Assembly (NCBI RefSeq): GCF_019973775.1
Contig: NZ_AP025032.1
Location: 248,001 to 312,000 of the forward strand
DNA: 64,000 nucleotides
Direction of reading: 5' to 3'
Source: Aureimonas sp. SA4125
Lineage (GTDB): Bacteria > Pseudomonadota > Alphaproteobacteria > Rhizobiales > Rhizobiaceae
In this document: positions 1-64,000 of the stretch, one piece after another
Position numbering within the stretch: the first letter of the stretch is position 1
How the letters are laid out: each line of letters begins with the position of its first letter
Position numbers and translations under genes: made by a program
The notes under the pieces: generated by a model
What the model saw: the letters and a program-made list of their open reading frames with translations, nothing else
What the model was told of the DNA's origin: nothing
The model's database searches: none

Positions 1-512
1 CCGACGGATTTCTGCTGGCGGGCGGGGGGAGGGGGCGGCAATACCGCCGACTTGTCGAGGAAGACCTGCCGGGCACGGCCGGAATGCGGCCAGTACTCGA
101 TCCGCCTTCCCTTGTCGCCGCCGACATCGCCCCGCGCTTCCTGGATGCCTTCGTTGCGCAGGAAGTTCCGCGCGAAGGCAGCGTTCTTCGCGCCGATATC
201 GGAGAGGCCCTGGACGGTGCGTGCGCCTCCAAAGAGCTTCGCCTCGATCCGCTCGCGGCGGGCGCCGTTCTTCAAGAGACCGTTGATCAGAAGCTCCATC
301 AGATAGAGCCCGTAGCTCTCGGCCCGGCTTTGTCCTTCGCCGCCGCCGGGCAGCAGGAAGTGGTTCATGCCGCCGACCCCCGCGACAGGGTCGCGCATGC
401 AGGCGGCGACACAGGAGCCGAGGAGGGTGGTCAGGACGAGATCCTCGCCCGTGCCCCACTTGGCTTCGCCCTGGATGATGTTGAGGCGCCGACGCGCGAT
501 CGTTTCGCTCAT
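1..512 (-). CDS. cheD: Chemoreceptor glutamine deamidase CheD (3' end outside window)
   Basis: CheD deamidates glutamines in methyl-accepting chemotaxis proteins and links receptor modification to CheY/CheC-type control. About 170 codons are visible from the ATG at 512, with no stop before the window edge, so the C-terminus is missing. The family core is present: LLGSCVAAC with the catalytic cysteine near residue 33, and [11 protein letters not shown] with the catalytic histidine about 18 residues later. A proline run (PPPPP) follows the conserved region near the window edge. It starts 2 bp after the cheY stop, so it is the distal gene of the chemotaxis operon, the usual rhizobial position. 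Confidence 0.93.
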
Positions 513-514
513 GA

Positions 515-904
515 CTATTGCAGCTTTCCGACGACGGCTTCGATGGTCTTTTGCAGGACCGGGACGGAGACGGGTTTGACGAGGAAGTTGTTGACGCCGA
601 GGGCGGCGGCTTTCTGGACCAGCTCGCGGTCGCCGCGGCCGGTGAGGATGATGAAGGGGGTCTTCTTGGTCGGCGGATAGGAGCGCACCGCCTTCAGGAG
701 CTGCAGCCCGTCGAGCTTGGGCATGTTGAAGTCGGAGATGATGATGTGGCTCGGCGCGCTCATCAGCATTTTCAACGCCTCCTCGCCGTCGACGGCCATC
801 GTGATCTGCGAAATCCCCAGCTGGTCGAGCGCATCGCGGATCAGCATCCGACTCGTGCGCTGATCGTCGACGATCAGGACTTTCAGTTGCGACTTGAAGG
901 CCAT
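515..904 (-). CDS. cheY: Single-domain response regulator CheY (second cheY of the operon)
   Basis: A 129-residue receiver domain with no output domain, expected to take phosphate from CheA and act on the flagellar motor or as a phosphate sink. The acidic pair D13-D14, phosphoacceptor D58 in SDFNMP, T88 in ILTGRGD and K110 in LVKPVS are all present. I start at the ATG at 904 rather than 54 bases upstream because an AAGGAACGAAGG ribosome-binding site precedes it and the upstream residues do not resemble the family. It lies between cheB and cheD as in Agrobacterium and Sinorhizobium che operons, where two CheY proteins divide motor binding and phosphate-sink roles. Which does which here cannot be told from sequence. 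Confidence 0.95.
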
Positions 905-1263
905 ACCTTCGTTCCTTCTCATATTCTCGAAGACCGGTTGCAGAGAGCAACCGGCCATATGCGGGGGTGCGCCAGTTCGCGGCGGACAGCGCTCACAGCC
1001 TCCCGTGACGTAATGGACCTGCCTTGCCCTCGCTGCTCGAAGGCGGCTGGCTTAACTAATCCGCGCTATTCAACACGAACTGGATTAACAAAATGTCTGC
1101 CATCGGCCTGGGAATTTTGCTATTACAGTATGTCGACAGTGGATCTGGCGTCAGCTGTAGAATACTAGTTTGTTCTAGTGAGAAATGAGCAGTGCAGATT
1201 CAGTCTTCTTGCAAAGACCACGTTCGGTTATCCGGTGGTGGCGCGGATGGGCACGGCCTGACG
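905..1263. other. 359-bp non-coding gap between cheB and the second cheY
   Basis: No convincing gene. The part near 1050-1190 is clearly AT-richer than its surroundings and holds inverted repeats (TAATCC/GGATTA and the CTAG palindrome listed separately). Gaps elsewhere in this operon are mostly under 120 bp, so this may hold an internal promoter for cheY-cheD or a terminator after cheB. Confidence 0.5.
1164..1179. promoter_or_regulatory. Inverted repeat ACTAG-N6-CTAGT downstream of cheB
   Basis: Perfect 5-bp arms around a 6-bp AT-rich spacer, 85 bp downstream of the cheB stop in an AT-rich patch. It could be a weak hairpin or a protein site. No function is assigned. Confidence 0.3.
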
Positions 1264-2289
1264 TCATGAAAAAATTTCGCGGGTGATGCCGTGGATCGGC
1301 ACGCGCCGTTCCGCGCCGCCGAGTTCGTAGGCGACGCGCGGCATTCCGTAGACGAGGGAGGTCGCCTCGTCCTGGGCCATGGTCCTCGCGCCCTTCTCCC
1401 GCATTTCCAAGAGGCCCTGTGCCCCGTCCCGCCCCATGCCGGTGAGGATGGCGCCGGTCATGCGACCCGTGAAGTTCTGGGCAAGCGAGGAGAACAGCAT
1501 GTCGACCGATGGTCGGTGGCCGTTGACCGGATCTTCCTGCGTGAGCTTCAGCCGCAGGCCTGCCTTGGTCGCGAGCGACATGTGCTGGGCGCCGGGCGCG
1601 ATGTAGACCGTGCCGCGCTGGATCTCGACGCCGTTCTGGCCCTCGACCACCCTTGCCTTGCAGATCTTGTTGAGCCGCGCCGAGAACGACGACGTGAAGG
1701 CCGCGGGCAGATGCTGGACGATGAGGGTCGGCGGACAATCGGCGGGAAAGTCCGACAGGACCGTCATCAGCGCCTCGACGCCACCGGTGGAAGAGCCGAT
1801 GCCGATGACGTCTGGCCAATTCGCGTTGCGAACGAGCGCCGCGCCGTTCGCCGTGGGCTGGGCCACTGCCGTCTGGCGCCGTCCGGATGCCATTCCGGCC
1901 TTGGCCTTGGCGGCTTCCTTGACCAGAGCGGGCAGGTGGTCAAGCGTATTGCCGGTGAGGCCACCCGGCTTGGAGACGCAGTCGAAGGCACCGGTCTCCA
2001 GCGCCTGCAGTGTCGCCGCGGCACCGGGCTGGGTGAGATTCGAGACCATGATCACCGGTGTCGGACGCAACCGCATGATCTTTTCGAGGAAGTCGAGGCC
2101 GTTCATGTTCGGCATCTCGATGTCGAGCGTGACGACGTCCGGGTCGAGTTCCTTCATCATGTCGCGCGCTTCCAGCGGATTGGCCGCCTCACCGACCACG
2201 TCGATGGCCGGGTCTCCCGACAGCGCGTGCTTCAGGAGCGCCCGCATGGTGCGCGAATCGTCGACGATGAGAACCCGCACCGGGCTCAT
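1264..2289 (-). CDS. cheB: Protein-glutamate methylesterase/glutamine deamidase CheB
   Basis: CheB removes methyl groups from chemoreceptors for adaptation and is activated by CheA phosphorylation. The 341 residues contain an N-terminal receiver domain (phosphoacceptor D56 in LDIEMPNMNGL), a linker around 125-155, and a C-terminal esterase domain with the catalytic triad at GSSTGG (serine near 166), QHLP (H193) and GMGRDGAQG (D288). Length and architecture are standard. Its start overlaps the cheR stop by 4 bp (ATGA), so translation is probably coupled. Confidence 0.97.
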   Translation of the reverse strand: MSPVRVLIVDDSRTMRALLKHALSGDPAIDVVGEAANPLEARDMMKELDPDVVTLDIEMPNMNGLDFLEKIMRLRPTPVIMVSNLTQPGAAATLQALETGAFDCVSKPGGLTGNTLDHLPALVKEAAKAKAGMASGRRQTAVAQPTANGAALVRNANWPDVIGIGSSTGGVEALMTVLSDFPADCPPTLIVQHLPAAFTSSFSARLNKICKARVVEGQNGVEIQRGTVYIAPGAQHMSLATKAGLRLKLTQEDPVNGHRPSVDMLFSSLAQNFTGRMTGAILTGMGRDGAQGLLEMREKGARTMAQDEATSLVYGMPRVAYELGGAERRVPIHGITREIFS

Positions 2290-3179
2290 TTCACCTCCCC
2301 CTCGAGGCGGCGATAGGCCGTCGTTCCCTCATAGGCGAGATATTGCGTGGCCGGGCCGGTCAGGCGTTCCGAATGACCCATGTAGAACCAGCCGCCGGGC
2401 TCGAGATAGCGGCAGTAGCGGTGCCAGATCTTCTCGCGCGTCGGCTGGTCGAAGTAGATCGTGACGTTGCGACAGAAAAGCGCCTGGAAGGTTCCCTGCA
2501 TCGGCCAGTCGCCGATGAGGTTCAATTCGCGGAACGAGATCAGGTCGCGCATCGCGTCGGACACCTCGAAGGCGTCGCCGCCCTTGCCGCCCGGCGGCTT
2601 GAACCAGCGCTGCTTCAGGGCCTTCGGAACCGCTTCGAGTGTCGCCTCGTCGTAGACACCCGCACGGCCGAAGGCGATGACGTTCGGGTCGATGTCCGTT
2701 GCCAGGATCTTGATGTCGTGGTTCGGCGCGTCGGGCATCATCGACAGGAGCGTCAGCGCGATCGAATAGGGCTCGTGGCCGTTCGAGCAGCCGGCCGACC
2801 AGATCCGCACCCGCCCACCCTTCTTGGCGTCGGCGAGAAGCTGCGGCAACAGAACGGTCTTCAGATGCTCGAAATGGTGGTTTTCCCGGAAGAAATGCGT
2901 GACGTTGGTCGTCAGCGCGGCAAGCATGCTCATCCGCTCGCTGGCGCCCGCAGCGCCCTCGATGTGCGCGCAATACTCCTTGAAGCTTGCAAGGCCGAGT
3001 GCCCGAAGCCGCTTGGCCAGCCTCGAATAGACGAGATTGCTCTTTGACGGCGACAGGAGGATGCCGGAATCCGAGTGGAGGATCCTGGCGATCGTCGTGA
3101 AGTCGGAATCCGTCAGAAGGAATTCACCCGATCCGGTTCGGCCCTCTGCCTCGCGCTTGTCGGATTCGGGTCGTGCCAT
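2286..3179 (-). CDS. cheR: Chemotaxis protein methyltransferase CheR
   Basis: CheR methylates receptor glutamates using S-adenosylmethionine. In the 297 residues the all-alpha N-terminal domain carries the TNVTHFFRE motif (91-99), and the methyltransferase domain carries the SAM-binding WSAGCSNGHEPYSIA motif (127-141), with CRNVTIYFD further on. The first 20 residues are polar and probably disordered. The upstream receptor gene of this operon ends in SWEEF, the type of C-terminal pentapeptide that docks CheR. Followed directly by cheB with a 4-bp overlap. Confidence 0.97.
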   Translation of the reverse strand: MARPESDKREAEGRTGSGEFLLTDSDFTTIARILHSDSGILLSPSKSNLVYSRLAKRLRALGLASFKEYCAHIEGAAGASERMSMLAALTTNVTHFFRENHHFEHLKTVLLPQLLADAKKGGRVRIWSAGCSNGHEPYSIALTLLSMMPDAPNHDIKILATDIDPNVIAFGRAGVYDEATLEAVPKALKQRWFKPPGGKGGDAFEVSDAMRDLISFRELNLIGDWPMQGTFQALFCRNVTIYFDQPTREKIWHRYCRYLEPGGWFYMGHSERLTGPATQYLAYEGTTAYRRLEGEVK

Positions 3180-3262
3180 GGGAGTCGTGCCTTCTGTATC
3201 GCGGTTGCGTCATCCGGCAGGCGGGCTGCCGGACGGTCTGGGTACGCGGAACGAGCGGTGGA

Positions 3263-3727
3263 TCAGGCCGCCATGTCGGTCTGCGGCAGGACGAAGTCGA
3301 CGGCGATCATCGAGATCATCCGCCCCTCGAAGGCCATGACGCCGCGCACGAAGGTGCGCGCGAGTTCCGAGGCGATATCCGGTGTCGGCTGCAGCAGGTC
3401 GTCGGTGACCGTCAGAATGTCCGAGACGGCGTCAACGAGGAGGCCGACGAGCTGGCGATCGATGCGTACCACGATGACGACCGAGCGGGCCGTTGGCTGC
3501 GTTGGGCCGAAGCCTAGCCGGGCGGCGAGATCCACGATCGGCAGCACGGTGCCGCGAAGGTTGATTACGCCGACGACGAAGTTCGGCGCGTGCGGCAGCG
3601 GCGTCGCTGCAGCGAAGCCGCGGATTTCGCGCACGGCGATGATATCGACGCAGAATTCCTGCTCGCCGATCCGGAACGCGATCAGTTCGCGCATGCCGGC
3701 TTTCTCGTTGTCTTTGATATCGTTCAT
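3263..3727 (-). CDS. cheW: Chemotaxis coupling protein CheW
   Basis: CheW couples receptors to the CheA kinase in the array at the membrane. The 154 residues form one CheW domain: RELIAFRIGEQEFCVDI near the N-terminus, VREIRG, PNFVVGVINLRGTVLPIVDL, and a closing domain with VDAVSDIL. It begins 5 bp after the cheA stop, so the two are co-transcribed. Some rhizobial che operons keep cheW elsewhere, but here it is in the operon between cheA and cheR. Confidence 0.96.
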   Translation of the reverse strand: MNDIKDNEKAGMRELIAFRIGEQEFCVDIIAVREIRGFAAATPLPHAPNFVVGVINLRGTVLPIVDLAARLGFGPTQPTARSVVIVVRIDRQLVGLLVDAVSDILTVTDDLLQPTPDIASELARTFVRGVMAFEGRMISMIAVDFVLPQTDMAA

Positions 3728-3732
3728 GACAG

Positions 3733-6033
3733 TTACTCCGCTGCCTGCAGGCTGTTGCCGAAATGGCTTTGTTCAAAGCGCGACGTGGCGGTCACGGCGT
3801 CGACGTCGAGGATGAGGGCGACCCGGCCGTCGCCCATGATGGTGGCCGCGGCCACGCCTTCGACGCGGCCGTAGTTCGCCTCGAGGCTCTTGATCACCAC
3901 CTGGCGCTGGCCCTGGATGGCGTCGACGAGCAACGCCGAACGGCTGCCGTTTTCCGCCTCGACGAGGATCGCCACGCCCTTCATGGCGTCGGTCTGCTCG
4001 TGCCGGTAGCCGAGATGGGCCGCGACGTCGATGAGCGGCAGGAAGCTGTCGCGAACCTTGATCAGCCGCTCGTCGCTGCCGAAGCCACGCACTTCGCTCG
4101 CCTTCGGCTTCAGCGTCTCGATGATCGCCGTCAGCGGCACGACGAGGGTCTGCGTGCCGGCGGTGACGATCATGCCGTCGAGCACGGCCAGCGTCAGCGG
4201 CAGGCTCATGGTGAAGATCGAGCCTTCGCCGGGCTTGGAGGCGATGGAGACGCGGCCGCCGAGGGCCTGGATCGAGCGCTTGACCACGTCCATGCCGACG
4301 CCGCGGCCGGAGAGCTCGGAGACGACCTCCTTGGTCGAGAAGCCGGGCAGGAAGATCAGGTTGTCGGTCTCTTCGTCGGTGAGAGCCGCATCCGGGGCGA
4401 TCAGTCCATTCTTGATGGCGATGTTGCGCACCACCGGGCGATTGATGCCGGCGCCGTCGTCCGAGATCTCGATGACGATGCGGCCGGAACGGTGCATGGC
4501 GGCGACGCGCACGGTGCCTTCCTCGGGCTTGCCCGCGGCACGCCGCACGTCCGGCGTCTCGACGCCGTGGTCGATGGCGTTGCGGATCATGTGCGTCAGC
4601 GGATCGGACAGCCGTTCGATGACGGTCTTGTCGACCTCGGTGCCTTCGCCCTCGGTGACGAGCCGCACCGACTTCTTCGTCGCGTCGGCGACCTCGCGCA
4701 CCAGCCGCGGGAGGCGCTGGAAGACCGACTTCACCGGCTGCGCGCGGATCGCCATGACGCTGTCCTGGATCTCGCGGGTCAGCTGCTCCAGTTCGTCGAG
4801 GCCGACGGCGACGTCGGTGGCGCGGGTGAGGCCGGCCTGGGTCGCGCGCTGCGACAGCATGACCTGGTGGATGACGAGCTCGCCGACGAGGTCGATCAGC
4901 TTGTCGACACGCTCGAGGTCGACGCGGATGGTCGCGCCGGCCTGGGCGACGGGATCGGCGCTGGGAGCGGCAGCCGCGGCGGCGGGCTTGGGTGCCGCGG
5001 CCTTGGCCGGCACGGCCGGCTCGGCGGCTTGCTTCGCCGGCGCCGATGGCGACTTCTCGGTGACCGCCGGCTTGGCCGCGGCTTCGGCGGACGGAGGCGG
5101 CGCGGCCACGGGCATGGCGTCGGCCGGCTCGTCCGACAGGCCGGACTGCATGCGGGCCAGCAGTGCCGCGATCTCGGGATCGACACTTTCCTCCTCGGAT
5201 TCCCCGGCGACGGCTTCGCCGCCGAGTGGCTCGATCGTCAGCTCGCAGTCGAAGGAAGCGAACTCGAAGATCTCGCGGATCGCGTCCTCGATCGGCGCCT
5301 CTGTGGCGACCTCGATGCTCCAGACCAGAAATGCGCCTTCCGGATCGAGATCGCCGAGGAGGGGGGTCTGCGAGGTATCGCAGAGGACCTGTCCGCCGCC
5401 GAGCGCCAGCACTTCGCGAATGAGGCGGGCGCTCTCATTGGCCTTGGCGTACATGTCGGGCTTCGGCTTGAAGGTGACGCGATAGCCGACCTGGGGCGCG
5501 AAGAATTCGTCGAGCTCGACGGCGACCGGGATGAAGTCGAGACCGTCCATTCCATCGCCGAACATGCCGGAGAAGGCGTCCTCCTCCTCGGCTTCCTCTT
5601 CCGCCACGTCTGCCGATGCGGCGACGGGAGCGGCCTTGCCACCCTTGGAGGCCGGGATGAGCGCCCGCAGTTCGTCGACGAGGACCTTGCTGCGCGCGGC
5701 ATCGACTTCGCCGCCGTCGCGAGCGACCGTGATCAGATCGGCGAGGACGTCGGCCGAGCGGAGCATGATCCGGATGACATCGGGCGTCGCCTCGAGCCGG
5801 TTCGACCGGACCTCGTCGAGGGTCGTCTCGAAGATGTGGGCGAAATGCACGAGATCGTTGAGGTTGAAGGCGCCGGCGCCGCCCTTCACGGAGTGCACGG
5901 CCCGGAAGACGGCGTTCACCGTATCGGAATCGGCCTCGCCGTTCTCCATCGCCAGGAGACCGCTCTCCAGTTCACCCAGCTGTTCGACGCATTCCTCGAA
6001 GAATGTCGCCCTGATCTCTGCCATCGCGTCCAT
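3733..6033 (-). CDS. cheA: Chemotaxis histidine kinase CheA
   Basis: CheA autophosphorylates in response to receptors and passes phosphate to CheY and CheB. In the 766 residues the P1 Hpt domain has H47 in RAVHSVKGGAGAF. A region around 140-290 is in the P2 position. An Ala/Pro-rich linker covers about 305-365, followed by the dimerisation helices (VDKLIDLVGELV). The ATPase domain has its N-box at LTHMIRNAIDHGVE and a GRGVGMDVV glycine box, and a CheW-like P5 domain ends the protein. It lies between cheY and cheW. The long low-complexity linker is common in alphaproteobacterial CheA. Confidence 0.97.
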   Translation of the reverse strand: MDAMAEIRATFFEECVEQLGELESGLLAMENGEADSDTVNAVFRAVHSVKGGAGAFNLNDLVHFAHIFETTLDEVRSNRLEATPDVIRIMLRSADVLADLITVARDGGEVDAARSKVLVDELRALIPASKGGKAAPVAASADVAEEEAEEEDAFSGMFGDGMDGLDFIPVAVELDEFFAPQVGYRVTFKPKPDMYAKANESARLIREVLALGGGQVLCDTSQTPLLGDLDPEGAFLVWSIEVATEAPIEDAIREIFEFASFDCELTIEPLGGEAVAGESEEESVDPEIAALLARMQSGLSDEPADAMPVAAPPPSAEAAAKPAVTEKSPSAPAKQAAEPAVPAKAAAPKPAAAAAAPSADPVAQAGATIRVDLERVDKLIDLVGELVIHQVMLSQRATQAGLTRATDVAVGLDELEQLTREIQDSVMAIRAQPVKSVFQRLPRLVREVADATKKSVRLVTEGEGTEVDKTVIERLSDPLTHMIRNAIDHGVETPDVRRAAGKPEEGTVRVAAMHRSGRIVIEISDDGAGINRPVVRNIAIKNGLIAPDAALTDEETDNLIFLPGFSTKEVVSELSGRGVGMDVVKRSIQALGGRVSIASKPGEGSIFTMSLPLTLAVLDGMIVTAGTQTLVVPLTAIIETLKPKASEVRGFGSDERLIKVRDSFLPLIDVAAHLGYRHEQTDAMKGVAILVEAENGSRSALLVDAIQGQRQVVIKSLEANYGRVEGVAAATIMGDGRVALILDVDAVTATSRFEQSHFGNSLQAAE

Positions 6034-6149
6034 CGAAATCTCCTTGTCACTCTGGCGGCGGCGTTTCAGCGCGGCGCCTTCGGGCTTCTCGCCCGGCAGT
6101 TGTGCCGGGGAGCGCCCATTCTCTGTTCATTCGACGGCGACGACGGGTG

Positions 6150-6518
6150 TCAGGCGGCGACGCGCTTGATGGCGTCGACGAGCTTGACGGGGTCGAATGG
6201 CTTGACGATCCAGCCAGTGGCGCCTGCGCCGCGGGCTCTTGCCTTCTTCTCCGGGTCGCTCTCGGTGGAGAGGACGAGGATGGGGATGACGCGGCGGTTC
6301 ACGTCGCTGCGCACTTCCTCGATGAACTGCAGGCCGTCCATGCGGGGCATGTTGACGTCGGTGATGATGACGTCGGGATAGGCCATGCCTTCGAGGACTT
6401 CGAGGCCATGCACGCCGTCCTCGGCCTGGACGACGATGAAGCCGGAATCCTGCAGCGCACGGCGCAGCATCTCGCGCATGGTGCGCGAGTCGTCGACGGT
6501 GAGAATGGTCTTGGTCAT
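6150..6518 (-). CDS. cheY: Single-domain response regulator CheY (first cheY of the operon)
   Basis: A 122-residue receiver domain: acidic pair D9-D10, phosphoacceptor D54 in ITDVNMPRMDGL, S84/T85 in VLSTESD and K106 in IVKPFDP. The MTKTILTVDDSRTMR opening is typical of chemotaxis CheY. I start at 6518, where the ATG overlaps the stop of the upstream STAS gene by 4 bp (ATGA), rather than at an in-frame start 49 codons upstream. Together with the second cheY this gives the two-CheY arrangement known in rhizobia. Confidence 0.96.
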   Translation of the reverse strand: MTKTILTVDDSRTMREMLRRALQDSGFIVVQAEDGVHGLEVLEGMAYPDVIITDVNMPRMDGLQFIEEVRSDVNRRVIPILVLSTESDPEKKARARGAGATGWIVKPFDPVKLVDAIKRVAA

Positions 6519-6810
6519 AGGGTGATCTCTTTCTCGATCAGGCTGTCGACGGAAAGGCCGAGGAGCTTGAGGCCGCTTTCGAAGCCGTCGGAGGGCTGGA
6601 TGATGGAGAGCGGCGTCAGGTCCGCCTTCCAGGTGACGACGGCCGAGAGAAGGACCTGCAGGCATTGCCCGCCCAAGCGCTCGACCTTGGAGGCGTCGAT
6701 GGCGATGGCCTCGCCGCGGGCGGCCAGAAAGCGCTCGGCGAGCGGCGCCGCCGCCGTCAGGTCGAGATGGGCCGGAAGGTCGATGACCAGGGCGTCCGTG
6801 GCGTCGTTCA

Positions 6811-6811
<1 letters not shown>
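6515..6811 (-). CDS. STAS-domain protein in the chemotaxis operon
   Basis: A 98-residue protein with the STAS (anti-anti-sigma-like) fold pattern: an early hydrophobic strand (ALVIDLPAHLDL), AIAIDASKVERLGGQCLQVL in the centre and a C-terminal GFESGLKLLGL helix. The usual phosphorylatable Ser/Thr in the D-(S/T)-V-G motif appears here as DASKVERLGG, so serine is displaced and classic SpoIIAA-type phosphorylation is uncertain. It is translationally coupled on both sides: TGATG with the receptor gene upstream and ATGA with cheY downstream. The same position in the Agrobacterium che operon is held by a small orf2. The role is unknown, but the coupling argues for a chemotaxis function. Confidence 0.8.
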
Positions 6812-9220
<2,409 letters not shown>

Positions 9221-11134
9221 TCAGCCGGGCTGCTGCCGTTCGTGGTCGATCACGGCCAGGAAGGCCTCGCCATAACGTTCGAGCTTGGCCTGGCCGATGC
9301 CGGGAAGGGCGATCATCGCCTCGAGGCTGCCGGGCGGTGTCAGCGACATGGCCCGGAGCGTGGCGTCCTGGAAGACGACATAGGGCGGCACGCCCTGCTC
9401 CTTGGCGATGCGCAGGCGCTCGGCCCTGAGCGCCTGGAACAGGCGCTGCGCGCCCTCCGGCATGTCGGCGGCGGCCGGCGAGGCGAAGCCCGACCGCCGC
9501 GTCTCGGTCGCCTTGCGCGGCCGATCCTTGCGCAAGGTGATCTGGCGCTCGCCGCGAAACACCGCGCGCGCGCCCTCACCGAGCTTCAGGGCGCCGTGCG
9601 CGGCGTGGTCGACGACGAGGAGACCGCTCGCCGTCAGCTGCCGCAGGATCGATTGCCAGACCTTGGCGTCGATGTCCTTGCCGGCGCCGAACACCGCCGG
9701 GCTTTCATGGCCGAAGCGCTGCACCTTTTCCGTCACCTTGCCGGTGAGGACGTCGACGACATGTCCGGCGCCGAAACGCTCGCCGGTGCGATAGACCGCA
9801 GCCATCGCCTTCACCGCCGCATCGGTGCCGTCGAAGGTCTCGACCGGCGAGCGGCAGGTGTCGCAATTGCCGCAGGCATGGTCGTAGGCCTCGCCGAAAT
9901 AGGCAAGCAGCGCCCGGCGCCGGCAGTCCACCGTCTCGCAGAGGCCGAGGAGGGCGGTCAGCTTGCCGCGCTCGACGCGCTTGATCTCCTCCGGCGCCTG
10001 GCCGTCGTCGATCATCCGTCGCCGCTGCACCACGTCGCCCATGCCGTAGCTCATCCAGGCGGCGGCCGGCTGGCCGTCGCGGCCGGCGCGGCCCGTCTCC
10101 TGGTAGTAGGCTTCGATCGAGGAGGGCAGGTCGAGATGGGCGACATAGCGCACGTCCGGCTTGTCGATGCCCATGCCGAAAGCCACCGTCGCGACCAGGC
10201 AGAGATTGTCCTCCTTCAGGAAAGCGTCCTGGTGGGCGGCCCGCCGGCCGGCATCCATGCCGGCATGATAGGGCAGAGCGCGGATGCCCTGGGCCGACAG
10301 CCAGGTCGCGGTGTCGTCGACCTTGGCGCGCGACAGGCAATAGACGATGCCGCTGTCGCCCGCGTGCGCGGCGAGGAATTTCAGGAGCTGCTGGCGGGCA
10401 TTGTCGCGCTCGACGATGGAATAGGAGATGTTCGGCCGGTCGAAGCTCGAGGAGAAGACGCGCGCCTCTCCCAGATCCAGCCGCTCGATGATGTCGGCGC
10501 GGGTCATCGGATCGGCGGTGGCGGTCAGGGCGATGCGCGGCACGCCCGGAAACAGCGCGCCGAGGCTGGCGAGCTCGCGGTAGTCCGGCCGGAAGTCGTG
10601 CCCCCACTGGCTGACGCAATGCGCCTCGTCGATGGCGATCAGCGCCACTTTCGCGTCCTGCAGCATGCGGCGGAAGCCGGGCGTCGACGCGCGCTCCGGC
10701 GCGACATAGAGAAGGTCAAGCGTGCCCGCGGCGATCTGGCGGCGGATATCGCTCGCCTCTTCCGGCGCGATCGAGGAGTTCAGCGCCGCGGCCGAGACGC
10801 CCGCCTGGCGCAAAGCCTCGACCTGGTCGCGCATCAAGGCGATCAGCGGCGAGACGATGATCGCGACACCCTGGCGGCAGAGCGCCGGCACCTGGTAGCA
10901 GGCCGACTTGCCCGCGCCCGTCGGAAACAGCACGACGGCATCGCCGCCGGCGGTGACATGGCGGACGACGTCTTCCTGCTGGCCCCGGAAGGACGCATGG
11001 CCGAAGACGTCCCGGAGGACGTCGGAAGGATCCTTCAGCGTGGTCCTGGCTCCTTGCTTCGGAAGGCGCGATCGCCGCCGGCCGTCGAGACTGGGCTTGC
11101 CCGCGGGATAGGGCAATCGAGTTCTGCCCGTCAA
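9221..11134 (-). CDS. recQ: ATP-dependent DNA helicase RecQ
   Basis: A 3'-5' DNA helicase of recombination and replication-fork repair. The 637 residues have a DEAD-type motor with Walker A at PTGAGKS (71-77), DEAH at 169-172 followed by [13 protein letters not shown], and a second RecA domain with [11 protein letters not shown]. The RQC zinc site (Cys near 395-430, including CGNCDTC) and a winged helix follow. A single HRDC domain closes the protein ([11 protein letters not shown] to [17 protein letters not shown]). The first 30 residues are basic and outside the family core, so the real start may be an internal codon near residue 30. It is monocistronic here. Confidence 0.95.
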
Positions 11135-11246
11135 CGCCTAGGCGCCGCCGACAGGTCACATGCCCGGACACCGGTAGCGCTTCCAGACGCGGAAGGCGTC
11201 ACATTACGGCAACAGTGAGGCTCAGATACCATTGCAGCGCAGAACT

Positions 11247-11261
11247 TGACTCCAATTATCA
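11247..11261 (+). promoter_or_regulatory. Candidate RirA-type iron-responsive operator upstream of the TonB-dependent receptor
   Basis: The sequence fits TGA-N9-TCA, the iron-responsive operator known for the rhizobial Fe-S regulator RirA. It is preceded by TT, giving a TTGACT hexamer like a -35 element, and lies 43 bp upstream of the receptor start. A second site of the same form precedes the siderophore-interacting protein gene (16716-16730), and both are embedded in ACTTGAC with AT-rich flanks. Binding is inferred from the motif and gene context. Confidence 0.6.
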
Positions 11262-11303
11262 TAATAAAACGGCTAGGGATCCATCGATAGTCAGGAGCCT
11301 ACC

Positions 11304-13478
11304 ATGTCCGCTGCCGCCCGCCGCACCCAGACCCTGTTGCTGATATCCTGTGCCTTCGGGGCCTTGCTCGTCCCCGCCGTTGCCCAGGACGCCATCGTCC
11401 TCGATACGGTGACCCTGCAGGGCGGTGCGAGCGAGGGCACAGGCACCGACGGAACCCTGGCCGCCGACAGCAACCTTGGCGTGCCGAAGCAGAGCGTGTC
11501 GTCGACCAAGGGCGCCGGGTCCCGGCTCGAGAGCCCACAGCCGGTCTCGGTGATCGGGCAGGACCAGCTCGATCTCCGCAACGTCCAGTCCGTCGACGAG
11601 GCGACGCGTTACTCCTCTGGCGTCCAGGGCCAGAAGTTCGGCAACAACAACCGGCTGGACTGGTTCAACATCCGCGGCTTCCCGGCCAACGAGGACGGCC
11701 TGTATCTGGATGGCCTCGCCCTGTTCTCGACCGCGTTCGCGACCTGGCAAGTCGATCCGGTACTGCTCGAGCGCGTCGAGGTGCTGAAGGGCCCGGCCTC
11801 GGTGCTGTACGGCGGCAGCTCGCCGGGCGGTCTCGTCAACCTCATCGCCAAGCGCCCGACCAAGACGGCGCAAGGGTCGATCGAGGTCGGCATCAACGAA
11901 TACGGTCAGGCCTATACCGCCCTCGACAGCAGTGGTCCGCTCGACGCCGAAGGCGTCTGGAGCTACCGGCTGAACACCAAGCTCTTCGGCGGCGACTACT
12001 ATGCGGACGAAGGCGACGAGTTCCGCGGCCTGATCGCACCGACCTTCACCTGGGCGCCGGACGCGCAGACGAATTTCACCCTCTATGGCTCGTATCAGCG
12101 CGACGATTCCAACAACGTCCCGGGCTTCCTGCCCTATGAGGGAACGGTGCGCCCCGCATCCTACGGCAAGATCGACCGCAAGCTCTTCACGAGCGACACG
12201 ACGGTCGACGAATTCACCCGCGACCAGGCGATGATCGGCTACGAGTTCGAGCACTCGTTCAACGAGACCTTCACGGTGCGCCAGAAGGCCCGCTACGCCC
12301 ATCTCGAATCGACCTATGCGCTGGCCTACGGCAACGGCTACGTGACCCCGGGCGGCTCGGAACTCGCGCGCATCCACTTCCGCACCGACCCGGTGGCCGA
12401 CACCGTCACCATCGACAACCAGGTCGAGGCGCTCTTCGCCACGGGCGCGGTCGACCACAAGGTGCTCGCCGGCCTCGACTACCGCTACTACAAACTCGAC
12501 CAGAGCCAGGCGGTGTCGGCCTGGAACGGACCGGGAGGGCTCGGCACGGCGCTCGACCTGCTGAGCCCGGACTACGGCGTCGGCCAGCCGCCGCTCGGCG
12601 CGCCCTATATCGACAACACCCAGACGCTGAGCCAGACCGGTCTCTACATCCAGGACCAGATGACGGCCGACAAGCTCGTGGTGACGCTGAACGCGCGCTA
12701 CGATTTCCTGAACACGGAACTCGACAACCGCCTCGGCACGGACGCCGACGAAGACGAGGGCGCCTTCAGTGGCCGGGCCGGCGTCGCCTATCTCTTCGAC
12801 AACGGCATCACGCCCTATGCCACCTACTCCCGGTTCTTCACCCCGGTTCTCGGCCTCGACTCGGCCGGGACGCCTTTCGAGTCCGGTGACGGCGACCAGG
12901 TCGAGGCCGGCATCAAGTATCAGCCGACCGGCTTCGACGGCTTCTTCACCGCCTCGGTCTTCGACCTCACCCGCGGCAATGTGCTGACGAACGACGTCGC
13001 CGGCAACAATCCGTTCCAGCAGGTCCAGACCGGTGAAATCCGGTCGCAGGGTTTCGAGCTCGAGGGCACCGTGGGCCTCGGCAACGGCTTCAGCCTCCTG
13101 GCCGCCTATACCAATTTCGATCTCGAAGTGACGGAGTCCAGCGACGTCGACCTCGGCAAGGTGCCGGTGGCCATTCCCGAACAGTTCGCCTCGCTCTGGG
13201 TCGACTATGCCTTCCAGTCGGACGCCTTGACCGGTCTTCGCCTCGGCGGCGGCCTGCGCTGGAACGGTAGGAGCTATGCCGACAAGGCGAACACGCTGGA
13301 GGTGCCGGACTACACCGTCGTCGACGCCTCGATCTCCTACGAGAAGGACAACTGGAAGGGCCAGCTCAACGCTTCCAACCTCTTCGACAAGAAGGCCGTG
13401 GCCTCGTGCCAGGACGCCAATTCCTGCTTCTACGCCGATGCCCGTAAGGTCACTGCGAGCCTGACCTACTCCTGGTAG
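11304..13478 (+). CDS. TonB-dependent siderophore receptor
   Basis: An outer-membrane receptor for ferric siderophores, energised by TonB. The 724 residues start with a signal peptide (cleavage near PAVAQ). A plug domain follows with SPQPVSVIG, NIRGFPANEDGLYLDGL and VEVLKGPASVLYGGSSPGGLVN, and then a 22-strand-type barrel ending in a terminal aromatic (LTYSW), as outer-membrane proteins do. The plug resembles the FhuA/FoxA/FpvA group, and the siderophore cannot be named. It has a RirA-type box upstream and faces the SIP-ABC operon, which points to one iron regulon. No tonB-exbBD genes lie in the window. Confidence 0.93.
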   Translation: MSAAARRTQTLLLISCAFGALLVPAVAQDAIVLDTVTLQGGASEGTGTDGTLAADSNLGVPKQSVSSTKGAGSRLESPQPVSVIGQDQLDLRNVQSVDEATRYSSGVQGQKFGNNNRLDWFNIRGFPANEDGLYLDGLALFSTAFATWQVDPVLLERVEVLKGPASVLYGGSSPGGLVNLIAKRPTKTAQGSIEVGINEYGQAYTALDSSGPLDAEGVWSYRLNTKLFGGDYYADEGDEFRGLIAPTFTWAPDAQTNFTLYGSYQRDDSNNVPGFLPYEGTVRPASYGKIDRKLFTSDTTVDEFTRDQAMIGYEFEHSFNETFTVRQKARYAHLESTYALAYGNGYVTPGGSELARIHFRTDPVADTVTIDNQVEALFATGAVDHKVLAGLDYRYYKLDQSQAVSAWNGPGGLGTALDLLSPDYGVGQPPLGAPYIDNTQTLSQTGLYIQDQMTADKLVVTLNARYDFLNTELDNRLGTDADEDEGAFSGRAGVAYLFDNGITPYATYSRFFTPVLGLDSAGTPFESGDGDQVEAGIKYQPTGFDGFFTASVFDLTRGNVLTNDVAGNNPFQQVQTGEIRSQGFELEGTVGLGNGFSLLAAYTNFDLEVTESSDVDLGKVPVAIPEQFASLWVDYAFQSDALTGLRLGGGLRWNGRSYADKANTLEVPDYTVVDASISYEKDNWKGQLNASNLFDKKAVASCQDANSCFYADARKVTASLTYSW

Positions 13479-13499
13479 GCAGGCCATCACACATGCCGT

Positions 13500-13518
13500 C
13501 CGCCGCAAACCGCGGCGG
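13500..13518 (+). terminator. Hairpin after the TonB-dependent receptor
   Basis: A 7-bp GC stem (CCGCCGC / GCGGCGG) with a 5-base loop, 21 bp past the receptor stop. A second, weaker hairpin (CGCCTC/GAGGCG) follows at 13534-13551. The T-tract is poor, so it is a candidate only. Confidence 0.45.
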
Positions 13519-13559
13519 GCGCATTCGTCTTCGCGCCTCCCCGGAGAGGCGGACGCGCA

Positions 13560-13688
13560 TCAGGAAGCCTTACCCGCCACGAGGGCCTCGAGGTCGCGCA
13601 GGACATCGTCCATGTCGTGCGACTCCCCGGCGGCGATCTGCTCTCGTCCCCGGCGTATGGACAGAATATCCTCCCCTTCGCCGACGAG
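13560..13688 (-). pseudogene. Possible remnant of a RelE/ParE-type toxin reading frame
   Basis: In the 329-bp gap between the receptor and the ABC exporter, one minus-strand frame is open for 42 codons from after a TAG (13689-13691) to a TGA at 13560-13562. It includes GEGEDILSIRRGRE, reminiscent of the C-terminal strand of RelE/ParE toxins (x-D-I-L-x-I-R-R-x-R-x). Upstream of the TAG the same frame gives SWVIVRALRS. No intact toxin or antitoxin gene is seen. The similarity is by eye only and could be chance. Confidence 0.2.
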
Positions 13689-13807
13689 CTACGACCGGAG
13701 CGCCCGCACGATGACCCAGCTCCGGGTGCGATCACAGTCGTCTCAGGCTGTCGAGCCGTCAAAGCATCCGCCAGGCTTATGCGGATCTGCAGATGTCCTC
13801 GCGTCCG

Positions 13808-15535
13808 TCACTCCGCCGCGACGAGCGTGTCCTGCGCCGCGACGAGGCGGGCGTAGGCGCCGCCTCTGGCGAGAAGCGCTGTGTGTGAGCCCTCCTCGAC
13901 GATGCGCCCGTCGGCGACGACGACGATGCGGTCGGCATGGCGGACGGTCGACAGGCGGTGGGCGATGATCAGCGTCGTGCGGCCGCGGGCCAGTTCCGCC
14001 AGCGAGGCCTGGATCGCGCGCTCGGTCTCGGTGTCGAGCGCGGAGGTCGCCTCGTCGAGAATCAGCACCGCCGGATCCTTCAGGAACATCCGGGCGATCG
14101 ACAGGCGCTGCTTCTGTCCGCCGGACAGTTTCACGCCGCGCTCGCCGACGACCGTATCGATGCCGTCCGGCAGAGCCGCGATAGTGGCGGTGAGATGCGC
14201 CTTGTCGACGGCGGACCTGATCTCGGCCTCGCTGGCGCCGAGGCGGCCATAGGCGATGTTCTCGCGCACCGTGCCGCCGAAGAGGAACACGTCCTGCTGC
14301 ACGACGCCGATTTCGGCGCGCAGCGAGGCCAGCTGGATATCGCGGATATCGATGCCGTCGACGAGGATCGCCCCCTCGGTCACGTCGTAGAAGCGCGGCA
14401 CCAGCGAGCAGATCGTCGTCTTGCCCGCACCGGACGGGCCGACGAAGGCGACGGTCTCGCCGGACGCGACGGCAAAATCGATGCCCCGCAAGACCTCGCG
14501 TCCGCGCGCGTAGCTGAAATGCACGCCGCGAAAGGCGATGTCGCCGCGCACCGCGCCGAGGGCCACGGCGCCGGGGCGGTCGACGATGTCGGGCTCGGTG
14601 TCCAGGAACTCGGTGTAGCGGCGAAAGCCGGCGATCCCCTTGGGATAGGTCTCGAGCACCGCGGCGATCTTCTCGACCGGACGGAAGAAGACGTTGACGA
14701 GGAGGAGGAAGCCGATGAAGCCGCCGATCGACAGATCTCCGGCCATGACGAACCAGGTGCCGGCGACCATGACGATCACCTGCGTCAGGCGCATCGACAG
14801 GTAGTTCAGCGACTGGCTGGCGGTCATGATGCGGTAGGCATCGAGCTTGCGGGCGCGATAGTTCTGGTTGTTGACGGCGAACAGCGCCCGCTCGTGGTCC
14901 TCGTTGGCGAAGGATTTGACGACGCGGATGCCGCCGACATTCTCCTCGATCCGGGCGTTGAAGTCGCCGACCGAGCCGTAGATCGTATGCCAGGCCTGCG
15001 TCATCCGGTTGCCGTAGCGGGTCGTGACGAAGGTGCCGAAGGGCACGACGACGGCGGTGATGAGCGCCAGTTCGACATGTACCGTGACCATCAGCGCGAA
15101 GGCGCCGATGAAGGTCATGACGGCGATGAAGAGATCCTCCGGGCCATGATGGGCCACCTCGCCGATCTCTTCGAGATCCTTGGTCAGGCGGCCGACGAGG
15201 TGGCCGGTCTTCTGATTGTCGAAATAGCCGAAGGAGAGTTTCTGCAGATGGTCGAAGGCTCTGCGGCGCATCTCGGTCTCGATGTTGATCCCGAGCATGT
15301 GGCCCCAGTAGTTCACCACGCCCATCAACCCGGCATTCAAGACGTAGATCGCAAGGAGCCCGGCCGACGCGAGGAGAATCAGCGACCAGTCGTTGCCCGG
15401 CAGAAGGTCATCGACGAAGACCTTGACCGCGATGGGAAAGCCGAGCTCGAGGAGGCCGGCGAGAACGGCGCAGCCGAAGTCGAGCAGGAACAGGCCCCGC
15501 CAGGGGGTGTAATAGGAGAAGAAGCGGGCGAGCAT
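13808..15535 (-). CDS. ABC exporter, fused membrane and ATPase domains
   Basis: A half-size ABC exporter of 575 residues. The N-terminal type-1 exporter membrane domain (about 1-310, six helices) is followed by an ATPase with Walker A (VGPSGAGKTT), signature (LSGGQKQRLSIAR), Walker B (AVLILDEATSALD) and H-loop (IIAHRLSTV). I start at the ATG at 15535 (MLARFF...), where the family begins, rather than 82 codons upstream. It follows the siderophore-interacting protein gene by 55 bp on the same strand and probably shares its iron-box promoter, so a role in siderophore or iron-chelate export or processing is likely. A general lipid/drug exporter remains possible. Confidence 0.88.
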   Translation of the reverse strand: MLARFFSYYTPWRGLFLLDFGCAVLAGLLELGFPIAVKVFVDDLLPGNDWSLILLASAGLLAIYVLNAGLMGVVNYWGHMLGINIETEMRRRAFDHLQKLSFGYFDNQKTGHLVGRLTKDLEEIGEVAHHGPEDLFIAVMTFIGAFALMVTVHVELALITAVVVPFGTFVTTRYGNRMTQAWHTIYGSVGDFNARIEENVGGIRVVKSFANEDHERALFAVNNQNYRARKLDAYRIMTASQSLNYLSMRLTQVIVMVAGTWFVMAGDLSIGGFIGFLLLVNVFFRPVEKIAAVLETYPKGIAGFRRYTEFLDTEPDIVDRPGAVALGAVRGDIAFRGVHFSYARGREVLRGIDFAVASGETVAFVGPSGAGKTTICSLVPRFYDVTEGAILVDGIDIRDIQLASLRAEIGVVQQDVFLFGGTVRENIAYGRLGASEAEIRSAVDKAHLTATIAALPDGIDTVVGERGVKLSGGQKQRLSIARMFLKDPAVLILDEATSALDTETERAIQASLAELARGRTTLIIAHRLSTVRHADRIVVVADGRIVEEGSHTALLARGGAYARLVAAQDTLVAAE

Positions 15536-15590
15536 GGGGTCGGTCCTGTCCTGGCCGCCCGTTGCGGACTGCCGTCCTGTCACTGACGCC

Positions 15591-16655
15591 TCAGGCGTCC
15601 GCGCGTGCCTCTTCGCCGGCTGCGCCCTTGCGCCAATAGGCGACGAGGTGGTGCCTGTCACGCGGCAGTTTCCATTCCGTCCGCACACGCTTGCGCAAAC
15701 GCCGGAAATCGGTGAACTCGCAGCCCGCCCAGACATAGGTATCGGGCTCGAGGCCCTCGGCCCCGTCGAGGACGTCGGCAAGCCCCTTCGGGGCGCCCGG
15801 GCGGGGGGCCTCGCGGTGCAGCCATTCGATGCTGACGTCTGCGGCCGATCGCAGCGTCTGCTCCTCGTCCGGGCCGGCGACCTCGATCACGGCCCTTGCG
15901 CGCGCGCTCCTTGGCAGGGCTTCGAGGATGCGGGCGATGGCCGGCAGCGCGGTCTCGTCGCCGAGGAGGAGGAGCTGCTCCGCCTTCGGCATCCGTCCGC
16001 TCGGCCCGGTCATGCCGACGCGGTCGCCTGGCTTTGCCGTCATCGCGAAGCGCGAGCCCGGCGTCGTGTCGCCGTCATGACGCAGGATGTCGATCCAGAC
16101 TTCGGCAGTTTCCAGGTCGACGTGGCGGATGGTGTAGATGCGGGCCGTGAGTTCGTCTTCGCCGACTGGCCAGATCGGGCAGCCGTCTTCGCCGAGCCAG
16201 GGCCAGACAGGCTGGCGCCCGGCGGGGGGAAAGATCAGCCGCACATGCAGCCCGTCGCTGGCGAAGCGCCCGAGGTCATCGCCGGTCAGGACCACCCTGC
16301 GCATGCGCGGCGTCACGTCCAAGGTGCGCACGACGCGCATTTCCCGAAAGAACGCCGGGGAGCGGCCATTGCCGTCCCCTTTCCAGGTGATGTCGAGCAC
16401 TTCAGGCTCGGCAAAGGCACGGACATGGTAGACGATGCCCATCTTGACGTAGGACAGGCCCGTCTCGTCGTCGCCGACGGCTACGACCGTGAGCCGGTCG
16501 CCGAGGACCTCGACCTCCGCCGTGCCGTATTCGAAGGTGATCGTCGAGCGCGTCGCCGCGCGCTCGACCACGCAATGCTCGGTCATATGGTCGCAGAGTT
16601 TGTCGTGGACCGTCGCGGCGTCAGCCAGAAAGATCGTCGAGCGGGCCTTCAACAT
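15591..16655 (-). CDS. Siderophore-interacting flavoprotein with N-terminal DUF2218 domain
   Basis: Reduces imported ferric siderophores in the cytoplasm to release Fe(II). The 354 residues divide in two. Residues about 1-95 match the small DUF2218 family (HMTEHCVVE, FEYGTAEVEV, MGIVYHVRAFAEPEV). The rest is a ViuB/YqjH-type ferric reductase with RIYTIRHVD at the FAD site, GPSGRMP, LLLGDETALPAIARIL in the NAD(P) region and a C-terminal WKLPRDRHHLVAYWRKG. DUF2218 is often a stand-alone gene next to iron-reductase genes, and here it is fused. The iron-box candidate at 16716-16730 lies 61 bp upstream. The ABC exporter follows. Confidence 0.92.
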   Translation of the reverse strand: MLKARSTIFLADAATVHDKLCDHMTEHCVVERAATRSTITFEYGTAEVEVLGDRLTVVAVGDDETGLSYVKMGIVYHVRAFAEPEVLDITWKGDGNGRSPAFFREMRVVRTLDVTPRMRRVVLTGDDLGRFASDGLHVRLIFPPAGRQPVWPWLGEDGCPIWPVGEDELTARIYTIRHVDLETAEVWIDILRHDGDTTPGSRFAMTAKPGDRVGMTGPSGRMPKAEQLLLLGDETALPAIARILEALPRSARARAVIEVAGPDEEQTLRSAADVSIEWLHREAPRPGAPKGLADVLDGAEGLEPDTYVWAGCEFTDFRRLRKRVRTEWKLPRDRHHLVAYWRKGAAGEEARADA

Positions 16656-16961
16656 GCGATATTCCGTTACAGGGGCCCGGTCGACGACCGCGGCAGGCCT
16701 CTGCGCTATAATTCATGATGTAAATTGTCAAGTTTAGCCTTGGCTGAGGCGCGCAGGACGAGGACATCCGCCGCAATCGGCAGTTCACAGACGAATTCCG
16801 AGAGAGCACTACAGCGACTGCGGTATCGCAAACAGCGGCACCTTTGCGGATGGTCCAGAGTTGCACGCTACCGCGCCCGAACCGGAGCAGCTCTCATCCG
16901 ATCGTGTTTCGGCCGGCCATGCCCAGCCATTTCAATCTCAAACGGCGCGCCAACCGAGCTG
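16656..16961. other. 306-bp non-coding region upstream of the siderophore-interacting protein
   Basis: The first 80 bp carry the probable promoter and iron box of the minus-strand SIP-ABC operon: TTGACA at 16726-16731 and TATAGC about 15 bp on. The rest, up to the stop of the small gene at 16962, shows no gene or strong structure. Confidence 0.5.
16716..16730 (-). promoter_or_regulatory. Candidate RirA-type iron-responsive operator upstream of the SIP operon
   Basis: On the minus strand this reads TGA-CAATTTACA-TCA, a second TGA-N9-TCA site. It overlaps a TTGACA -35-like hexamer, which is where a repressor would block transcription. The match with the box at 11247-11261 extends to the leading ACT (ACTTGAC). 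Confidence 0.6.
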
Positions 16962-17165
16962 TCAGCGACGCGGGGGACCTGCGCGGCCGGGGCCGCTGGC
17001 CTGGGGATGCTGCGTCGTCGGCTGGCCGGGCATGCCGACGGCCGCCTCATCGGCCCCGAATTCATAGTCGTCGGCGCCGATGATATCGTTCAGCCGGCCC
17101 TTGCCGAGACCGATCGCCTTTTCGAGTGGCGGCGCGTTGGACCGTGTCTTGCCGGTATCGGTCAT
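16962..17165 (-). CDS. Small protein of unknown function
   Basis: A 67-residue protein beginning MTDTGKTRSNAPPLEKAIGL and containing LNDIIGADDYEFGADEAA, then a Pro/Gln/Gly-rich tail. I start at the ATG at 17165 because GGAGGAG lies 8 bp upstream. The start is 39 bp after the Rmf-like gene, so the two form a small operon. I recognise no domain. It is acidic in the middle and basic at the end, with no membrane segment. Confidence 0.6.
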   Translation of the reverse strand: MTDTGKTRSNAPPLEKAIGLGKGRLNDIIGADDYEFGADEAAVGMPGQPTTQHPQASGPGRAGPPRR

Positions 17166-17204
17166 CCCAGGGCTCCTCCTCACAGTTTTCTGACTTTGGG
17201 CGGT

Positions 17205-17396
17205 TCAGCCGGACTGTTTGGGGCTGCTGCCCTCGGCCGCCTGCTGGGTCGACGTCGTCGGCCGGGCATTGCGTGCGCTGTTCCAACCTTCCATCCACTC
17301 GGCCCTGAGGGTCGAGCCGATCGGATAGCCACAGGCGGACATCGGTAGGTTACTGGTGAATGCCAAGTGACCCTGGTCTCGTGCATCGGTGCGCAT
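17205..17396 (-). CDS. Rmf/CrpP-like small protein (ribosome modulation factor fold)
   Basis: A 63-residue protein with MSACGYPIGSTLRAEWMEGW, the pattern of the ribosome modulation factor family (P..-G-S-x-L-R-x-x-W-x-x-G-W). Rmf dimerises and silences 70S ribosomes in stationary phase in gammaproteobacteria, and alphaproteobacterial members are less studied. I start at the ATG at 17396 because GGAGGAG precedes it at good distance. The tail is polar and Gln/Ser-rich. The small unknown gene follows directly. Confidence 0.6.
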   Translation of the reverse strand: MRTDARDQGHLAFTSNLPMSACGYPIGSTLRAEWMEGWNSARNARPTTSTQQAAEGSSPKQSG

Positions 17397-17575
17397 GATC
17401 GTCTCCTCCGCAATATCTATGCAAAGGGCCGGCAGCTTCCATAAAGGATTGTCGGTGACCGAATTCGGGTTCGGCAATCCGGCCCTGTCACGAATCTGCA
17501 GCGGAATGGTCTGAAGTCAAGAAAAGTGGTGTCGCCGACGACGGCCGCTGCGACCAACATGCCGGGAAGACGCGA

Positions 17576-17595
17576 ACGGCCCCGAGCGGGGCCGT
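17576..17595 (-). terminator. Hairpin terminator after the PRC-barrel gene
   Basis: A perfect 8-bp stem (ACGGCCCC / GGGGCCGT) with a GAGC loop, 25 bp past the PRC-barrel stop on the minus strand. The following bases are only mildly T-rich. Confidence 0.65.
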
Positions 17596-17620
17596 CCTCA
17601 GTTCGGCGGGTCAAAGGATG

Positions 17621-17989
17621 TCAGATCGTCGCCGGCAGATGCGGCGAGCCGTAATAGTCGTCGACGCGGCGGCCATAGTCGCGGTCGTTCCAGTCGGGAC
17701 GGCTGGCCGCGGCATAACGCGGCGCGCCTTCCAGCCGGTCGCGGTCGATATCGACGACATAGCCGCCCTTCGCCTCGTCGTAGTCGAGCTGATCCCACGG
17801 CAGTGGATGATACTCCTCGCCGATCCCGAGAAAGCCGCCAAACGACATGATGGCGTATTTCACGCGCCCGTCGCGTTTCCCGATGACGACGTCGTAGATC
17901 TCGCCGAGATGCTCGCCGGCGCGATTGTAGACATGCGTGTTGGTCACGCGGCTGGCTTCGATATTGCTGGGAGCGACCGTGTCGGACAT
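17621..17989 (-). CDS. PRC-barrel domain protein
   Basis: A 122-residue cytoplasmic protein with a PRC-barrel: VTNTHVYNRAGEHLGEI, then YDVVIGKRDGRVKYAIMSFG, LGIGEEYHPLPWDQL and YVVDIDRDRLEGAP. The tail is rich in Tyr, Asp and Arg. In Rhizobiales such proteins are often stress-induced and abundant, with no proven reaction. The ATG at 17989 has AGGAGG 5 bp upstream, so the in-frame upstream codons are not used. It is followed by a hairpin terminator, so it is probably monocistronic. Confidence 0.85.
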   Translation of the reverse strand: MSDTVAPSNIEASRVTNTHVYNRAGEHLGEIYDVVIGKRDGRVKYAIMSFGGFLGIGEEYHPLPWDQLDYDEAKGGYVVDIDRDRLEGAPRYAAASRPDWNDRDYGRRVDDYYGSPHLPATI

Positions 17990-18145
17990 TGTAACCTCCT
18001 GATTTCCCTTAATGGGTTCAGGAGTGTAACGGGCTCGCCCCCGGCAACGTTCCGGTTTGCCACCCGGCCTCGCCAAGAGATTTCCGCGGTGCCGCCCACG
18101 GCCTGCCCGGCCCGCCCCGCAGGCTCCGGCAAGTCAGGGCCTGCC

Positions 18146-19582
18146 TCAGCTGTCCTGGATGGCCGGCCACTGGTGGTGGAACGTGCCGTCCTTGTCCAGG
18201 CGGTGGAAAGTATGAGCGCCAAAAAGGTCGCGCTGTCCCTGGATGAGGTTGGCGGTACCGCGCGAGCGCCGGTAGTCATCGAAATAGGCGAGCGCGGCAG
18301 ACAGCGCCGGGACCGGGATCCCGGCAAGCGCGGCCTTGGAAACGACCTGGCGCAACGCCGCCTGACCCCTGGCGACGCGTTCGACGAAACTCGGCGCCTG
18401 CAGGAGGTTCACGACCGTTCCGCCGGTCTCAAAGGCCTTTGCGATGTCGTCGAGGAAGCGCGAGCGGATGATGCAGCCGGCGCGCCAGATGCGGGCGATG
18501 TCGCCGAGCGGCAGGTTCCAGCCGAAGACGGTCGACGCCTCGGCCATGGTGGCATAGCCCTGCGCATAGGCGATGATCTTGGCGGTCTCGAGCGCATCTT
18601 CGAGTTCGGATAGGCCTGCGCTCTCGCCGGCAAAGCCCGAGGCCGCGGGCGCGACGTGCTTATAAAGGCCGGCGGCGCTCTGGCGCTCGGTCCGGCGGGA
18701 GGAAACGCCGCGCGCCGAGACGGCCGCCTCCAGCGTCGTCGCGCCGATGCCAAGCTTTTGCGCCTCGATCACGGCCCAGCGTCCCGTGCCTTTCTGCCCG
18801 GCTTCGTCGAGAATGACGTCGACCATCGGCCGGCCGGTGTCCGGGTCCGTCTCGGCGAGAACCGCGGCGGTGATCTCGATGAGGTAGGAGGACAGGCCGC
18901 GCGTGTTCCAGTCGGCGAAGATCGCGGCCATCGCGTCCGGTTTGAGGTCGAGGCCGTCGCGCAGGATGCCGTAGACTTCGGCGATCATCTGCATGTCGGC
19001 ATATTCGATGCCGTTGTGAATGGTTTTCACGAAATGGCCGGCGCCGTCTGTCCCGAGCCATGCGACGCAGGGCTCGCCATGGTACTGGGCCGCCACCGGC
19101 TCGAGAATTGGCCGCAACTGCCGCCACACGCTTTCCTCGCCGCCGACCATGATCGAGGGTCCATGTCGCGCGCCGAGCTCGCCGCCGGAGACGCCCATGC
19201 CGACGAAGTGGATGCCCGAGCCCTCGACGCGCTTCGTGCGGCGTACGGTGTCGTTGAAATCGGCATTGCCGGCATCGATCATGATGTCGCCTGGCGACAG
19301 CAGAGGCATGACGAGGTCGATCTGCTCGTCCACCGGCGCGCCGGCATTGACCATGAACAGAACGACGCGCGGGCTCTTCAGGCCTGCGACGAAGTCCTCG
19401 ATCGTCTCGGTCGGCAGAAGGTTGTCGGCGAGCGCCGCATTGTCCTCGCGCAGGTCGAAGGCCTTCTCCGTCGTGCGGTTGTGGAGGGCCACGGCAAAGC
19501 CTTCCTCGGCAATGTTCAGCGCCAGATTGGCGCCCATCGTGCCGAGACCGAGCACACCGATATCCGCCGGTTGGGAAGTCAT
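18146..19582 (-). CDS. gnd: 6-phosphogluconate dehydrogenase, decarboxylating
   Basis: Oxidises 6-phosphogluconate to ribulose 5-phosphate with NADP+ in the pentose phosphate pathway. The 478 residues are the length of the dimeric enzyme. The NADP-binding GVLGLGTMGANLALNIA begins at about residue 9, with GVSGGELGARHGPSIM and FVKTIHNGIEYADMQ (catalytic Lys/His/Asn region) in the middle, and the C-terminus includes QGQRDLFGAHTFHRLD. The ATG at 19582 has AAGGAG 6 bp upstream, better placed than the ATG two codons earlier. The 164-bp gap to the next gene upstream suggests its own promoter. Confidence 0.96.
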   Translation of the reverse strand: MTSQPADIGVLGLGTMGANLALNIAEEGFAVALHNRTTEKAFDLREDNAALADNLLPTETIEDFVAGLKSPRVVLFMVNAGAPVDEQIDLVMPLLSPGDIMIDAGNADFNDTVRRTKRVEGSGIHFVGMGVSGGELGARHGPSIMVGGEESVWRQLRPILEPVAAQYHGEPCVAWLGTDGAGHFVKTIHNGIEYADMQMIAEVYGILRDGLDLKPDAMAAIFADWNTRGLSSYLIEITAAVLAETDPDTGRPMVDVILDEAGQKGTGRWAVIEAQKLGIGATTLEAAVSARGVSSRRTERQSAAGLYKHVAPAASGFAGESAGLSELEDALETAKIIAYAQGYATMAEASTVFGWNLPLGDIARIWRAGCIIRSRFLDDIAKAFETGGTVVNLLQAPSFVERVARGQAALRQVVSKAALAGIPVPALSAALAYFDDYRRSRGTANLIQGQRDLFGAHTFHRLDKDGTFHHQWPAIQDS

Positions 19583-19746
19583 GATCATCTCCTTGGGACA
19601 TTCGCGGCGTCGTCGCACGCTGTCTTGGCCGTTCCGGCACATGCCCTCGCCGACGAGAGGGTCGTGCCCCGGATGACGGTCCGAGGACGACTGACGCCAC
19701 GTATTAAGGCCGCCCGATACCCCCGGCAAGGCGGCTCGGGGGGCCG

Positions 19747-20625
19747 CTAGATCGTCACGCGCCAGACGAGGTCGCGGCTTTCGCCGGGAGCGAGATGCAT
19801 GAGGCCGGGCTTGTCGGCGAAGTCCCCGTCCCAGCCGACCGGGCTTGCCATGCTCAACCATGGCTCGATGCACAGGAACGGCGCGCCTGTCGGCTTCGAC
19901 CAGATGCCGAGATCGCGGTAGCCCTCCCAGTCGACGGTGATCGACCGGACGGTCTCACCCTCGGGTGATCGTGCTGAAAAGCGCACGGAGCGGCTGACGA
20001 CGTCGGGCATGACCAGCGCGTCGCGGGCGAAGATGGCTTCGGCAAGGGGGAGGACACGGCCGTCGAAGGGCAGGGGCTTTGGCGCGCCCAGCAGCCCGCC
20101 CTCGACCGACAGCGCGACCCCGGTTTCCTCAGTCGCAAATTCCAGGACATGCGCTTCCTTGGCGATGCCGTCGACCAGCGGCCAGCGGAAGCCGGGATGG
20201 GCGCCGATGCCGCAGGGCAAAATCGTTTCGCCCGGATTGGAGACGCGCGCCGTGACCGAAAGGCTCGCGCCGCTGGCGACGTAGATCATGTCGAGGACGA
20301 AGGCGAAGGGATAGTGGCTTCGGCTCGCCGCGCTGTCGGTGAGCCTGAAGACGAGCCGATCCGGACCTTGCTCGACCAGCGCGAACGCACTGTCGCGAGC
20401 AAGGCCGTGCTGGTTCATGGTGTAGTCCTTGCCGGCATGATGCAGCGTGTCGCCGGCAAGCCGGCCGACGATCGGAAACAGCACGGGCGCATGCCGCGGC
20501 CATTCCGGTCCGGCCTGCCAAAGAAGCTCCGCGCCGGCCGCGTCCTTCAGGCTGACGAGTTCCGCCCCGTCGGCCGCGACGGTTGCGCCGATCCCGGCCG
20601 TTTCGATGGTGTAATGCTCGCTCAT
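19747..20625 (-). CDS. Aldose 1-epimerase family protein
   Basis: A 292-residue galactose-mutarotase-fold protein of the YihR/LacX-like group: ELVSLKDAAGAELLWQ, PRHAPVLFPIVGRLAGD, GLARDSAFALV, GIGAHPGFRWPL near the catalytic His, and CIEPWLSMASPVGW near the C-terminus. The catalytic His and Glu positions seem kept. It probably interconverts anomers of a sugar or sugar phosphate, and the substrate is unknown. GGGAGGA precedes the ATG at 20625. It lies upstream of gnd on the same strand, a setting that fits sugar metabolism. Confidence 0.85.
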   Translation of the reverse strand: MSEHYTIETAGIGATVAADGAELVSLKDAAGAELLWQAGPEWPRHAPVLFPIVGRLAGDTLHHAGKDYTMNQHGLARDSAFALVEQGPDRLVFRLTDSAASRSHYPFAFVLDMIYVASGASLSVTARVSNPGETILPCGIGAHPGFRWPLVDGIAKEAHVLEFATEETGVALSVEGGLLGAPKPLPFDGRVLPLAEAIFARDALVMPDVVSRSVRFSARSPEGETVRSITVDWEGYRDLGIWSKPTGAPFLCIEPWLSMASPVGWDGDFADKPGLMHLAPGESRDLVWRVTI

Positions 20626-20654
20626 GCCGTTCCTCCCCCGGGGTGCCTCCCCTT

Positions 20655-21533
20655 TCACACGGGCCGAGCCCTCGGCGCAATCTCCTCGGCACGGCCGAGG
20701 ATCGGAGCCTGGAGGACTGCCGGTCGACCGGCCAGACGCAGCTGCCGATCGCCGGCGACGACCGGGGCCTGATGCAGGTCCGCGGTGCGGCTCCGTTCGC
20801 CGCCTGGACCCTGCCAGACCATCGTCGCCAGGAAGAGGGCAACAAGCGTGGTCGACGGCGCCCGCGCCTTTTTCCACCGGCGATAGCCGACCGGCAGAAG
20901 CGCGATGACGCCAAGGAGTCCGAAAGCGACGAGAATCTCGGCGGACAGGAGGTCGTCGAGGCTCGAGATCGTGCCGAGCTCGCGGCCGAGATGGGCATAG
21001 ATGAAGGTGCCGGGAATGATGCCGAGGAATGTCGCCGGAATGAAGGTCCTGAGACTGACGCCGAAGAGCGCGGGCAGAATGTTGATGAGGAAGAAAGGGA
21101 AGACAGGGACGACCCGCAGCACCAGAAGATACTCAAACGCATTGCCATGAATGTTCGCCGAGACCCGCTTGGCGAGCGGCCCGGCCTTCTCGCGCAGCGC
21201 GCCGCCGAAGGAAGAGCGCGCCACGAGAAAGATCCCCGTCGCCCCGATCGTCGCTGCGACCACCGTCAGCGTTCCCCCGAGAAGCGTCCCGAATAGGAAG
21301 CCGCCGAGAAGCGTCATGACCGAGGCGGCCGGAAGCGACAGCGCGACGATGAGGGCATAGGCTGCCATGAAGGCCGCCGCGGACAGAAGCGGTCGCGCCT
21401 CGACCATCGCGAGAAGTTCGGCGCGCCGCGCCTTCACGGCATCGATGCCGAGAAAATCCACGACGCCCGAAAAGAACGCCGTCAGCGTGACGGCGGCGAC
21501 CAAAGCGAGAAGGATCCATCCGCGACGGGGCAT
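20655..21533 (-). CDS. TVP38/TMEM64 family membrane protein
   Basis: A 292-residue integral membrane protein of the VTT/DedA superfamily. Residues 1-235 hold about six hydrophobic segments with the family motifs (LPAASVMTLLGGFLFG, GATGIFLVARSSFG, LRVVPVFPFFLINILPALFGV, PGTFIYAHLG). The last 55 residues are polar, outside the family and perhaps disordered. The gene directly follows a MerA-like flavoprotein gene (58-bp gap). This pairing recurs in proteobacteria and points to a shared membrane redox or transport function that is not established. Confidence 0.88.
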   Translation of the reverse strand: MPRRGWILLALVAAVTLTAFFSGVVDFLGIDAVKARRAELLAMVEARPLLSAAAFMAAYALIVALSLPAASVMTLLGGFLFGTLLGGTLTVVAATIGATGIFLVARSSFGGALREKAGPLAKRVSANIHGNAFEYLLVLRVVPVFPFFLINILPALFGVSLRTFIPATFLGIIPGTFIYAHLGRELGTISSLDDLLSAEILVAFGLLGVIALLPVGYRRWKKARAPSTTLVALFLATMVWQGPGGERSRTADLHQAPVVAGDRQLRLAGRPAVLQAPILGRAEEIAPRARPV

Positions 21534-21591
21534 GCAACGTCTTTCGATTGCGAGGGAAAGCGGCGGCGATCTCCGTCGGCGGTATATCGGT

Positions 21592-23019
21592 CTACCAGTT
21601 CGGCAGCCTGCGGAGGATCCTGACGAGGCGCCGCGTCCGTTCGCTGAAGAGAGCAGGACGATACCACTCGCTGGCGGCCTGCCGGGAGATTTCGGAAAAG
21701 GTCGGGTAGGGCAGGACGAGAGAGGTGAGATCGCGCAGCTTCATGTTCTTTTCGATCGCCAGGCACCAGAGACCGATCATCTCGCCAGCGCCTGGCGCGA
21801 CGATGGAACAGCCGAGGATGCGGCCATTGGGAAGGGCGACCAGCTTCAGCATTCCCTCGCTGCGACCCTCCGCCACGGCGCGGTCGACGCTGCCCAGCGT
21901 CCGGATCAGGCTCCGGACGCCGTCACCGTGCCGCGCCTTCGCCTCGGCAAGCGTGAGGCCGACATGGGCAAGTTCCGGGTCGGTATAGGTCACCCAGGGG
22001 AGGGCGCGGTAATCCACCTTGGCCGGCAGGCGGAAGGCAAGGTTGCGGATCACGATGCCGGCATGGTCGCCGGCCACGTGAGTGAATTTTGGCGCGCCGG
22101 TGCAGTCGCCGATGGCGTAGACATGGCGGTTGCTCGTGCGCAGCCGGGAATTTGTTTCAATGCCCTTGTCCCCACGGGCAATGCCCGCCTGTTCGAGGCC
22201 CAGACCCTCGAGATTCACCCGACGGCCCGTGGCGACGAGAATGTGCGACCCCGTGATCGAGCGCGCCGCGCCGCCGGCCGAGATCTCGACGACATGTCGA
22301 TCGGCATCGTGCCGGACCGACAGGATTTCGGCGGATTCCAGGATCTCGACGCCTTCGGCGCGAAGACTCTGCCGGAGCACGTCGACGAGTTCGGGCTCGT
22401 CCCTCGGAAGGATACGACCTCGCTGGACGACGGTGACGCGCGAGCCCAGGCGGCGATGGGCCTCGGCCATTTCGATGCCGATCGGCCCCCCACCGATGAT
22501 GACGAGATGCTCAGGCACCGTCTCGACGTCGAAGAGGCTTTCGTTCGTCAGGATTTTCGTCGGGTCGAGCCCCGCGATCTCGGGGATCGCCGCGCTCGAC
22601 CCGACGGCGACGACAAAGTCTCGCGCTTCGATCGTTTCTCCGGCAACCGTGATGCGGGACCTGTCGAGAAAACTTGCCCGCCCCCGGATGACACGCACGC
22701 CGAGGCCTTCAAATCGCTCGACGGAATCGTGCGGGGCAATGGTCGCGATCACGCCGCGGACATGTGCGTTGACGGTTTCCCGCTGCGCCTCGAGGTCGTG
22801 CGGGGGAACGATCGCGAGATGGGGATGACGATGGGCGTGCATCAGCCTCGCCGCCGCCAGAAACGCCTTCGATGGCACGCAGCCGGTGTTGAGACAGTCG
22901 CCGCCCATGCGCCCCGATTCGACCAGCACCGTCCGCAGCCCGAGCTGGGCAGCGCCGGCCGCTACAGAAAGTCCGGCTGATCCGGCGCCGACGACGCACA
23001 GATCGTACAACTCGCTCAT
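21592..23019 (-). CDS. MerA/Lpd-like FAD-dependent disulfide oxidoreductase
   Basis: A 475-residue class I pyridine nucleotide-disulfide oxidoreductase. FAD-binding VVGAGSAGLSVAAG is at 9-22, and the redox-active cysteines are in GGDCLNTGCVPSK (C42, C47). Further on are the NAD(P) motif (IIGGGPIGIEMAEAHRRLG), YAIGDCTG and a dimer domain. There is no N-terminal heavy-metal domain and no C-terminal cysteine pair as in true mercuric reductase. The C-terminus instead has LTSLVLPYPTFSEI, as in the uncharacterised relatives paired with TVP38 proteins. The substrate is unknown. It is probably co-transcribed with the TVP38 gene. Confidence 0.9.
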   Translation of the reverse strand: MSELYDLCVVGAGSAGLSVAAGAAQLGLRTVLVESGRMGGDCLNTGCVPSKAFLAAARLMHAHRHPHLAIVPPHDLEAQRETVNAHVRGVIATIAPHDSVERFEGLGVRVIRGRASFLDRSRITVAGETIEARDFVVAVGSSAAIPEIAGLDPTKILTNESLFDVETVPEHLVIIGGGPIGIEMAEAHRRLGSRVTVVQRGRILPRDEPELVDVLRQSLRAEGVEILESAEILSVRHDADRHVVEISAGGAARSITGSHILVATGRRVNLEGLGLEQAGIARGDKGIETNSRLRTSNRHVYAIGDCTGAPKFTHVAGDHAGIVIRNLAFRLPAKVDYRALPWVTYTDPELAHVGLTLAEAKARHGDGVRSLIRTLGSVDRAVAEGRSEGMLKLVALPNGRILGCSIVAPGAGEMIGLWCLAIEKNMKLRDLTSLVLPYPTFSEISRQAASEWYRPALFSERTRRLVRILRRLPNW

Positions 23020-23388
23020 CCCTCATCTCCCGGGGCGGACGGTGCCCCTACCGAACCCGCATAACTGGCCCGGCCGGCACCGGCGGCAGACGAAACATCG
23101 CCATTTCGAGCGGCTTGTCGAGGCCCCTCGATATCTCTGCCGTCATGAGGATAGGGAATCGCGTGCAGGCCTTCCCATCGCGTGGAACCGATGCTGTATG
23201 GGTGTCGATGCTCTCCGGGCCGCCGAAAATACGCGTATCGCCGAAGAAGCCTTCAGCCGCCGCCCCTCTTTGCGGGCCGCCCTTGACGGCCCTGAGTGGG
23301 CGCTCAGCCAGTATGATATCATGGCTGGAAGGCGTATCTCAGCGCCTCGCCGACCCCCGCTCCGCGTTCAGTTTTTCAGCGGCCACGC
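23020..23388. other. 369-bp non-coding region
   Basis: Upstream of the MerA-like gene and downstream of the hydrolase gene. The only clear structure is ATGATATCAT at 23313-23322, a perfect 10-bp palindrome flanked by CCAG and CTGG. No gene is seen. This is the left edge of the accessory region as I draw it. Confidence 0.45.
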
Positions 23389-24399
23389 TCAGCGCTTTGC
23401 GAAATCATCGATTGATTTCAGGAGCGACGCGTTGAACTGCCCCGGGTTCTGGACCTGCGGCGAATGGCCGAGTTCCGGAAATGTCACTAAGGTCGCGCCT
23501 GGAATCGCGGCCGCGGCCTCGGCGCCCAGAACGGCATAGTTGCCGAGTTGCGCCTTGAGCTCGGCTGGCGCCCGGTTCTTGCCGATCGCCGTGTTGTCCT
23601 TCTCACCGATCAGAAGCGCCGTTGGAACAGTGAGCTGGCCGAATTCGTGGACGATTGGCTGGTTGAAGATCATGTCGGAGGTAAGGGCCTGGTGCCAGGC
23701 GACGATCTCGCCGCCGGGCCCGGCGTACATCGAGGCCAGCATGTCGACCCATACATCATATTCGGGCTCCCATTCGCCCGCGTAGTATGTCGTCTGCTGG
23801 TAGGCCTTCATCGACTCGGCGCTGCTTTGCTTTTCCTCGGCGAAGAGTTGGTCGATGGTGCTTTCTGGTACGCCCTTGGCGCGCCAGTCCTCGAGGCCGA
23901 TCGGATTGACCAGCACGAGACCGCTCGTCTCGCTGCCGTACATCAGCGCATAACGAGCCGCGAGCATGCCGCCCATCGAATGGCCAACCACGATGGGCGA
24001 GGCGACCGTGAGCTTGGCGAGCAGCGCATGGGTGTTGGCGGCTAGCTGGTGAAAACCGTACTGGTAACCCATCGGCTTCGACGACTTGCAGAAGCCGATC
24101 TGATCGGGGGCGATCACGCGATATCCCGCGCCGGTCAGCGCCTCGATCTGAGACTTGAAGGTCGCACCGCAAAAATTCTTGCCGTGGAGAAGAACCGCGG
24201 TCTTGCCGCTCGGCGAGGCTGCGGCGACGTCCATGTAGGCCATCGTCACCGCCTGACCCTGTGAGACGAAGTCAAAGCGTTCGACCGGATACGGATATAC
24301 GAAATCCGAGAGGAGGGCATCCGCCTTGGCGGTTCCGGCCGTCAGCCCCCAAGCAAGGGTGGCGAAGGCAAAGGCAAAGGCAAAGGCGGGCGACTTCAT
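23389..24399 (-). CDS. Exported alpha/beta hydrolase
   Basis: A 336-residue protein with a signal peptide (hydrophobic to about residue 24, AKA cleavage site), then an alpha/beta-hydrolase fold. It has the oxyanion HGKNF motif (72-76), nucleophile elbow VGHSMGG with S141, an acid in IGEKDN and the catalytic His in ELGHSPQ. It acts in the periplasm. The substrate is unknown, with ester or lactone hydrolysis most likely. An exported serine hydrolase gene lies 80 bp upstream on the same strand and may form a pair with it. The signal peptide contains an Ala-Phe repeat coded by a hexamer tandem repeat. Confidence 0.88.
   Translation of the reverse strand: MKSPAFAFAFAFATLAWGLTAGTAKADALLSDFVYPYPVERFDFVSQGQAVTMAYMDVAAASPSGKTAVLLHGKNFCGATFKSQIEALTGAGYRVIAPDQIGFCKSSKPMGYQYGFHQLAANTHALLAKLTVASPIVVGHSMGGMLAARYALMYGSETSGLVLVNPIGLEDWRAKGVPESTIDQLFAEEKQSSAESMKAYQQTTYYAGEWEPEYDVWVDMLASMYAGPGGEIVAWHQALTSDMIFNQPIVHEFGQLTVPTALLIGEKDNTAIGKNRAPAELKAQLGNYAVLGAEAAAAIPGATLVTFPELGHSPQVQNPGQFNASLLKSIDDFAKR
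24361..24384 (-). repeat. Hexanucleotide tandem repeat in a signal-peptide coding region
   Basis: Four 6-bp units (GGCGAA once, then GGCAAA three times on the plus strand) code the alternating Ala-Phe stretch of the hydrolase signal peptide. The unit is a multiple of three, so copy-number change would alter length by two residues without a frameshift. Confidence 0.7.
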
Positions 24400-24479
24400 G
24401 ATTTATTCCACTCCAGGCAGGGGGATGTCGGCGACTGCCGCGCGTCCATCGCACGCCGGACTTCACGCGCTAGAGGGCG

Positions 24480-25559
24480 TTAGCCCTCACTCGGCGTGCT
24501 GCGTCCAGCCGCGATCGCAGGGACGATTTGCTCCGCCACCAGACGATGCAGATCATCCTTATAGCCGGTACGGGCAGAAGGGCCGCTTTCATCAGAGGTG
24601 ATGGCGACGGTAAGGGCGAGGTCGGGGATGACGTAGATCATCTGGCCGCCGTAGCCCCAACCGTAATGGCCGACATATCCGCCGAAATTCGCCTGGAACC
24701 AGCCGTAGCCATAAGCCTCGCCGGAGAACCGCGATCGGGTACGGGGCTCCCAGGATTCAGCAATCCAGTCCGTGGGGATGACCTGCGTGCCATCGGGGCT
24801 GCGACCGCCATTGCGATAGAGTTCGCCGAAGGCCAACAGCGAACGGGGCGTCATCGCCATCTGGTTCCCGCCGAGATAGATCCCCTGCGGGTCTTGCTCC
24901 CAGTCGGTGACCGTCACGCCTGCCGGCTTACCCAGCCATTCCCGGGAAAGTGCCAGCGTGCTCTTACCGCTCGCACGGGTGAGAATGGCCGAAAGCAGAT
25001 GCGTCGAGCCGGTAGAGTAGAGCATCGAGCCGCCGGGATCATCGACAAAGGGTGCCGCGAGCGCAGCGCGCACCCAGTTGCGGCTGGAGATCCAGGAACC
25101 ATAATTCGGCCCGGACGTCCGTTCGAGACCCGCCTGCATCGACAAGAGGTTGCCGATCGTCACCTGGGCGAGGCGCGGATCTGGATCAGCCGGAAGCTCG
25201 TCCTTCAACAGCGGAGCGATCTTTTGGTCGGTCCCGCTCAGCATGCCCTTGTCGATGGCGATCCCGACCAATGCCGAGACGATCGATTTGGAGGCCGACT
25301 TGATGTTCGCCGGCACCGTGGTGCGGTGACCGCGGTATCCCTCGGAAAGCAGAAGCTCGCCGCTGACCGACACCTGTAAGGTGTTCAGCGGCCGCAGTGC
25401 TTGCGCCGCTTGCGAGGTGCCGGCGAGAGCTGCACGCTTCTGCTCGACGCTTTCCTCAGCCGCTTTCGCCGTTAACGGAAAAGATCCGACAGCTGCGAGT
25501 GAAAAGCCAAGAGCCGTAGCGGCGGCGAGGGTGCGTAGGGGAATGCGGTATCTTTGCAT
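24480..25559 (-). CDS. Exported serine hydrolase of the beta-lactamase class C/penicillin-binding family
   Basis: A 359-residue protein with a signal peptide (cleavage after about residue 33, TAKA-AE), then a beta-lactamase-related serine hydrolase domain. It has the nucleophile S88-x-x-K91 in SASKS, a YST motif near 187 in the YxN position, and YGGQ in the KTG-like region near the end. Such proteins are esterases or peptidases more often than true beta-lactamases. The ATG at 25559 is preferred over the GTG 9 bases upstream, although no strong ribosome-binding site supports either. The alpha/beta hydrolase follows. Confidence 0.82.
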   Translation of the reverse strand: MQRYRIPLRTLAAATALGFSLAAVGSFPLTAKAAEESVEQKRAALAGTSQAAQALRPLNTLQVSVSGELLLSEGYRGHRTTVPANIKSASKSIVSALVGIAIDKGMLSGTDQKIAPLLKDELPADPDPRLAQVTIGNLLSMQAGLERTSGPNYGSWISSRNWVRAALAAPFVDDPGGSMLYSTGSTHLLSAILTRASGKSTLALSREWLGKPAGVTVTDWEQDPQGIYLGGNQMAMTPRSLLAFGELYRNGGRSPDGTQVIPTDWIAESWEPRTRSRFSGEAYGYGWFQANFGGYVGHYGWGYGGQMIYVIPDLALTVAITSDESGPSARTGYKDDLHRLVAEQIVPAIAAGRSTPSEG

Positions 25560-25693
25560 CTGTCCCACATGTGACTGTGGCTAGCGAAAGGACACCGCTT
25601 TCACCCCTTGGTGATGGCGGGGCGGACAAACCGTGATCGCAAGCGCTCGATATCGTTCCGCCGTGCCGACGGAAGCGGAAGGGTTCGGGTTGC

Positions 25694-25831
25694 TCAGCGC
25701 TTCGAGTGAACCATCGTGTCCGTTCGGAATACCCACCGGACGATGATGAAGAACAGCGACACGAAGAAGATAGCCAGCAGGTCTCCGCCAGCATGTCCGA
25801 GATCACCGCAACGCCGATGCGGCTCGGGCAC
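25694..25831 (-). CDS. Possible small membrane protein downstream of the amino-acid ABC ATPase
   Basis: A 45-codon frame from a GTG at 25831 with a strongly hydrophobic stretch (DLLAIFFVSLFFIIVRWVF) followed by a charged end (HSKR). It begins 25 bp after the stop of the ABC ATPase gene. One transmembrane helix is predicted by eye. No family is recognised and the ribosome-binding site is weak, so this may be a gene fragment or chance. The rest of the 288-bp gap shows nothing. Confidence 0.25.
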   Translation of the reverse strand: MPEPHRRCGDLGHAGGDLLAIFFVSLFFIIVRWVFRTDTMVHSKR

Positions 25832-25856
25832 CTGCTCAGGGTCGGACGAAATTCCG

Positions 25857-26630
25857 TCAATGCAGAACTTGCGACAGGAACGCCTTCAACCTGTCGCTTC
25901 GAGGTGCTTCAAAGAAGCTGTCAGCGGTTCCCGACTCCACGATCTCCCCCTTGTCCATAAAGACGCAACGGTTCGCTACGCGACGGGCGAAGCCCATCTC
26001 GTGCGTCACGCAAATCATGGTGATCCCGTCATTGGCGAGATCCTCCATCACCAGCAAGACCTCCTTGATCATCTCTGGATCCAGCGACGACGTCGGTTCA
26101 TCGAACAGCATGATCCGTGGCTCCATGCAGAGCGCCCGGGCGATCGCCACCCGCTGTTGCTGACCACCGGAGAGTTGGCTTGGATACTTGCCCGCCTGCT
26201 CACCAATTTGCACCCGGTCGAGATAGCGGCGGGCGAGGCGCTCGGCCGCTTCCAGGCTGGCGCCTCGGGTGAGACGCGGTGCCAGCATGCAGTTCTCGAG
26301 GATCGTCAGATGCGGAAACAGGTTGAACTGCTGGAAGACCATCCCGACCTCCAGGCGCACATCCTGCGTCTTGCTCGGAGAGCCGTCGAGTTCGATGCCG
26401 TTGACGACGATCTGTCCCGCATCGTGGGGCTCCAGGCGGTTGATGCATCGGATGAGCGTCGACTTGCCGGATCCCGACGGGCCGCAGACGACGATCTTCT
26501 CGCCGCGGATCACCTCGAGGTCAATGGCGTTCAGAGCGCGGAACTTTCCGTACCATTTGTCGACGCCCCTTATACTGACGGCGACGGAAGAGGCCGCGGG
26601 CTGAACGGTCTGAAGCGTCCCCACGGTCAT
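25857..26630 (-). CDS. Polar amino-acid ABC importer, ATPase subunit (TcyN/GlnQ type)
   Basis: A 257-residue ATPase with Walker A (CGPSGSGKST), Q-loop (MVFQQFNLFPHLT), signature (LSGGQQQRVAIAR), Walker B (IMLFDEPTSSLDPEM) and H-loop (CVTHEMGFARRVANR). These sequences are those of the polar amino-acid (GlnQ/HisP/TcyN) group. Its start overlaps the second permease stop by 4 bp. It is the last gene of the importer that follows the first NtaA-type monooxygenase. The B. subtilis relative TcyN serves cystine and modified cysteines, and specificity here is inferred from context only. Confidence 0.93.
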   Translation of the reverse strand: MTVGTLQTVQPAASSVAVSIRGVDKWYGKFRALNAIDLEVIRGEKIVVCGPSGSGKSTLIRCINRLEPHDAGQIVVNGIELDGSPSKTQDVRLEVGMVFQQFNLFPHLTILENCMLAPRLTRGASLEAAERLARRYLDRVQIGEQAGKYPSQLSGGQQQRVAIARALCMEPRIMLFDEPTSSLDPEMIKEVLLVMEDLANDGITMICVTHEMGFARRVANRCVFMDKGEIVESGTADSFFEAPRSDRLKAFLSQVLH

Positions 26631-27451
26631 AACGCATGCTCCTTGTGCGATGACAGCAGCGTACGTCCGGCCTTAAGCCAGCGGGATGGTCGGAGGCTGG
26701 AATGATCGGAGGCAAGATTTGTCTTAGCCGGCTTCTGATTACGACGGGCATCCTCTGCGGCGTGATGTCGGTTGAGGCGGATTTCGAGGCGACGGAAGCC
26801 AAAGCGGATCACGTTGATCAGGACCCAGTAGAAGGCGGCGACGGTCAACATTGGTGTGAACGGATCGTAGGTCATCTCGAACACCTCGTTCGCTACGGCT
26901 GTCAAGTCGACGATGGTGATGACGCCGATCACCGCCGTGCCCTTGGTCAGCATCACGATCTCGTTCTGATAGGCCTTGATCCCATAGCGCATCGCGAGCG
27001 GCAGCTGGATTTGGCGAAAGGTGTCCCTCGGAGAAATGCCGAGCGCGCTCGAGGCCTCACTAAGGCCGACCGGAACCGCCTGCAGGCTGCCGCGGACCAC
27101 GTCCACCATGAAGGCTAGATGGTTGAGCGTCAGTCCGATGACCGCACAGGCAAAGGCGCTCCCGAAAATGAACCAGAACGGCCCCTCTCGCAGGGACTGG
27201 ATCTGGCCGAAACCATAGTAGACGAGATAGAGCAGGATCAGCAGCGGTGCGCCACGAAAGAACATGACGAAAAATGCTGCCGGCCACGCCAAAACGCGTC
27301 TCGTCGACATCCTGGCAAGCGTGAGTGGGACGGAGAAGACAAGTCCGAGAGCGATGACGATCGCCGTAACCAGCATCGTGTTCCAAAGGCCATCAAGCAT
27401 GGCGGGAAAGGAATCTTGGACGAGATCGAAATCAATCACGAGTGCGTTCAT
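26627..27451 (-). CDS. Polar amino-acid ABC importer, permease
   Basis: A 274-residue HisM/TcyM-type permease with five or so membrane helices and the EAA-like loop EASSALGISPRDTFRQIQLPLAMRY. The last 45 residues (after FRRLEIRLNRH) are polar and outside the family core. It overlaps the other permease upstream and the ATPase downstream by 4 bp each (ATGA), so the subunits are translationally coupled. Confidence 0.93.
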   Translation of the reverse strand: MNALVIDFDLVQDSFPAMLDGLWNTMLVTAIVIALGLVFSVPLTLARMSTRRVLAWPAAFFVMFFRGAPLLILLYLVYYGFGQIQSLREGPFWFIFGSAFACAVIGLTLNHLAFMVDVVRGSLQAVPVGLSEASSALGISPRDTFRQIQLPLAMRYGIKAYQNEIVMLTKGTAVIGVITIVDLTAVANEVFEMTYDPFTPMLTVAAFYWVLINVIRFGFRRLEIRLNRHHAAEDARRNQKPAKTNLASDHSSLRPSRWLKAGRTLLSSHKEHAL

Positions 27452-28146
27452 GATTTTGCTCCTGCCAGTCCACGGTTGAAGCGAGTTTCGATGCGGGATG
27501 CCAGCGGCATCGTCAGTGCGCTGAACAGGATGAAGAACAGCGATGCGGCGATGAAGAAGATGAAGGGCTCGTTGGTCGCGCCGGCCGCGATCTTGGCGTT
27601 AGCGACAAGATCGTTCAGTCCTGCGAGCGATACGAGCGGCGTGTCCTTCAGAACGATCAGCCAGATATTGACGAGGCCGGGAAAGGCGAGGCGCGTGACT
27701 TGCGGGAGGATGACGTGGCGCCAGGTCCGATATGGACTGAGGGACAGCGCCGCGCAGGCCTCGAACTGGCCGCGCGGCAGGTTGCGCACAGCGCCGTGGA
27801 GGAGTTCGGCGACATAGGCCGCGTACACAATGGTCAGCGCCGCGAGACCTGCTCCGAAAGGCGTGACGTCGAAGGAGCGCGACATGCCGAACAACCCGGT
27901 CAAGATCGCGCTCCCGCCGTAGTAGAGCAGGAAGATCACGAGCAGAGACGGTACACCCATGATGATCGAAGAATAGACGCGCCAGATGGATTGTATGACG
28001 ACGTTCCGAGACAGCGTGATGATGCCGATGATCGTCCCCAGTAAGAATGCAAGCGAAAAACCCGCGAGGAAAAGCTGCAAAGTAACAACAGCGCCGTTCC
28101 CCATCTGGCGCGCATACCCCCAGAACTCCGAAGATGATATCTCCAT
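27448..28146 (-). CDS. Polar amino-acid ABC importer, permease
   Basis: A 232-residue HisQ/TcyL-type permease with the EAA-like loop EACAALSLSPYRTWRHVILPQVTRL and about five membrane helices. It pairs with the next permease to form the heterodimeric channel. It starts 41 bp after the first binding-protein gene. Confidence 0.92.
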   Translation of the reverse strand: MEISSSEFWGYARQMGNGAVVTLQLFLAGFSLAFLLGTIIGIITLSRNVVIQSIWRVYSSIIMGVPSLLVIFLLYYGGSAILTGLFGMSRSFDVTPFGAGLAALTIVYAAYVAELLHGAVRNLPRGQFEACAALSLSPYRTWRHVILPQVTRLAFPGLVNIWLIVLKDTPLVSLAGLNDLVANAKIAAGATNEPFIFFIAASLFFILFSALTMPLASRIETRFNRGLAGAKS

Positions 28147-28187
28147 GCCAGAACCCTTTCAGCCGTCACGGTGTCGAAGGCATGCGT

Positions 28188-29087
28188 TCAGTTGACCTTT
28201 GCTTCGCAGGCCGCATCCTCGGGAAGAATGGCGATGTCCATGTATTTCTTACGGATGGAAGTATAGGTACAGTCCGCCATGATCGACTTTATCGCCGTGT
28301 CCATCCGCGCCAGCAGAGCTTCTTCGCCTTTACGGACCACCCAGGATAACCCGCGCTCATTCTCGGGAACGGACGCCTCGCCGATCCAGTAGTCCTCGCC
28401 GACGATCTTGAAGGCCTTGCCTTCCGGTTTGCCGAGAAAATCGACGACGGCATTCAGCTTGGCCTCGAACGACATGTTGATGCGCCCGGCAATCATGTCG
28501 AGATGAATCTGGTCGGGATTGTCGTATAGGGAGTATTTTACCGCATCGCCGAAGATGTCCTCCGCTACTTTGATGTGTGCTCCACCGCGTTGCATCCCGA
28601 TCGTCATGCCTTTGCCGGTAAGGCCTTCCTTGGTCAGCGTATATTCTCCTTCGGCAGGAACGAGAAAAACCATCGGATTGGCCACGATGCGGGTGCTGAA
28701 GAGCATCTTCTCCTTGCGCTCGGCCGTCGGGGTCACCTGCGAGACGAGGATGTCGAACTTACCCTGTAGCATCGACGGGATCAGCGCCTTGAAGTCCATG
28801 ACGAGGATCTCGCACTCGGCTCCCATGCGCTTGCACATCTCGCGTGCAAGATCAGCCTCTATGCCCGTCAGATTACCGCTGGCGTCCACCATACTGAAGG
28901 GCGGATAGACGCCCTCGTTGCCGAGCTTCAGCGTTTCCGCGACGGCCGTGGACGCGATGGGAAGCAGGGCCGTCAGGCTCGCCAGCACGGCAAAGGCGAG
29001 GCCGGCGCGCCTCCGGCCGTTGGAGTGGCGCTCTGCCCCGGACGCCCCGGCGGAAAAGGACCTGCTATGCGTCGAGCGATTTTCCAT
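28188..29087 (-). CDS. Polar amino-acid ABC importer, binding protein
   Basis: A 299-residue periplasmic binding protein of the HisJ/TcyJK type. A long polar N-terminus precedes a signal hydrophobic core (about 25-48). The mature start is ETLKLGNEGVYPPFS, then GIEADLAREMCKRMG and a C-terminal TYTSIRKKYMDIAIL. I start at 29087, because the codons further upstream do not resemble the family. It is clearly paralogous to the next gene (shared GNEGVYPPFS, AREMCKRM, VMDFKALIPS/VPS, ENERG/ENKRG regions). Two binding proteins with one channel suggest two related ligands. Confidence 0.92.
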   Translation of the reverse strand: MENRSTHSRSFSAGASGAERHSNGRRRAGLAFAVLASLTALLPIASTAVAETLKLGNEGVYPPFSMVDASGNLTGIEADLAREMCKRMGAECEILVMDFKALIPSMLQGKFDILVSQVTPTAERKEKMLFSTRIVANPMVFLVPAEGEYTLTKEGLTGKGMTIGMQRGGAHIKVAEDIFGDAVKYSLYDNPDQIHLDMIAGRINMSFEAKLNAVVDFLGKPEGKAFKIVGEDYWIGEASVPENERGLSWVVRKGEEALLARMDTAIKSIMADCTYTSIRKKYMDIAILPEDAACEAKVN

Positions 29088-29154
29088 GGACGTGGTTCCC
29101 GTTGGTTGGAGACAGGCAAAACGCGGCGCGAGCCCCATAGCCGGCGATGCTCGA

Positions 29155-29988
29155 TCAGTTGGACGCGTCGACGCAGGCCGCCTCTGCGGCCAGGATGGTA
29201 ATGTCCAGATACTCCTTGCGAATCTTGGTGTAGGTGCAGTCTTCGATGATCGCGGCCAAGGCGACGTTCATCCTCTCGACGATCGCCTCGTCGCCCTTGC
29301 GCACGGCCCAGCTGTACCCGCGCTTGTTCTCTGGAATGGATGGATCTCCGATCCAGTGATCACCGCCGGCGAGGAGATAATCCTTGCCATCCGGCTTGTT
29401 GATCAGTTCCAGCGTCCAGTTGATCTTTGAATCGAAGACGAGGTCGATACGACCGGCCAGCAGATCGAGGCGCATCTGGTCGGGATTGTCATAGAGAACG
29501 GGGGAGAACAGCCCCTCGAAATTCTTTTCGACATAAGGGATCGACGCGGCGCCCCGCTGGAGGCCGAGCTTCAGATTCTTGCCGGCGAGCCCCTCAGGGG
29601 TGAAGGTCAGGTCGCTGCCCTTGCGCACCACGAAGGTCGTGGGATTGTAGACGATCGGCGTGCTGTATGTCAGTTTTTCCAGGCGCTCCGGCGTCGGTGA
29701 AAGCTGGCTCGCAAGGATGTTGAACTTGCCCTGCAGGATCGACGGCACCAGAGCCTTGAAATCCATCACGACGAACTCGCATTCAACCTCCATCCGCTTA
29801 CACATCTCGCGGGCTAGCGCCGGCTCGAAGCCCGTCAACTCTCCGTCGGAAGCCACGACGCTGAAGGGCGGATAGACCCCTTCATTGCCGAGCACGAGCG
29901 TTTCCGCCGCTGCAAGGCGCGGGATCAGAAGCAATGCTCCCATCAGCATGCTGGCGGCCGAGAGAGTGACTTTGGACAGTCTGGACAT
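29155..29988 (-). CDS. Polar amino-acid ABC importer, second binding protein
   Basis: A 277-residue binding protein with a cleavable signal peptide (LLLIPRLAAA) and mature start ETLVLGNEGVYPPFSVV. It is a tandem paralogue of the adjacent binding protein, with the same domain order and length. It lies 57 bp after the monooxygenase gene at 30046-31359 and heads the importer genes. A monooxygenase followed by an amino-acid importer is the arrangement of the B. subtilis yxe (S-(2-succino)cysteine) and ytm/tcy loci, which is why a sulfur-substituted amino acid is the leading guess for ligand. Confidence 0.92.
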   Translation of the reverse strand: MSRLSKVTLSAASMLMGALLLIPRLAAAETLVLGNEGVYPPFSVVASDGELTGFEPALAREMCKRMEVECEFVVMDFKALVPSILQGKFNILASQLSPTPERLEKLTYSTPIVYNPTTFVVRKGSDLTFTPEGLAGKNLKLGLQRGAASIPYVEKNFEGLFSPVLYDNPDQMRLDLLAGRIDLVFDSKINWTLELINKPDGKDYLLAGGDHWIGDPSIPENKRGYSWAVRKGDEAIVERMNVALAAIIEDCTYTKIRKEYLDITILAAEAACVDASN

Positions 29989-30045
29989 GAAGAGGCTCCT
30001 TATGCGTGAGAACGGGACGTCGGGTGGAGGCGCGGGACGCGGGCG

Positions 30046-31359
30046 CTAAAAATCCAGAAGATTGTCGCGCAGCTGCTCGTGCGCGTAGGCCTTGCGTGTC
30101 AGCCCGCGGTGCTGGAGCACCGGCACGAGGCCGTCGGTGATTGAGGCAACGGTGCGCCGATTGACGTTTGGCTGCTCGATCAGGAAGCCGTCGCCTCCGA
30201 CCTCTTCCATCACCTCCGCCATCTGGCTGGCGATGCTGTCGGGAGTGCCGACCATGTCGACGCAGTAGCCGCTCGTCGTATGCTCGATGATCGCCTCACG
30301 GAGAGTCTTGCCGGATGAGCGGGCGAGGAACTGCGCAAGGCTCGACTGATGTCCATTGGTGGTGAGTTCCCCGATGGGGGCGTCGAGATCGCAGCCCGAC
30401 AGGTCAAGATTGGTGCTCCAACCGAAGCGTGCGAGGCGCTGGTCGATGTTCCTTTCGGACGCGGCCCGACGCTCGGCGATGCGCTCGGCGGCCTCCGTCA
30501 TCGTTTCCGTCACGATCGGCTGCACCAGGAACAGGACCTTGCAGTGCTTCGGGTCCCGTCCGATCGCAGCCATCTCGGCGTGAATGTCTTCGCGGTACTG
30601 TTTCATGGAGGCCACGCCCTTCGGTGCTGCCACGATCGTGTCGGCATAGCGGGCGGCGAAACCCTTGCCGCTTTTCGAGCCACCCGCCTGGGCGATGACG
30701 GGCTGACCCTGCGGCAGTGGGCCTGAATTTAAGGGTCCGCGCGAGGAGTAGTATTTTCCCTTGTAGTCGATCGTATGGACCTTGCCGTGATCGATCAGCA
30801 CGCCGGTGTCGCGATCCCCGACGATCGCGCCAGGCTCCCATGATCCCCAGAGCCCCTGGCATATCTGCATGTACTCCTCAGCCATCACGTAGCGTTCGTC
30901 ATGGTCCGCCAGTTGCTCCATGCCGAAGTTCTGGGCAGAGAGGTCCGAACTGCCCGTGACGACGTTCCAGCCGCCTCGCCCGAGCGAGATCTGATCGAGG
31001 GTGCCGACGATCCGTGAGGTGAGGTAAGGATGATAGGCAAAGGTCGACAGCGTCGGCACGATGCCCAGGCGCGTCGTAGCGGCTGCCATCAATGTGGCGA
31101 CGACCGAAGGTTCCTGACGCGGCACGCTAATGCCGTTGGTGAGGAAAATCTCACGCGAATCCTGCCAGTTCTGCCCAATATAGATAGAGTCTTCTATGAG
31201 GATGTAGTCGAAGCAGGAGCGCTCCATTGCGCGGGCGAGGTCGAGATAGGCGCTTGGATACATCCAATCATGAGCGGTGTTTCCGGACCATTTGTCACCC
31301 CACCCACCAATGCTGGAGCCTTGAAGAAACCAACCGAGATGGAACATATTTGCTGGCAT
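30046..31359 (-). CDS. FMN-dependent monooxygenase of the NtaA/SnaA/DszA family (copy 1)
   Basis: A 437-residue luciferase-like (LLM) flavin monooxygenase that uses FMNH2 from a separate reductase and O2 to oxidise a carbon-sulfur or carbon-nitrogen substrate. Family motifs are FHLGWF at the start, GRGGWNVVTGS near 128-138, QNFGME, and AQAGGSKSGKGFAA in the FMN-phosphate region. The ATG at 31359 has AAGGGGAA upstream, better than the start 22 codons earlier. It heads the transcript with the two-binding-protein amino-acid importer and is separated from the rest of the monooxygenase cluster by the IS630-type element. Substrate unknown. Confidence 0.92.
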   Translation of the reverse strand: MPANMFHLGWFLQGSSIGGWGDKWSGNTAHDWMYPSAYLDLARAMERSCFDYILIEDSIYIGQNWQDSREIFLTNGISVPRQEPSVVATLMAAATTRLGIVPTLSTFAYHPYLTSRIVGTLDQISLGRGGWNVVTGSSDLSAQNFGMEQLADHDERYVMAEEYMQICQGLWGSWEPGAIVGDRDTGVLIDHGKVHTIDYKGKYYSSRGPLNSGPLPQGQPVIAQAGGSKSGKGFAARYADTIVAAPKGVASMKQYREDIHAEMAAIGRDPKHCKVLFLVQPIVTETMTEAAERIAERRAASERNIDQRLARFGWSTNLDLSGCDLDAPIGELTTNGHQSSLAQFLARSSGKTLREAIIEHTTSGYCVDMVGTPDSIASQMAEVMEEVGGDGFLIEQPNVNRRTVASITDGLVPVLQHRGLTRKAYAHEQLRDNLLDF

Positions 31360-31629
31360 GAACCGCTTCCCCTTGAGCACAGCCTGTCTCCTTCGGTCCG
31401 GAGGAGGCTTGCTGCAGCACGACATGAGGAGCGTATCGGCGTTTTCCTTTGTTAAACATGGCGAAAGGACAAACTGAAATCCGGCTTTGCCGAACCTTGC
31501 AACGCATCTTATTGCAGCGCAGCGACGCCTTTTTGATCATTATTTGGCAGCGCAGCAGAGGCGTCGTACGCAGCCATCGGCCCTCCAAGCGGTCGCTCGT
31601 CAAGCGAAAGGTACCGTATAGCTAAATAA
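31360..31629. other. Leader region of the copy-1 monooxygenase-importer transcript
   Basis: A 270-bp gap between the ATG at 31359 and the left end of the IS630-type element. It is AT-richer than neighbouring genes and must supply any promoter not provided by the element. It contains the direct repeats listed at 31514-31556. No gene is seen. Confidence 0.5.
31514..31556. repeat. Direct repeats GCAGCGCAGC, 33 bp apart, upstream of a monooxygenase gene
   Basis: Two identical 10-bp units at 31514-31523 and 31547-31556 flank an AT-rich stretch containing TTTTTGATCATTATTT. The 33-bp period is about three helical turns, which would suit a regulator binding on one face. They lie 155-197 bp upstream of the start at 31359. 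Confidence 0.45.
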
Positions 31630-32793
31630 TACCGCCAAGCGGATGACCTGACTCTGGCGTGATTTGCTTGGTATTCGCGGCGGTGATTTCCTTGTCCCGG
31701 ACGGGATGAGGGAGAGGTTCCTGGCTCTGGAGATCAGCGACAGATATTCGGCAGGTGAGCTTCGGGCGATGGCCCGGCGGGAAAGGAACGGCCGTGTGGC
31801 GAGCCGGATGCTGGCGATCGCCAACGCGTTGGACGGGATGAGCCGAGCGGATGCTGCGCGGGCCGCCGGCATGGATCGGCAGACGTTCCGCGACTGGGTG
31901 GTTCGCTACGGCGCCGCAGGGATTGCCGGGCTGCATGATCGGCCCAAGGGCCATCCTGCGCCGCGGCTGACGGAGGGCGAGTTGGCGGCGCTGGCAAACA
32001 TCATCTTCCGCGGCTCCGATCCCGAGAAGGACGGCATCTCGACCTGGACCTTGCCGGAACTGTGCCGCTGGATCGGGTCGCACTTCGGCAAGAGCCTGCA
32101 CCCTGCCAGCCTGTCGCGTATCCTTCGTGAGAATGGCTTCTCGCGACAGAAAACGCGGCCAAGCCATCCCGCCAAAGATCCCAAAGCGCAGGAGCGCTTC
32201 AAAAAAAGGGGCTCCGCGAGGCCCTGAGGGCTGCTCGCCAGGCCCATCGCGACCAACGGATCGAGCTGTGGTTCCAGGATGAAGCCCGTGCCGGCCAGAA
32301 GGGCCGGCTCTGCCATCGCTGGTGGACCCGCGGTCAACGCCCGCCGGGGCGGTGCGACCAGCGCTTCGACTGGACCTAAATCTTCGGCGCCGTCGCGCCG
32401 GCGACGGGACAGTCCTTCGCGCTCGTCCTGCCCTTCGCTGACAAGGAGATGATGAACCTCTATCTGGCCGAGTTCGCCAAGACCATTGCCATCGACGTCC
32501 ACGTCGTCATGGTCCTCGATGGCGCCGGCTGGCACGGCAAGGCGGCACTGAACGTGCCGGGCAACATCACCCTGGTCCCCTTGCCCGCCTACAGCCCCGA
32601 ACTCAACCCGGTCGAACGCCTTTGGCTCTATCTCAAGGAGACTTGCCTCTCGCTGCGCGTCTTTCCCGACAAGGCCGCCATCATCGACGCCTGCTGCCAG
32701 GCATGGAACCGCGCCACCGAGAACTTCGAGCGCATCATCTCGCGCTGCAATTACCCATGGATCAAAGCGGTCAGTTCATAAGCTCGGCGGTAT
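31630..32793 (+). mobile_element. IS630-family insertion sequence (degenerate)
   Basis: About 1.16 kb, bounded by TA dinucleotides and imperfect inverted repeats. The left end reads ATACCGCCAAGCGGATGACC, and the right end read inward is ATACCGCCGAGCTTATGAAC (16 of 20 match). The encoded transposase has a helix-turn-helix region and a DDE domain of IS630 type (FQDEARAG, VLDGAGWH, SPELNPVERLW). TA target use fits this family. It sits between flavin reductase and monooxygenase genes that face the same way, so it probably split an older operon. Confidence 0.85.
31706..32781 (+). pseudogene. IS630-family transposase, two frames plus an internal stop
   Basis: The first frame runs from the ATG at 31706 to a stop at 32227, with the N-terminal helix-turn-helix part (SRADAARAAGMDRQTFRDWV). 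The DDE domain continues in the -1 frame after a run of seven A at about 32205-32212. A -1 slip there would restore FKKKGLREALRAARQ, so programmed frameshifting is possible. However, the second frame also contains an in-frame TAA at 32377-32379, between FDWT and IFGAV, where relatives usually have a tyrosine codon. The enzyme is therefore probably inactive. The DDE glutamate is in NPVERLWLYLKE. Confidence 0.85.
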
Positions 32794-32946
32794 AAGTATT
32801 GGTTTGGATGACGTCTTGTCGGCCAGTTAAAGTCGCCGCTGGGCCCGCGCGAAAAACACCCCCCGGGATGTCAGGAAGGGTGCGCATCATTCGTGTGACT
32901 GGCACGATCGCCAGGGGCAAACAGACCCTCGCCGTCCCGCCGGCCG

Positions 32947-33483
32947 CTAGTCGGGCATCCGCAGGCCCTCAATCGTCTTACCGCGGAAGAAGACGAGCGG
33001 CTCGCCGTCCGGGCGGGATGTGGCGCCCACTACCCGCCCGATGACGATCGACACGCTGGCGTGCTGGACGACTTCCTCAACCATGCAGTCGAAGACGCCG
33101 AGCGCCTGACGGTACACCGGCGCACCGGTCACGAGCGTCGTCCATTCTCCGTCGACGAAGCGTGCCGCGCCCGACAATCCGGACTTGCCGCCAAAGGCGG
33201 TCGCGACGTGGCCGGCCGCCGAATCGAGGAAGTTCACCGCGAAATGGCCGCGCGATAGGACGCCGGCCAGCGCACTTGTCTTGCGGTCGATCGACACGAG
33301 CATCGTCGCCGGGTCCGCAGCCACATGCGCCGCAGATAGGCCGAGAAAGCCGGTCGGCCCCTCGTCGCTGTCGGCTGTCACGATCGTCATGCCGGTGACG
33401 CGGCTGCCGAGCGTTCGCCAGAATGTGCCCTGATCGATCGATGCCGGGGTCTGTGTTGCTGGAGCGATACCGATGTCGGTCAT
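32947..33483 (-). CDS. Flavin reductase domain protein (NtaB/HpaC type), second copy
   Basis: A 178-residue flavin reductase that would supply FMNH2 to the neighbouring two-component monooxygenases. It has the family pattern FWRTLGSRVTGMTIVTADSDEGPTG...SAAHVAADPATMLVSIDRKTS...HFAVNFL and a GVFDCMVEE strand. It begins 11 bp after the MsnO8-type gene stop and is last in the upstream part of the operon. The IS630-type element lies 150 bp downstream. Only distantly similar to the other reductase at 35366-35929. Confidence 0.9.
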   Translation of the reverse strand: MTDIGIAPATQTPASIDQGTFWRTLGSRVTGMTIVTADSDEGPTGFLGLSAAHVAADPATMLVSIDRKTSALAGVLSRGHFAVNFLDSAAGHVATAFGGKSGLSGAARFVDGEWTTLVTGAPVYRQALGVFDCMVEEVVQHASVSIVIGRVVGATSRPDGEPLVFFRGKTIEGLRMPD

Positions 33484-33494
33484 GGCGTTGCATC

Positions 33495-34589
33495 CTAAGA
33501 GTTCTGTTTCGACCTGTCAGCTGGCGCGGCAGCGGGAAGATTTGTCTCGTCGTGCGGGTCCTGTGTATGCGAGCGGCTGATCTCGGCGATGAGGCGGTAG
33601 GAGCGGATGCGATCGGAAAGCTCGTGCGTCGGCGTGACGATCACCATCTCATCCACACCAAGTTCCGCCTCGAGCGTCTGCAGCCGCCAGAACACCTGGT
33701 CGGCAGTGCCGGAGGCCGTGTGCTCGCGCAGAAGATCGAGCACCTCGCGCGGGGGTACGGCGGCTCCTTCCACCGTCTTCCCCTGCCTCGGCAGAGGTAC
33801 TGTTCGTCCGCTGTCGCGCGCGAGCCGCCATAGGGCATAGGACAGAAAGAGGCGCTCCGCCTCGGCGGCGGTCGGGGCCGCCATTGCAAAGACGCAGAGC
33901 CCGAGAAGGGGTTCATTCAGAGTTGCCGACGGTGTGAAGTTGCCACGATAGGCGGCAACCGCCTTCTGAGCGTCGGAGCCGTCGCCGAAGAAGTATGCAT
34001 GGCAGAAGGGCAGGCCGAGATAACCCGCAAGACGCGCCGAGTAGAGGCTTGATCCGACGATCCAGGGCTGCGGACCCGTCGGTCCGAGGGGCTGCGCGAC
34101 GACGCCCGCGAAAACATGGTCGTCGCCGAGCGGCTGGCCAAGGGCCAAGGTGACGGCGTCGGCGACGTCGGTTGGAAAACTGTCCATCGTGGACATGGCG
34201 AAGGGATTGTCGATGGCGCCGGGCTTCAGGGCATAGGCTGTCTGTCGGTCTGCGCCGGGACCTCGACCCAGCCCAAGGTCTACGCGTCCCGGCGCCAGGG
34301 CCTCGAGCACGCGGAACTGCTCGGCAACCTTCAACGGCGCGTAATGCGGCAGCATCACGCCGGCGCTGCCGATGCGCATCGTGCTCGTCGCCATGGCCAG
34401 GGCTCCGAGCAACACCTCCGGGGCCGATCCGGCTATGGCGACATTCCCGTGATGCTCGGACACCCAGAAGCGCCTGTAGCCGAAATCCTCGCATTCACGC
34501 GCAAGCGCCACGGTATCGCGGATGGCCTGAGCCGCGCTCCGGCCCGCCGAGACAAGCGATTGATCGAGAACCGAGAGTCGCATCCTCAT
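33495..34589 (-). CDS. Luciferase-like monooxygenase, MsnO8/YtmO type
   Basis: A 364-residue LLM protein of the group-1 type: RLSVLDQSLVSAGRSAAQAI at the start, YRRFWVSEHHGN, PGRVDLGLGRGPGADRQTAYAL, and GSSLYSARLAGYLGLPF. These motifs match the MsnO8 family, whose B. subtilis relative YtmO lies in the ytmI/tcyJKLMN operon for modified sulfur amino acids. It needs a separate flavin reductase. It starts 18 bp after ribB, and the reductase gene follows by 11 bp, so the three are co-transcribed. Substrate unknown. Confidence 0.9.
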   Translation of the reverse strand: MRMRLSVLDQSLVSAGRSAAQAIRDTVALARECEDFGYRRFWVSEHHGNVAIAGSAPEVLLGALAMATSTMRIGSAGVMLPHYAPLKVAEQFRVLEALAPGRVDLGLGRGPGADRQTAYALKPGAIDNPFAMSTMDSFPTDVADAVTLALGQPLGDDHVFAGVVAQPLGPTGPQPWIVGSSLYSARLAGYLGLPFCHAYFFGDGSDAQKAVAAYRGNFTPSATLNEPLLGLCVFAMAAPTAAEAERLFLSYALWRLARDSGRTVPLPRQGKTVEGAAVPPREVLDLLREHTASGTADQVFWRLQTLEAELGVDEMVIVTPTHELSDRIRSYRLIAEISRSHTQDPHDETNLPAAAPADRSKQNS

Positions 34590-34607
34590 GATCGGAGCGT
34601 CCTACCG

Positions 34608-35312
34608 CTAGGCGACTTGATTCGAGCTTGTGCTTGCATGGGAAGAGGTATCGTCGCCGATGGCGCGACGATAGGCGACGAGATCGGCGATGGTTCCGAT
34701 CTTCATGCCGTGGCGCCGGGCGAAAATTAGGAGGTCCGGCAGACGGGCCATGGTGCCGTCGTCGTTCATCACCTCGCAGATGACGCCGGAGGGGGCGTGC
34801 CCGGCGAGACGGGCGACGTCCACCGCCGCTTCCGTGTGGCCTCGCCGGACGAGCGTCCCCCCGTCGCGCGCGACAATCGGAAAGATGTGGCCTGGCATCA
34901 CGAGGTCCGCCGGACCCGAGGCCTGGTCTATGGCGACGGCGATCGTACGGGCCCGATCCGGTGCCGAAATGCCCGTCGTCACGCCGATGCGCGCTTCAAT
35001 GGAGACAGTGAACGCCGTCCCCATCGGGTCGGTAACGACAGGGGCCATCGGCGCCAGCGCCAGCGCCTCGGCACGTTCCCTCGTGATTGCGAGGCAAACC
35101 AGCCCGCAGGCATGGCGCGCCATGAAGTTGACGACCTCGGCCGTGGCGAAGCAGGCCGGAATGACAACGTCGCCCTCGTTCTCGCGATCCTCGTCATCGA
35201 CGAGGATGAACATCCGGCCCTGCCGCGCCTCCTCGATGATCTCCGCCGTACTCGCGACGGGTCCAAGCGGTATTGTCTTTATCCGGCGGAATTCGGGGAC
35301 CATGCTGTTCAC
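34608..35312 (-). CDS. ribB: 3,4-dihydroxy-2-butanone 4-phosphate synthase (RibB) in a monooxygenase operon
   Basis: Converts ribulose 5-phosphate to dihydroxybutanone phosphate, the four-carbon precursor of riboflavin. The 234 residues contain the family signatures: acidic FILVDDEDRENEGDVVIPA, GMGT-like DPMGTAFTVSIEA, TTGISAPDRA, and LVRRGHTEAAVDVARLAG. There is no GTP cyclohydrolase II domain, so it is a stand-alone enzyme. I choose the GTG at 35312 because AGGAG lies 6 bp upstream; the ATG three codons later is the alternative. It is flanked by a flavin reductase and an LLM gene, so it is probably a dedicated booster of FMN supply. No FMN riboswitch is visible in the 53-bp gap. Confidence 0.92.
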   Translation of the reverse strand: MNSMVPEFRRIKTIPLGPVASTAEIIEEARQGRMFILVDDEDRENEGDVVIPACFATAEVVNFMARHACGLVCLAITRERAEALALAPMAPVVTDPMGTAFTVSIEARIGVTTGISAPDRARTIAVAIDQASGPADLVMPGHIFPIVARDGGTLVRRGHTEAAVDVARLAGHAPSGVICEVMNDDGTMARLPDLLIFARRHGMKIGTIADLVAYRRAIGDDTSSHASTSSNQVA

Positions 35313-35365
35313 GGAACTCTCCTGTCTCTCGTCGCGCGATGCGGGCCGGACGTATCCGTCTACTC

Positions 35366-35929
35366 TCAGGAGACGGCATGAAATTTTCGGTCGAAGTAGA
35401 CGAGCGCCTCGCCTCCGGTGGCACCCTCGCCGCCGCATACCGCCAGTACCTCGCAGAAGAAGACGTCATGCGTGCCGATGGTGCTGACATTGGTGACGCG
35501 GCAGTCGAAGCTGACGATCGAGCCGGCCAGCACCGGTGCGCCTGTGACGAGTTCGGTCCAGCTCCCTCCGGCGAAGCGCTGCTTCATGTCCTTGTTGCCG
35601 CCCGCCCCGGCAAAGGTCATCGCCAAACCTTCCTGCGGGCCGGCGACGGTGTTGACGCAGAGAACGCCCGAGGTCGAGATCGCCTTGTGGGCTTGGACTG
35701 TGCGGTTGACGCAGACCAGAAGCGTCGGCGGGCTGTCCGTGACGCTCGATACCGCCGAGGCGGTGAAGCCGCACCATCCGTCCTCGCCGGTGCTGGTGAT
35801 GATGTTCACGGCGGCGGCCAGCCTGGCCATGCCGTCCCGGTAAACTTGACGCTCGACCGGATGAAACGAAGTCGGGCCGGCATCGGGCGCCGCCGGCGGG
35901 GGGATGATCTCTGCTACTGCATGGGACAT
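35366..35929 (-). CDS. Flavin reductase domain protein (NtaB/HpaC type), first copy
   Basis: A 187-residue NAD(P)H:FMN reductase-like protein: QVYRDGMARLAAAVNIITS, DGWCGFTASAVSSVTDSPPTLLVCVNR, GVLCVNTVAG, and a closing FFCEVLAV / ALVYFDRKFH. It lies between the tandem NtaA-type monooxygenases and ribB on the same strand, the usual position for the reductase partner of such oxygenases. Presence of two different reductases in one operon suggests partner specialisation or redundancy. Confidence 0.92.
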   Translation of the reverse strand: MSHAVAEIIPPPAAPDAGPTSFHPVERQVYRDGMARLAAAVNIITSTGEDGWCGFTASAVSSVTDSPPTLLVCVNRTVQAHKAISTSGVLCVNTVAGPQEGLAMTFAGAGGNKDMKQRFAGGSWTELVTGAPVLAGSIVSFDCRVTNVSTIGTHDVFFCEVLAVCGGEGATGGEALVYFDRKFHAVS

Positions 35930-36005
35930 CGGGTACCTCGTTGTCGGATGGGTCGTCGCGTTTGCGTCGTTCGATCTGATGCTCGATCCTGGCTGGATAT
36001 CGTGA

Positions 36006-37310
36006 TCAGAATTCCCGCAGAGTCTCGCGCAGCGTCGGCTTTGTGTATTGGGTGCGCGTCAGGCCTCGGCGCTGCAGGGCCGGGACGAGCCCCTCGCAGA
36101 TTTCGAGAATGTACTGACGGCTGATCGTCGTCGTGAACGGACGGGTTATGAGGAAACCGTCGCCGCCGACCGCTTCCATGATTTCCCCGAGGCGGTCCGC
36201 CACTTGATCGGGCGTTCCAACAAGTCCATCGATCCCGCGGGAGACCTGCTCCATGCAGATCTCCCGCAGTGTCTTGCCGCTGCCCCACTGCGCGAAGGCG
36301 TCGAGTGAGCCCTGCTCGCCGTTGGTGGTCAGGTGCGGCAGTTCGGCGTCGAGATCGAATTTCGAGAAGTCGATGTCGGTGATCGAACTGATCGAGGCGA
36401 GCACCTTCTCGATATAGCTCGGATGAGACGATATCCGCTTGAACTTGGCGTGGGCTTCCGCTTCGGTTTCCCCGAGCACTGGGGCGATGACGAAGAGCAC
36501 CTTGATCTCGTCCGGATCGCGCCCGCCGGCTGCCGCCCTGGCGCGTACGTCGTCGCGGTAGGCCTTGATCCCATCGACACCAGAGGAGGGAGCGATGATG
36601 CTGTCTGCGGTCATCGCCGCGAACTGTCGCCCTCGCGGCGAGCCCCCGGCCTGCACGAAAGTCGGCCGGCCCTGCGGACCCGGCACGCAGTTCAGCGGCC
36701 CACGGCACTTGTAGTACTTGCCGACAAAGTTGATCGGCCGAACTTTGCGGTAGTCGGCGTAGGTATCGGTCTCCCTGTCGAGGACCACCGCATCCTTGTC
36801 CCAGCTGCCCCAGAGCTGCTTGCAGAGCTCGACATATTCGTCCGCCATGTCGTAGCGGTCCTGACGAGGCGGCAGCTCGTCCATGCCGAAATTCTGGGCT
36901 GCCAGGTTTTCGCCGCTGGTCACGATGTTCCAGCCGAAACGGCCTCCGGAGATGCTGTCGAGCGTCGCGCACAGACGGGCCAGCATGAAGGGCGGATAGG
37001 CCATCGTCGACATCGTCGCGACGACGCCCAGATGGCTCGTATTGGCCCCGATCAAAGCCGCCATTGGCGCCGGGTCCGCCTTTGGACCCATGATCGCATG
37101 CTTCAGATAAGCCTCCGTGCTGTCGCCGTAGGCCTCGGATATCATCAGCGTGTCTTCGAGCATGATGTAGTCGAAACAGGCCCGTTCCATCGCCTTGGCC
37201 ATGTCGATGTAGAAGCCGCCGTCCCACGGATGGCCATCGGCACCGAAGGGATGGTTCCATTCGCTGACCGCGAAGTTCATGAACCATCCGAGATGGAAAC
37301 GCTTCGGCAT
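36006..37310 (-). CDS. FMN-dependent monooxygenase of the NtaA/SnaA/DszA family (copy 2)
   Basis: A 434-residue LLM monooxygenase: FHLGWFMNF at the start, GRFGWNIVTSGENLAAQNFG in the middle, FVQAGGSPRGRQFAA, and a C-terminal ALQRRGLTRTQY. It shares 443 bp of identical DNA (36592-37034) with the adjacent copy 3, while the flanking parts differ, a sign of gene conversion. It starts 51 bp after the stop of copy 3 with GAAGGA upstream. FMNH2 would come from the reductase that follows. The divergent C-terminal third may set substrate range. Confidence 0.93.
   Translation of the reverse strand: MPKRFHLGWFMNFAVSEWNHPFGADGHPWDGGFYIDMAKAMERACFDYIMLEDTLMISEAYGDSTEAYLKHAIMGPKADPAPMAALIGANTSHLGVVATMSTMAYPPFMLARLCATLDSISGGRFGWNIVTSGENLAAQNFGMDELPPRQDRYDMADEYVELCKQLWGSWDKDAVVLDRETDTYADYRKVRPINFVGKYYKCRGPLNCVPGPQGRPTFVQAGGSPRGRQFAAMTADSIIAPSSGVDGIKAYRDDVRARAAAGGRDPDEIKVLFVIAPVLGETEAEAHAKFKRISSHPSYIEKVLASISSITDIDFSKFDLDAELPHLTTNGEQGSLDAFAQWGSGKTLREICMEQVSRGIDGLVGTPDQVADRLGEIMEAVGGDGFLITRPFTTTISRQYILEICEGLVPALQRRGLTRTQYTKPTLRETLREF
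36592..37034 (-). repeat. 443-bp tract identical to 37945-38387
   Basis: Read by eye base for base, this segment of the copy-2 monooxygenase gene is identical to the corresponding segment of copy 3, offset 1353 bp. Sequence on both sides diverges at once. It covers the flavin-binding core of the protein. Confidence 0.9.
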
Positions 37311-37361
37311 GTATGGGTCCTTCTCTCTCAGGCTTGTCGGCTTCCGCTCGTCATGAGGGTT

Positions 37362-38663
37362 CTAAAACTCGCGCAACGTCTCGCGCAGTGTCGGTCCGGT
37401 ATATTCGGTACGTGTCAGGCCCCTGCGCTGTAGGGCAGGCACAAGCCCTTCGCAGACCTCGGTGACATACTGGCGGCTAACCTTCTGGAAGGGCGAACTG
37501 ATGAGGAAGCCGTCGCCACCGACCGCCTCCATGACCTCGCCGAGCCGATCCGCAACCTGATCCGGGGTGCCGACGATGCCGTCGAGACCGCGAGTCGCGC
37601 GGTCGTTGACAAGCTGGCGCAGGGTCTTGCCACTACCCCATTGCGCGAAAGCATCGAGGGAGCCCTGCTCGCCGTTGGTGGTCATTCGCGGCAGCTCGGT
37701 GTCGAGATCGAACGTCGAGAAATCGATGTCTGTGACTGAGCTGATCGAAGCCAGCGTCTTCACCTGATACTCGGGAGAGGATGTGTATTCGTGGAGCTTG
37801 GCTTTGGCCGCCGCTTCGGTTTCCGCCAGAACCGGGGTGACGATGAAAAACACCTTCACCTCGTCCGGATCGCGCCCGCCGGCTTCGGCCCGCGCCCGAA
37901 TGTCGTCGCGATACTCCTTCATCGCGGCGATACCGGATGCGGCGGCGATGATGCTGTCTGCGGTCATCGCCGCGAACTGTCGCCCTCGCGGCGAGCCCCC
38001 GGCCTGCACGAAAGTCGGCCGGCCCTGCGGACCCGGCACGCAGTTCAGCGGCCCACGGCACTTGTAGTACTTGCCGACAAAGTTGATCGGCCGAACTTTG
38101 CGGTAGTCGGCGTAGGTATCGGTCTCCCTGTCGAGGACCACCGCATCCTTGTCCCAGCTGCCCCAGAGCTGCTTGCAGAGCTCGACATATTCGTCCGCCA
38201 TGTCGTAGCGGTCCTGACGAGGCGGCAGCTCGTCCATGCCGAAATTCTGGGCTGCCAGGTTTTCGCCGCTGGTCACGATGTTCCAGCCGAAACGGCCTCC
38301 GGAGATGCTGTCGAGCGTCGCGCACAGACGGGCCAGCATGAAGGGCGGATAGGCCATCGTCGACATCGTCGCGACGACGCCCAGATGCTTGGTCCGGCTC
38401 GCGATCAGCGCCGCAAGCGGCATTGGATCGCTTTTCGGTCCCATCAGCGCGTACTTCAGGTAGGCTTCCATGCTGTGGCCGTAGGCCTCGGATATCATCA
38501 GCGTGTCTTCGAGCATGATGTAGTCGAAACAGGCCCGCTCCATCGCCTTGGCCATATCGACGTAGAAGGAGCCGTCCCACGGCTTCCCCCCGCTGGAGAA
38601 TGGGGCGTTCCAGTCGTCGACCGAGAAATTCATGAACCAGGCGAGGTGAAAGCTCTTCGACAT
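37362..38663 (-). CDS. FMN-dependent monooxygenase of the NtaA/SnaA/DszA family (copy 3)
   Basis: A 433-residue LLM monooxygenase and first gene of the long minus-strand operon. It begins MSKSFHLAWFMNFSVDDW, carries the same GRFGWNIVTSGE and FVQAGGSPRGRQFAA motifs as copy 2, and ends ALQRRGLTRTEYTGPTLRETL. The N-terminal 95 and C-terminal 200 or so residues differ from copy 2 while the centre is identical. AAGGA lies upstream of the ATG, just past a 15-bp tandem duplication. A divergent LysR gene 491 bp away probably controls it. Confidence 0.93.
   Translation of the reverse strand: MSKSFHLAWFMNFSVDDWNAPFSSGGKPWDGSFYVDMAKAMERACFDYIMLEDTLMISEAYGHSMEAYLKYALMGPKSDPMPLAALIASRTKHLGVVATMSTMAYPPFMLARLCATLDSISGGRFGWNIVTSGENLAAQNFGMDELPPRQDRYDMADEYVELCKQLWGSWDKDAVVLDRETDTYADYRKVRPINFVGKYYKCRGPLNCVPGPQGRPTFVQAGGSPRGRQFAAMTADSIIAAASGIAAMKEYRDDIRARAEAGGRDPDEVKVFFIVTPVLAETEAAAKAKLHEYTSSPEYQVKTLASISSVTDIDFSTFDLDTELPRMTTNGEQGSLDAFAQWGSGKTLRQLVNDRATRGLDGIVGTPDQVADRLGEVMEAVGGDGFLISSPFQKVSRQYVTEVCEGLVPALQRRGLTRTEYTGPTLRETLREF
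37945..38387 (-). repeat. 443-bp tract identical to 36592-37034
   Basis: Second copy of the identical tract, inside the copy-3 monooxygenase gene. A further shared stretch of about 60 bp occurs at 38481-38540, after a diverged gap. Confidence 0.9.
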
Positions 38664-39154
38664 TCCGGCTGGCTTCCTTGTGTACGGCAGACTTGTGTAC
38701 GGCAGACTTCCGAAACCGGGCCGGTGTGGGTCACCGAAGCGGCATGCGACGACGTTAGCCGCAGTGCAGCATGGGCGACCATCGGCAAAGCTTGATGCTT
38801 TGATTGGGCAAGGAGGATGCTTTCCAGTCGAGCCCTACTGCAATTCGGCAATTGTTTTCGCCTCTTGGCGCAACACCCGCTGGCAGGCGGCTTGTTGTCG
38901 TCTGGGTGCTTTCAGCCTCAGCAGGAAATCATGGCGGGTGATGCGTGCAATGCATCATGCAGATCGGGACTGCACGTGGCGTAGGCACTTCTTCCTAGTT
39001 CGGCGACCACCGCCGGCGGCCCGGGTGGTCGCTGCTGCCAGTCATGCCCGCCAGTCATTCGTTTCTGTGCACAATCGGTCCGTCGGGGCCCGTAATGGCA
39101 CGAGGTTTGCAGGGCGTGCGACGGAGCCGGTCAAACAAACAGAACTGGTGTGCA
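38664..39154. other. 491-bp divergent promoter region between LysR and the monooxygenase operon
   Basis: It separates the minus-strand monooxygenase operon from the plus-strand LysR gene. It contains the 15-bp tandem duplication near the operon start and an inverted repeat CGTGCA-N21-TGCACG (38944-38976). LysR proteins usually bind such shared regions. No gene is seen. Confidence 0.55.
38677..38706. repeat. Tandem 15-bp duplication in the monooxygenase operon leader
   Basis: CTTGTGTACGGCAGA occurs twice in a row, 14-43 bp upstream of the copy-3 start codon. Each unit holds GTAC. It lies in the probable 5' UTR, so it may be a recent slippage duplication or a regulator site. Confidence 0.7.
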
Positions 39155-40108
39155 ATGTCGAATTTGTCTCAAATTTACGACATCGACCTGAAGTTGTTGC
39201 GCTGCTTCTGCACAATTGTAGAGGAAGGTGGCTTCACGGCTGCTCAGGCAGCGTTGAATCTCTCCCAATCCATGCTGAGCGAGTATCTGAAATCGCTGGA
39301 AATCCGTCTCGGCGTAAGGTTGTGCCAGCGAGGCCCGAAGGGCTTCAAGCTGTATCATGAGGGCGAGGTCGTCTATCAGGCCGCCAAGGAACTGTTCGCC
39401 TCAGTCGAGAGCTTCAAGCAGCGCGCCTCCAATCTCAACGACAGTGCCGGACACGAGCTCATCATCGGCGTTCAGGACCATATCGTCGACAACCCGCAGT
39501 CGCGCATTGCTGAGGCGATCAGCCGCCTCGCCGAATACTATCCCAACGCGCGTTTCAAGCTGGAAATCATGCTGGGTTTCCAGATGACGGGCCGCGTGGC
39601 AGACGGCCTCATTCACGTCGGCATCGGTCTCACCGACGACCAGTTCAGCCAATTGTCCTTCGAGCCTCTCTTCGAGGAGGCGTCTGCAATCTATTGCGGT
39701 CGGACGCATCCGCTGTTTCACATTCGCGATTGCGATATTACGCGCCAGCAGATCGAAAACGCCGTCTATGCGAACCGCGGCCATCTCGAGCACTTCCACC
39801 CCGAGCGCATCCGCAATGCGGCCACCCGCGGCGACATCGGATACGGCGCCCATGCGCACATGACGCTCATTCTGTCTGGTCGCAATATCGGCTATCTGCC
39901 GGACCATGTGGCGGCGCCCCATGTCGAAAGCGGCCGACTACGGGTGTTGCGCCACGACCTCACCGGCAAGGTCCACGCCATCGCCGCGGTGACGGGACCG
40001 AGTTCGAGCGAGTTCAAATTGGCACGGCGCTTTGTCGACTGCCTCGTCGACATCCATATGGAGCACGAGCCGGTGGCTGGCGGACGAATGCAGATTGTCA
40101 GTTCATGA
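39155..40108 (+). CDS. LysR-family transcriptional regulator
   Basis: A 317-residue regulator with an N-terminal helix-turn-helix (LKLLRCFCTIVEEGGFTAAQ, ALNLSQSMLSEYLKSLEIRLG) and a C-terminal effector domain (HELIIGVQDHIVDN, GLIHVGIGL, YLPDHVAA). I start at the ATG at 39155, which gives the usual N-terminal length; in-frame upstream codons do not fit. It diverges from the monooxygenase operon and is the best candidate for its control. The effector is unknown, and sulfate-starvation regulators such as CysB and Cbl belong to the same superfamily. Confidence 0.92.
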   Translation: MSNLSQIYDIDLKLLRCFCTIVEEGGFTAAQAALNLSQSMLSEYLKSLEIRLGVRLCQRGPKGFKLYHEGEVVYQAAKELFASVESFKQRASNLNDSAGHELIIGVQDHIVDNPQSRIAEAISRLAEYYPNARFKLEIMLGFQMTGRVADGLIHVGIGLTDDQFSQLSFEPLFEEASAIYCGRTHPLFHIRDCDITRQQIENAVYANRGHLEHFHPERIRNAATRGDIGYGAHAHMTLILSGRNIGYLPDHVAAPHVESGRLRVLRHDLTGKVHAIAAVTGPSSSEFKLARRFVDCLVDIHMEHEPVAGGRMQIVSS

Positions 40109-40174
40109 CAGCATGATCACATCACGCTTGTTTCGAGCATCGTCGAGACGTTCGGGCGCGCTGCAAAATACGCC

Positions 40175-41302
40175 TTAAACCTCTTCTGGACCGAGCTTGC
40201 CGCGGCCGAAGGGGACCTCTTCTCGTGCATTTTGTCGGACGGTGTATATCGTCGAGCCCATGACGATCAATGCTCCGAGCATTGTGGAAATCTCCGGGAC
40301 TTCGCTGAAAAGGAGGTAACCGACGAAGATGGCAATCAGCAGCCTGGTGAACTCGAGGGGAGCGAGGGCGGCAGCCTCCGCCACACGGAAAGCCATTGTG
40401 AAAAGATACTGCGCGACAGTGCCGATGGTGCCGATCACCAGGAGCAATAGCCATTCCTTCTGGCTTGGCCACTGCCACCACAGAAACGAAGGCACGGCGT
40501 AGGCCGCGCATAGGACGACGGACTGGTACAGCATGACGGTTTCAGTCGACTCGGTGCGCGCCATCAGGCGGATCGAAATGGTGACGCCACACAAGAGCAT
40601 CGCGCTGAGAACCGCTATCAGAGCGTAGGCGTCCATCAGATCGCCAGTCGGCCTGAGCATAATGACGACGCCGACGAAGCCCACTATCGTCGCGGTCCAA
40701 CTCCGCCAGCCGACTTTTTCCTTCAAAATAACGACGGCAGTGATGGTCATGAAGATGACTTGACTGAAGCCAAGTGCGGTCATATCGGCAAGGGGTAAAT
40801 ATAGAAGCGCGAGAAAGTATGTATACTGCGAGCCGAGACAAAAAAGACCCCGCCAAATGTGTTTTCCGAGATGATCGGTCCGGAAGGCACGTGACAGGTC
40901 ATTGGCGAAGAGCGGCAGCAGCATCAGTGTCAGGATGACCTGGCGGATGAGCAGCGTCTGGGTGAGCGGCAACCCGTTTCCGATTTCCTTGACGGCAGCC
41001 ATCATCACCGAGAACAGCGCGATCGAGACGATGAAGAGGATCGAGCCGCGCATGTTGTCGGGCACGGCGGTCCATCTCGCCTTGATACGGCGATGCGCGG
41101 CGGCAAAACGGTTCTTCGGCCGCTTGGCCAAGTGAAAGATGTGGCGACTGGCGACTGGCTCGCGGCCGGTCAGGATCGGCATCGCGGAGGCCGTCACAGT
41201 AGCGAGGTCTCCAGCGTCGAGGGGCTTCGTCCCGCCTTGGTCGGCGCTACCCTCGGCACAGTGGGCGGACGGGCCAGCGTGTCCGAGTCCGAGTTCGCTC
41301 AT
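40175..41302 (-). CDS. EamA-family (DMT) transporter
   Basis: A membrane exporter of the drug/metabolite transporter superfamily. From the ATG at 41302 it has 375 residues. The first 80 or so are polar, and ten membrane helices in two EamA repeats follow (GSILFIVSIALFSVMMAAVKE, then ALAPLEFTRLLIAIFVGYLLF). The start is chosen because its ATGA overlaps the MATE gene stop. A shorter protein from an internal ATG near MRGSILF is possible. Relatives export amino acids or metabolites. Coupling to a MATE exporter suggests a shared efflux task. Confidence 0.85.
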   Translation of the reverse strand: MSELGLGHAGPSAHCAEGSADQGGTKPLDAGDLATVTASAMPILTGREPVASRHIFHLAKRPKNRFAAAHRRIKARWTAVPDNMRGSILFIVSIALFSVMMAAVKEIGNGLPLTQTLLIRQVILTLMLLPLFANDLSRAFRTDHLGKHIWRGLFCLGSQYTYFLALLYLPLADMTALGFSQVIFMTITAVVILKEKVGWRSWTATIVGFVGVVIMLRPTGDLMDAYALIAVLSAMLLCGVTISIRLMARTESTETVMLYQSVVLCAAYAVPSFLWWQWPSQKEWLLLLVIGTIGTVAQYLFTMAFRVAEAAALAPLEFTRLLIAIFVGYLLFSEVPEISTMLGALIVMGSTIYTVRQNAREEVPFGRGKLGPEEV

Positions 41303-42741
41303 GCTGGATCGCGCCTGGTGACAAACGCATAGCGCCGGACGAGCACCAGTCCGATAATCCCTTGCACCGCCGCCAGACCGCACCAAACGTCGCGGGTGTC
41401 GAGGCCAACCAGAAAATGATAGGCGGCCCCGAGCGGAAAGCCGAAGCCCCAGTAAACGACGATAACCACCAGCATCGCGTATCGATTGTCGCCGAGGCCA
41501 CGCAGCACCCCCATTCCCGTTCCGTAGAAGCCATCCGCGAAGATGAAGAGACAGGCGAAGAGCACTATGGAGTGCGATGCTGCGAGCGTGTCGGCGTTTC
41601 GAGGGTCTGTGATGTCGATGAAGAAGCCGATGAAGACGTTGGGAAATGCAACGACGATGAGAGCAGCGACAGCCATCGACACCGTGCCCATTGCGATGCC
41701 GACGAAGCCGGCGACGCGTGCGTCCGCAAACGTGCCCGCGCCATGCCGATAGCTGATGCGCATCGCCGCGGCATCGCCACATGAAACCGCCAGCGAGTAG
41801 GCGACCGTCCCGAAGTTGAGCGCTATCTGATGCGCGGCGAGCGCCGCTGCGCCGAACTGGCCGATGACGACCGTCGCGATGAGGAAGAAGATTCCGTCGA
41901 CGCCCTGCATCGCGCCGATTGGAAGGCCTGACCGGATCATGTCGCGCAGCAGCGCAAGTTTGATCCGCGTGAAGGGAATAAGTGTGCCGCTCGGACCACT
42001 ATGGATGGCGGCGAGCATGACCAGCGCCGTCAGCCATGTCGTGCCGACCAGAGCGATCGGGACTCCGAGGGAACCGAGCGCCGGAAAGCCACCAAACCCG
42101 GAGACGAGTGCGATCCCGGCACCAATGTAGATCACGAGCGTGAGAGGTGTCAGTGCATATAGAATCCATGCCATGCCAAGCGCTGGAAGCATGCTCCGCA
42201 TGAGACCAAGCCGCAGAAGGTTGGCGGGCTCGGCCCAGCGCAGCACATCAAGAATCGCCTCGGCTTCGGTGACCACTTCGGGCGGCTGGCCGAGAACACG
42301 CAGAAGGCCTGGGGCGACACTCATCCAGGCAAAGGACAGGATCGACAGCGCCAGCGTCAGATACAGGCCGTTCCAGTAGAGCCCGGCGACACGCTCGGCA
42401 TCCCGGGCGCCGTTCGCACCGGAGGCGACGACCCCGACCACAACGAGAATACCGGCCATGATGTTCGTGCTGACCGCCACGCGGATCGCCAGCCCCCCTG
42501 CGGCAAGCGAGTCGGCGCTAAGCCAGCCGAGGAGCAGCAGCGTCGTCGTCGTCACGGCGAAGTTTGACAGATGGCCCATAAGGATCGGCGCCGCCAGCAG
42601 TGTCGTCTTGGCAACATGCGCCGAGACGCTCTCGGTCGACGGACTATTGCCGTGCGTCTTCCAGTCGTCGTCGTGGCCGGCATCGGGACCATCGACGCAG
42701 TTTCCGACCCGTCCGCTTGCGGGAACCGTAGCGATATCCAT
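41299..42741 (-). CDS. MATE-family efflux transporter
   Basis: A 480-residue multidrug and toxin extrusion protein with 12 membrane helices starting near residue 45. Signature regions are TLLAAPILMGHLSNFAVTTT, the second-half GLPIGAMQGVDGIFFLIATVVIG, and ALAAHQIALNFG. The first 40 residues are polar. It is coupled by a 4-bp overlap to the EamA gene and diverges from the metallo-hydrolase gene. It may export a product or a toxic intermediate of the oxygenase pathway; this is inference from position. Confidence 0.88.
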   Translation of the reverse strand: MDIATVPASGRVGNCVDGPDAGHDDDWKTHGNSPSTESVSAHVAKTTLLAAPILMGHLSNFAVTTTTLLLLGWLSADSLAAGGLAIRVAVSTNIMAGILVVVGVVASGANGARDAERVAGLYWNGLYLTLALSILSFAWMSVAPGLLRVLGQPPEVVTEAEAILDVLRWAEPANLLRLGLMRSMLPALGMAWILYALTPLTLVIYIGAGIALVSGFGGFPALGSLGVPIALVGTTWLTALVMLAAIHSGPSGTLIPFTRIKLALLRDMIRSGLPIGAMQGVDGIFFLIATVVIGQFGAAALAAHQIALNFGTVAYSLAVSCGDAAAMRISYRHGAGTFADARVAGFVGIAMGTVSMAVAALIVVAFPNVFIGFFIDITDPRNADTLAASHSIVLFACLFIFADGFYGTGMGVLRGLGDNRYAMLVVIVVYWGFGFPLGAAYHFLVGLDTRDVWCGLAAVQGIIGLVLVRRYAFVTRRDPA

Positions 42742-43143
42742 TTTCTGAATGCCAAGTCCGGGCGCGGTGCGAGTTGTCGGCTCTTCACTGCGTCACTGTG
42801 TGGATCGGAAAGGGATCCTGCGCTGGAGCAAAGAAGGCGAAACTGCCGATCCGATGCCTGGCGCGGGCCAGATATGACTGCCTTGCCCTCGTGATAGATG
42901 CAGCGTTGTCGCATCGGCCATCACAAAAATTGAAAGCGCGGTTCGGCCACTTCCAATGTTGTAGAGTGATCGACCCCGTTACGGTCTCTCCGTTGGCGAC
43001 GGCGGTTTTCGGCCGACGATCTCAATATCTGGACTCGCTGGAGCAGCCTGCAGCGGCGGCCAACGACGTCGCCGATGCCGCCACTATCCCCCCCCGAAAT
43101 CAAGTAAGTAGCGTAATAACCGACAACCAAGAGGGGCCAGCAG
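42742..43143. other. 402-bp divergent region between MATE and metallo-hydrolase genes
   Basis: It should hold promoters for both divergent transcripts. I see no clear palindrome or -10/-35 pair. GAGGGG lies 10 bp upstream of the metallo-hydrolase ATG. Confidence 0.45.
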
Positions 43144-43923
43144 ATGCTTACCGACGTTCGAAAGATGTACATCCTCTTGTGCGGCTACGAGATCATCCGC
43201 AAGTCAGGCTGCGTACGCGGGGCTGATCCCGCCATTGTACTTACGGTGCCGATCTCGGCCTATCTGCTCGACACTGCATCGGGCTATGTCCTGGTCGATA
43301 CGGGCCTCGACAGCGCGACGCTCGACGATTCGAGTGAAAGCCGCGCAGCGTATGTCAACGACACCTTTCCCGCCCGGCCCCTCGTGCTGCCAGAACACGA
43401 GATAACCGCCCAGTTGGCGGCCATCGGCGTCGGGCCTGGCGACATCAACGAGGTCATCATCACACATGCCCACGGAGACCATACCGGTAACCTGAAGCTC
43501 TTCCCCCATGCGCGCGTCACCCTGCAGCGCATAGAGTACGAATCAGCATTCGCCGAGCCGCGACGCAGCGAGCATTCCTTCGCCGACATCGCCTCGCCCG
43601 AGATCCGCTGGCATCTTGTCGAGGGCGACGTGACGATAATGCCGGGCCTCGAGCTCATCCTGACGCGCGGACACACGGCCGGGCATCAGTCCGTCGTCGT
43701 GACTTTGCCCGATAGTGGTGTGAAGGTCCTCGTCGCCGATGCGGCAGATCTCCTCGAGAATTTCGAACATGAAGTTCTCGGATCGAGCATGGACGACGAG
43801 GCTGCGCTTGCCAGTCTCCGCCGCCTGAAGCGCATCGTTGCCGAAACCTCGGGCGAACTGGTGCCCTTGCACGACCCTTCCTTTATCATCGCAGCGCGGC
43901 GGGCACCCCTGTTCTACGATTGA
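43144..43923 (+). CDS. N-acyl homoserine lactonase-like metallo-beta-lactamase-fold hydrolase
   Basis: A 259-residue protein of the AttM/AiiA lactonase group. It has THAHGDHTGN (the HxHxDH zinc motif, near residue 104), the next metal ligands in RGHTAGHQS, and DAAD for the bridging Asp, with a C-terminal His in LHDPS. PISAYLLDTASGYVLVDTGLD at the N-terminus is typical. Family members open acyl-homoserine lactone rings, but many act on other lactones or esters. In this island it could quench signals or process a lactone intermediate. Monocistronic; a TetR gene converges on it. Confidence 0.85.
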   Translation: MLTDVRKMYILLCGYEIIRKSGCVRGADPAIVLTVPISAYLLDTASGYVLVDTGLDSATLDDSSESRAAYVNDTFPARPLVLPEHEITAQLAAIGVGPGDINEVIITHAHGDHTGNLKLFPHARVTLQRIEYESAFAEPRRSEHSFADIASPEIRWHLVEGDVTIMPGLELILTRGHTAGHQSVVVTLPDSGVKVLVADAADLLENFEHEVLGSSMDDEAALASLRRLKRIVAETSGELVPLHDPSFIIAARRAPLFYD

Positions 43924-43938
43924 TGAACCGGGGGAATT

Positions 43939-44595
43939 TTAGCGCGGCAGCGGGGTCAGGCGCGCAGGGAAGCATGCGCCACGTGGCGCAATTCGTCTAT
44001 ATCGCAAGCGATCCGATCGTCGCCCCGACTTTTGGTGGCATGGAAAATTCCGTCGAGATGGACGCTGATCGAGCGCGCCGAGCGCGCCGTGTCGACCTTT
44101 TTGAACCGACCACGAGATACCCTTCCGACTGCAATCTTCGAAGAGCGCCTGCTCCCGCTCGTAGAATGCGGCGATCACGGCGTCGGTCTCTGCGTCTCTG
44201 GCCGAAGATGCAGCATAATCGGCCATGATCTTCACCCAGTCGGCCAGCATGGGCGCCATCTCGACCAGCAAAGAGAGATAGGCGCCGATCTCCAGAAGCG
44301 GATCGGCAGCACTCGGGCCAAGCTCTGAAAGCCGACGGTCCAGCCGTTCGGCGACGAGGGCGATGCTGCGTCTGAACAGAACGTCCTTGCTGTCGAAATA
44401 GTAGATCAGGGCGACGTCGATGCTGCACCCTTTCGAAACATCGCGCATCGTGACGATGCTGTAGTGGCGCTCGGCGTCGAGCCGAAGCGCCTCCTCCAGT
44501 ATCTGCTCGGCCCGCATGCCCGGCGCCAGGCGTCGTTGCCCGCCCGCTCTGGCATTCTCCCTGTTTTTGGCTGTCCGTGCGCCCGTGGAGGTCAT
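43939..44595 (-). pseudogene. TetR-family regulator with a frameshifted C-terminus
   Basis: The N-terminal helix-turn-helix (YSIVTMRDVSKGCSIDVALIYYFDSKDVLF) and much of the ligand domain are intact from the ATG at 44595. Near 44112-44120 the frame changes. The read frame continues into an unrelated basic tail to 43939. Another frame from the same point gives GRFKKVDTARSARSISVHL and then LDGIFHATKSRG, a normal TetR end, with a stop at 43956-43958. Loss of a TC dinucleotide from TCTC would explain it. It diverges from the importer-monooxygenase module at 44765-48854 and was probably its repressor. Confidence 0.75.
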
Positions 44596-44764
44596 TGCAC
44601 AGTCACTGCACAATCAGTGCTCTTCACGCGCACACCGCTTAACGATATAAATGCTTTACTGGATCTATTGCAGTGCAAAATTTGTCCTGTCCAGACGATG
44701 GGAATGCAGTCATATTCACCAGGCGCTGAATGGCAGATCGCCGTTTTATCTCCTGGAGCTCGTG
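44596..44764. promoter_or_regulatory. Divergent promoter region with TetR-type palindromes
   Basis: This 169-bp region between the TetR gene and the binding-protein gene contains TTGCA-G-TGCAA (44668-44678, perfect arms). Near the TetR start it has CACTG-N6-CAGTG within GTCACTGCACAATCAGTGC. The repeated GCA/TGC elements are a plausible operator set for the adjacent TetR protein. Confidence 0.45.
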
Positions 44765-45847
44765 ATGAACAGATACGCTCGCGTCACTTTTCTCGTGGCC
44801 TTGGCCGTCTCCCTGTCCGCCCTCTTTGGGCCGATCGCCTTGGCGCAAGAGAAGAAAAGCTTCAAGGTGGGGTATAGTCTCTATGTCGGCTTCATCCCCT
44901 TCGTATGGATGCAGCAGTCTGGCGTGATGAAGAAGTGGGCCGACAAATACGGTATCGACGTCGAACTCATTCTCGTCAACGACTATGTCGGCAGCGTAAA
45001 TCAGCTGATTGCTGGTGAGCTTGACGCCGTTGGCGTCGCCGGGATGGACGCCTTGACCATGCCGGCGGCAGGCGGCGTCGACACGACCGTCTTCCTTATC
45101 ACCGACTATTCCAACGGCAACGATGCTATCGTCTCCAAGACTGCCAAGTCGGTCGCGGAACTTGCCGAAAAGGAGGTCTTTCTCCTCCAGTACAGCGTCT
45201 CGCATTATCTCCTCAACCGTGCGCTGGTTCTCAACGACCTGCCCGGCGTCGGCGCCCTGACCACGACCAACATCTCCGACAGCGAGGTTTCCGCGGCCTT
45301 TCTCAGTCAACCGTCGCTGGAGCACGTCGTCAGTTGGAAGCCTATGGTCTCCGACATGCTGGCGGGCGCAAGCGGGTCCACGGTGGTATTCGACTCCTCG
45401 AAGATTCCCGGCGAGATCATGGATGTGTTTGTCGGCAAGACAGAAACGTTGCAAGCCAACCCGGAACTCGGCAAGGCGCTCACTGGCGCCTGGTACGAGA
45501 CGCTGGCCGCCATGAACGCGGACGGGCCCGAGGGCAAGCAGGTGAGGACTGTGCTTGCCTCAGCCATGGGGACCGACCTTGCGGGGTTGAAGTCGCAGAC
45601 CGACACGACGTTCTTTTTCAACACGCCGGCTGAAGCTGCCGCATTTCTCTCCAGCCCCAAGACAAAGGAAATATGGGACTATGTCCGCACCTTTTCCTTC
45701 GAGCAGGGCTTGTTCGGCCAAGGCGCGGCCAGCGTCGATGCTATCGGGATCGAGTTCGCCGACAAGTCCGTGCTCGGCGACGCTGCAAACATAAAGCTCC
45801 GCGTCGATGCCTCCTTCGCCGCGCTCGGCGCCGAAGGGAAACTCTGA
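44765..45847 (+). CDS. ABC importer binding protein, NitT/TauT-like (annotated elsewhere as putative urea type)
   Basis: A 360-residue periplasmic binding protein with a signal peptide (cleavage near ALAQ-EK). Motifs such as FKVGYSLYVGFIPFVWMQQ, MKKWADKYGIDVELI, AGGVDTTVFLITDYSNGNDA and SSKIPGEIMDVFV match a subgroup often labelled putative urea binding protein, related to sulfonate and nitrate binders. The ATG at 44765 has GGAG upstream. It heads a four-gene unit with permease, ATPase and an NtaA-type monooxygenase, so the ligand is probably the monooxygenase substrate. I would not call it urea here. Confidence 0.88.
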   Translation: MNRYARVTFLVALAVSLSALFGPIALAQEKKSFKVGYSLYVGFIPFVWMQQSGVMKKWADKYGIDVELILVNDYVGSVNQLIAGELDAVGVAGMDALTMPAAGGVDTTVFLITDYSNGNDAIVSKTAKSVAELAEKEVFLLQYSVSHYLLNRALVLNDLPGVGALTTTNISDSEVSAAFLSQPSLEHVVSWKPMVSDMLAGASGSTVVFDSSKIPGEIMDVFVGKTETLQANPELGKALTGAWYETLAAMNADGPEGKQVRTVLASAMGTDLAGLKSQTDTTFFFNTPAEAAAFLSSPKTKEIWDYVRTFSFEQGLFGQGAASVDAIGIEFADKSVLGDAANIKLRVDASFAALGAEGKL

Positions 45848-45886
45848 CGCCAGCAGGGCGGTCGACTAGAGGGGGGCCGAAGGCCG

Positions 45887-46705
45887 ATGCGGCGGATCAT
45901 CAACTACACGCCGAGCCCGGGCGCACGGGTTGTTCTCGGCACGCTCCCCATCGGCTTCGTTCTCCTCGCCTATGTTGTCGCCTCCGACGCGCGTCTCGCG
46001 GTAGACGCGGCCGACAAGCTTATGCCGAGCTTTTCCGGCATGGCGGCAGCGATGCAGAGGATGGTGGGTCAGGTCGATGTAGCCACCGGACAGATCCCCC
46101 TCTGGTACGACACATGGCAGAGCCTTGCCCGGCTCGGTGTGGGCCTAGGGATTTCCGCCACTATCGGGCTTCTCGCAGGCATCGCCATCGGCTTCATCCC
46201 ATTCTTGCGCGCCCTGTTCGAGCCCCTCATCGCCATCCTTTCGCTGATACCGCCACTGGCAGTGTTGCCCATTTTGTTCATCGTTTTCGGGCTTGGGGAA
46301 CTATCCAAGGCAGTTCTCATCATATTCGGCGTCGCGCCCTTCATCGTCCGCGACATCGTGCTCAAGGTCGGCCAGATTCCGCGCGAGCAGATCGTGAAGG
46401 CACAAACGCTGGGCGCATCCACTTGGCAGATGATCACGGGCGTCGTGCTGCCCCAGGTGCTTCCCCGGCTGATCGATTCAGTCCGTCTCTCTCTCGGCGG
46501 TGCCTGGCTTTTCGTCATAGCGGCGGAGGCGATCACGGCGAATGGCGGGTTGGGTTACCGGATTTTTCTCGTCAGGCGCTATCTCGCGATGGACGTGATC
46601 CTGCCTTACGTCGCCTGGATCACCCTCCTCGCCTTCGTCATGGACTATGCCTTGCGGAGCCTTTCGGCCCGGGCCTTCCCCTGGAACGGGCTCAAGGAGT
46701 CCTGA
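45887..46705 (+). CDS. ABC importer permease, NitT/TauT type
   Basis: A 272-residue permease with six membrane helices, of the SsuC/TauC/NrtB group. The conserved cytoplasmic loop is KAQTLGASTWQMITGVVLPQ, followed by GGAWLFVIAAEAITANGGLGY, which is characteristic of this group. It starts 39 bp after the binding-protein gene and ends 2 bp before the ATPase start. Confidence 0.92.
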   Translation: MRRIINYTPSPGARVVLGTLPIGFVLLAYVVASDARLAVDAADKLMPSFSGMAAAMQRMVGQVDVATGQIPLWYDTWQSLARLGVGLGISATIGLLAGIAIGFIPFLRALFEPLIAILSLIPPLAVLPILFIVFGLGELSKAVLIIFGVAPFIVRDIVLKVGQIPREQIVKAQTLGASTWQMITGVVLPQVLPRLIDSVRLSLGGAWLFVIAAEAITANGGLGYRIFLVRRYLAMDVILPYVAWITLLAFVMDYALRSLSARAFPWNGLKES

Positions 46706-46707
46706 CA

Positions 46708-47529
46708 ATGGCGGAAATCCGGTTCGAGAATGTCTGGAAGGAATACGGCTCGACGATCGTGCTTGAAAACGTGGACATCCACGTCGCCGACCACGAGTTT
46801 GTCGTTCTCGTCGGCCCGAGCGGTATCGGCAAAACCACGATTTTGCGCATGTTGCTGTCGCAGGAGATGCCGACACGCGGGCGCATACTGATCGACGGTC
46901 TGCCCATTGCGGAAGAGCCCACCAACGACCGCGGAGTTGTCTTTCAGCGATATTCTGTCTTCCCGCACCGTACCGTTCTCGCCAATGTGACCAGCGGGCC
47001 GCAATGGGTGAAGGCGCCGTTTCTCGGCCGTCTCTTCGGCAGCGAGAGGCGAGAGTTGGAACGGGACGCGCGGGCTCTTCTCGATCGAGTTGGGCTCGGC
47101 GATTCGGCGCATCGGTATCCGCAGCAGCTGTCCGGCGGAATGCAGCAGCGCCTAGCGATCGCTCAAGCGCTCGCCGGTCGGCCGAAGGTTCTGCTTCTCG
47201 ACGAACCATTCGGCGCGCTCGATCCGGGAACCCGCAAATCCATGCATGCCCTCGTAAGGGAACTCTGGGACGAACGGCTTATGACGATCGTGATGGTGAC
47301 CCACGACATACCGGAGGCGTTTGATCTTGGCACTCGTGTGCTGGCCATCGACCGGCCGCGGCGCGACCCGCAGGCACCCGAGCGCTACGGCGCAACGGTC
47401 ACCGGCGACTTCTGCGCCAAGGCGCGCATCGTCCGCGACAACGCCCGTTTCGAGGCTGTCCGCCGAGAAGCCCTCAGCCTCGAGGCGCAGCGCCTAGCCG
47501 CTGCGCCCATCCTCTCGGCCACACCGTAA
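46708..47529 (+). CDS. ABC importer ATPase, NitT/TauT type
   Basis: A 273-residue ATPase: Walker A (VGPSGIGKTT), Q-loop (VVFQRYSVFPHRTV), signature (LSGGMQQRLAIAQAL), Walker B (VLLLDEPFGALDPGT) and H-loop (VTHDIPEAFDLG). The 45 C-terminal residues are polar and variable. The ATG at 46708 follows the permease stop by 2 bp. The matching frame upstream of it is only an overlap with the permease gene. Confidence 0.93.
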   Translation: MAEIRFENVWKEYGSTIVLENVDIHVADHEFVVLVGPSGIGKTTILRMLLSQEMPTRGRILIDGLPIAEEPTNDRGVVFQRYSVFPHRTVLANVTSGPQWVKAPFLGRLFGSERRELERDARALLDRVGLGDSAHRYPQQLSGGMQQRLAIAQALAGRPKVLLLDEPFGALDPGTRKSMHALVRELWDERLMTIVMVTHDIPEAFDLGTRVLAIDRPRRDPQAPERYGATVTGDFCAKARIVRDNARFEAVRREALSLEAQRLAAAPILSATP

Positions 47530-47540
47530 AGGAGACCACG

Positions 47541-48854
47541 TTGACCGCCCGACGCTTCCACCTTGCTTGGTTCATGAACTTCACGCCAGACGAATGGCGC
47601 GAGCCCTTCGGACAGGGCGGTCTGCCGTGGGACGGGCAGTTCTACATTGAAATGGCGCGAACGCTGGAGCGGGCTTGCTTCGACTACATCATGATCGAGG
47701 ATAAGCTGATGGTGCCGCAAACCTACGGCGGGTCCACCGAAGCGTCGCTGCGCAACGCGATGATGGTTCCCAAGCACGATCCCGCGCCGCTTGCTGTAGC
47801 CATGGGAATGGCGACGCAGAACCTTGGCATCGTTGCGACCATGTCGACCCTTGCTTATCCCCCCTTTCTGATGGCGCGCCTGTCCTCGACCATCGACAGC
47901 CTGACCCGTGGCCGCTTCGGCTGGAACATCGTGACAAGCGCAGAGGACCTCTCGGCTCAGAACTTCGGTTTGGACAAGCTCCCCCCGCGCGATGAGCGTT
48001 ACGCGATGGCGGAAGAGTACATGGAGGTCATGGGAAAGCTCTTTGCCAGCTGGGAGCCCGACGCTGTTGTTCTCGACCGCGATGCGGGCGTCTATGCCGA
48101 CCATACAAAGGTCAAGCCGATCGACCATGTCGGCAAGTACTTCAAGGTCCGCGGACCACTAAACACCGTGCCGTCGCCACAAGGGCGCCCGGTCTACGTC
48201 CAGGCCGGAGCCTCGCCCAAGGGCCGGGATTTCGCCGCGGCGCATGCAGACTCCATCATTTCCGTGGCGAGCGGCGTGGCCAGCATGAAGGCGTTTCGAG
48301 ACGATATCCGCGCCCGCGTCGTCAAGGCCGGCCGCAATCCCGACGACGTGAAGATTCTCTTTTGCGTGACCCCGACCCTGGGCGAGACCGAGGACGAGGC
48401 TCGCGAGCGATACAGACGGATGCTCTCATCGTCGCATTTCATCACCGATACGCTGGCCTCGCTCTCGGCGATCACCGAGATTGACTTCGCCCGCTTCGAC
48501 CTCGATGCCCCGCTACCGGAAAAGCTGGTGACGAATGGCGAATCCGGGACGCTCGACAAGTTCCAGCAATGGGGCTGCGGCAAGACTTTGCGCGAACTTG
48601 TGGTCGATGGCGGCGGGGGACTTGTATCGTCGGTCGAACTTGTGGGCACCCCGAGCGAGGTTGCCGAACGCATGGGCGAAGTGATGGCAGAGGTCGGCGG
48701 GGACGGCTTTCTGATCACCACGCCGGTCCTTCGCGTCAGTCGTCGGTATCTGGCCGAGATCGCTGATGGCCTCGTGCCCGCCCTCCAGAAGCGCGGTCTC
48801 GTGCGCACCGAATACAGGCACGTGCTCTTGCGCGATACGCTACGCGAGTTCTGA
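47541..48854 (+). CDS. FMN-dependent monooxygenase of the NtaA/SnaA/DszA family (copy 4), TTG start
   Basis: A 437-residue LLM monooxygenase: FHLAWFMNF, GRFGWNIVTSAEDLSAQNFG, YVQAGASPKGRDFAA and a C-terminal ALQKRGLVRTEY. It starts with TTG at 47541, supported by AAAGGAG 6 bp upstream; no ATG fits the family start. It is 11 bp after the ATPase gene, so transport and oxidation are co-expressed. It is related to copies 2 and 3 but shares no long identical DNA. No reductase gene is in this module, so FMNH2 may come from the reductases of the other operon. Confidence 0.92.
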   Translation: MTARRFHLAWFMNFTPDEWREPFGQGGLPWDGQFYIEMARTLERACFDYIMIEDKLMVPQTYGGSTEASLRNAMMVPKHDPAPLAVAMGMATQNLGIVATMSTLAYPPFLMARLSSTIDSLTRGRFGWNIVTSAEDLSAQNFGLDKLPPRDERYAMAEEYMEVMGKLFASWEPDAVVLDRDAGVYADHTKVKPIDHVGKYFKVRGPLNTVPSPQGRPVYVQAGASPKGRDFAAAHADSIISVASGVASMKAFRDDIRARVVKAGRNPDDVKILFCVTPTLGETEDEARERYRRMLSSSHFITDTLASLSAITEIDFARFDLDAPLPEKLVTNGESGTLDKFQQWGCGKTLRELVVDGGGGLVSSVELVGTPSEVAERMGEVMAEVGGDGFLITTPVLRVSRRYLAEIADGLVPALQKRGLVRTEYRHVLLRDTLREF

Positions 48855-48900
48855 CCGGGCTCGATTGTTGTCGTTTTGACCTGAGACTGGACTTGCTCCA

Positions 48901-49200
48901 TCAAAATGGAGAGCGAGTCCGATGTTGCGCGGCCCGCCTCTCGAACTGAAGCGGGCTGAAGAAGTGAACCGCTGAATGGCGCCGGATGGGGTTGTTGAAG
49001 CCGTCGATGCATCGGCCGATCGCGGTGGTCGCCTCGGGCCGGCTCCGAAAGACGGTGCGCCATACGAGATCGGCTTTCAGAGTCTTGAAGAAGGTCTCGG
49101 CCACGGCATCATCAAAGCCGTTCCCCTTGGCCGACATCGAGATGCCGTGTCGACGCAGTTCGGCTTGTTAGTCCAGGGAGCAGTACTTGTATGGCGACAG
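48901..49200 (-). pseudogene. IS3-family transposase OrfB remnant
   Basis: The frame reads QAELRRHGIS, then MSAKGNGFDDAVAETFFKTL, and ends HSAVHFFSPLQFERRA, the C-terminal third of an IS3-type transposase, including the last catalytic glutamate (AETFF). An in-frame TAA lies between YKYCSLD and QAELRR. The N-terminal part and the ends of the element are missing. It lies between the copy-4 monooxygenase gene and tRNA-Arg. Confidence 0.85.
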
Positions 49201-49637
49201 CGTCAGCCAAAACGGGCGACGACGCAAATCTGTCTGGCGCGACAAAGTAAGTGGTGCGTCGGTCAGAGCAAAACCACGAAAACATGTATCATTAAAATTG
49301 TGAGATAATCGATAGATGGAAATTGTGCTTGGAGTCTCTCCGTTTTTTTGTCCGCCGTGTTCACTCTTGGAGGATTTACAGAATTTGTTTGCAAGTTGAG
49401 CAAGGGGAGTTGGTGCTTAGCCCTTGCCGAGGCGCAACACTGGCGTCCGTCAAGAATGCAAGCTGGCGGCAAATGTATAGGGGCAACGGGACGGACGGGG
49501 GGCATCCACCGGGGTCCCATTGCGCTTGTCCACGCGATCCGCATTATCGGCGACAAGGCGACGCTCGAACAGGTGGTTGCAGGTAGTGCGACTGGCGGTG
49601 CAGGTGTTCGCAGTTCTTTACCGGAATGGTAGAAATT
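49201..49637. other. 437-bp non-coding region between the IS3 remnant and tRNA-Arg
   Basis: No gene is seen. The part at 49260-49400 is AT-rich compared with the rest of the window, as is common at island edges. No integrase, no attachment repeat and no obvious terminator were recognised. Confidence 0.5.
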
Positions 49638-49714
49638 TGGTGCGCCCGAAGGGATTCGAACCCCTGACCCCCAGATTCGTAGTCTGGTGCTCTATCCAGC
49701 TGAGCTACGGGCGC
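49638..49714 (-). tRNA. tRNA-Arg (anticodon ACG)
   Basis: A complete cloverleaf on the minus strand: acceptor GCGCCCG paired with CGGGCGC, anticodon stem CCAGA/TCTGG with loop CTACGAA giving anticodon ACG, and a T-arm with GGTTCGAATCC. The CCA end is encoded (49638-49640). ACG is read as ICG after deamination. The accessory region ends beside its 3' end, a common island insertion side. Confidence 0.96.
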
Positions 49715-50011
49715 ATCCGGCCGGGAGGGGCAAGCCCTCGGCGGCAGTGAGGGGGTACTAAAGGCTGGAATGGGGAATTGCAAGCCGATAAGTCGGTTGT
49801 CGCGGCATCGCGTCAAAAAGGCCTGTGGAGCGGTGCGCGGCATGGCCTCTTCTTCACCGGACCCATGCTCGTCACCGGACCAAGGAATCCGGGTCTTTTC
49901 GCCCGTCGGATGCGGTGGCCATGAAGACGCCTTGCGTCCCTTGGCGTCCTGCCCGCTGGCCGAGCCGAGCCGAGCCTTGCGGCGGCGAGAGTGGCGGAAT
50001 GCCGAAGCGCG
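49715..50011. other. 297-bp non-coding region upstream of tRNA-Arg
   Basis: It lies between the tRNA 5' end and the sensor-kinase stop, so it should hold the tRNA promoter. Nothing else is recognised. Confidence 0.45.
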
Positions 50012-51547
50012 TCAGGAGCGTGCCCGAGCACCGTTCGCCGCGCTTTCGATAGTGGGCGAAAGGACTTGCCCGTCGCCCGACTGCCGGGCGGGCAGATGAA
50101 TTTCGAAGCGCGCGCCTGATGCGGTGTTGCGGCAGAGCGCGATACGACCGCCATGCGCTTCGACGATCTCGGCGGCGATCGCAAGGCCGAGCCCGGTTCC
50201 CCCCGCCCGGGTGGAGCCGCGAAACGCCTCGAACAGGTGCTCGCGCGCCCGCATCGGCAGGCCGGGGCCGGTATCTTCGACGGCAATCAGCGTCTGGCCA
50301 TCGGTCAGGCGACAGGCGCTCACGATGATTCGACGGACGACCGCCTGACTGTCCTCGCTCTCCAGCGCCTGGACCGCATTGCGGCAGAGATTGCTGAGCG
50401 CCCGAAAGAACTGCTCCGGGTCGACCTCGATCTCGCAGGTTTCGCCGACGTCGTTGATCAGCTCGATGTCGACTTGCGCGGTGACCGCCGCCGTCTCGAA
50501 AACCTCGGCGACCAGCCGATGCAGCCTGACCTTGCGACGGACCGGCGCGCTCTCCACGGCGCGTCCATAGGCCAGCACCGACTGCGTGTAGGCGAGGGCA
50601 CGATCGAGGCTGCGGATCAGTTGGGGGGCAAAGCGCTGGACACGCGGATCCTCGAGGTCCGACAGCCGGTCCGAGACGATCTGCGCGGACGCCAGGACGT
50701 TGCGCAGGTCGTGGTTGATCTTGGAGACGGCGAGCCCGAGGTCGGCAAGATGGCGTTGCTCGCGCAGCGTCTGGGCGAGCGTCGTCTGCATGCCGGCCAG
50801 TTCGAGCTCGGCAAGGCCGATCTCGTCCGGTCGGCCGCTGGGCTTGATGATCTGCTCGGCATCCGCGGGATTTTCGCCGAACTGCTCCATCGATCGCGTC
50901 ATCGCCAGAATCGGGCGAATCAGGAGGTAGCTGATCGCCAGATAGACGAGGAGGGCGGCAAAGAAGGCGATCACCAGCGACAGGAAGAAGATGTTGCGCG
51001 AGTACATCAGCATCGCCAGCCGCAACTGCTGCTCGGCGAACACCACCTCAGCGACCATCCCGGCCTCGCCGACAGGGCCGCGGACCCGCAGCATGCGTTC
51101 CTCGCCGAAAATCAGTGTGTCAAAGGCGCCTGCGACCAGGGACAGCCAGTCGCCGCTGCCCAGATCGACCTGCGCGTCCACCATGCCGAGCGTCTCGTCG
51201 CGCGCCAGAAGCCGCGACACCGTGCCGTTGGAGGTCGCGATCAGGCGGGCATCGAGCGCCTGAAGCAGATCGACCTGCTCCTGAGGTCCAAGCGCCGCCT
51301 CGCCGGCATTCCTGGCATGTTCGGCCGTCAACCCGGCGACGGCCGCCGTCTCGATCTTCTGGCGCAGCCATTCCTTGCGGTAGTTTGCGATCGATGGCAC
51401 GAAGATCAGCACCTCGGCGAGCATCACCGCCAGGATCGTCAACCGCCACAGGCGCGCGGACAGCCGGTGCCGATAGGCGACGCCTGCCGAGCCCTCAGGC
51501 TTTTTGCGATGGGCCTGATCGGCCAGGGCAGCAATCCGTAACGGCAC
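50012..51547 (-). CDS. Membrane sensor histidine kinase
   Basis: A 511-residue kinase with a membrane helix near 35-52, a periplasmic region to about 180, a second helix pair near 185-213 and a HAMP-like region. The phosphoacceptor box is VSKINHDLRNVLAS (His near 286), and the HATPase domain has its N-box at ALSNLCRNAVQAL, with EDTGPGLP and GGTGLGLAIAAEIVEAHGG. No response regulator gene is adjacent, so the partner is unknown. It diverges from rpmH. Confidence 0.9.
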   Translation of the reverse strand: MPLRIAALADQAHRKKPEGSAGVAYRHRLSARLWRLTILAVMLAEVLIFVPSIANYRKEWLRQKIETAAVAGLTAEHARNAGEAALGPQEQVDLLQALDARLIATSNGTVSRLLARDETLGMVDAQVDLGSGDWLSLVAGAFDTLIFGEERMLRVRGPVGEAGMVAEVVFAEQQLRLAMLMYSRNIFFLSLVIAFFAALLVYLAISYLLIRPILAMTRSMEQFGENPADAEQIIKPSGRPDEIGLAELELAGMQTTLAQTLREQRHLADLGLAVSKINHDLRNVLASAQIVSDRLSDLEDPRVQRFAPQLIRSLDRALAYTQSVLAYGRAVESAPVRRKVRLHRLVAEVFETAAVTAQVDIELINDVGETCEIEVDPEQFFRALSNLCRNAVQALESEDSQAVVRRIIVSACRLTDGQTLIAVEDTGPGLPMRAREHLFEAFRGSTRAGGTGLGLAIAAEIVEAHGGRIALCRNTASGARFEIHLPARQSGDGQVLSPTIESAANGARARS

Positions 51548-51983
51548 AGTGTTCCTTCGGCGGCATGACTCTCTGCTTAGCTGAAAGTCCTGCCCTGGTC
51601 CTCATACTACTTTTCCGATCGGGCCGCTTCCGAGGCCGATGTCGGGCCAGCGTCAGAAACGGCTCTGCCCATCAGCTAAGAGTGTTGTAAGCAAAATCAA
51701 ACGTCGCGCCGGCTGCCCTCTCGCGGGGCGCGGGGGCAGTCACATTTCGGGGCTCCCTGATCCAGCCCGTCCAGCCCGCATCATGCAAGCGTGGCCATCT
51801 GGTCGGCGTTCGTGTCGCTTGCGAGCCACGCGATTGACTTTTGCCCGTGCCTGTATCAAGAAGCGCCATCCGAGCGGACGGCATTTCGCGCGAGTTTACG
51901 CGTGTGCGCCTCGACGCTCATTTCGAGTTCTCGGTTTCATCTTGCACGATAGAGGCCCGCGGCATGGCTGCGGGGATTGAACA
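51548..51983. promoter_or_regulatory. Divergent promoter region upstream of rpmH
   Basis: A 436-bp region between the sensor kinase and rpmH. TTGACT at 51834-51839 followed by TATCAA at 51854-51859 is the nearest promoter-like pair upstream of rpmH, but the 14-bp spacing is short for sigma-70. No other gene is seen. Confidence 0.35.
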
Positions 51984-52118
51984 ATGAAGCGCACTTACCA
52001 GCCGAGCCGGCTCGTCCGCAAACGTCGTCATGGCTTCCGCTCCCGCATGGAGACGGTCGGTGGCCGCCGCGTGATCGCGTCCCGCCGGGCCAAGGGCCGC
52101 AAGCGCCTCTCCGCCTGA
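51984..52118 (+). CDS. rpmH: 50S ribosomal protein L34
   Basis: A 44-residue basic protein beginning [20 protein letters not shown] and ending AKGRKRLSA, the full bacterial L34. It is too short for most open-frame lists but unmistakable. It is followed 62 bp later by rnpA, the universal order. Confidence 0.98.
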
Positions 52119-52180
52119 TATCGGCCGGAACCATCGGCGATTTCGCTGCGGACGAGGCGACGGCGCGGCCTGTGGGCCGC

Positions 52181-52546
52181 ATGCGCACGCGCGCCGAATT
52201 TCTGGCGGCCCGCCGGGGCCGCCGGCTCAACGGGCCGCTCTTCTTCATCGAGGCGCGCGATCGCCAGGATGGCGCCGAGGCAAGGCTGGGCCTGACCGTG
52301 ACGCGCAAGGTCGGCAATGCCGTCGAGCGCAACCGCATCCGGCGCCGCCTGCGCGAGGCCGTGCGGTTGGAATGCGGGGCCGACATGGCCGAGGGGTTCG
52401 ATTTCGTGGTCGTCGCTCGGCGCGATCTGCTCAGCGTCCCCTTCGCCATGTTGAAGAGCGAGCTTTCCCGGCGCTTTGCCCGGGCACGGCCGGATCGGCC
52501 GAAGCCCGGCGGCACTGCGGGCGGACACCCATCGGGGACTGATTGA
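52181..52546 (+). CDS. rnpA: Ribonuclease P protein component
   Basis: The protein subunit of RNase P, which matures tRNA 5' ends. From the ATG at 52181 it has 121 residues, the usual length. The core is RTRAEFLAARRGRRLNGPLFF, LGLTVTRKVGNAVERNRIRR and RRLREAVRL, with the RNR signature. A GTG three codons upstream is an alternative start. Its TGA overlaps the yidC ATG. Confidence 0.96.
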   Translation: MRTRAEFLAARRGRRLNGPLFFIEARDRQDGAEARLGLTVTRKVGNAVERNRIRRRLREAVRLECGADMAEGFDFVVVARRDLLSVPFAMLKSELSRRFARARPDRPKPGGTAGGHPSGTD

Positions 52547-54372
52547 TGGAAAAGAACAAGAACTTCCTCATCGCCATGGCGCTGTCGATCGCCGTGCTGG
52601 TGGGCTGGCAGTTCCTCGTCGTCAGTCCGCGACTCGAGGCCCAGCGCCAGGCGCAGATCGCCGCGCAGCAGTCGGCGCAGGCCCAGAACCCGGGCTCTCT
52701 TCAGACGCCGCAGATTCCTGCTGGCTCGTCCCAGACCGACGTGGTGATCCCATCCGGCCGCGAAAGCATCGTTCCCTCCGGCAATGTCGCGCTCCCGGGC
52801 ACAGCGACCATCGAGGCGGCGCTCGCGGAGACGCCGCGCATCGCCATCGACACGCCGACGCTCGTCGGCTCGATCAATCTGCGGGGCGCGCGGCTCGACG
52901 ACCTCCGCTTCAAGAACTACCACGAGACCGTCGACGAATCCTCGCCGAACATCGTTCTTCTCTCGCCGGAGGCCACGGCCAACGCGTACTATGCCGAGTT
53001 CGGCTACGCCGGCCAGAATGCCGGAACGCTTCCCGGTCCGACGACCGTCTGGCAGGCGGAGGCCGGCGCGCGGCTGACTCCGACGACGCCGGTGACGCTA
53101 ACCTTTACCAACGACAGCAATGTGACGTTCCGCCGCCAGGTGGCGATCGACCCGAACTACATGTTCACCATGACCGACACGGTGGAGAATGCAGGCACCG
53201 CGCCGGTCGCCGTCGCCCCCTATGGGCGCGTCGTGCGCTTCACCAAGCCGGAGATCGCCTCGGCCTGGGTCGTGTTCGAGGGTCTGCTCGGCGTTTTCGG
53301 CGAGGAGGGCGTGAACGAGGCGACCTTCTCGGCGATCGAGGACGAGGGACGCATTCAGCCGGCCAAGGTGTCGAGCGGCTGGCTCGGCATCACCGACAAG
53401 TATTGGGCGACCGCCCTGGTGCCGGAGGCGGGCAAGCCCTTCCAGTCGGAATTCCTCTATCAGGCGAGCGGGCGGCCGCAATATCACTCGTCCTATCTCG
53501 GCGACGCCGTCTCGGTGGCGCCCGGCCAGTCGACGCAGATTGTGTCGCGCACCTTTGCCGGCCCGAAGGTCGTCGACCTGATCGACGGCTACGAGGAGCA
53601 GGGCCAGATCGAGAAGTTCGGTCAGTTGATCGACTGGGGTTGGTTCTTCTTCATCACCCGGCCGCTCTTTCACGTGATCGACTGGCTCTTCCGCTTCACC
53701 GGCAATTTCGGCGCGGCCATCCTTCTCGTCACCGTTGCCCTCAAGGTGATCTTCTTCCCGCTCGCTTCCAAGTCGTACAAGTCGATGGCGAAGATGAAGG
53801 ACGTCCAGCCGAAGATCCTCGAAATGCGCGAGCGCTACGCCGATGACAAGGCGAAGCAGCAGCAGATGATGATGGAGATCTACAAGACCGAGAAGATCAA
53901 CCCGGCCGCCGGCTGCTGGCCGATGCTGGTGCAGATTCCGGTCTTCTTCGCGTTGTACAAGGTGCTCTACGTCACCATCGAAATGCGCCATGCGCCGTTC
54001 TTCGGCTGGATCCAGGACCTGGCGGCACCGGATCCGACCAGCATGTTCAATCTGTTCGGCCTCCTGCCCTACGAGGTTCCGATCTTCCTCGCCGTCGGCG
54101 TCTGGCCGCTGTTGATGGGCATCACCATGTTCATCCAGATGAAGCTCAATCCGACGCCGCCGGATCCGACGCAGAAGATGATCTTCACCTGGATGCCGGT
54201 GATCTTCACCTACATGATGCACACTTTCCCGTCAGGCCTCATCATCTACTGGACCTGGAACAATTTCCTGTCGATCATCCAGCAGTCGGTGATCATGAAG
54301 CGCAACGGCAGCAAGATCGAGTTGCTCGACAATCTGCGCGACATGTTCAAACGGAAGAACAAGGAAGCCTGA
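52546..54372 (+). CDS. yidC: Membrane protein insertase YidC
   Basis: Inserts and folds inner-membrane proteins, with or without SecYEG. The 608 residues start with a membrane helix (LIAMALSIAVLVGWQFLVV), a Gln/Ala-rich linker and a large periplasmic P1 domain to about 365. The conserved five-helix core follows (GAAILLVTVALKVIFFPL, PMLVQIPVFFALYKVLYV, IIYWTWNNFLSIIQQ). The ATG at 52546 overlaps the rnpA stop (TGATG). The preceding in-frame TTG is less likely. Confidence 0.97.
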   Translation: MEKNKNFLIAMALSIAVLVGWQFLVVSPRLEAQRQAQIAAQQSAQAQNPGSLQTPQIPAGSSQTDVVIPSGRESIVPSGNVALPGTATIEAALAETPRIAIDTPTLVGSINLRGARLDDLRFKNYHETVDESSPNIVLLSPEATANAYYAEFGYAGQNAGTLPGPTTVWQAEAGARLTPTTPVTLTFTNDSNVTFRRQVAIDPNYMFTMTDTVENAGTAPVAVAPYGRVVRFTKPEIASAWVVFEGLLGVFGEEGVNEATFSAIEDEGRIQPAKVSSGWLGITDKYWATALVPEAGKPFQSEFLYQASGRPQYHSSYLGDAVSVAPGQSTQIVSRTFAGPKVVDLIDGYEEQGQIEKFGQLIDWGWFFFITRPLFHVIDWLFRFTGNFGAAILLVTVALKVIFFPLASKSYKSMAKMKDVQPKILEMRERYADDKAKQQQMMMEIYKTEKINPAAGCWPMLVQIPVFFALYKVLYVTIEMRHAPFFGWIQDLAAPDPTSMFNLFGLLPYEVPIFLAVGVWPLLMGITMFIQMKLNPTPPDPTQKMIFTWMPVIFTYMMHTFPSGLIIYWTWNNFLSIIQQSVIMKRNGSKIELLDNLRDMFKRKNKEA

Positions 54373-54451
54373 CCGAGGCTTTCCACACGCTGCCGGGAGC
54401 CGGAAGCCTCGTTTTCCGGCTCTTTGCATGTGCAAGGTCGAGGAGATCGCC

Positions 54452-55090
54452 ATGCCCGGACCCGATTCAGACGCTCTCCATCCTGTGCCGGCCCACAAGC
54501 GCATCGTCTTCCTGAAGCCGCTGATCCACAATCCCCTGATCGAGATCGGCGATTTCACCTATTACGACGATCCGGACGGCGCCGAGGGCTTCGAGCAACG
54601 CAACGTCCTCTATCACTACGACTTCATCGGCGATCGCCTCGTCATCGGGAGCTTCTGCGCGCTGGCGACCGGAACCCGATTCGTCATGAACGGCGCCAGC
54701 CATGCGGCGACGGGATTCTCGACCTTCCCCTTCAACATCTTCGGCCATGGCTGGGAAGACGGTTTCGACGCAGCGACGATCGCGGCCGGATTCAAGGGGG
54801 ATACCGTCGTCGGCAGCGACGTCTGGATCGGCCGGGAGGCGATGATCATGCCGGGGGTCCGGATCGGCCATGGCGCCATCGTGGCGGCAGGTTCGGTGGT
54901 GACGAAGGACGTGCCGCCTTACGCGCTCGTGGCCGGCAATCCTGCAGAGGTGCGCCGGATGCGCTTCCCCGATAAGATCGTCGAACGTCTCCTGGCGGCC
55001 GCCTGGTGGGACTGGCCCCGAGACAAATTGATGCGCAATCTGAATGCGGTCCGCGGCGCCGATATCGACTTACTGGAGACGGCCCGATGA
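54452..55090 (+). CDS. Xenobiotic acetyltransferase-like (Vat/CatB type hexapeptide) protein
   Basis: A 212-residue left-handed beta-helix acyltransferase. [15 protein letters not shown] begins the domain; the family catalytic-His region is [15 protein letters not shown], followed by hexapeptide turns ([21 protein letters not shown]) and [12 protein letters not shown]. These match the streptogramin/chloramphenicol (XAT) acetyltransferase group. The natural substrate is unknown. The ATG at 54452 has GAGGAG 6 bp upstream. It sits between yidC and engB, and its stop overlaps the engB ATG. Confidence 0.87.
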
Positions 55091-55779
55091 CACAGACCCC
55101 CGACACCCCAGCAACCGACACGGGCCTTGCCGCCGCCGACGAGGCGCGGCTGTTCTTCGCCAAGCCCTGGGTCTTCATCCGCGGCGTGCCGGCAATGAAG
55201 TTCTTGCCGCCGGAAGGGCCGCCCGAAGTCGCCTTCGCCGGCCGCTCGAATGTCGGAAAATCCTCGCTGATCAACGCGCTGGTCGGACAGAAGGGCCTCG
55301 CCCGCACGTCCAACACGCCGGGCCGTACGCAGGAGCTCAACTACTTCGTGCCGGGCGGCTACAGCGGCGAGGGCCTCGACCTGCCGCCGCTCGCGCTCGT
55401 CGACATGCCGGGATACGGCTATGCCGAGGCGCCGAAGGAGCAGGTCGATGCCTGGACGCGGCTCGTCTTCGACTATCTGCGCGGCCGGGCGACGCTGAAG
55501 CGGGTCTTCCTCCTCATCGATTCCCGCCACGGGCTGAAGGCCAACGACCTCGAAGTCCTCAATCTGCTCGACAAGGCGGCGGTTTCCTACCAGATCGTCC
55601 TCACCAAGTCGGACAAGATCAGCCCGCTCGCCGTGCCGAAGCTGGCCGAGGCGACCGCCAGAGCGATCGTCAAGCGCGCGGCGGCCTTTCCCGAGATCAT
55701 CACCACCTCGTCGGAAAAGGGCCTCGGCCTGTCCGAACTGAAGCAGGCGATCACCTTCTTCGCCGAGGATGCCGTCTGA
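55087..55779 (+). CDS. engB: GTP-binding ribosome-assembly protein EngB (YihA/YsxC)
   Basis: A 230-residue GTPase needed for 50S subunit assembly. All G-motifs are present: G1 [15 protein letters not shown]2 [13 protein letters not shown]3 [13 protein letters not shown]4 LTKSDK and G5 TSSEKGLG. The N-terminal 35 residues are an extension common in alphaproteobacteria. Start at 55087 (ATGA overlap with the upstream gene). In many relatives argB follows, but here a TetR gene converges instead. Confidence 0.96.
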
Positions 55780-55780
55780 G

Positions 55781-55818
55781 GCGGGCGTGCCGGACCGCAT
55801 CATTGCGACGGCGCCCGC
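55781..55818. terminator. Possible bidirectional hairpin between engB and the TetR gene
   Basis: Arms GCGGGCG (55781-55787) and CGCCCGC (55812-55818) around a 24-base loop, in the 57-bp gap between two convergent genes. The long loop and lack of a T-tract make it tentative. Confidence 0.35.
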
Positions 55819-55836
55819 TCCCACGGTGCTCGAGCG

Positions 55837-56559
55837 TCAGACGCTTCGCGAACCGTAGCCCGACATGAACAGCGTGACGGCGCTGTCGACGGCCGCCTCG
55901 ATCTCGGCCGGATCCGGGTCGGTGGCGACATGGTTGAAGAGCCTTGGCCGATAGAGCCCCGCCATCGACAGCTCGATGAACTGCACGGCGGCGCGGTGCG
56001 GGTCCGTGAGGGCGAGCGTGCCGGCTTCGCGGGCCGCCGACAGATAGGCCGCGAGAAGGCGGACGCCCCGCTCCGGCCCCTCCTCGTAGAAGGCACGCCC
56101 GACGTCCGGCATGCGCTCGGCCACCGCGATGACCGTCCGGCTGGCCCGCACCACCTGCGCGGTCGTCAGCTTGGTGACGAGGAGGATGCCGTAGGTCCTC
56201 AGCGTCTCGGCCGGATGCAGCGGATCGGTGAAGATCTGCTCGATCCTCTGGAAATAGCTCTCCCTCTCATCGGCGATGAGGGCGGTGAACAGCTCTTCCT
56301 TGCTGCGGAAATAGACGTAGAGCGTGCTCTTCGACACGCCGGCGGCGCGCGTCACGTCGCTCATGCTCGCGGTGTCGAAGCCGAGCGCCCCGAAAACCTC
56401 GCGGGCGCCGGCCATGATCTGCTCGCGCTTCTGCGGATCCTCGCCGGCACCGTGGCGAGAGCCTATCTCCCCGGCCCGCTGCCCGTCCCGCAGGACCGCC
56501 TTGTCCCGACCAGAAGGAAGGGGAGCCTTTTCGGAGGGTGGCGAGGAGGGACTGTTCAT
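55837..56559 (-). CDS. TetR-family repressor of the emrAB-type efflux operon
   Basis: A 240-residue TetR protein: a 50-residue polar leader, then the helix-turn-helix (ASMSDVTRAAGVSKSTLYVY, FRSKEELF) and a C-terminal ligand domain of the AefR/TetR_C type ending FMSGYGSRSV. It diverges from the emrA-like gene, and the 25-bp palindrome between them is its probable operator. The start is uncertain, since neither the ATG at 56559 nor the TTG at 56574 has a good ribosome-binding site. Confidence 0.88.
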   Translation of the reverse strand: MNSPSSPPSEKAPLPSGRDKAVLRDGQRAGEIGSRHGAGEDPQKREQIMAGAREVFGALGFDTASMSDVTRAAGVSKSTLYVYFRSKEELFTALIADERESYFQRIEQIFTDPLHPAETLRTYGILLVTKLTTAQVVRASRTVIAVAERMPDVGRAFYEEGPERGVRLLAAYLSAAREAGTLALTDPHRAAVQFIELSMAGLYRPRLFNHVATDPDPAEIEAAVDSAVTLFMSGYGSRSV

Positions 56560-56641
56560 CACGATTGGCAACACTCGATAGCGATCGACGGGAGAATCTC
56601 TTTGGCATCTTGCAATGCGCCATGGAGGACGCTAGGTCAAC

Positions 56642-56666
56642 ATCGAACCGAACGGTTCGGTTCGAT
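56642..56666. promoter_or_regulatory. 25-bp perfect palindrome, probable TetR operator for emrAB
   Basis: Arms ATCGAACCGAAC and GTTCGGTTCGAT meet at a central G, with no mismatch. Each arm contains a GAAC/CGAAC repeat, so the site also reads as stacked GAACCG/CGGTTC half-sites. It lies 15 bp upstream of the emrA-like ATG and 83 bp from the TetR start, a good position for repression of both. Confidence 0.75.
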
Positions 56667-56680
56667 TGAGGGTTGCGACG

Positions 56681-57949
56681 ATGCTGGATAGCGTAAGCAA
56701 GGGTCGGGAAGAAGCGAGCGCCCCAGGGACCGAAGCGGGGGACGCGGGATTCGCCGCGACCACGGCTCGAACGGCCGAAAAGCCCGCAGCGCCGAAGCCG
56801 GCGACGCCGGCAGCGCCCGTTGCTCCGGCACCCGCGGAAGCCGCGGCGACACCGCCCGTGGGCGCTGACGGAACCACGCGGAAGAAGCCCGGACGCAAGA
56901 AGTTCGTCCTCGCCGCCGCGCTCCTCGCCGCTCTCTCGGGTGGCGCCTATTTCGGCCACTTCTATTGGACCGAGGGACGGTTCCTCGTCAGCACGGATGA
57001 CGCCTATGTCGGCGCCGACATGTCGATCGTCTCGCCGAAGATCACCGGCTATGTCGAGTCGGTGCCGGTCGAGGAGAACCAGGTCGTCCGCGCCGGCCAG
57101 CCGCTGGTCGTGATCGATGCCGGCGATTTCGAGCTGGCGCTCGAGACGGCCGAGGCGAAAATCGCGACCCAGCACGCCTCGATCGAACGCATCGCCGCGC
57201 AACGCGACGCCGCCGAAGCCCAGCTCGGCGAGGCCTCGGCCTCGCGGGCGGCGGTCGCGGTCGCCCTGGACAAGGCCGAACTCGACCTGTCGCGCGCCAG
57301 CGACCTCGTGAAGTCGGGCGCCGGCACCAAGGCCGGTCGCGACACCGCGCAGAGCACCCGCGACTCGGCCGCCGCCAACATTGCCGGTGCCGATGCCACG
57401 ATCGCGGCGGCACGCGCCAACGTCGCCGTGCTCGACGCGCAGCGCAAGGAGGCCGAGCGCACCGTGCGCGAGCTCGAGATCGCCCGCGACCAGGCGAAGC
57501 GCGACCTGACCTTCACCACCATCAACGCCCCCTATGACGGCGTCGTCGGCAATCTCTCGGTCGAGCCCGGCGACCTCGTCTCGTCCGGCAAGCGCCTCGC
57601 CGCCGTCGTGCCCGTGAACAAGGCCTATATCGACGCGAACTTCAAGGAGACGCAGCTCGGCGACCTCGTTCCCGGCCAGAAGGTCCGCATCGAGCTCGAC
57701 TCCGCGCCGGGCCAGGAGTTCGAGGGCACGATCACCAGCCTGTCGCCCGCCTCCGGCTCCGTGTTCTCGCTGCTGCCTTCGGACAATGCGACCGGCAACT
57801 TCACGAAGGTGGTGCAGCGCGTGCCCGTGCGCATCGCGATCGACGACGCGGAACGGTTCGCCGGTACCTTCCGGCCGGGTCTGTCGGCGGAAGTGGCGGT
57901 CGACATCCGCACCGTCCCCGTGACGACGGCCCAGCGCGTCGACCCATAA
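56681..57949 (+). CDS. EmrA-type membrane fusion protein (HlyD family)
   Basis: The periplasmic adaptor of a tripartite drug efflux pump. The 422 residues start with an Ala/Pro-rich cytoplasmic segment of about 70 residues and a basic KKPGRKKF before one membrane helix (VLAAALLAALSGGAYFGHF). The barrel-lipoyl part follows (DDAYVGADMSIVSPKITGYV), then a coiled-coil hairpin (about 145-265) and a C-terminal barrel (APYDGVVGNLSVEPGDLV). ATG at 56681 with GAGGG upstream. Followed by the EmrB-type gene after 125 bp. No outer-membrane factor gene is in the window. Confidence 0.92.
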   Translation: MLDSVSKGREEASAPGTEAGDAGFAATTARTAEKPAAPKPATPAAPVAPAPAEAAATPPVGADGTTRKKPGRKKFVLAAALLAALSGGAYFGHFYWTEGRFLVSTDDAYVGADMSIVSPKITGYVESVPVEENQVVRAGQPLVVIDAGDFELALETAEAKIATQHASIERIAAQRDAAEAQLGEASASRAAVAVALDKAELDLSRASDLVKSGAGTKAGRDTAQSTRDSAAANIAGADATIAAARANVAVLDAQRKEAERTVRELEIARDQAKRDLTFTTINAPYDGVVGNLSVEPGDLVSSGKRLAAVVPVNKAYIDANFKETQLGDLVPGQKVRIELDSAPGQEFEGTITSLSPASGSVFSLLPSDNATGNFTKVVQRVPVRIAIDDAERFAGTFRPGLSAEVAVDIRTVPVTTAQRVDP

Positions 57950-58074
57950 GGCCGGCCCGAAAGCAGGCCCACAGGCCGGCAAAGGCGGCGGGCGTCGCGT
58001 CCGTCGGGTGCCGAGCCGTCGCTATTGCGCGCCTCTGAGGGCGCGATCCTGTCTACCGGCTGAAGGCCAACGCC

Positions 58075-59655
58075 ATGTCGTCCACCACCGCCTCTGCCAG
58101 CCTGCCGGCAGCCCCCGCCAGCGACGCCGTCCCCTTGCGCAAGATGCTGGCCTTCATCGCCATGGTCTTCGGCATGTTCATGGCGATTCTCGACATCCAG
58201 ATCGTCTCGGCCTCGCTGTCGGAGATCCAGGCCGGCCTGTCCGCATCCTCGGACGAGATTCCCTGGGTCCAGACGGCCTACCTCATTGCCGAAGTGATCA
58301 TGATTCCGCTGTCGGGCTTCCTCGGGCGGATGTTGTCGACGCGCGTGCTCTTCACCGTCTCGGCCGTCGGCTTCACCCTGGCATCGGCGCTGTGTGCGAC
58401 GGCGACGAACATCGACCAGATGATCGTCTACCGCGCCATCCAGGGCTTTATCGGCGGCGGCATGATCCCGAGCGTCTTCGCGGCGGCCTATACCGTCTTC
58501 CCGCCGTCCAAGCGCTCCATCGTCTCGCCGATGATCGGCCTCGTGGCGACGCTCGCCCCGACCGTCGGGCCGACCGTCGGCGGCTATCTCAGCCATGCCT
58601 TCTCCTGGCACTGGCTGTTCCTCGTCAACGTGCCGCCCGGGATCATCGTCGCCATCGCGGTGTGGAACCTCGTCGATTTCGACGAGCCGGACCTGTCGCT
58701 GTTCTCGAAGTTCGACTGGTGGGGCCTCGCCGGCATGGCCTCCTTTCTCGGCTCGCTCGAATACGTGCTGGAAGAGGGGCCCTTGAACGACTGGTTCGAG
58801 GACACCACGATCACCATCGCCGCGGTCGTAATGGTGGTCGGCGCCGTGTTGTTCTTCTACCGCGCCTTCACCGCCAAGGAGCCGATCGTCGACCTCTCGG
58901 CCTTCGCCAACCGCAACTTCGCCTTCGGCTCGCTGTTCTCCTTCGTCATGGGCATCGGCCTCTATGGCCTCACCTATCTCTATCCGGTCTATCTCGCGCG
59001 CATCCGCGGCTATGATTCGCTGGCGATCGGCCAGACGATGTTCGTCTCGGGCCTCACCATGTTCTTCATGGCGCCGGTCTCCGGCATCCTGTCGGGCAAG
59101 ATGGATCCGCGCATCATGATGGCCTTCGGCTTCTCGGCCTTTGCGCTCGGCACCTACATGATGACGGGCCTGACGCACGATTGGGATTTCTGGGACCTCT
59201 TCATCCCGCAGATCCTGCGCGGCATCGGGCTGATGATGGCGATGATCCCGATCAACAACATCGCGCTCGGAACACTCTCGCCGGCGAAGATGAAGGGCGG
59301 ATCGGGCCTCTACAACCTGACGCGCAATCTCGGCGGCGCCGTGGGCCTTGCCATCATCAACACCCTCCTCACCAATCGCGAGGCGATGCACTACGAGCGG
59401 CTGGCCGAATCCGTGCGCTGGGGCCGGGGCGTCGTCGAGGACCGGATGGCCGACATGGCGGCATCGATGAACGCCCATGGCCTCGACGGAAGCCGGACGG
59501 CGATCAGCCAGATGGTCAGCATCGTCAACCGCGAAGCCCAGGTGATGTCGTTCGGCGACGTCTTCCTCTTCCTGACGATCCTATTCGCGGCGCTCGTTCT
59601 CCTGTCGGTGTTCATCCAGAAACCGGCCTCGGGCGTGAAGGTCGAGGCGCACTGA
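58075..59655 (+). CDS. EmrB-type MFS drug exporter (DHA2 family)
   Basis: A 526-residue major facilitator with 14 predicted helices. Conserved parts include FGMFMAILDIQIVSASLSEI, SDEIPWVQTAYLIAEVIMIP, the first-half GGGMIPSVFAAAYTVFP and PTVGPTVGGYLS. It works with the EmrA-type adaptor to expel hydrophobic drugs or organic acids. Its stop is 13 bp from the convergent phosphatase gene. Confidence 0.93.
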   Translation: MSSTTASASLPAAPASDAVPLRKMLAFIAMVFGMFMAILDIQIVSASLSEIQAGLSASSDEIPWVQTAYLIAEVIMIPLSGFLGRMLSTRVLFTVSAVGFTLASALCATATNIDQMIVYRAIQGFIGGGMIPSVFAAAYTVFPPSKRSIVSPMIGLVATLAPTVGPTVGGYLSHAFSWHWLFLVNVPPGIIVAIAVWNLVDFDEPDLSLFSKFDWWGLAGMASFLGSLEYVLEEGPLNDWFEDTTITIAAVVMVVGAVLFFYRAFTAKEPIVDLSAFANRNFAFGSLFSFVMGIGLYGLTYLYPVYLARIRGYDSLAIGQTMFVSGLTMFFMAPVSGILSGKMDPRIMMAFGFSAFALGTYMMTGLTHDWDFWDLFIPQILRGIGLMMAMIPINNIALGTLSPAKMKGGSGLYNLTRNLGGAVGLAIINTLLTNREAMHYERLAESVRWGRGVVEDRMADMAASMNAHGLDGSRTAISQMVSIVNREAQVMSFGDVFLFLTILFAALVLLSVFIQKPASGVKVEAH

Positions 59656-59668
59656 CGGCAGAAGTTGA

Positions 59669-60148
59669 TTATCCGCCCGGGGGCAGGAACCGCTGCCGGA
59701 TCCGCGCCTCGATCCGCTCGCGCACGTCGCGATAGGCGTCGAGGATCTGCTCGCGGCTGCCGGTGACGACGGAGGGATCGGGCATCGGCCAGAACTCGAC
59801 CGCGACCGCCTGCGACCCCGTCGCATCCAGCACCGTGTGGTGCGCTTCCGGCGCCATCGTCACGATCAGGTCGAAATAGCTGTCGGCAAGATCGGTGAAC
59901 CCCTGCGGTCGCCGGTCGCCGAGGCTGAGCTGGCGTTCGGTGAGGACCGTGTCGACGAAGGGGTCGCGGTTGCCGCTTCTGACGCCCGCCGAGACGATGT
60001 AGGTCCCGCGCGGCAAGAGCGAGCGGGCGATCGCTTCGGCCATCGGAGAGCGGATGGCGTTCATGCCACACACGAACAGCACCGACGTGACCGGCGACTC
60101 GTCGGTGGGGCCGGTTGCGCCGGGGGGCGGGGCGGGGTCCTCGCTCAT
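59669..60148 (-). CDS. Low-molecular-weight protein-tyrosine phosphatase family protein
   Basis: A 159-residue protein with the CX5R phosphate loop at C27-G-M-N-A-I-R33-S and the closing acid loop around PMPDPS. The fold is shared by LMW tyrosine phosphatases and arsenate reductases. The nearby SNRD and position after UPF0262 match the conserved alphaproteobacterial order in which this gene precedes infA. infA is not next here; the EmrB gene converges instead. The substrate is unknown. Confidence 0.88.
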   Translation of the reverse strand: MSEDPAPPPGATGPTDESPVTSVLFVCGMNAIRSPMAEAIARSLLPRGTYIVSAGVRSGNRDPFVDTVLTERQLSLGDRRPQGFTDLADSYFDLIVTMAPEAHHTVLDATGSQAVAVEFWPMPDPSVVTGSREQILDAYRDVRERIEARIRQRFLPPGG

Positions 60149-60227
60149 CCCCTGAGATCGACGAGAACGCGCGGCATGCCAGTGGCTGCGACCGCGAGGG
60201 AAAGGGGACAGGCGCCCGCCTCCATCG

Positions 60228-60701
60228 TCAGTTCCGCCAATGCAGGACGCAGATGAGGGTGAACAGCCGGCGGGCGGTGTCGAGGTCGAGGTCGATCTTG
60301 CCGGCGAGGCGTTCCCGAAGAGTTTCCGAGCCGTCGTTGTGGATGCCGCGCCGGCCCATGTCGATCGCCTCGATCTGCGAGGGCGTAGCCGAGCGGATCG
60401 CCTCGTAATAGCTGTCGCAGATCAGGAAATAGTCGCGGATGATGCGCTTCAGCGGCGTCAGCGACAGGATATGCGTGACGACGGCGGTGTCCGCCTCGTC
60501 ACGGATGTCGAAGACGAGGCGCTTGTCGATCAAGGACAGTTTCAGACGGAAGCGGCCTTCAGGCAGACCGCTCGGCTGGAACCGGTTCTCCTCGATCAGG
60601 TCGAAGATCGCCACGGCCCGCTCGTGCTCGATGTCGGGCGTCGCCCGCCCGATGGTCTCGTCGAGATCGATCGCTATCAGCCGCGAGGAGCCTTGCGTCA
60701 T
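60228..60701 (-). CDS. UPF0262 family protein
   Basis: A 157-residue protein of the alphaproteobacterial UPF0262 family: [20 protein letters not shown] near the start, then [40 protein letters not shown] and [17 protein letters not shown]. The function is unknown. It follows hisD by 7 bp, the conserved order in Rhizobiales. Confidence 0.94.
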
Positions 60702-60708
60702 CGCGTCC

Positions 60709-62031
60709 TCACAGGTTCAGGCGGATGGCGACGGAGCGGCCGTGCGCGTCGAGGCCTTCGACTCGCGCCAGCTCGATCGCCGCGGGCCCGAGAAGCCGCA
60801 GCTGGTCGACGCCGAGCTTCAGGATCGAGGTGCGCTTGACGAAATCCAGCACCGACAGGCCGGAAGAGAAACGCGCCGAGCGGGAAGTCGGCAGCACGTG
60901 GTTGGAGCCGCCGACATAGTCGCCGATGACTTCCGGCGTATGCCGCCCGAGAAAGACCGCCCCGGCATTGCGGATCCGCGCGAACAACGCTTCGGGATCC
61001 TCGACCGCCAGTTCCAGATGCTCGGCGGCGATGCGGTCGGCAAGGGGCGCAGATTGGGCGAGATCGCCGACGACGATCACCGCGCCGAAATCGCGCCAGC
61101 TCGCCGCGGCGGTCTCGCGCCGCGACAGGCGGGTGAGCTGCCGCTCGACCGCCGCTTCGACCGCGTCGGCAAAGCCCGCATCGTCGGTGATCAGGATCGA
61201 TTGCGCCGCGGCATCGTGCTCGGCCTGCGCCAGGAGGTCGGCGGCGATCCAGTCGGGATCGTTGCCGCCATCGGCGATGACGAGGACTTCCGAGGGACCC
61301 GCGATCATGTCGATGCCGACGATACCGAAGACCCGGCGCTTGGCCGCGGCGACATAGGCATTGCCAGGCCCGACGATCTTCGCCACCGGCCGGATCGTCG
61401 CCGTGCCATAGGCAAGTGCCGCGATCGCCTGCGCGCCGCCGACGCGGTAGATCTCGTCGATGCCGGCGATGCGCGCGGCGGCCAGCACCAGGGGATTGAG
61501 TTCGCCCTTCTGCGCCGGCACCACCATGGCGATGCGCTCGACGCCGGCGACCTTGGCCGGCACGGCGTTCATCAGGACCGAAGAGGGATAGCTCGCGGCG
61601 CCGCCGGGAACATAGAGGCCGACCGATTCCACCGCCGTCCAGCGACTGCCGAGCTCGGCGCCGATGGCGTCGGTGTAACGGTCGTCGGCGGGGCGCTGGC
61701 GTTCGTGGTGGCTGGTGATGCGGCGATGCGCCAGTTCCAGCGCTTCGAGCGTCTGCCGGGCGGTCGCGCCGTAGGCGGCTTCGATCTCGTCGCGGCCGAC
61801 GCGCAGGGTCTCCGGCGTCAGCGACAGGCCGTCGAACCGCCGCGTCAGGTCGATCAGCGCCGCGTCGCCGGACTGGCGAACCTTGCCGATGATGTCGCGC
61901 ACGACGGCATCGACGTCGGCCGATACCTCCCGTTTGGTCGCCAGCAGCGCCTCGAAGCGGGCCTCGAAATCATCTGTGGCGGCATTCAGCCTGACCGGCA
62001 CCAGCATTCTCCCAGCGGCATGTTCCGACAC
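60709..62031 (-). CDS. hisD: Histidinol dehydrogenase
   Basis: Catalyses the last two oxidations of histidine synthesis, L-histidinol to L-histidine, with NAD+ and zinc. The 440 residues show [22 protein letters not shown], the [20 protein letters not shown] motif with the base and zinc region, and [15 protein letters not shown]. The GTG at 62031 gives full length, and the ATG at 62007 (MLVPVRLNA) is a close alternative. It lies in the order DUF2948-hisD-UPF0262, away from other his genes. Confidence 0.97.
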
Positions 62032-62067
62032 CTTCGGTGTCGTCAGCGCCGGAAGGGGGCGTGACGA

Positions 62068-62532
62068 CTACCGCTTGTCCGGCTTGTCGTGATCGGGACG
62101 CGCTCCCGTCGACCAGGCCGGGCCGAGGTCGGCAAGACGCGCCTCGACGCATTCGACGTCGAGCCTTATCGCGGACCCGCCGGCAAACACAAGCTCGATC
62201 GATCCGGAGGGCAATTCGCCCGGGACGAAGCGCATGGCGAGCAGTGCCAGCACCTGGTCTTTCGCTGCCGAATCGACGCCGATCTTCTGGACGGTGGAAA
62301 CCCGGGAGAAGCTGAGAACGGCCTGCCTTCGCTCGTATTCCCGGCGACGGAAAAGGCTGAAGCGCGAATGGCCCCCGGCCTTCTCCCAGACGAAGCGGTT
62401 CATCGCCAGGACGAACCGCTGCTCGCGCGGCAGGAACTGCAGGTCGTCGATCCTCAAAACCGCGTCCTGGCAGTGGGCCGAGAGGATGGCGAGATCGTCC
62501 GCGTCGACGGCGTCGAGGCGCAGGAGGTCCAT
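62068..62532 (-). CDS. DUF2948 family protein
   Basis: A 154-residue alphaproteobacterial protein: LLRLDAVDADDLAILSAHCQ, DAVLRIDDLQFLPREQRFVL, MNRFVWEKA, and a C-terminal IELVFAGGSAIRLDVECVEA. The function is unknown. It precedes hisD, as in most Rhizobiales, where murA usually lies just upstream; here that place is taken by an O-antigen-ligase-like gene. Confidence 0.92.
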   Translation of the reverse strand: MDLLRLDAVDADDLAILSAHCQDAVLRIDDLQFLPREQRFVLAMNRFVWEKAGGHSRFSLFRRREYERRQAVLSFSRVSTVQKIGVDSAAKDQVLALLAMRFVPGELPSGSIELVFAGGSAIRLDVECVEARLADLGPAWSTGARPDHDKPDKR

Positions 62533-62621
62533 GAGAAGCTTTCCGATCAGCGGTGGGGTCGACGCCGTGATCTAGGCCGCCGGCGACCCTTGCCAAGGCC
62601 GCAGGCTGTCATGGGCAGAGG

Positions 62622-63920
62622 TCACGGCGCAATGCGGAATTTCGCCAGCAGCCGCAAGCCGACGATCGCGATCCAGGTTACCATCCAGACCGGATCGGCG
62701 CGTTTGAACAGGTAGCTCTCCAGAAACGAATTCAGAAGGCAGAAGGCGAGCACCATCAGGAAGAAATCCGCCAGGCGGCCGTTTTCGGGCGAGGGGCGGC
62801 AGTTCAGGTAATCCTTGAACGGCAGGATCACGAGGAGGAGGCTTGCCGGCAGCAGCGCGGGCCACCCGAGCGCGATGGCGATGTCGAGATAGCCCGAATG
62901 CGAGTTGACGATCCCGCGCGGGTCCCAGGACAGCTCGAACGGCACCTCGGCGGACGTGATGTGTTCGCTCAGCCAGAACGATTCAAAGCCCCAGCCGGTC
63001 CATTGCTGCGCCTGCATCTGGTCGAGGGCGAAGCGCCAGAGGTCCATGCGCCCGGTAAAGGTCGTTCCCGGCAGGATCGCCTGCAGGATGCCGTCGAGAA
63101 ACGGCGAGAGGACTGTTCCGATGGTCATCAGCGCCATCGAGACGATGGCGATGGACAGGATCAGGATCGGCAGCACCCGGCCGCCGAAGATGCGCGACCC
63201 GACGACGAGAAAGGCGACGATCGGCACCAGCGCGGCGGACGTCTTGGACCCGGTCGCATAGACGAAGACGCCGGCAAGGACGGCGATCAGCCAGCCCCAG
63301 CCGCGATCGCCGCTGCGGATGAGATAGACGCCGGCGAAGAACAGCGCCGCCATGATGGGGCCGGCGATGTTCTTGTGCGCGTAGATGCCGCGCCAGAGGC
63401 CCGCATGCTGCGGCTCGTCGCCGCCCGCCCCGTGGATGGCGACGTCCGGCAGCAGCACGACGCCGACATAGGACAGGCCGAGCACGGTCAGCGCGGCCAT
63501 GGTCAGGACCAGCCTGAAGGCGCGCTCGTTGGGCGGCAGGCACACGACGGCCGTCGCCGCGACCATGGCAAGGAGCGAGAAGGCGACGGCCCGGAGCGCG
63601 GCGTCCGGCGTCGCCGACTGGGTGACGGAAAAGACCATCCACCCCGCCATCACGAGCCAGGTCGGTCGCAACAGGGCAAAGACGACGCGCTGGTTCGAGA
63701 ACAGGGCGTGCGAGACTAGCGCCAGCAGGCCGAGGCCGCCGAAGCCGATCTGGTTGACGAGGTTGCCCGAGCTTGCCGTGCTGTCCGATTCGGCCACGAA
63801 GGGCGTGAAGGAAACGAGCAGCGCGACGAGGATCGCGGCCGCAATTCCTGACTGAACGGCTTGGACGGCCTGTTGCTGGGGCGACAGGTCAGTTCTGTTC
63901 GGGGCGGCGATACTGTTCAT
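62622..63920 (-). CDS. O-antigen ligase/polymerase family membrane protein (Wzy/ExoQ-like)
   Basis: A 432-residue protein with about ten to twelve membrane helices and the Wzy_C/O-antigen-ligase pattern: HAGLWRGIYAHKNIAGPIMA in the main periplasmic loop, TGSKTSAALVPIVAF, a large loop with TGWGFESFWLS, and IVNSHSGYLDIAIALG. This resembles ExoQ-type polymerases of exopolysaccharide more than LPS ligases, but the two cannot be separated by eye. Its start overlaps the end of the upstream gene by 32 bp. Confidence 0.85.
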   Translation of the reverse strand: MNSIAAPNRTDLSPQQQAVQAVQSGIAAAILVALLVSFTPFVAESDSTASSGNLVNQIGFGGLGLLALVSHALFSNQRVVFALLRPTWLVMAGWMVFSVTQSATPDAALRAVAFSLLAMVAATAVVCLPPNERAFRLVLTMAALTVLGLSYVGVVLLPDVAIHGAGGDEPQHAGLWRGIYAHKNIAGPIMAALFFAGVYLIRSGDRGWGWLIAVLAGVFVYATGSKTSAALVPIVAFLVVGSRIFGGRVLPILILSIAIVSMALMTIGTVLSPFLDGILQAILPGTTFTGRMDLWRFALDQMQAQQWTGWGFESFWLSEHITSAEVPFELSWDPRGIVNSHSGYLDIAIALGWPALLPASLLLVILPFKDYLNCRPSPENGRLADFFLMVLAFCLLNSFLESYLFKRADPVWMVTWIAIVGLRLLAKFRIAP

Positions 63921-64000
63921 TGACCTTGCCGAATTCCGCCATCAGGCGGCCGATCGCGACGTGGATGGGATAGAGGCCGATCACCGGAGAGCTCGTCCTC
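63889..64000 (-). CDS. C-terminal end of an unidentified gene (partial)
   Basis: The last 36 codons of a minus-strand gene enter the window: IGLYPIHVAIGRLMAEFGKV followed by NEQYRRPEQN and a TGA at 63889-63891. The frame overlaps the O-antigen-ligase-like start by 32 bp, so they are probably one polysaccharide operon. The fragment is too short to name. Confidence 0.6.
   Translation of the reverse strand, partial: RTSSPVIGLYPIHVAIGRLMAEFGKVNEQYRRPEQN

Follow-up and report, generated by a model that had tools for sequence, protein, structure and literature searches.

The gene cluster at positions 25857-38663 of the 64-kb stretch of Aureimonas sp. SA4125 DNA analysed here (the window) encodes several flavin-dependent monooxygenases beside an amino-acid importer. 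It raises the question of what chemistry these proteins carry out together, and whether the cluster is an independent or highly remodelled version of the Bacillus subtilis ytmI operon, as was originally predicted.

Organisation of the locus

Profile searches placed every gene named in the original prediction on the minus strand within this region. The features of the cluster and its flank are as follows; the starts of RibB (~35303), LLM3 (~31359) and SBP2 (~29087) were refined from orthologue length and alignment.

42918-42939, minus strand: further predicted regulon site, located before MATE (score 17.9)
41299-42741, minus strand: MATE exporter (PF01554), predicted regulon member
40175-41053, minus strand: EamA exporter (PF00892; TIGR00950, 54 of 230 bits); ORF opens at 41782, start inferred
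39044-40108, plus strand: LysR-type regulator (PF00126/PF03466), divergent from LLM1
38779-38800, minus strand: predicted regulon site upstream of LLM1 (PWM score 27.4)
37362-38663, minus strand: LLM1, NtaA/DmoA-family FMN-dependent monooxygenase (TIGR03860, 410 bits)
36006-37310, minus strand: LLM2, tandem paralogue of LLM1 (TIGR03860, 404 bits)
35366-35929, minus strand: FR1, flavin reductase resembling RutF/HpaC but scoring under their cut-offs (PF01613; TIGR03615, 194 of 254.75 bits)
34608-35303, minus strand: RibB, DHBP synthase (PF00926, TIGR00506); ORF opens at 35438, start inferred
33495-34589, minus strand: MsnO8-family LLM oxidoreductase (TIGR03558, 340 bits)
32947-33483, minus strand: FR2, flavin reductase (PF01613)
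31629-32793, plus strand: IS630-type element in the FR2-LLM3 gap, with transposase domains in ORFs 31664-32227 and 32449-32781
30046-31359, minus strand: LLM3, NtaA/DmoA-family monooxygenase (TIGR03860, 381 bits); ORF opens at 31425, start inferred
29155-29988, minus strand: SBP1, LAO-like binding protein that lacks the Asp for the alpha-amine (profile search, pocket alignment)
28188-29087, minus strand: SBP2, the other binding protein of the importer; ORF opens at 29138, start inferred
27448-28146, minus strand: P1, amino-acid ABC permease (TIGR01726, above cut-off)
26627-27451, minus strand: P2, amino-acid ABC permease (TIGR01726, above cut-off)
25857-26630, minus strand: importer ATPase, GlnQ-like (319 of 379 bits)

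Genes in the cluster were separated by 11-76 bp or overlapped by 4 bp, with the sole exception of a 1587-bp gap between FR2 and LLM3. This gap contains the IS630-type element (about 31629-32793), which has imperfect terminal repeats (18/22 matching) and a second, 95% copy outside the cluster; it is an insertion and no part of the function of the cluster. The element had been overlooked in the original prediction, beyond which also lay the MATE and EamA genes past the divergent LysR gene and a separate unit around a fourth monooxygenase, LLM4. Five of the seven PF00296 matches of the genome fall inside the window; together with the recurrence of the gene set in eight other genomes (below), this points to more than a chance grouping.

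The cluster had also been labelled an island, a term that was not upheld. Integration at the tRNA-Arg gene (49638-49714) was considered and rejected, as no word of at least 12 bases from the tRNA region was repeated in the window; no integrase was found among the scanned ORFs, and the IS630-type element was the only mobile element seen.

Relationships of the monooxygenases and flavin genes

LLM1-LLM3, at the scores listed above, and LLM4, at 418 bits, belonged to the NtaA/DmoA family TIGR03860 (curated cut-off 279.7 bits); LLM1 and LLM2 were 82% identical. LLM1-LLM3 showed 33-35% identity to YtnJ, which we take to be CmoJ, and 34-39% to DszA. In a tree with four references only, YtnJ, DszA, DmoA and LadA grouped apart from LLM1-LLM3 with a support of 1.0. 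The tree and the 33-35% identity ruled out LLM1-LLM3 as YtnJ orthologues, and the suggested kinship to the ytmI operon lost its footing at this point; LLM1-LLM4 form a subfamily of their own. Because they are about equally distant (32-39% identity) from four characterised enzymes (DszA, DmoA, LadA and YtnJ, compared as four reference segments), the bond that is cleaved is not fixed by sequence. Among the 120 top-ranked database hits of LLM3, identity was never below 67% (67-94%), and those with names bear only family or generic ones. No recognised sulfur-metabolism gene was present among the genes of the cluster.

DszA, DmoA and YtnJ were among the best solved matches of the LLM proteins, with DszA the best for each of LLM1, LLM2 and LLM3 (219-277 bits). 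Both DszA and DmoA are described in PMC10863075 as C-S-cleaving enzymes. EDTA and NTA monooxygenases, which as closest relatives would have spoken against the original prediction, were outscored by DszA for LLM1-LLM3 (143-164 and 176-206 bits). Their systems (NtaA, EmoA) have TIGR03860-type enzymes and a flavin reductase in common with the cluster. The weaker match of these enzymes also counts against an oxidative N-dealkylation, in which the LLM proteins would strip the N-substituent of an opine-like or N-carboxyalkyl amino acid as a keto acid, as NTA monooxygenase does with aminopolycarboxylates; we regard this as unlikely.

The MsnO8-type protein exceeded the cut-off of its family (166.95 bits), and FR1 and FR2 both carried PF01613. 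RibB, which consists of the DHBP-synthase domain alone (TIGR00506, 218 bits; cut-off 177), is the second PF00926 copy of the genome. In the lux-rib operons of luminous bacteria a riboflavin gene likewise stands with a luciferase-family oxygenase and a flavin reductase; the present cluster differs in having an importer, and RibB is found in only five of the nine loci compared below. No FMN or other riboswitch was detected upstream of the cluster (positions 20000-52000, matches up to E = 1 inspected), where the RNA-family matches were one tRNA and four weak, sub-threshold hits, and none was found in seven module loci. Among the 80 named loci kept of at least 563 with MsnO8 relatives, the module was present in two only (Chthonobacter and Methylobrevis); in the other 78 listed, the families that occurred in more than 10 loci were MsnO8 itself, overlapping ORFs and one unidentified family (12 loci).

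The importer and its binding pocket

In the profile search the importer comprised a pair of binding proteins of the polar-amino-acid type, a pair of permeases and a single ATPase. By sequence and by fold, the best match of SBP1 and SBP2 was the LAO type. Against the cystine binding-protein model NF008426, used as a stand-in for B. subtilis TcyJ/TcyK, they scored 96 and 90 of 312 bits, below the cut-off, which again argues against a kinship to ytmI.

The pocket was compared at LAO positions 11, 14, 52, 69, 70, 72, 77 and 160-162, and read together with PMC4192606 and PMC5740067. Arg77, which holds the carboxylate, was kept (as R102) in all 58 aligned binding-protein sequences. Asp161, which holds the alpha-amine, was lost in all 58 (Ser in 35, Ala in 18, Pro in 3 and Leu in 2), at a position that is ungapped in the SBP2-LAO alignment. 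The absence of this Asp makes an amino acid with a blocked alpha-nitrogen more likely as the ligand than an unmodified one.

The opine-binding proteins NocT and OccJ have in common with SBP1 and SBP2 the LAO-like fold, the retained Arg carboxylate anchor and Tyr, and the loss of the alpha-amine Asp. In contrast, the NocT signature Gly97-Met117-His170-Ser207 was not found: position 97 was Ser, Ala, Thr, Asn, Lys or Leu, with Gly in 0/58 sequences, and the equivalent of position 207 was Ser in 35/58; the neighbouring genes here encode oxygenases. The missing Gly97 is a further point against N-dealkylation.

Binding of plain basic amino acids had been named as an outcome that would count against the original prediction; the LAO type did prove to be the best match, although the Asp that would hold a free alpha-amine is gone. 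A plain basic-amino-acid importer that adjoins unrelated oxygenases by chance would agree with the LAO match and with the placement of the LLM3-importer genes on the strand opposite to LLM1/2 in three genomes (G277, G077 and G210). It is very improbable, given the loss of the Asp and the position of LLM3 next to the importer in all nine loci.

Recurrence of the module in other genomes

The cluster is a conserved system. A module of lysR, an LLM1/2-type oxygenase, LLM3 and the entire importer was common to the window and eight other genomes, in which protein identity was 75-88% for LLM2, 69-81% for LLM3 and 70-81% for the ATPase. Other genes were optional: a flavin reductase was present in 8/9 loci, MsnO8 in 7/9, and RibB and the MATE-EamA pair in 5/9 each. 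The resemblance to ytmI had leaned on RibB and MsnO8, which are thus missing from four and two of the nine loci. Of 258 other genomes of the order, 6 had a strong match to SBP1 (E <= 1e-70), and all six bear the module; of 249 other genomes of the class, 2 had one, namely G390, with the module, and G338, where the importer adjoins TauD-type dioxygenases. LLM3 was found at 70% identity or more in 1 of 397 other genomes drawn from the phylum, and 10 further, hand-picked genomes gave one match (56%), which in Roseomonas adjoins a transporter of another, Liv-like kind. In G188, LLM2 had a 74% match without other module genes in the 12 kb read. No description of the cluster was found among open-licence PMC texts.

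A related operon on a Marinibacterium plasmid carries an M20 amidohydrolase gene, annotated as yxeP-like, between the permease and ATPase genes. With this M20 protein as the tblastn query (E <= 1e-8), neither the window nor the stretches read around the eight other modules gave a match. Hydantoinase A/B-type genes adjoin the module in Marinibacterium and G390, which would suit the opening of an N-heterocycle or lactam, with RutA-like action on ring amides after import of an amino-acid derivative that resembles hydantoin, pyroglutamate or guanidine. The RutF-like character of FR1 and the make-up of the LLM4 unit point the same way. That unit (44651-48854) pairs LLM4 with its own SsuABC-like transporter, includes a TIGR03427 binding protein and recurs separately from the cluster in other genomes; it is followed by a creatininase gene in Salipiger and by an amidase gene in L169, a hint that the subfamily may carry out N-chemistry. 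Even so, ring opening is distinctly unlikely: RutA scored only 48-67 bits against LLM1-LLM3, and tblastn placed hydantoinase genes near one of the eight other modules (G390), the nearer pair on the convergent strand. No guanidine or other RNA switch reached the gathering threshold in seven LLM4-type loci.

Regulator, DNA motif and exporters

The LysR gene adjoins the cluster in all eight other genomes (tblastn identity 57-75%), and a DNA motif to which LysR would bind was found in the lysR-LLM1 intergenic region. The site upstream of LLM1 had the best score in the window (27.4) and was itself among the PWM training sequences; a held-out site on the lysR side in L031 scored 30.1. The motif also occurred upstream of MATE in 4/5 MATE-bearing genomes. 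In the window this site was the second best, with counterparts in L032, L033 and L035 and none in L191; the MATE upstream region of G095 was without the motif (score 2.2). Upstream of LLM3 the score was 7.6 in the window, a value attained by 4% of background windows, and 0.3 in L158. Because the motif of LLM1 recurs before MATE, the MATE and EamA genes, which presumably form one operon, were assigned to the regulon; they probably belong to it and would act in it as exporters. A genome-wide motif search for further members was dropped, since the degenerate motif, with 35 sites against 16 for the reversed control, is too unspecific to define a genome-wide regulon.

Comparison with known salvage systems

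The CmoO/CmoJ system of B. subtilis (ytmI/ytn, tcyJKLMN), which salvages S-alkylcysteines, has in common with the cluster MsnO8-type and NtaA-family monooxygenases, a flavin reductase, an importer with two binding proteins and a LysR regulator. The cluster differs in its separate oxygenase subfamily, in LAO-like binding proteins that lack the Asp for the alpha-amine, in having RibB instead of RibR, in an optional MsnO8 and in exporters within the predicted regulon. In line with the original prediction, a scan of ORFs between 25857 and 42741 also found no acetyltransferase or deacetylase. Around the relatives, no such Pfam family had two or more matches in 64 of the 76 flanking ORFs picked, a survey in which 25 of 72 families were inspected and single matches may be hidden. 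A true ytmI/tcy relative, remodelled through gene swaps, would account for the agreement in part types, from the two-SBP importer and the MsnO8 and NtaA-type pair to the flavin reductase, flavin-supply gene and LysR. It is nonetheless highly improbable, as the LLM proteins are not YtnJ orthologues, the binding proteins are not cystine-like, RibB replaces RibR and the acetylation genes were not found.

The yxe/scm operon for S-(2-succino)cysteine, described as YxeK, YxeL, YxeP and YxeMNO (PMC9706529), likewise combines an NtaA-family monooxygenase with an ABC importer, to which the Marinibacterium variant adds the M20 amidohydrolase. Unlike yxe/scm, the cluster has two LLM types, and a YxeL-type acetyltransferase and YxeP-type deacetylase were not found in it. 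The parallel in architecture to the CmoO/CmoJ and YxeK systems held; the cluster appears to work like these salvage systems, yet is not the ytmI operon.

Proposed function

We give about an even chance to a LysR-controlled catabolic or detoxifying regulon for the import of a substituted amino acid, flavin-dependent cleavage of a carbon-heteroatom bond and export of a product. Judged from the pocket, the importer would take in an amino-acid derivative with a substituent on its alpha-nitrogen, the conserved Arg holding its carboxylate. FMNH2 would be supplied in the cytoplasm by the flavin reductases, with RibB replenishing the pool of flavins. In loci that have it, MsnO8 may insert the first oxygen, like CmoO. 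LLM1/LLM2 and LLM3 would then use O2 to break the carbon-heteroatom bond, which is most likely C-S, as with CmoJ, YxeK and DszA. The products would be an amino-acid part that the cell can use and an aldehyde or keto acid; MATE and EamA would expel surplus or toxic product. The genes, the recurring set, the shared DNA motif and the loss of the alpha-amine Asp are observations; the substrate, the bond cleaved, the order of steps, LysR binding to the motif and the exporters' role are inferred. As originally proposed, the likeliest chemistry is one in which an S- or N-substituent is removed oxidatively.

A more specific, unlikely form is a mercapturate-type salvage, in which the importer takes N-acylated cysteine conjugates, the new LLM subfamily cuts C-S and the LysR regulon couples this to thiol or amine export. 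Import of conjugates that are already N-acylated would account for the loss of the alpha-amine anchor as well as for the absence of an acetyltransferase. The acetylation step is called crucial in all cases so far described in a 2025 account (PMC12757645); if the mercapturate reading is true, this step is bypassed.

What had been a vague flavin monooxygenase annotation becomes a defined unit, with a fixed pair of oxygenase types, one importer and a predicted regulatory site, joined by two exporters in five of nine genomes, and the LLM3 matches indicate that its relatives are numerous. If the ligand is opine-like, the oxygenases would perform a task that is usually done by opine dehydrogenases. 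If it is an amino acid with a blocked nitrogen and an S-substituent, the binding protein would by itself be enough to identify the ligand, and the unit would reveal a shorter route for salvaging cysteine conjugates that are damaged or xenobiotic.

Gene content and organisation of the module

The predicted proteins encoded by the minus strand between 38663 and 25857 were compared with profile families. The original prediction had placed NtaA-type and MsnO8-type oxygenases, flavin reductases, ribB and an amino-acid importer in this region; every named family was matched, which confirmed that gene set. The features were as follows.

38663-25857, minus strand: LLM1, LLM2, FR1, RibB, MsnO8, FR2, (IS630), LLM3, binding proteins SBP1 and SBP2, permeases P1 and P2, and ATPase, in that order
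LLM1, LLM2 and LLM3, minus strand: NtaA/DmoA-type monooxygenases (TIGR03860)
MsnO8, minus strand: TIGR03558
RibB, minus strand: PF00926
FR1 and FR2, minus strand: flavin reductases (PF01613)
31629-32793: insertion element of the IS630 type, separating FR2 from LLM3, with its transposase domains divided between two ORFs
From 39044: lysR, divergent from LLM1
Beyond lysR, minus strand: EamA and MATE genes
43939-48854: conserved unit separate from the module, comprising TetR, divergent SBP, permease, ATPase and LLM4 genes

The module genes were separated by 11-76 bp or overlapped by 4 bp, with the exception of a 1587-bp interval that held the insertion element. This element is probably a recent visitor, since its terminal repeats were imperfect and a 95% copy was present elsewhere in the genome (C1:1593614-1594730); a partial copy was located at 732001-732481. 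It interrupted a run of genes that was unbroken in genomes G095, G058, G010 and G226, where FR2 and LLM3 were only a few hundred bases apart. The RibB gene of the module was an extra copy, since the genome held a second PF00926 gene (C1:896405, within a longer open frame). Further genes past the importer, in the same orientation (23389-25568), encoded a beta-lactamase-fold serine hydrolase and an alpha/beta hydrolase; homologues of these were not seen in the module stretches of the relatives.

Conservation of the module

LLM2 was used to query 396 other genomes of the order and 384 other genomes of the class, and relatives of at least 70% identity were found in eight and one, respectively. Reading 12-20 kb around each revealed the module at eight of the nine (order genomes G095, G277, G058, G010, G226, G077 and G210, and class genome G390); in G188 no module gene other than LLM2 was present in the 12 kb read. 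All nine loci, counting the window, carried LysR, one or two LLM1/2 genes, LLM3, at least one SBP, P1, P2 and the ATPase. A flavin reductase was present in eight loci, MsnO8 in seven (detached from the module in G277), and RibB and the MATE-EamA pair in five each. LLM1 of G390 was split over two tblastn pieces. The minimal version, in G077, comprised LLM2, LLM3, the importer and LysR. On these counts and this minimal locus, the module is a conserved unit with a core of LLM1/2, LLM3, importer and LysR. MsnO8 and RibB, the basis of the comparison with the Bacillus subtilis ytmI operon, are optional members.

A separate search with SBP1 (E ≤ 1e-70) matched six of 258 other order genomes, all of them module genomes. 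Among 249 other genomes of the class, it matched two, G390 and G338. In G338 (locus L211, 8344-12368) the same importer type followed a TauD-type dioxygenase gene, in place of the LLMs.

The binding protein of the separate LLM4 unit scored above the cut-off of TIGR03427, 'putative urea ABC transporter'. Relatives of this unit had a flavin reductase gene added behind LLM4, which was not seen in the window unit; further additions were a creatininase in Salipiger and an amidase in another relative.

Relationships of the oxygenases

Among solved structures, DszA was the first match of LLM1-3 (219-277 bits), followed in varying order by, among others, DmoA (209-259), YtnJ (217-237), NTA monooxygenase (176-206) and EDTA monooxygenase (143-164 bits). 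With DszA ranked first for all three, EDTA and NTA enzymes were not the closest solved relatives, a kinship that would have counted against the original prediction. YtnJ and YtmO are here presumed to be CmoJ and CmoO, respectively.

A tree was constructed from LLM1-4, relatives from Marinibacterium, Salipiger, Streptomyces, Rhodococcus fascians and Roseomonas, and the references DszA, DmoA, LadA and YtnJ. LLM1-4 and these relatives were placed apart from all four references (support 1.0); identity to the references was 32-39%, and among LLM1-4 it was 45-82%. Because of this separation and low identity, LLM1-4 represent a subfamily for which no characterised member was found among the proteins compared, and any bond specificity assigned to it would be a prediction from sequence.

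Two plasmids carried other genes of this type. On pFiD188 of R. fascians D188 (8001-9305), a same-subfamily LLM (55% to LLM2) lay directly behind genes annotated as fas4, an FAD-binding protein and a TIGR00730 protein. On a Streptomyces jietaisiensis plasmid (4437-12148), an LLM (51% to LLM3) and a flavin reductase gene occurred in what looks like a small natural-product cluster, the LLM being preceded by radical SAM, peptidase, methyltransferase and MFS transporter genes.

A shared upstream motif

Gibbs sampling of 19 upstream regions, each belonging to either LLM1 or LLM3, yielded a 22-base motif of 16.9 bits, compared to 10.8-11.8 in six Markov-generated controls; this score is soft by itself, because fewer restarts were run for the controls and the LLM1 regions were mutually related. 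A weight matrix trained on nine LLM1 sites was next applied elsewhere. The held-out site beside lysR in locus L031, where an SBP_bac_5 gene sits between lysR and LLM1, scored 30.1. Within the 64 kb, the top site was that upstream of LLM1 (27.4, a training sequence itself) and the second best lay upstream of MATE (17.9). MATE upstream regions scored 20.0, 19.3 and 15.2 in loci L032, L035 and L033, and only 2.2 in that of G095. As background, 1,540 kb of other loci, read on both strands, contained two places at or above 17.5 and 11 at or above 15.5. Other window promoters (the LLM4 unit, its TetR, RibB, MsnO8 and EamA) scored -4.8 to 3.5. Upstream of LLM3, seven of nine regions scored 10.8-15.8, values equalled by 0.6-1.5% of background windows; the exceptions were the window (7.6, 4% of background) and locus L158 (0.3, 42%). 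A degenerate form of the motif occurred at 35 places genome-wide versus 16 for the reversed control, and therefore a wider regulon cannot be named. The motif predicts a common regulator of the LLM1 operon and MATE-EamA, probably the module LysR; the LLM3-importer unit may be under the same regulator.

Relationship to known salvage routes

According to PMC10863075, S-alkylcysteine is N-acetylated, sulfoxidised by CmoO and then cleaved at the C-S bond by CmoJ, which is homologous to YxeK and DszA; PMC9706529 and PMC12757645 give the general scheme as acetylation, breakdown and deacetylation. The window's cluster contained the oxygenases and the importer of such a scheme; an acetyltransferase and a deacetylase were not found there, in agreement with what had been predicted. 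When 64 of 76 picked ORFs from the relatives' flanks were scanned, the 25 of 72 families displayed included no acetyltransferase or M20 family with matches to at least two of the 64.

A module variant was identified on plasmid pLA6_009 of Marinibacterium anthonyi (13847-25572), with identities to the module of 49% (LysR), 69% (LLM), 53% (SBP) and 66% (ATPase). It carried an M20 amidohydrolase gene between the permease and ATPase genes, followed by a pair of genes resembling hydantoinase/caprolactamase, collinear with the importer. Uptake of a substrate that is N-blocked beforehand, which would need no acetyltransferase, fits this M20 gene, the missing acetyltransferase and the loss of the amine anchor (the alpha-amine-binding Asp of LAO) from the binding proteins; it is nevertheless considered an unlikely reading. 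Two live alternatives are that opine-like compounds are N-dealkylated or that the rings of lactam-like compounds are opened. Two hydantoinase A/B-type gene pairs were observed near the module of G390 (1492-17033).

The original prediction is partly supported, and the module would belong to a known type, flavin-oxygenase salvage of substituted amino acids. Compared to known salvage systems, it would be new in its distinct oxygenase subfamily, its distinct binding-protein pocket and its predicted co-regulated exporters.
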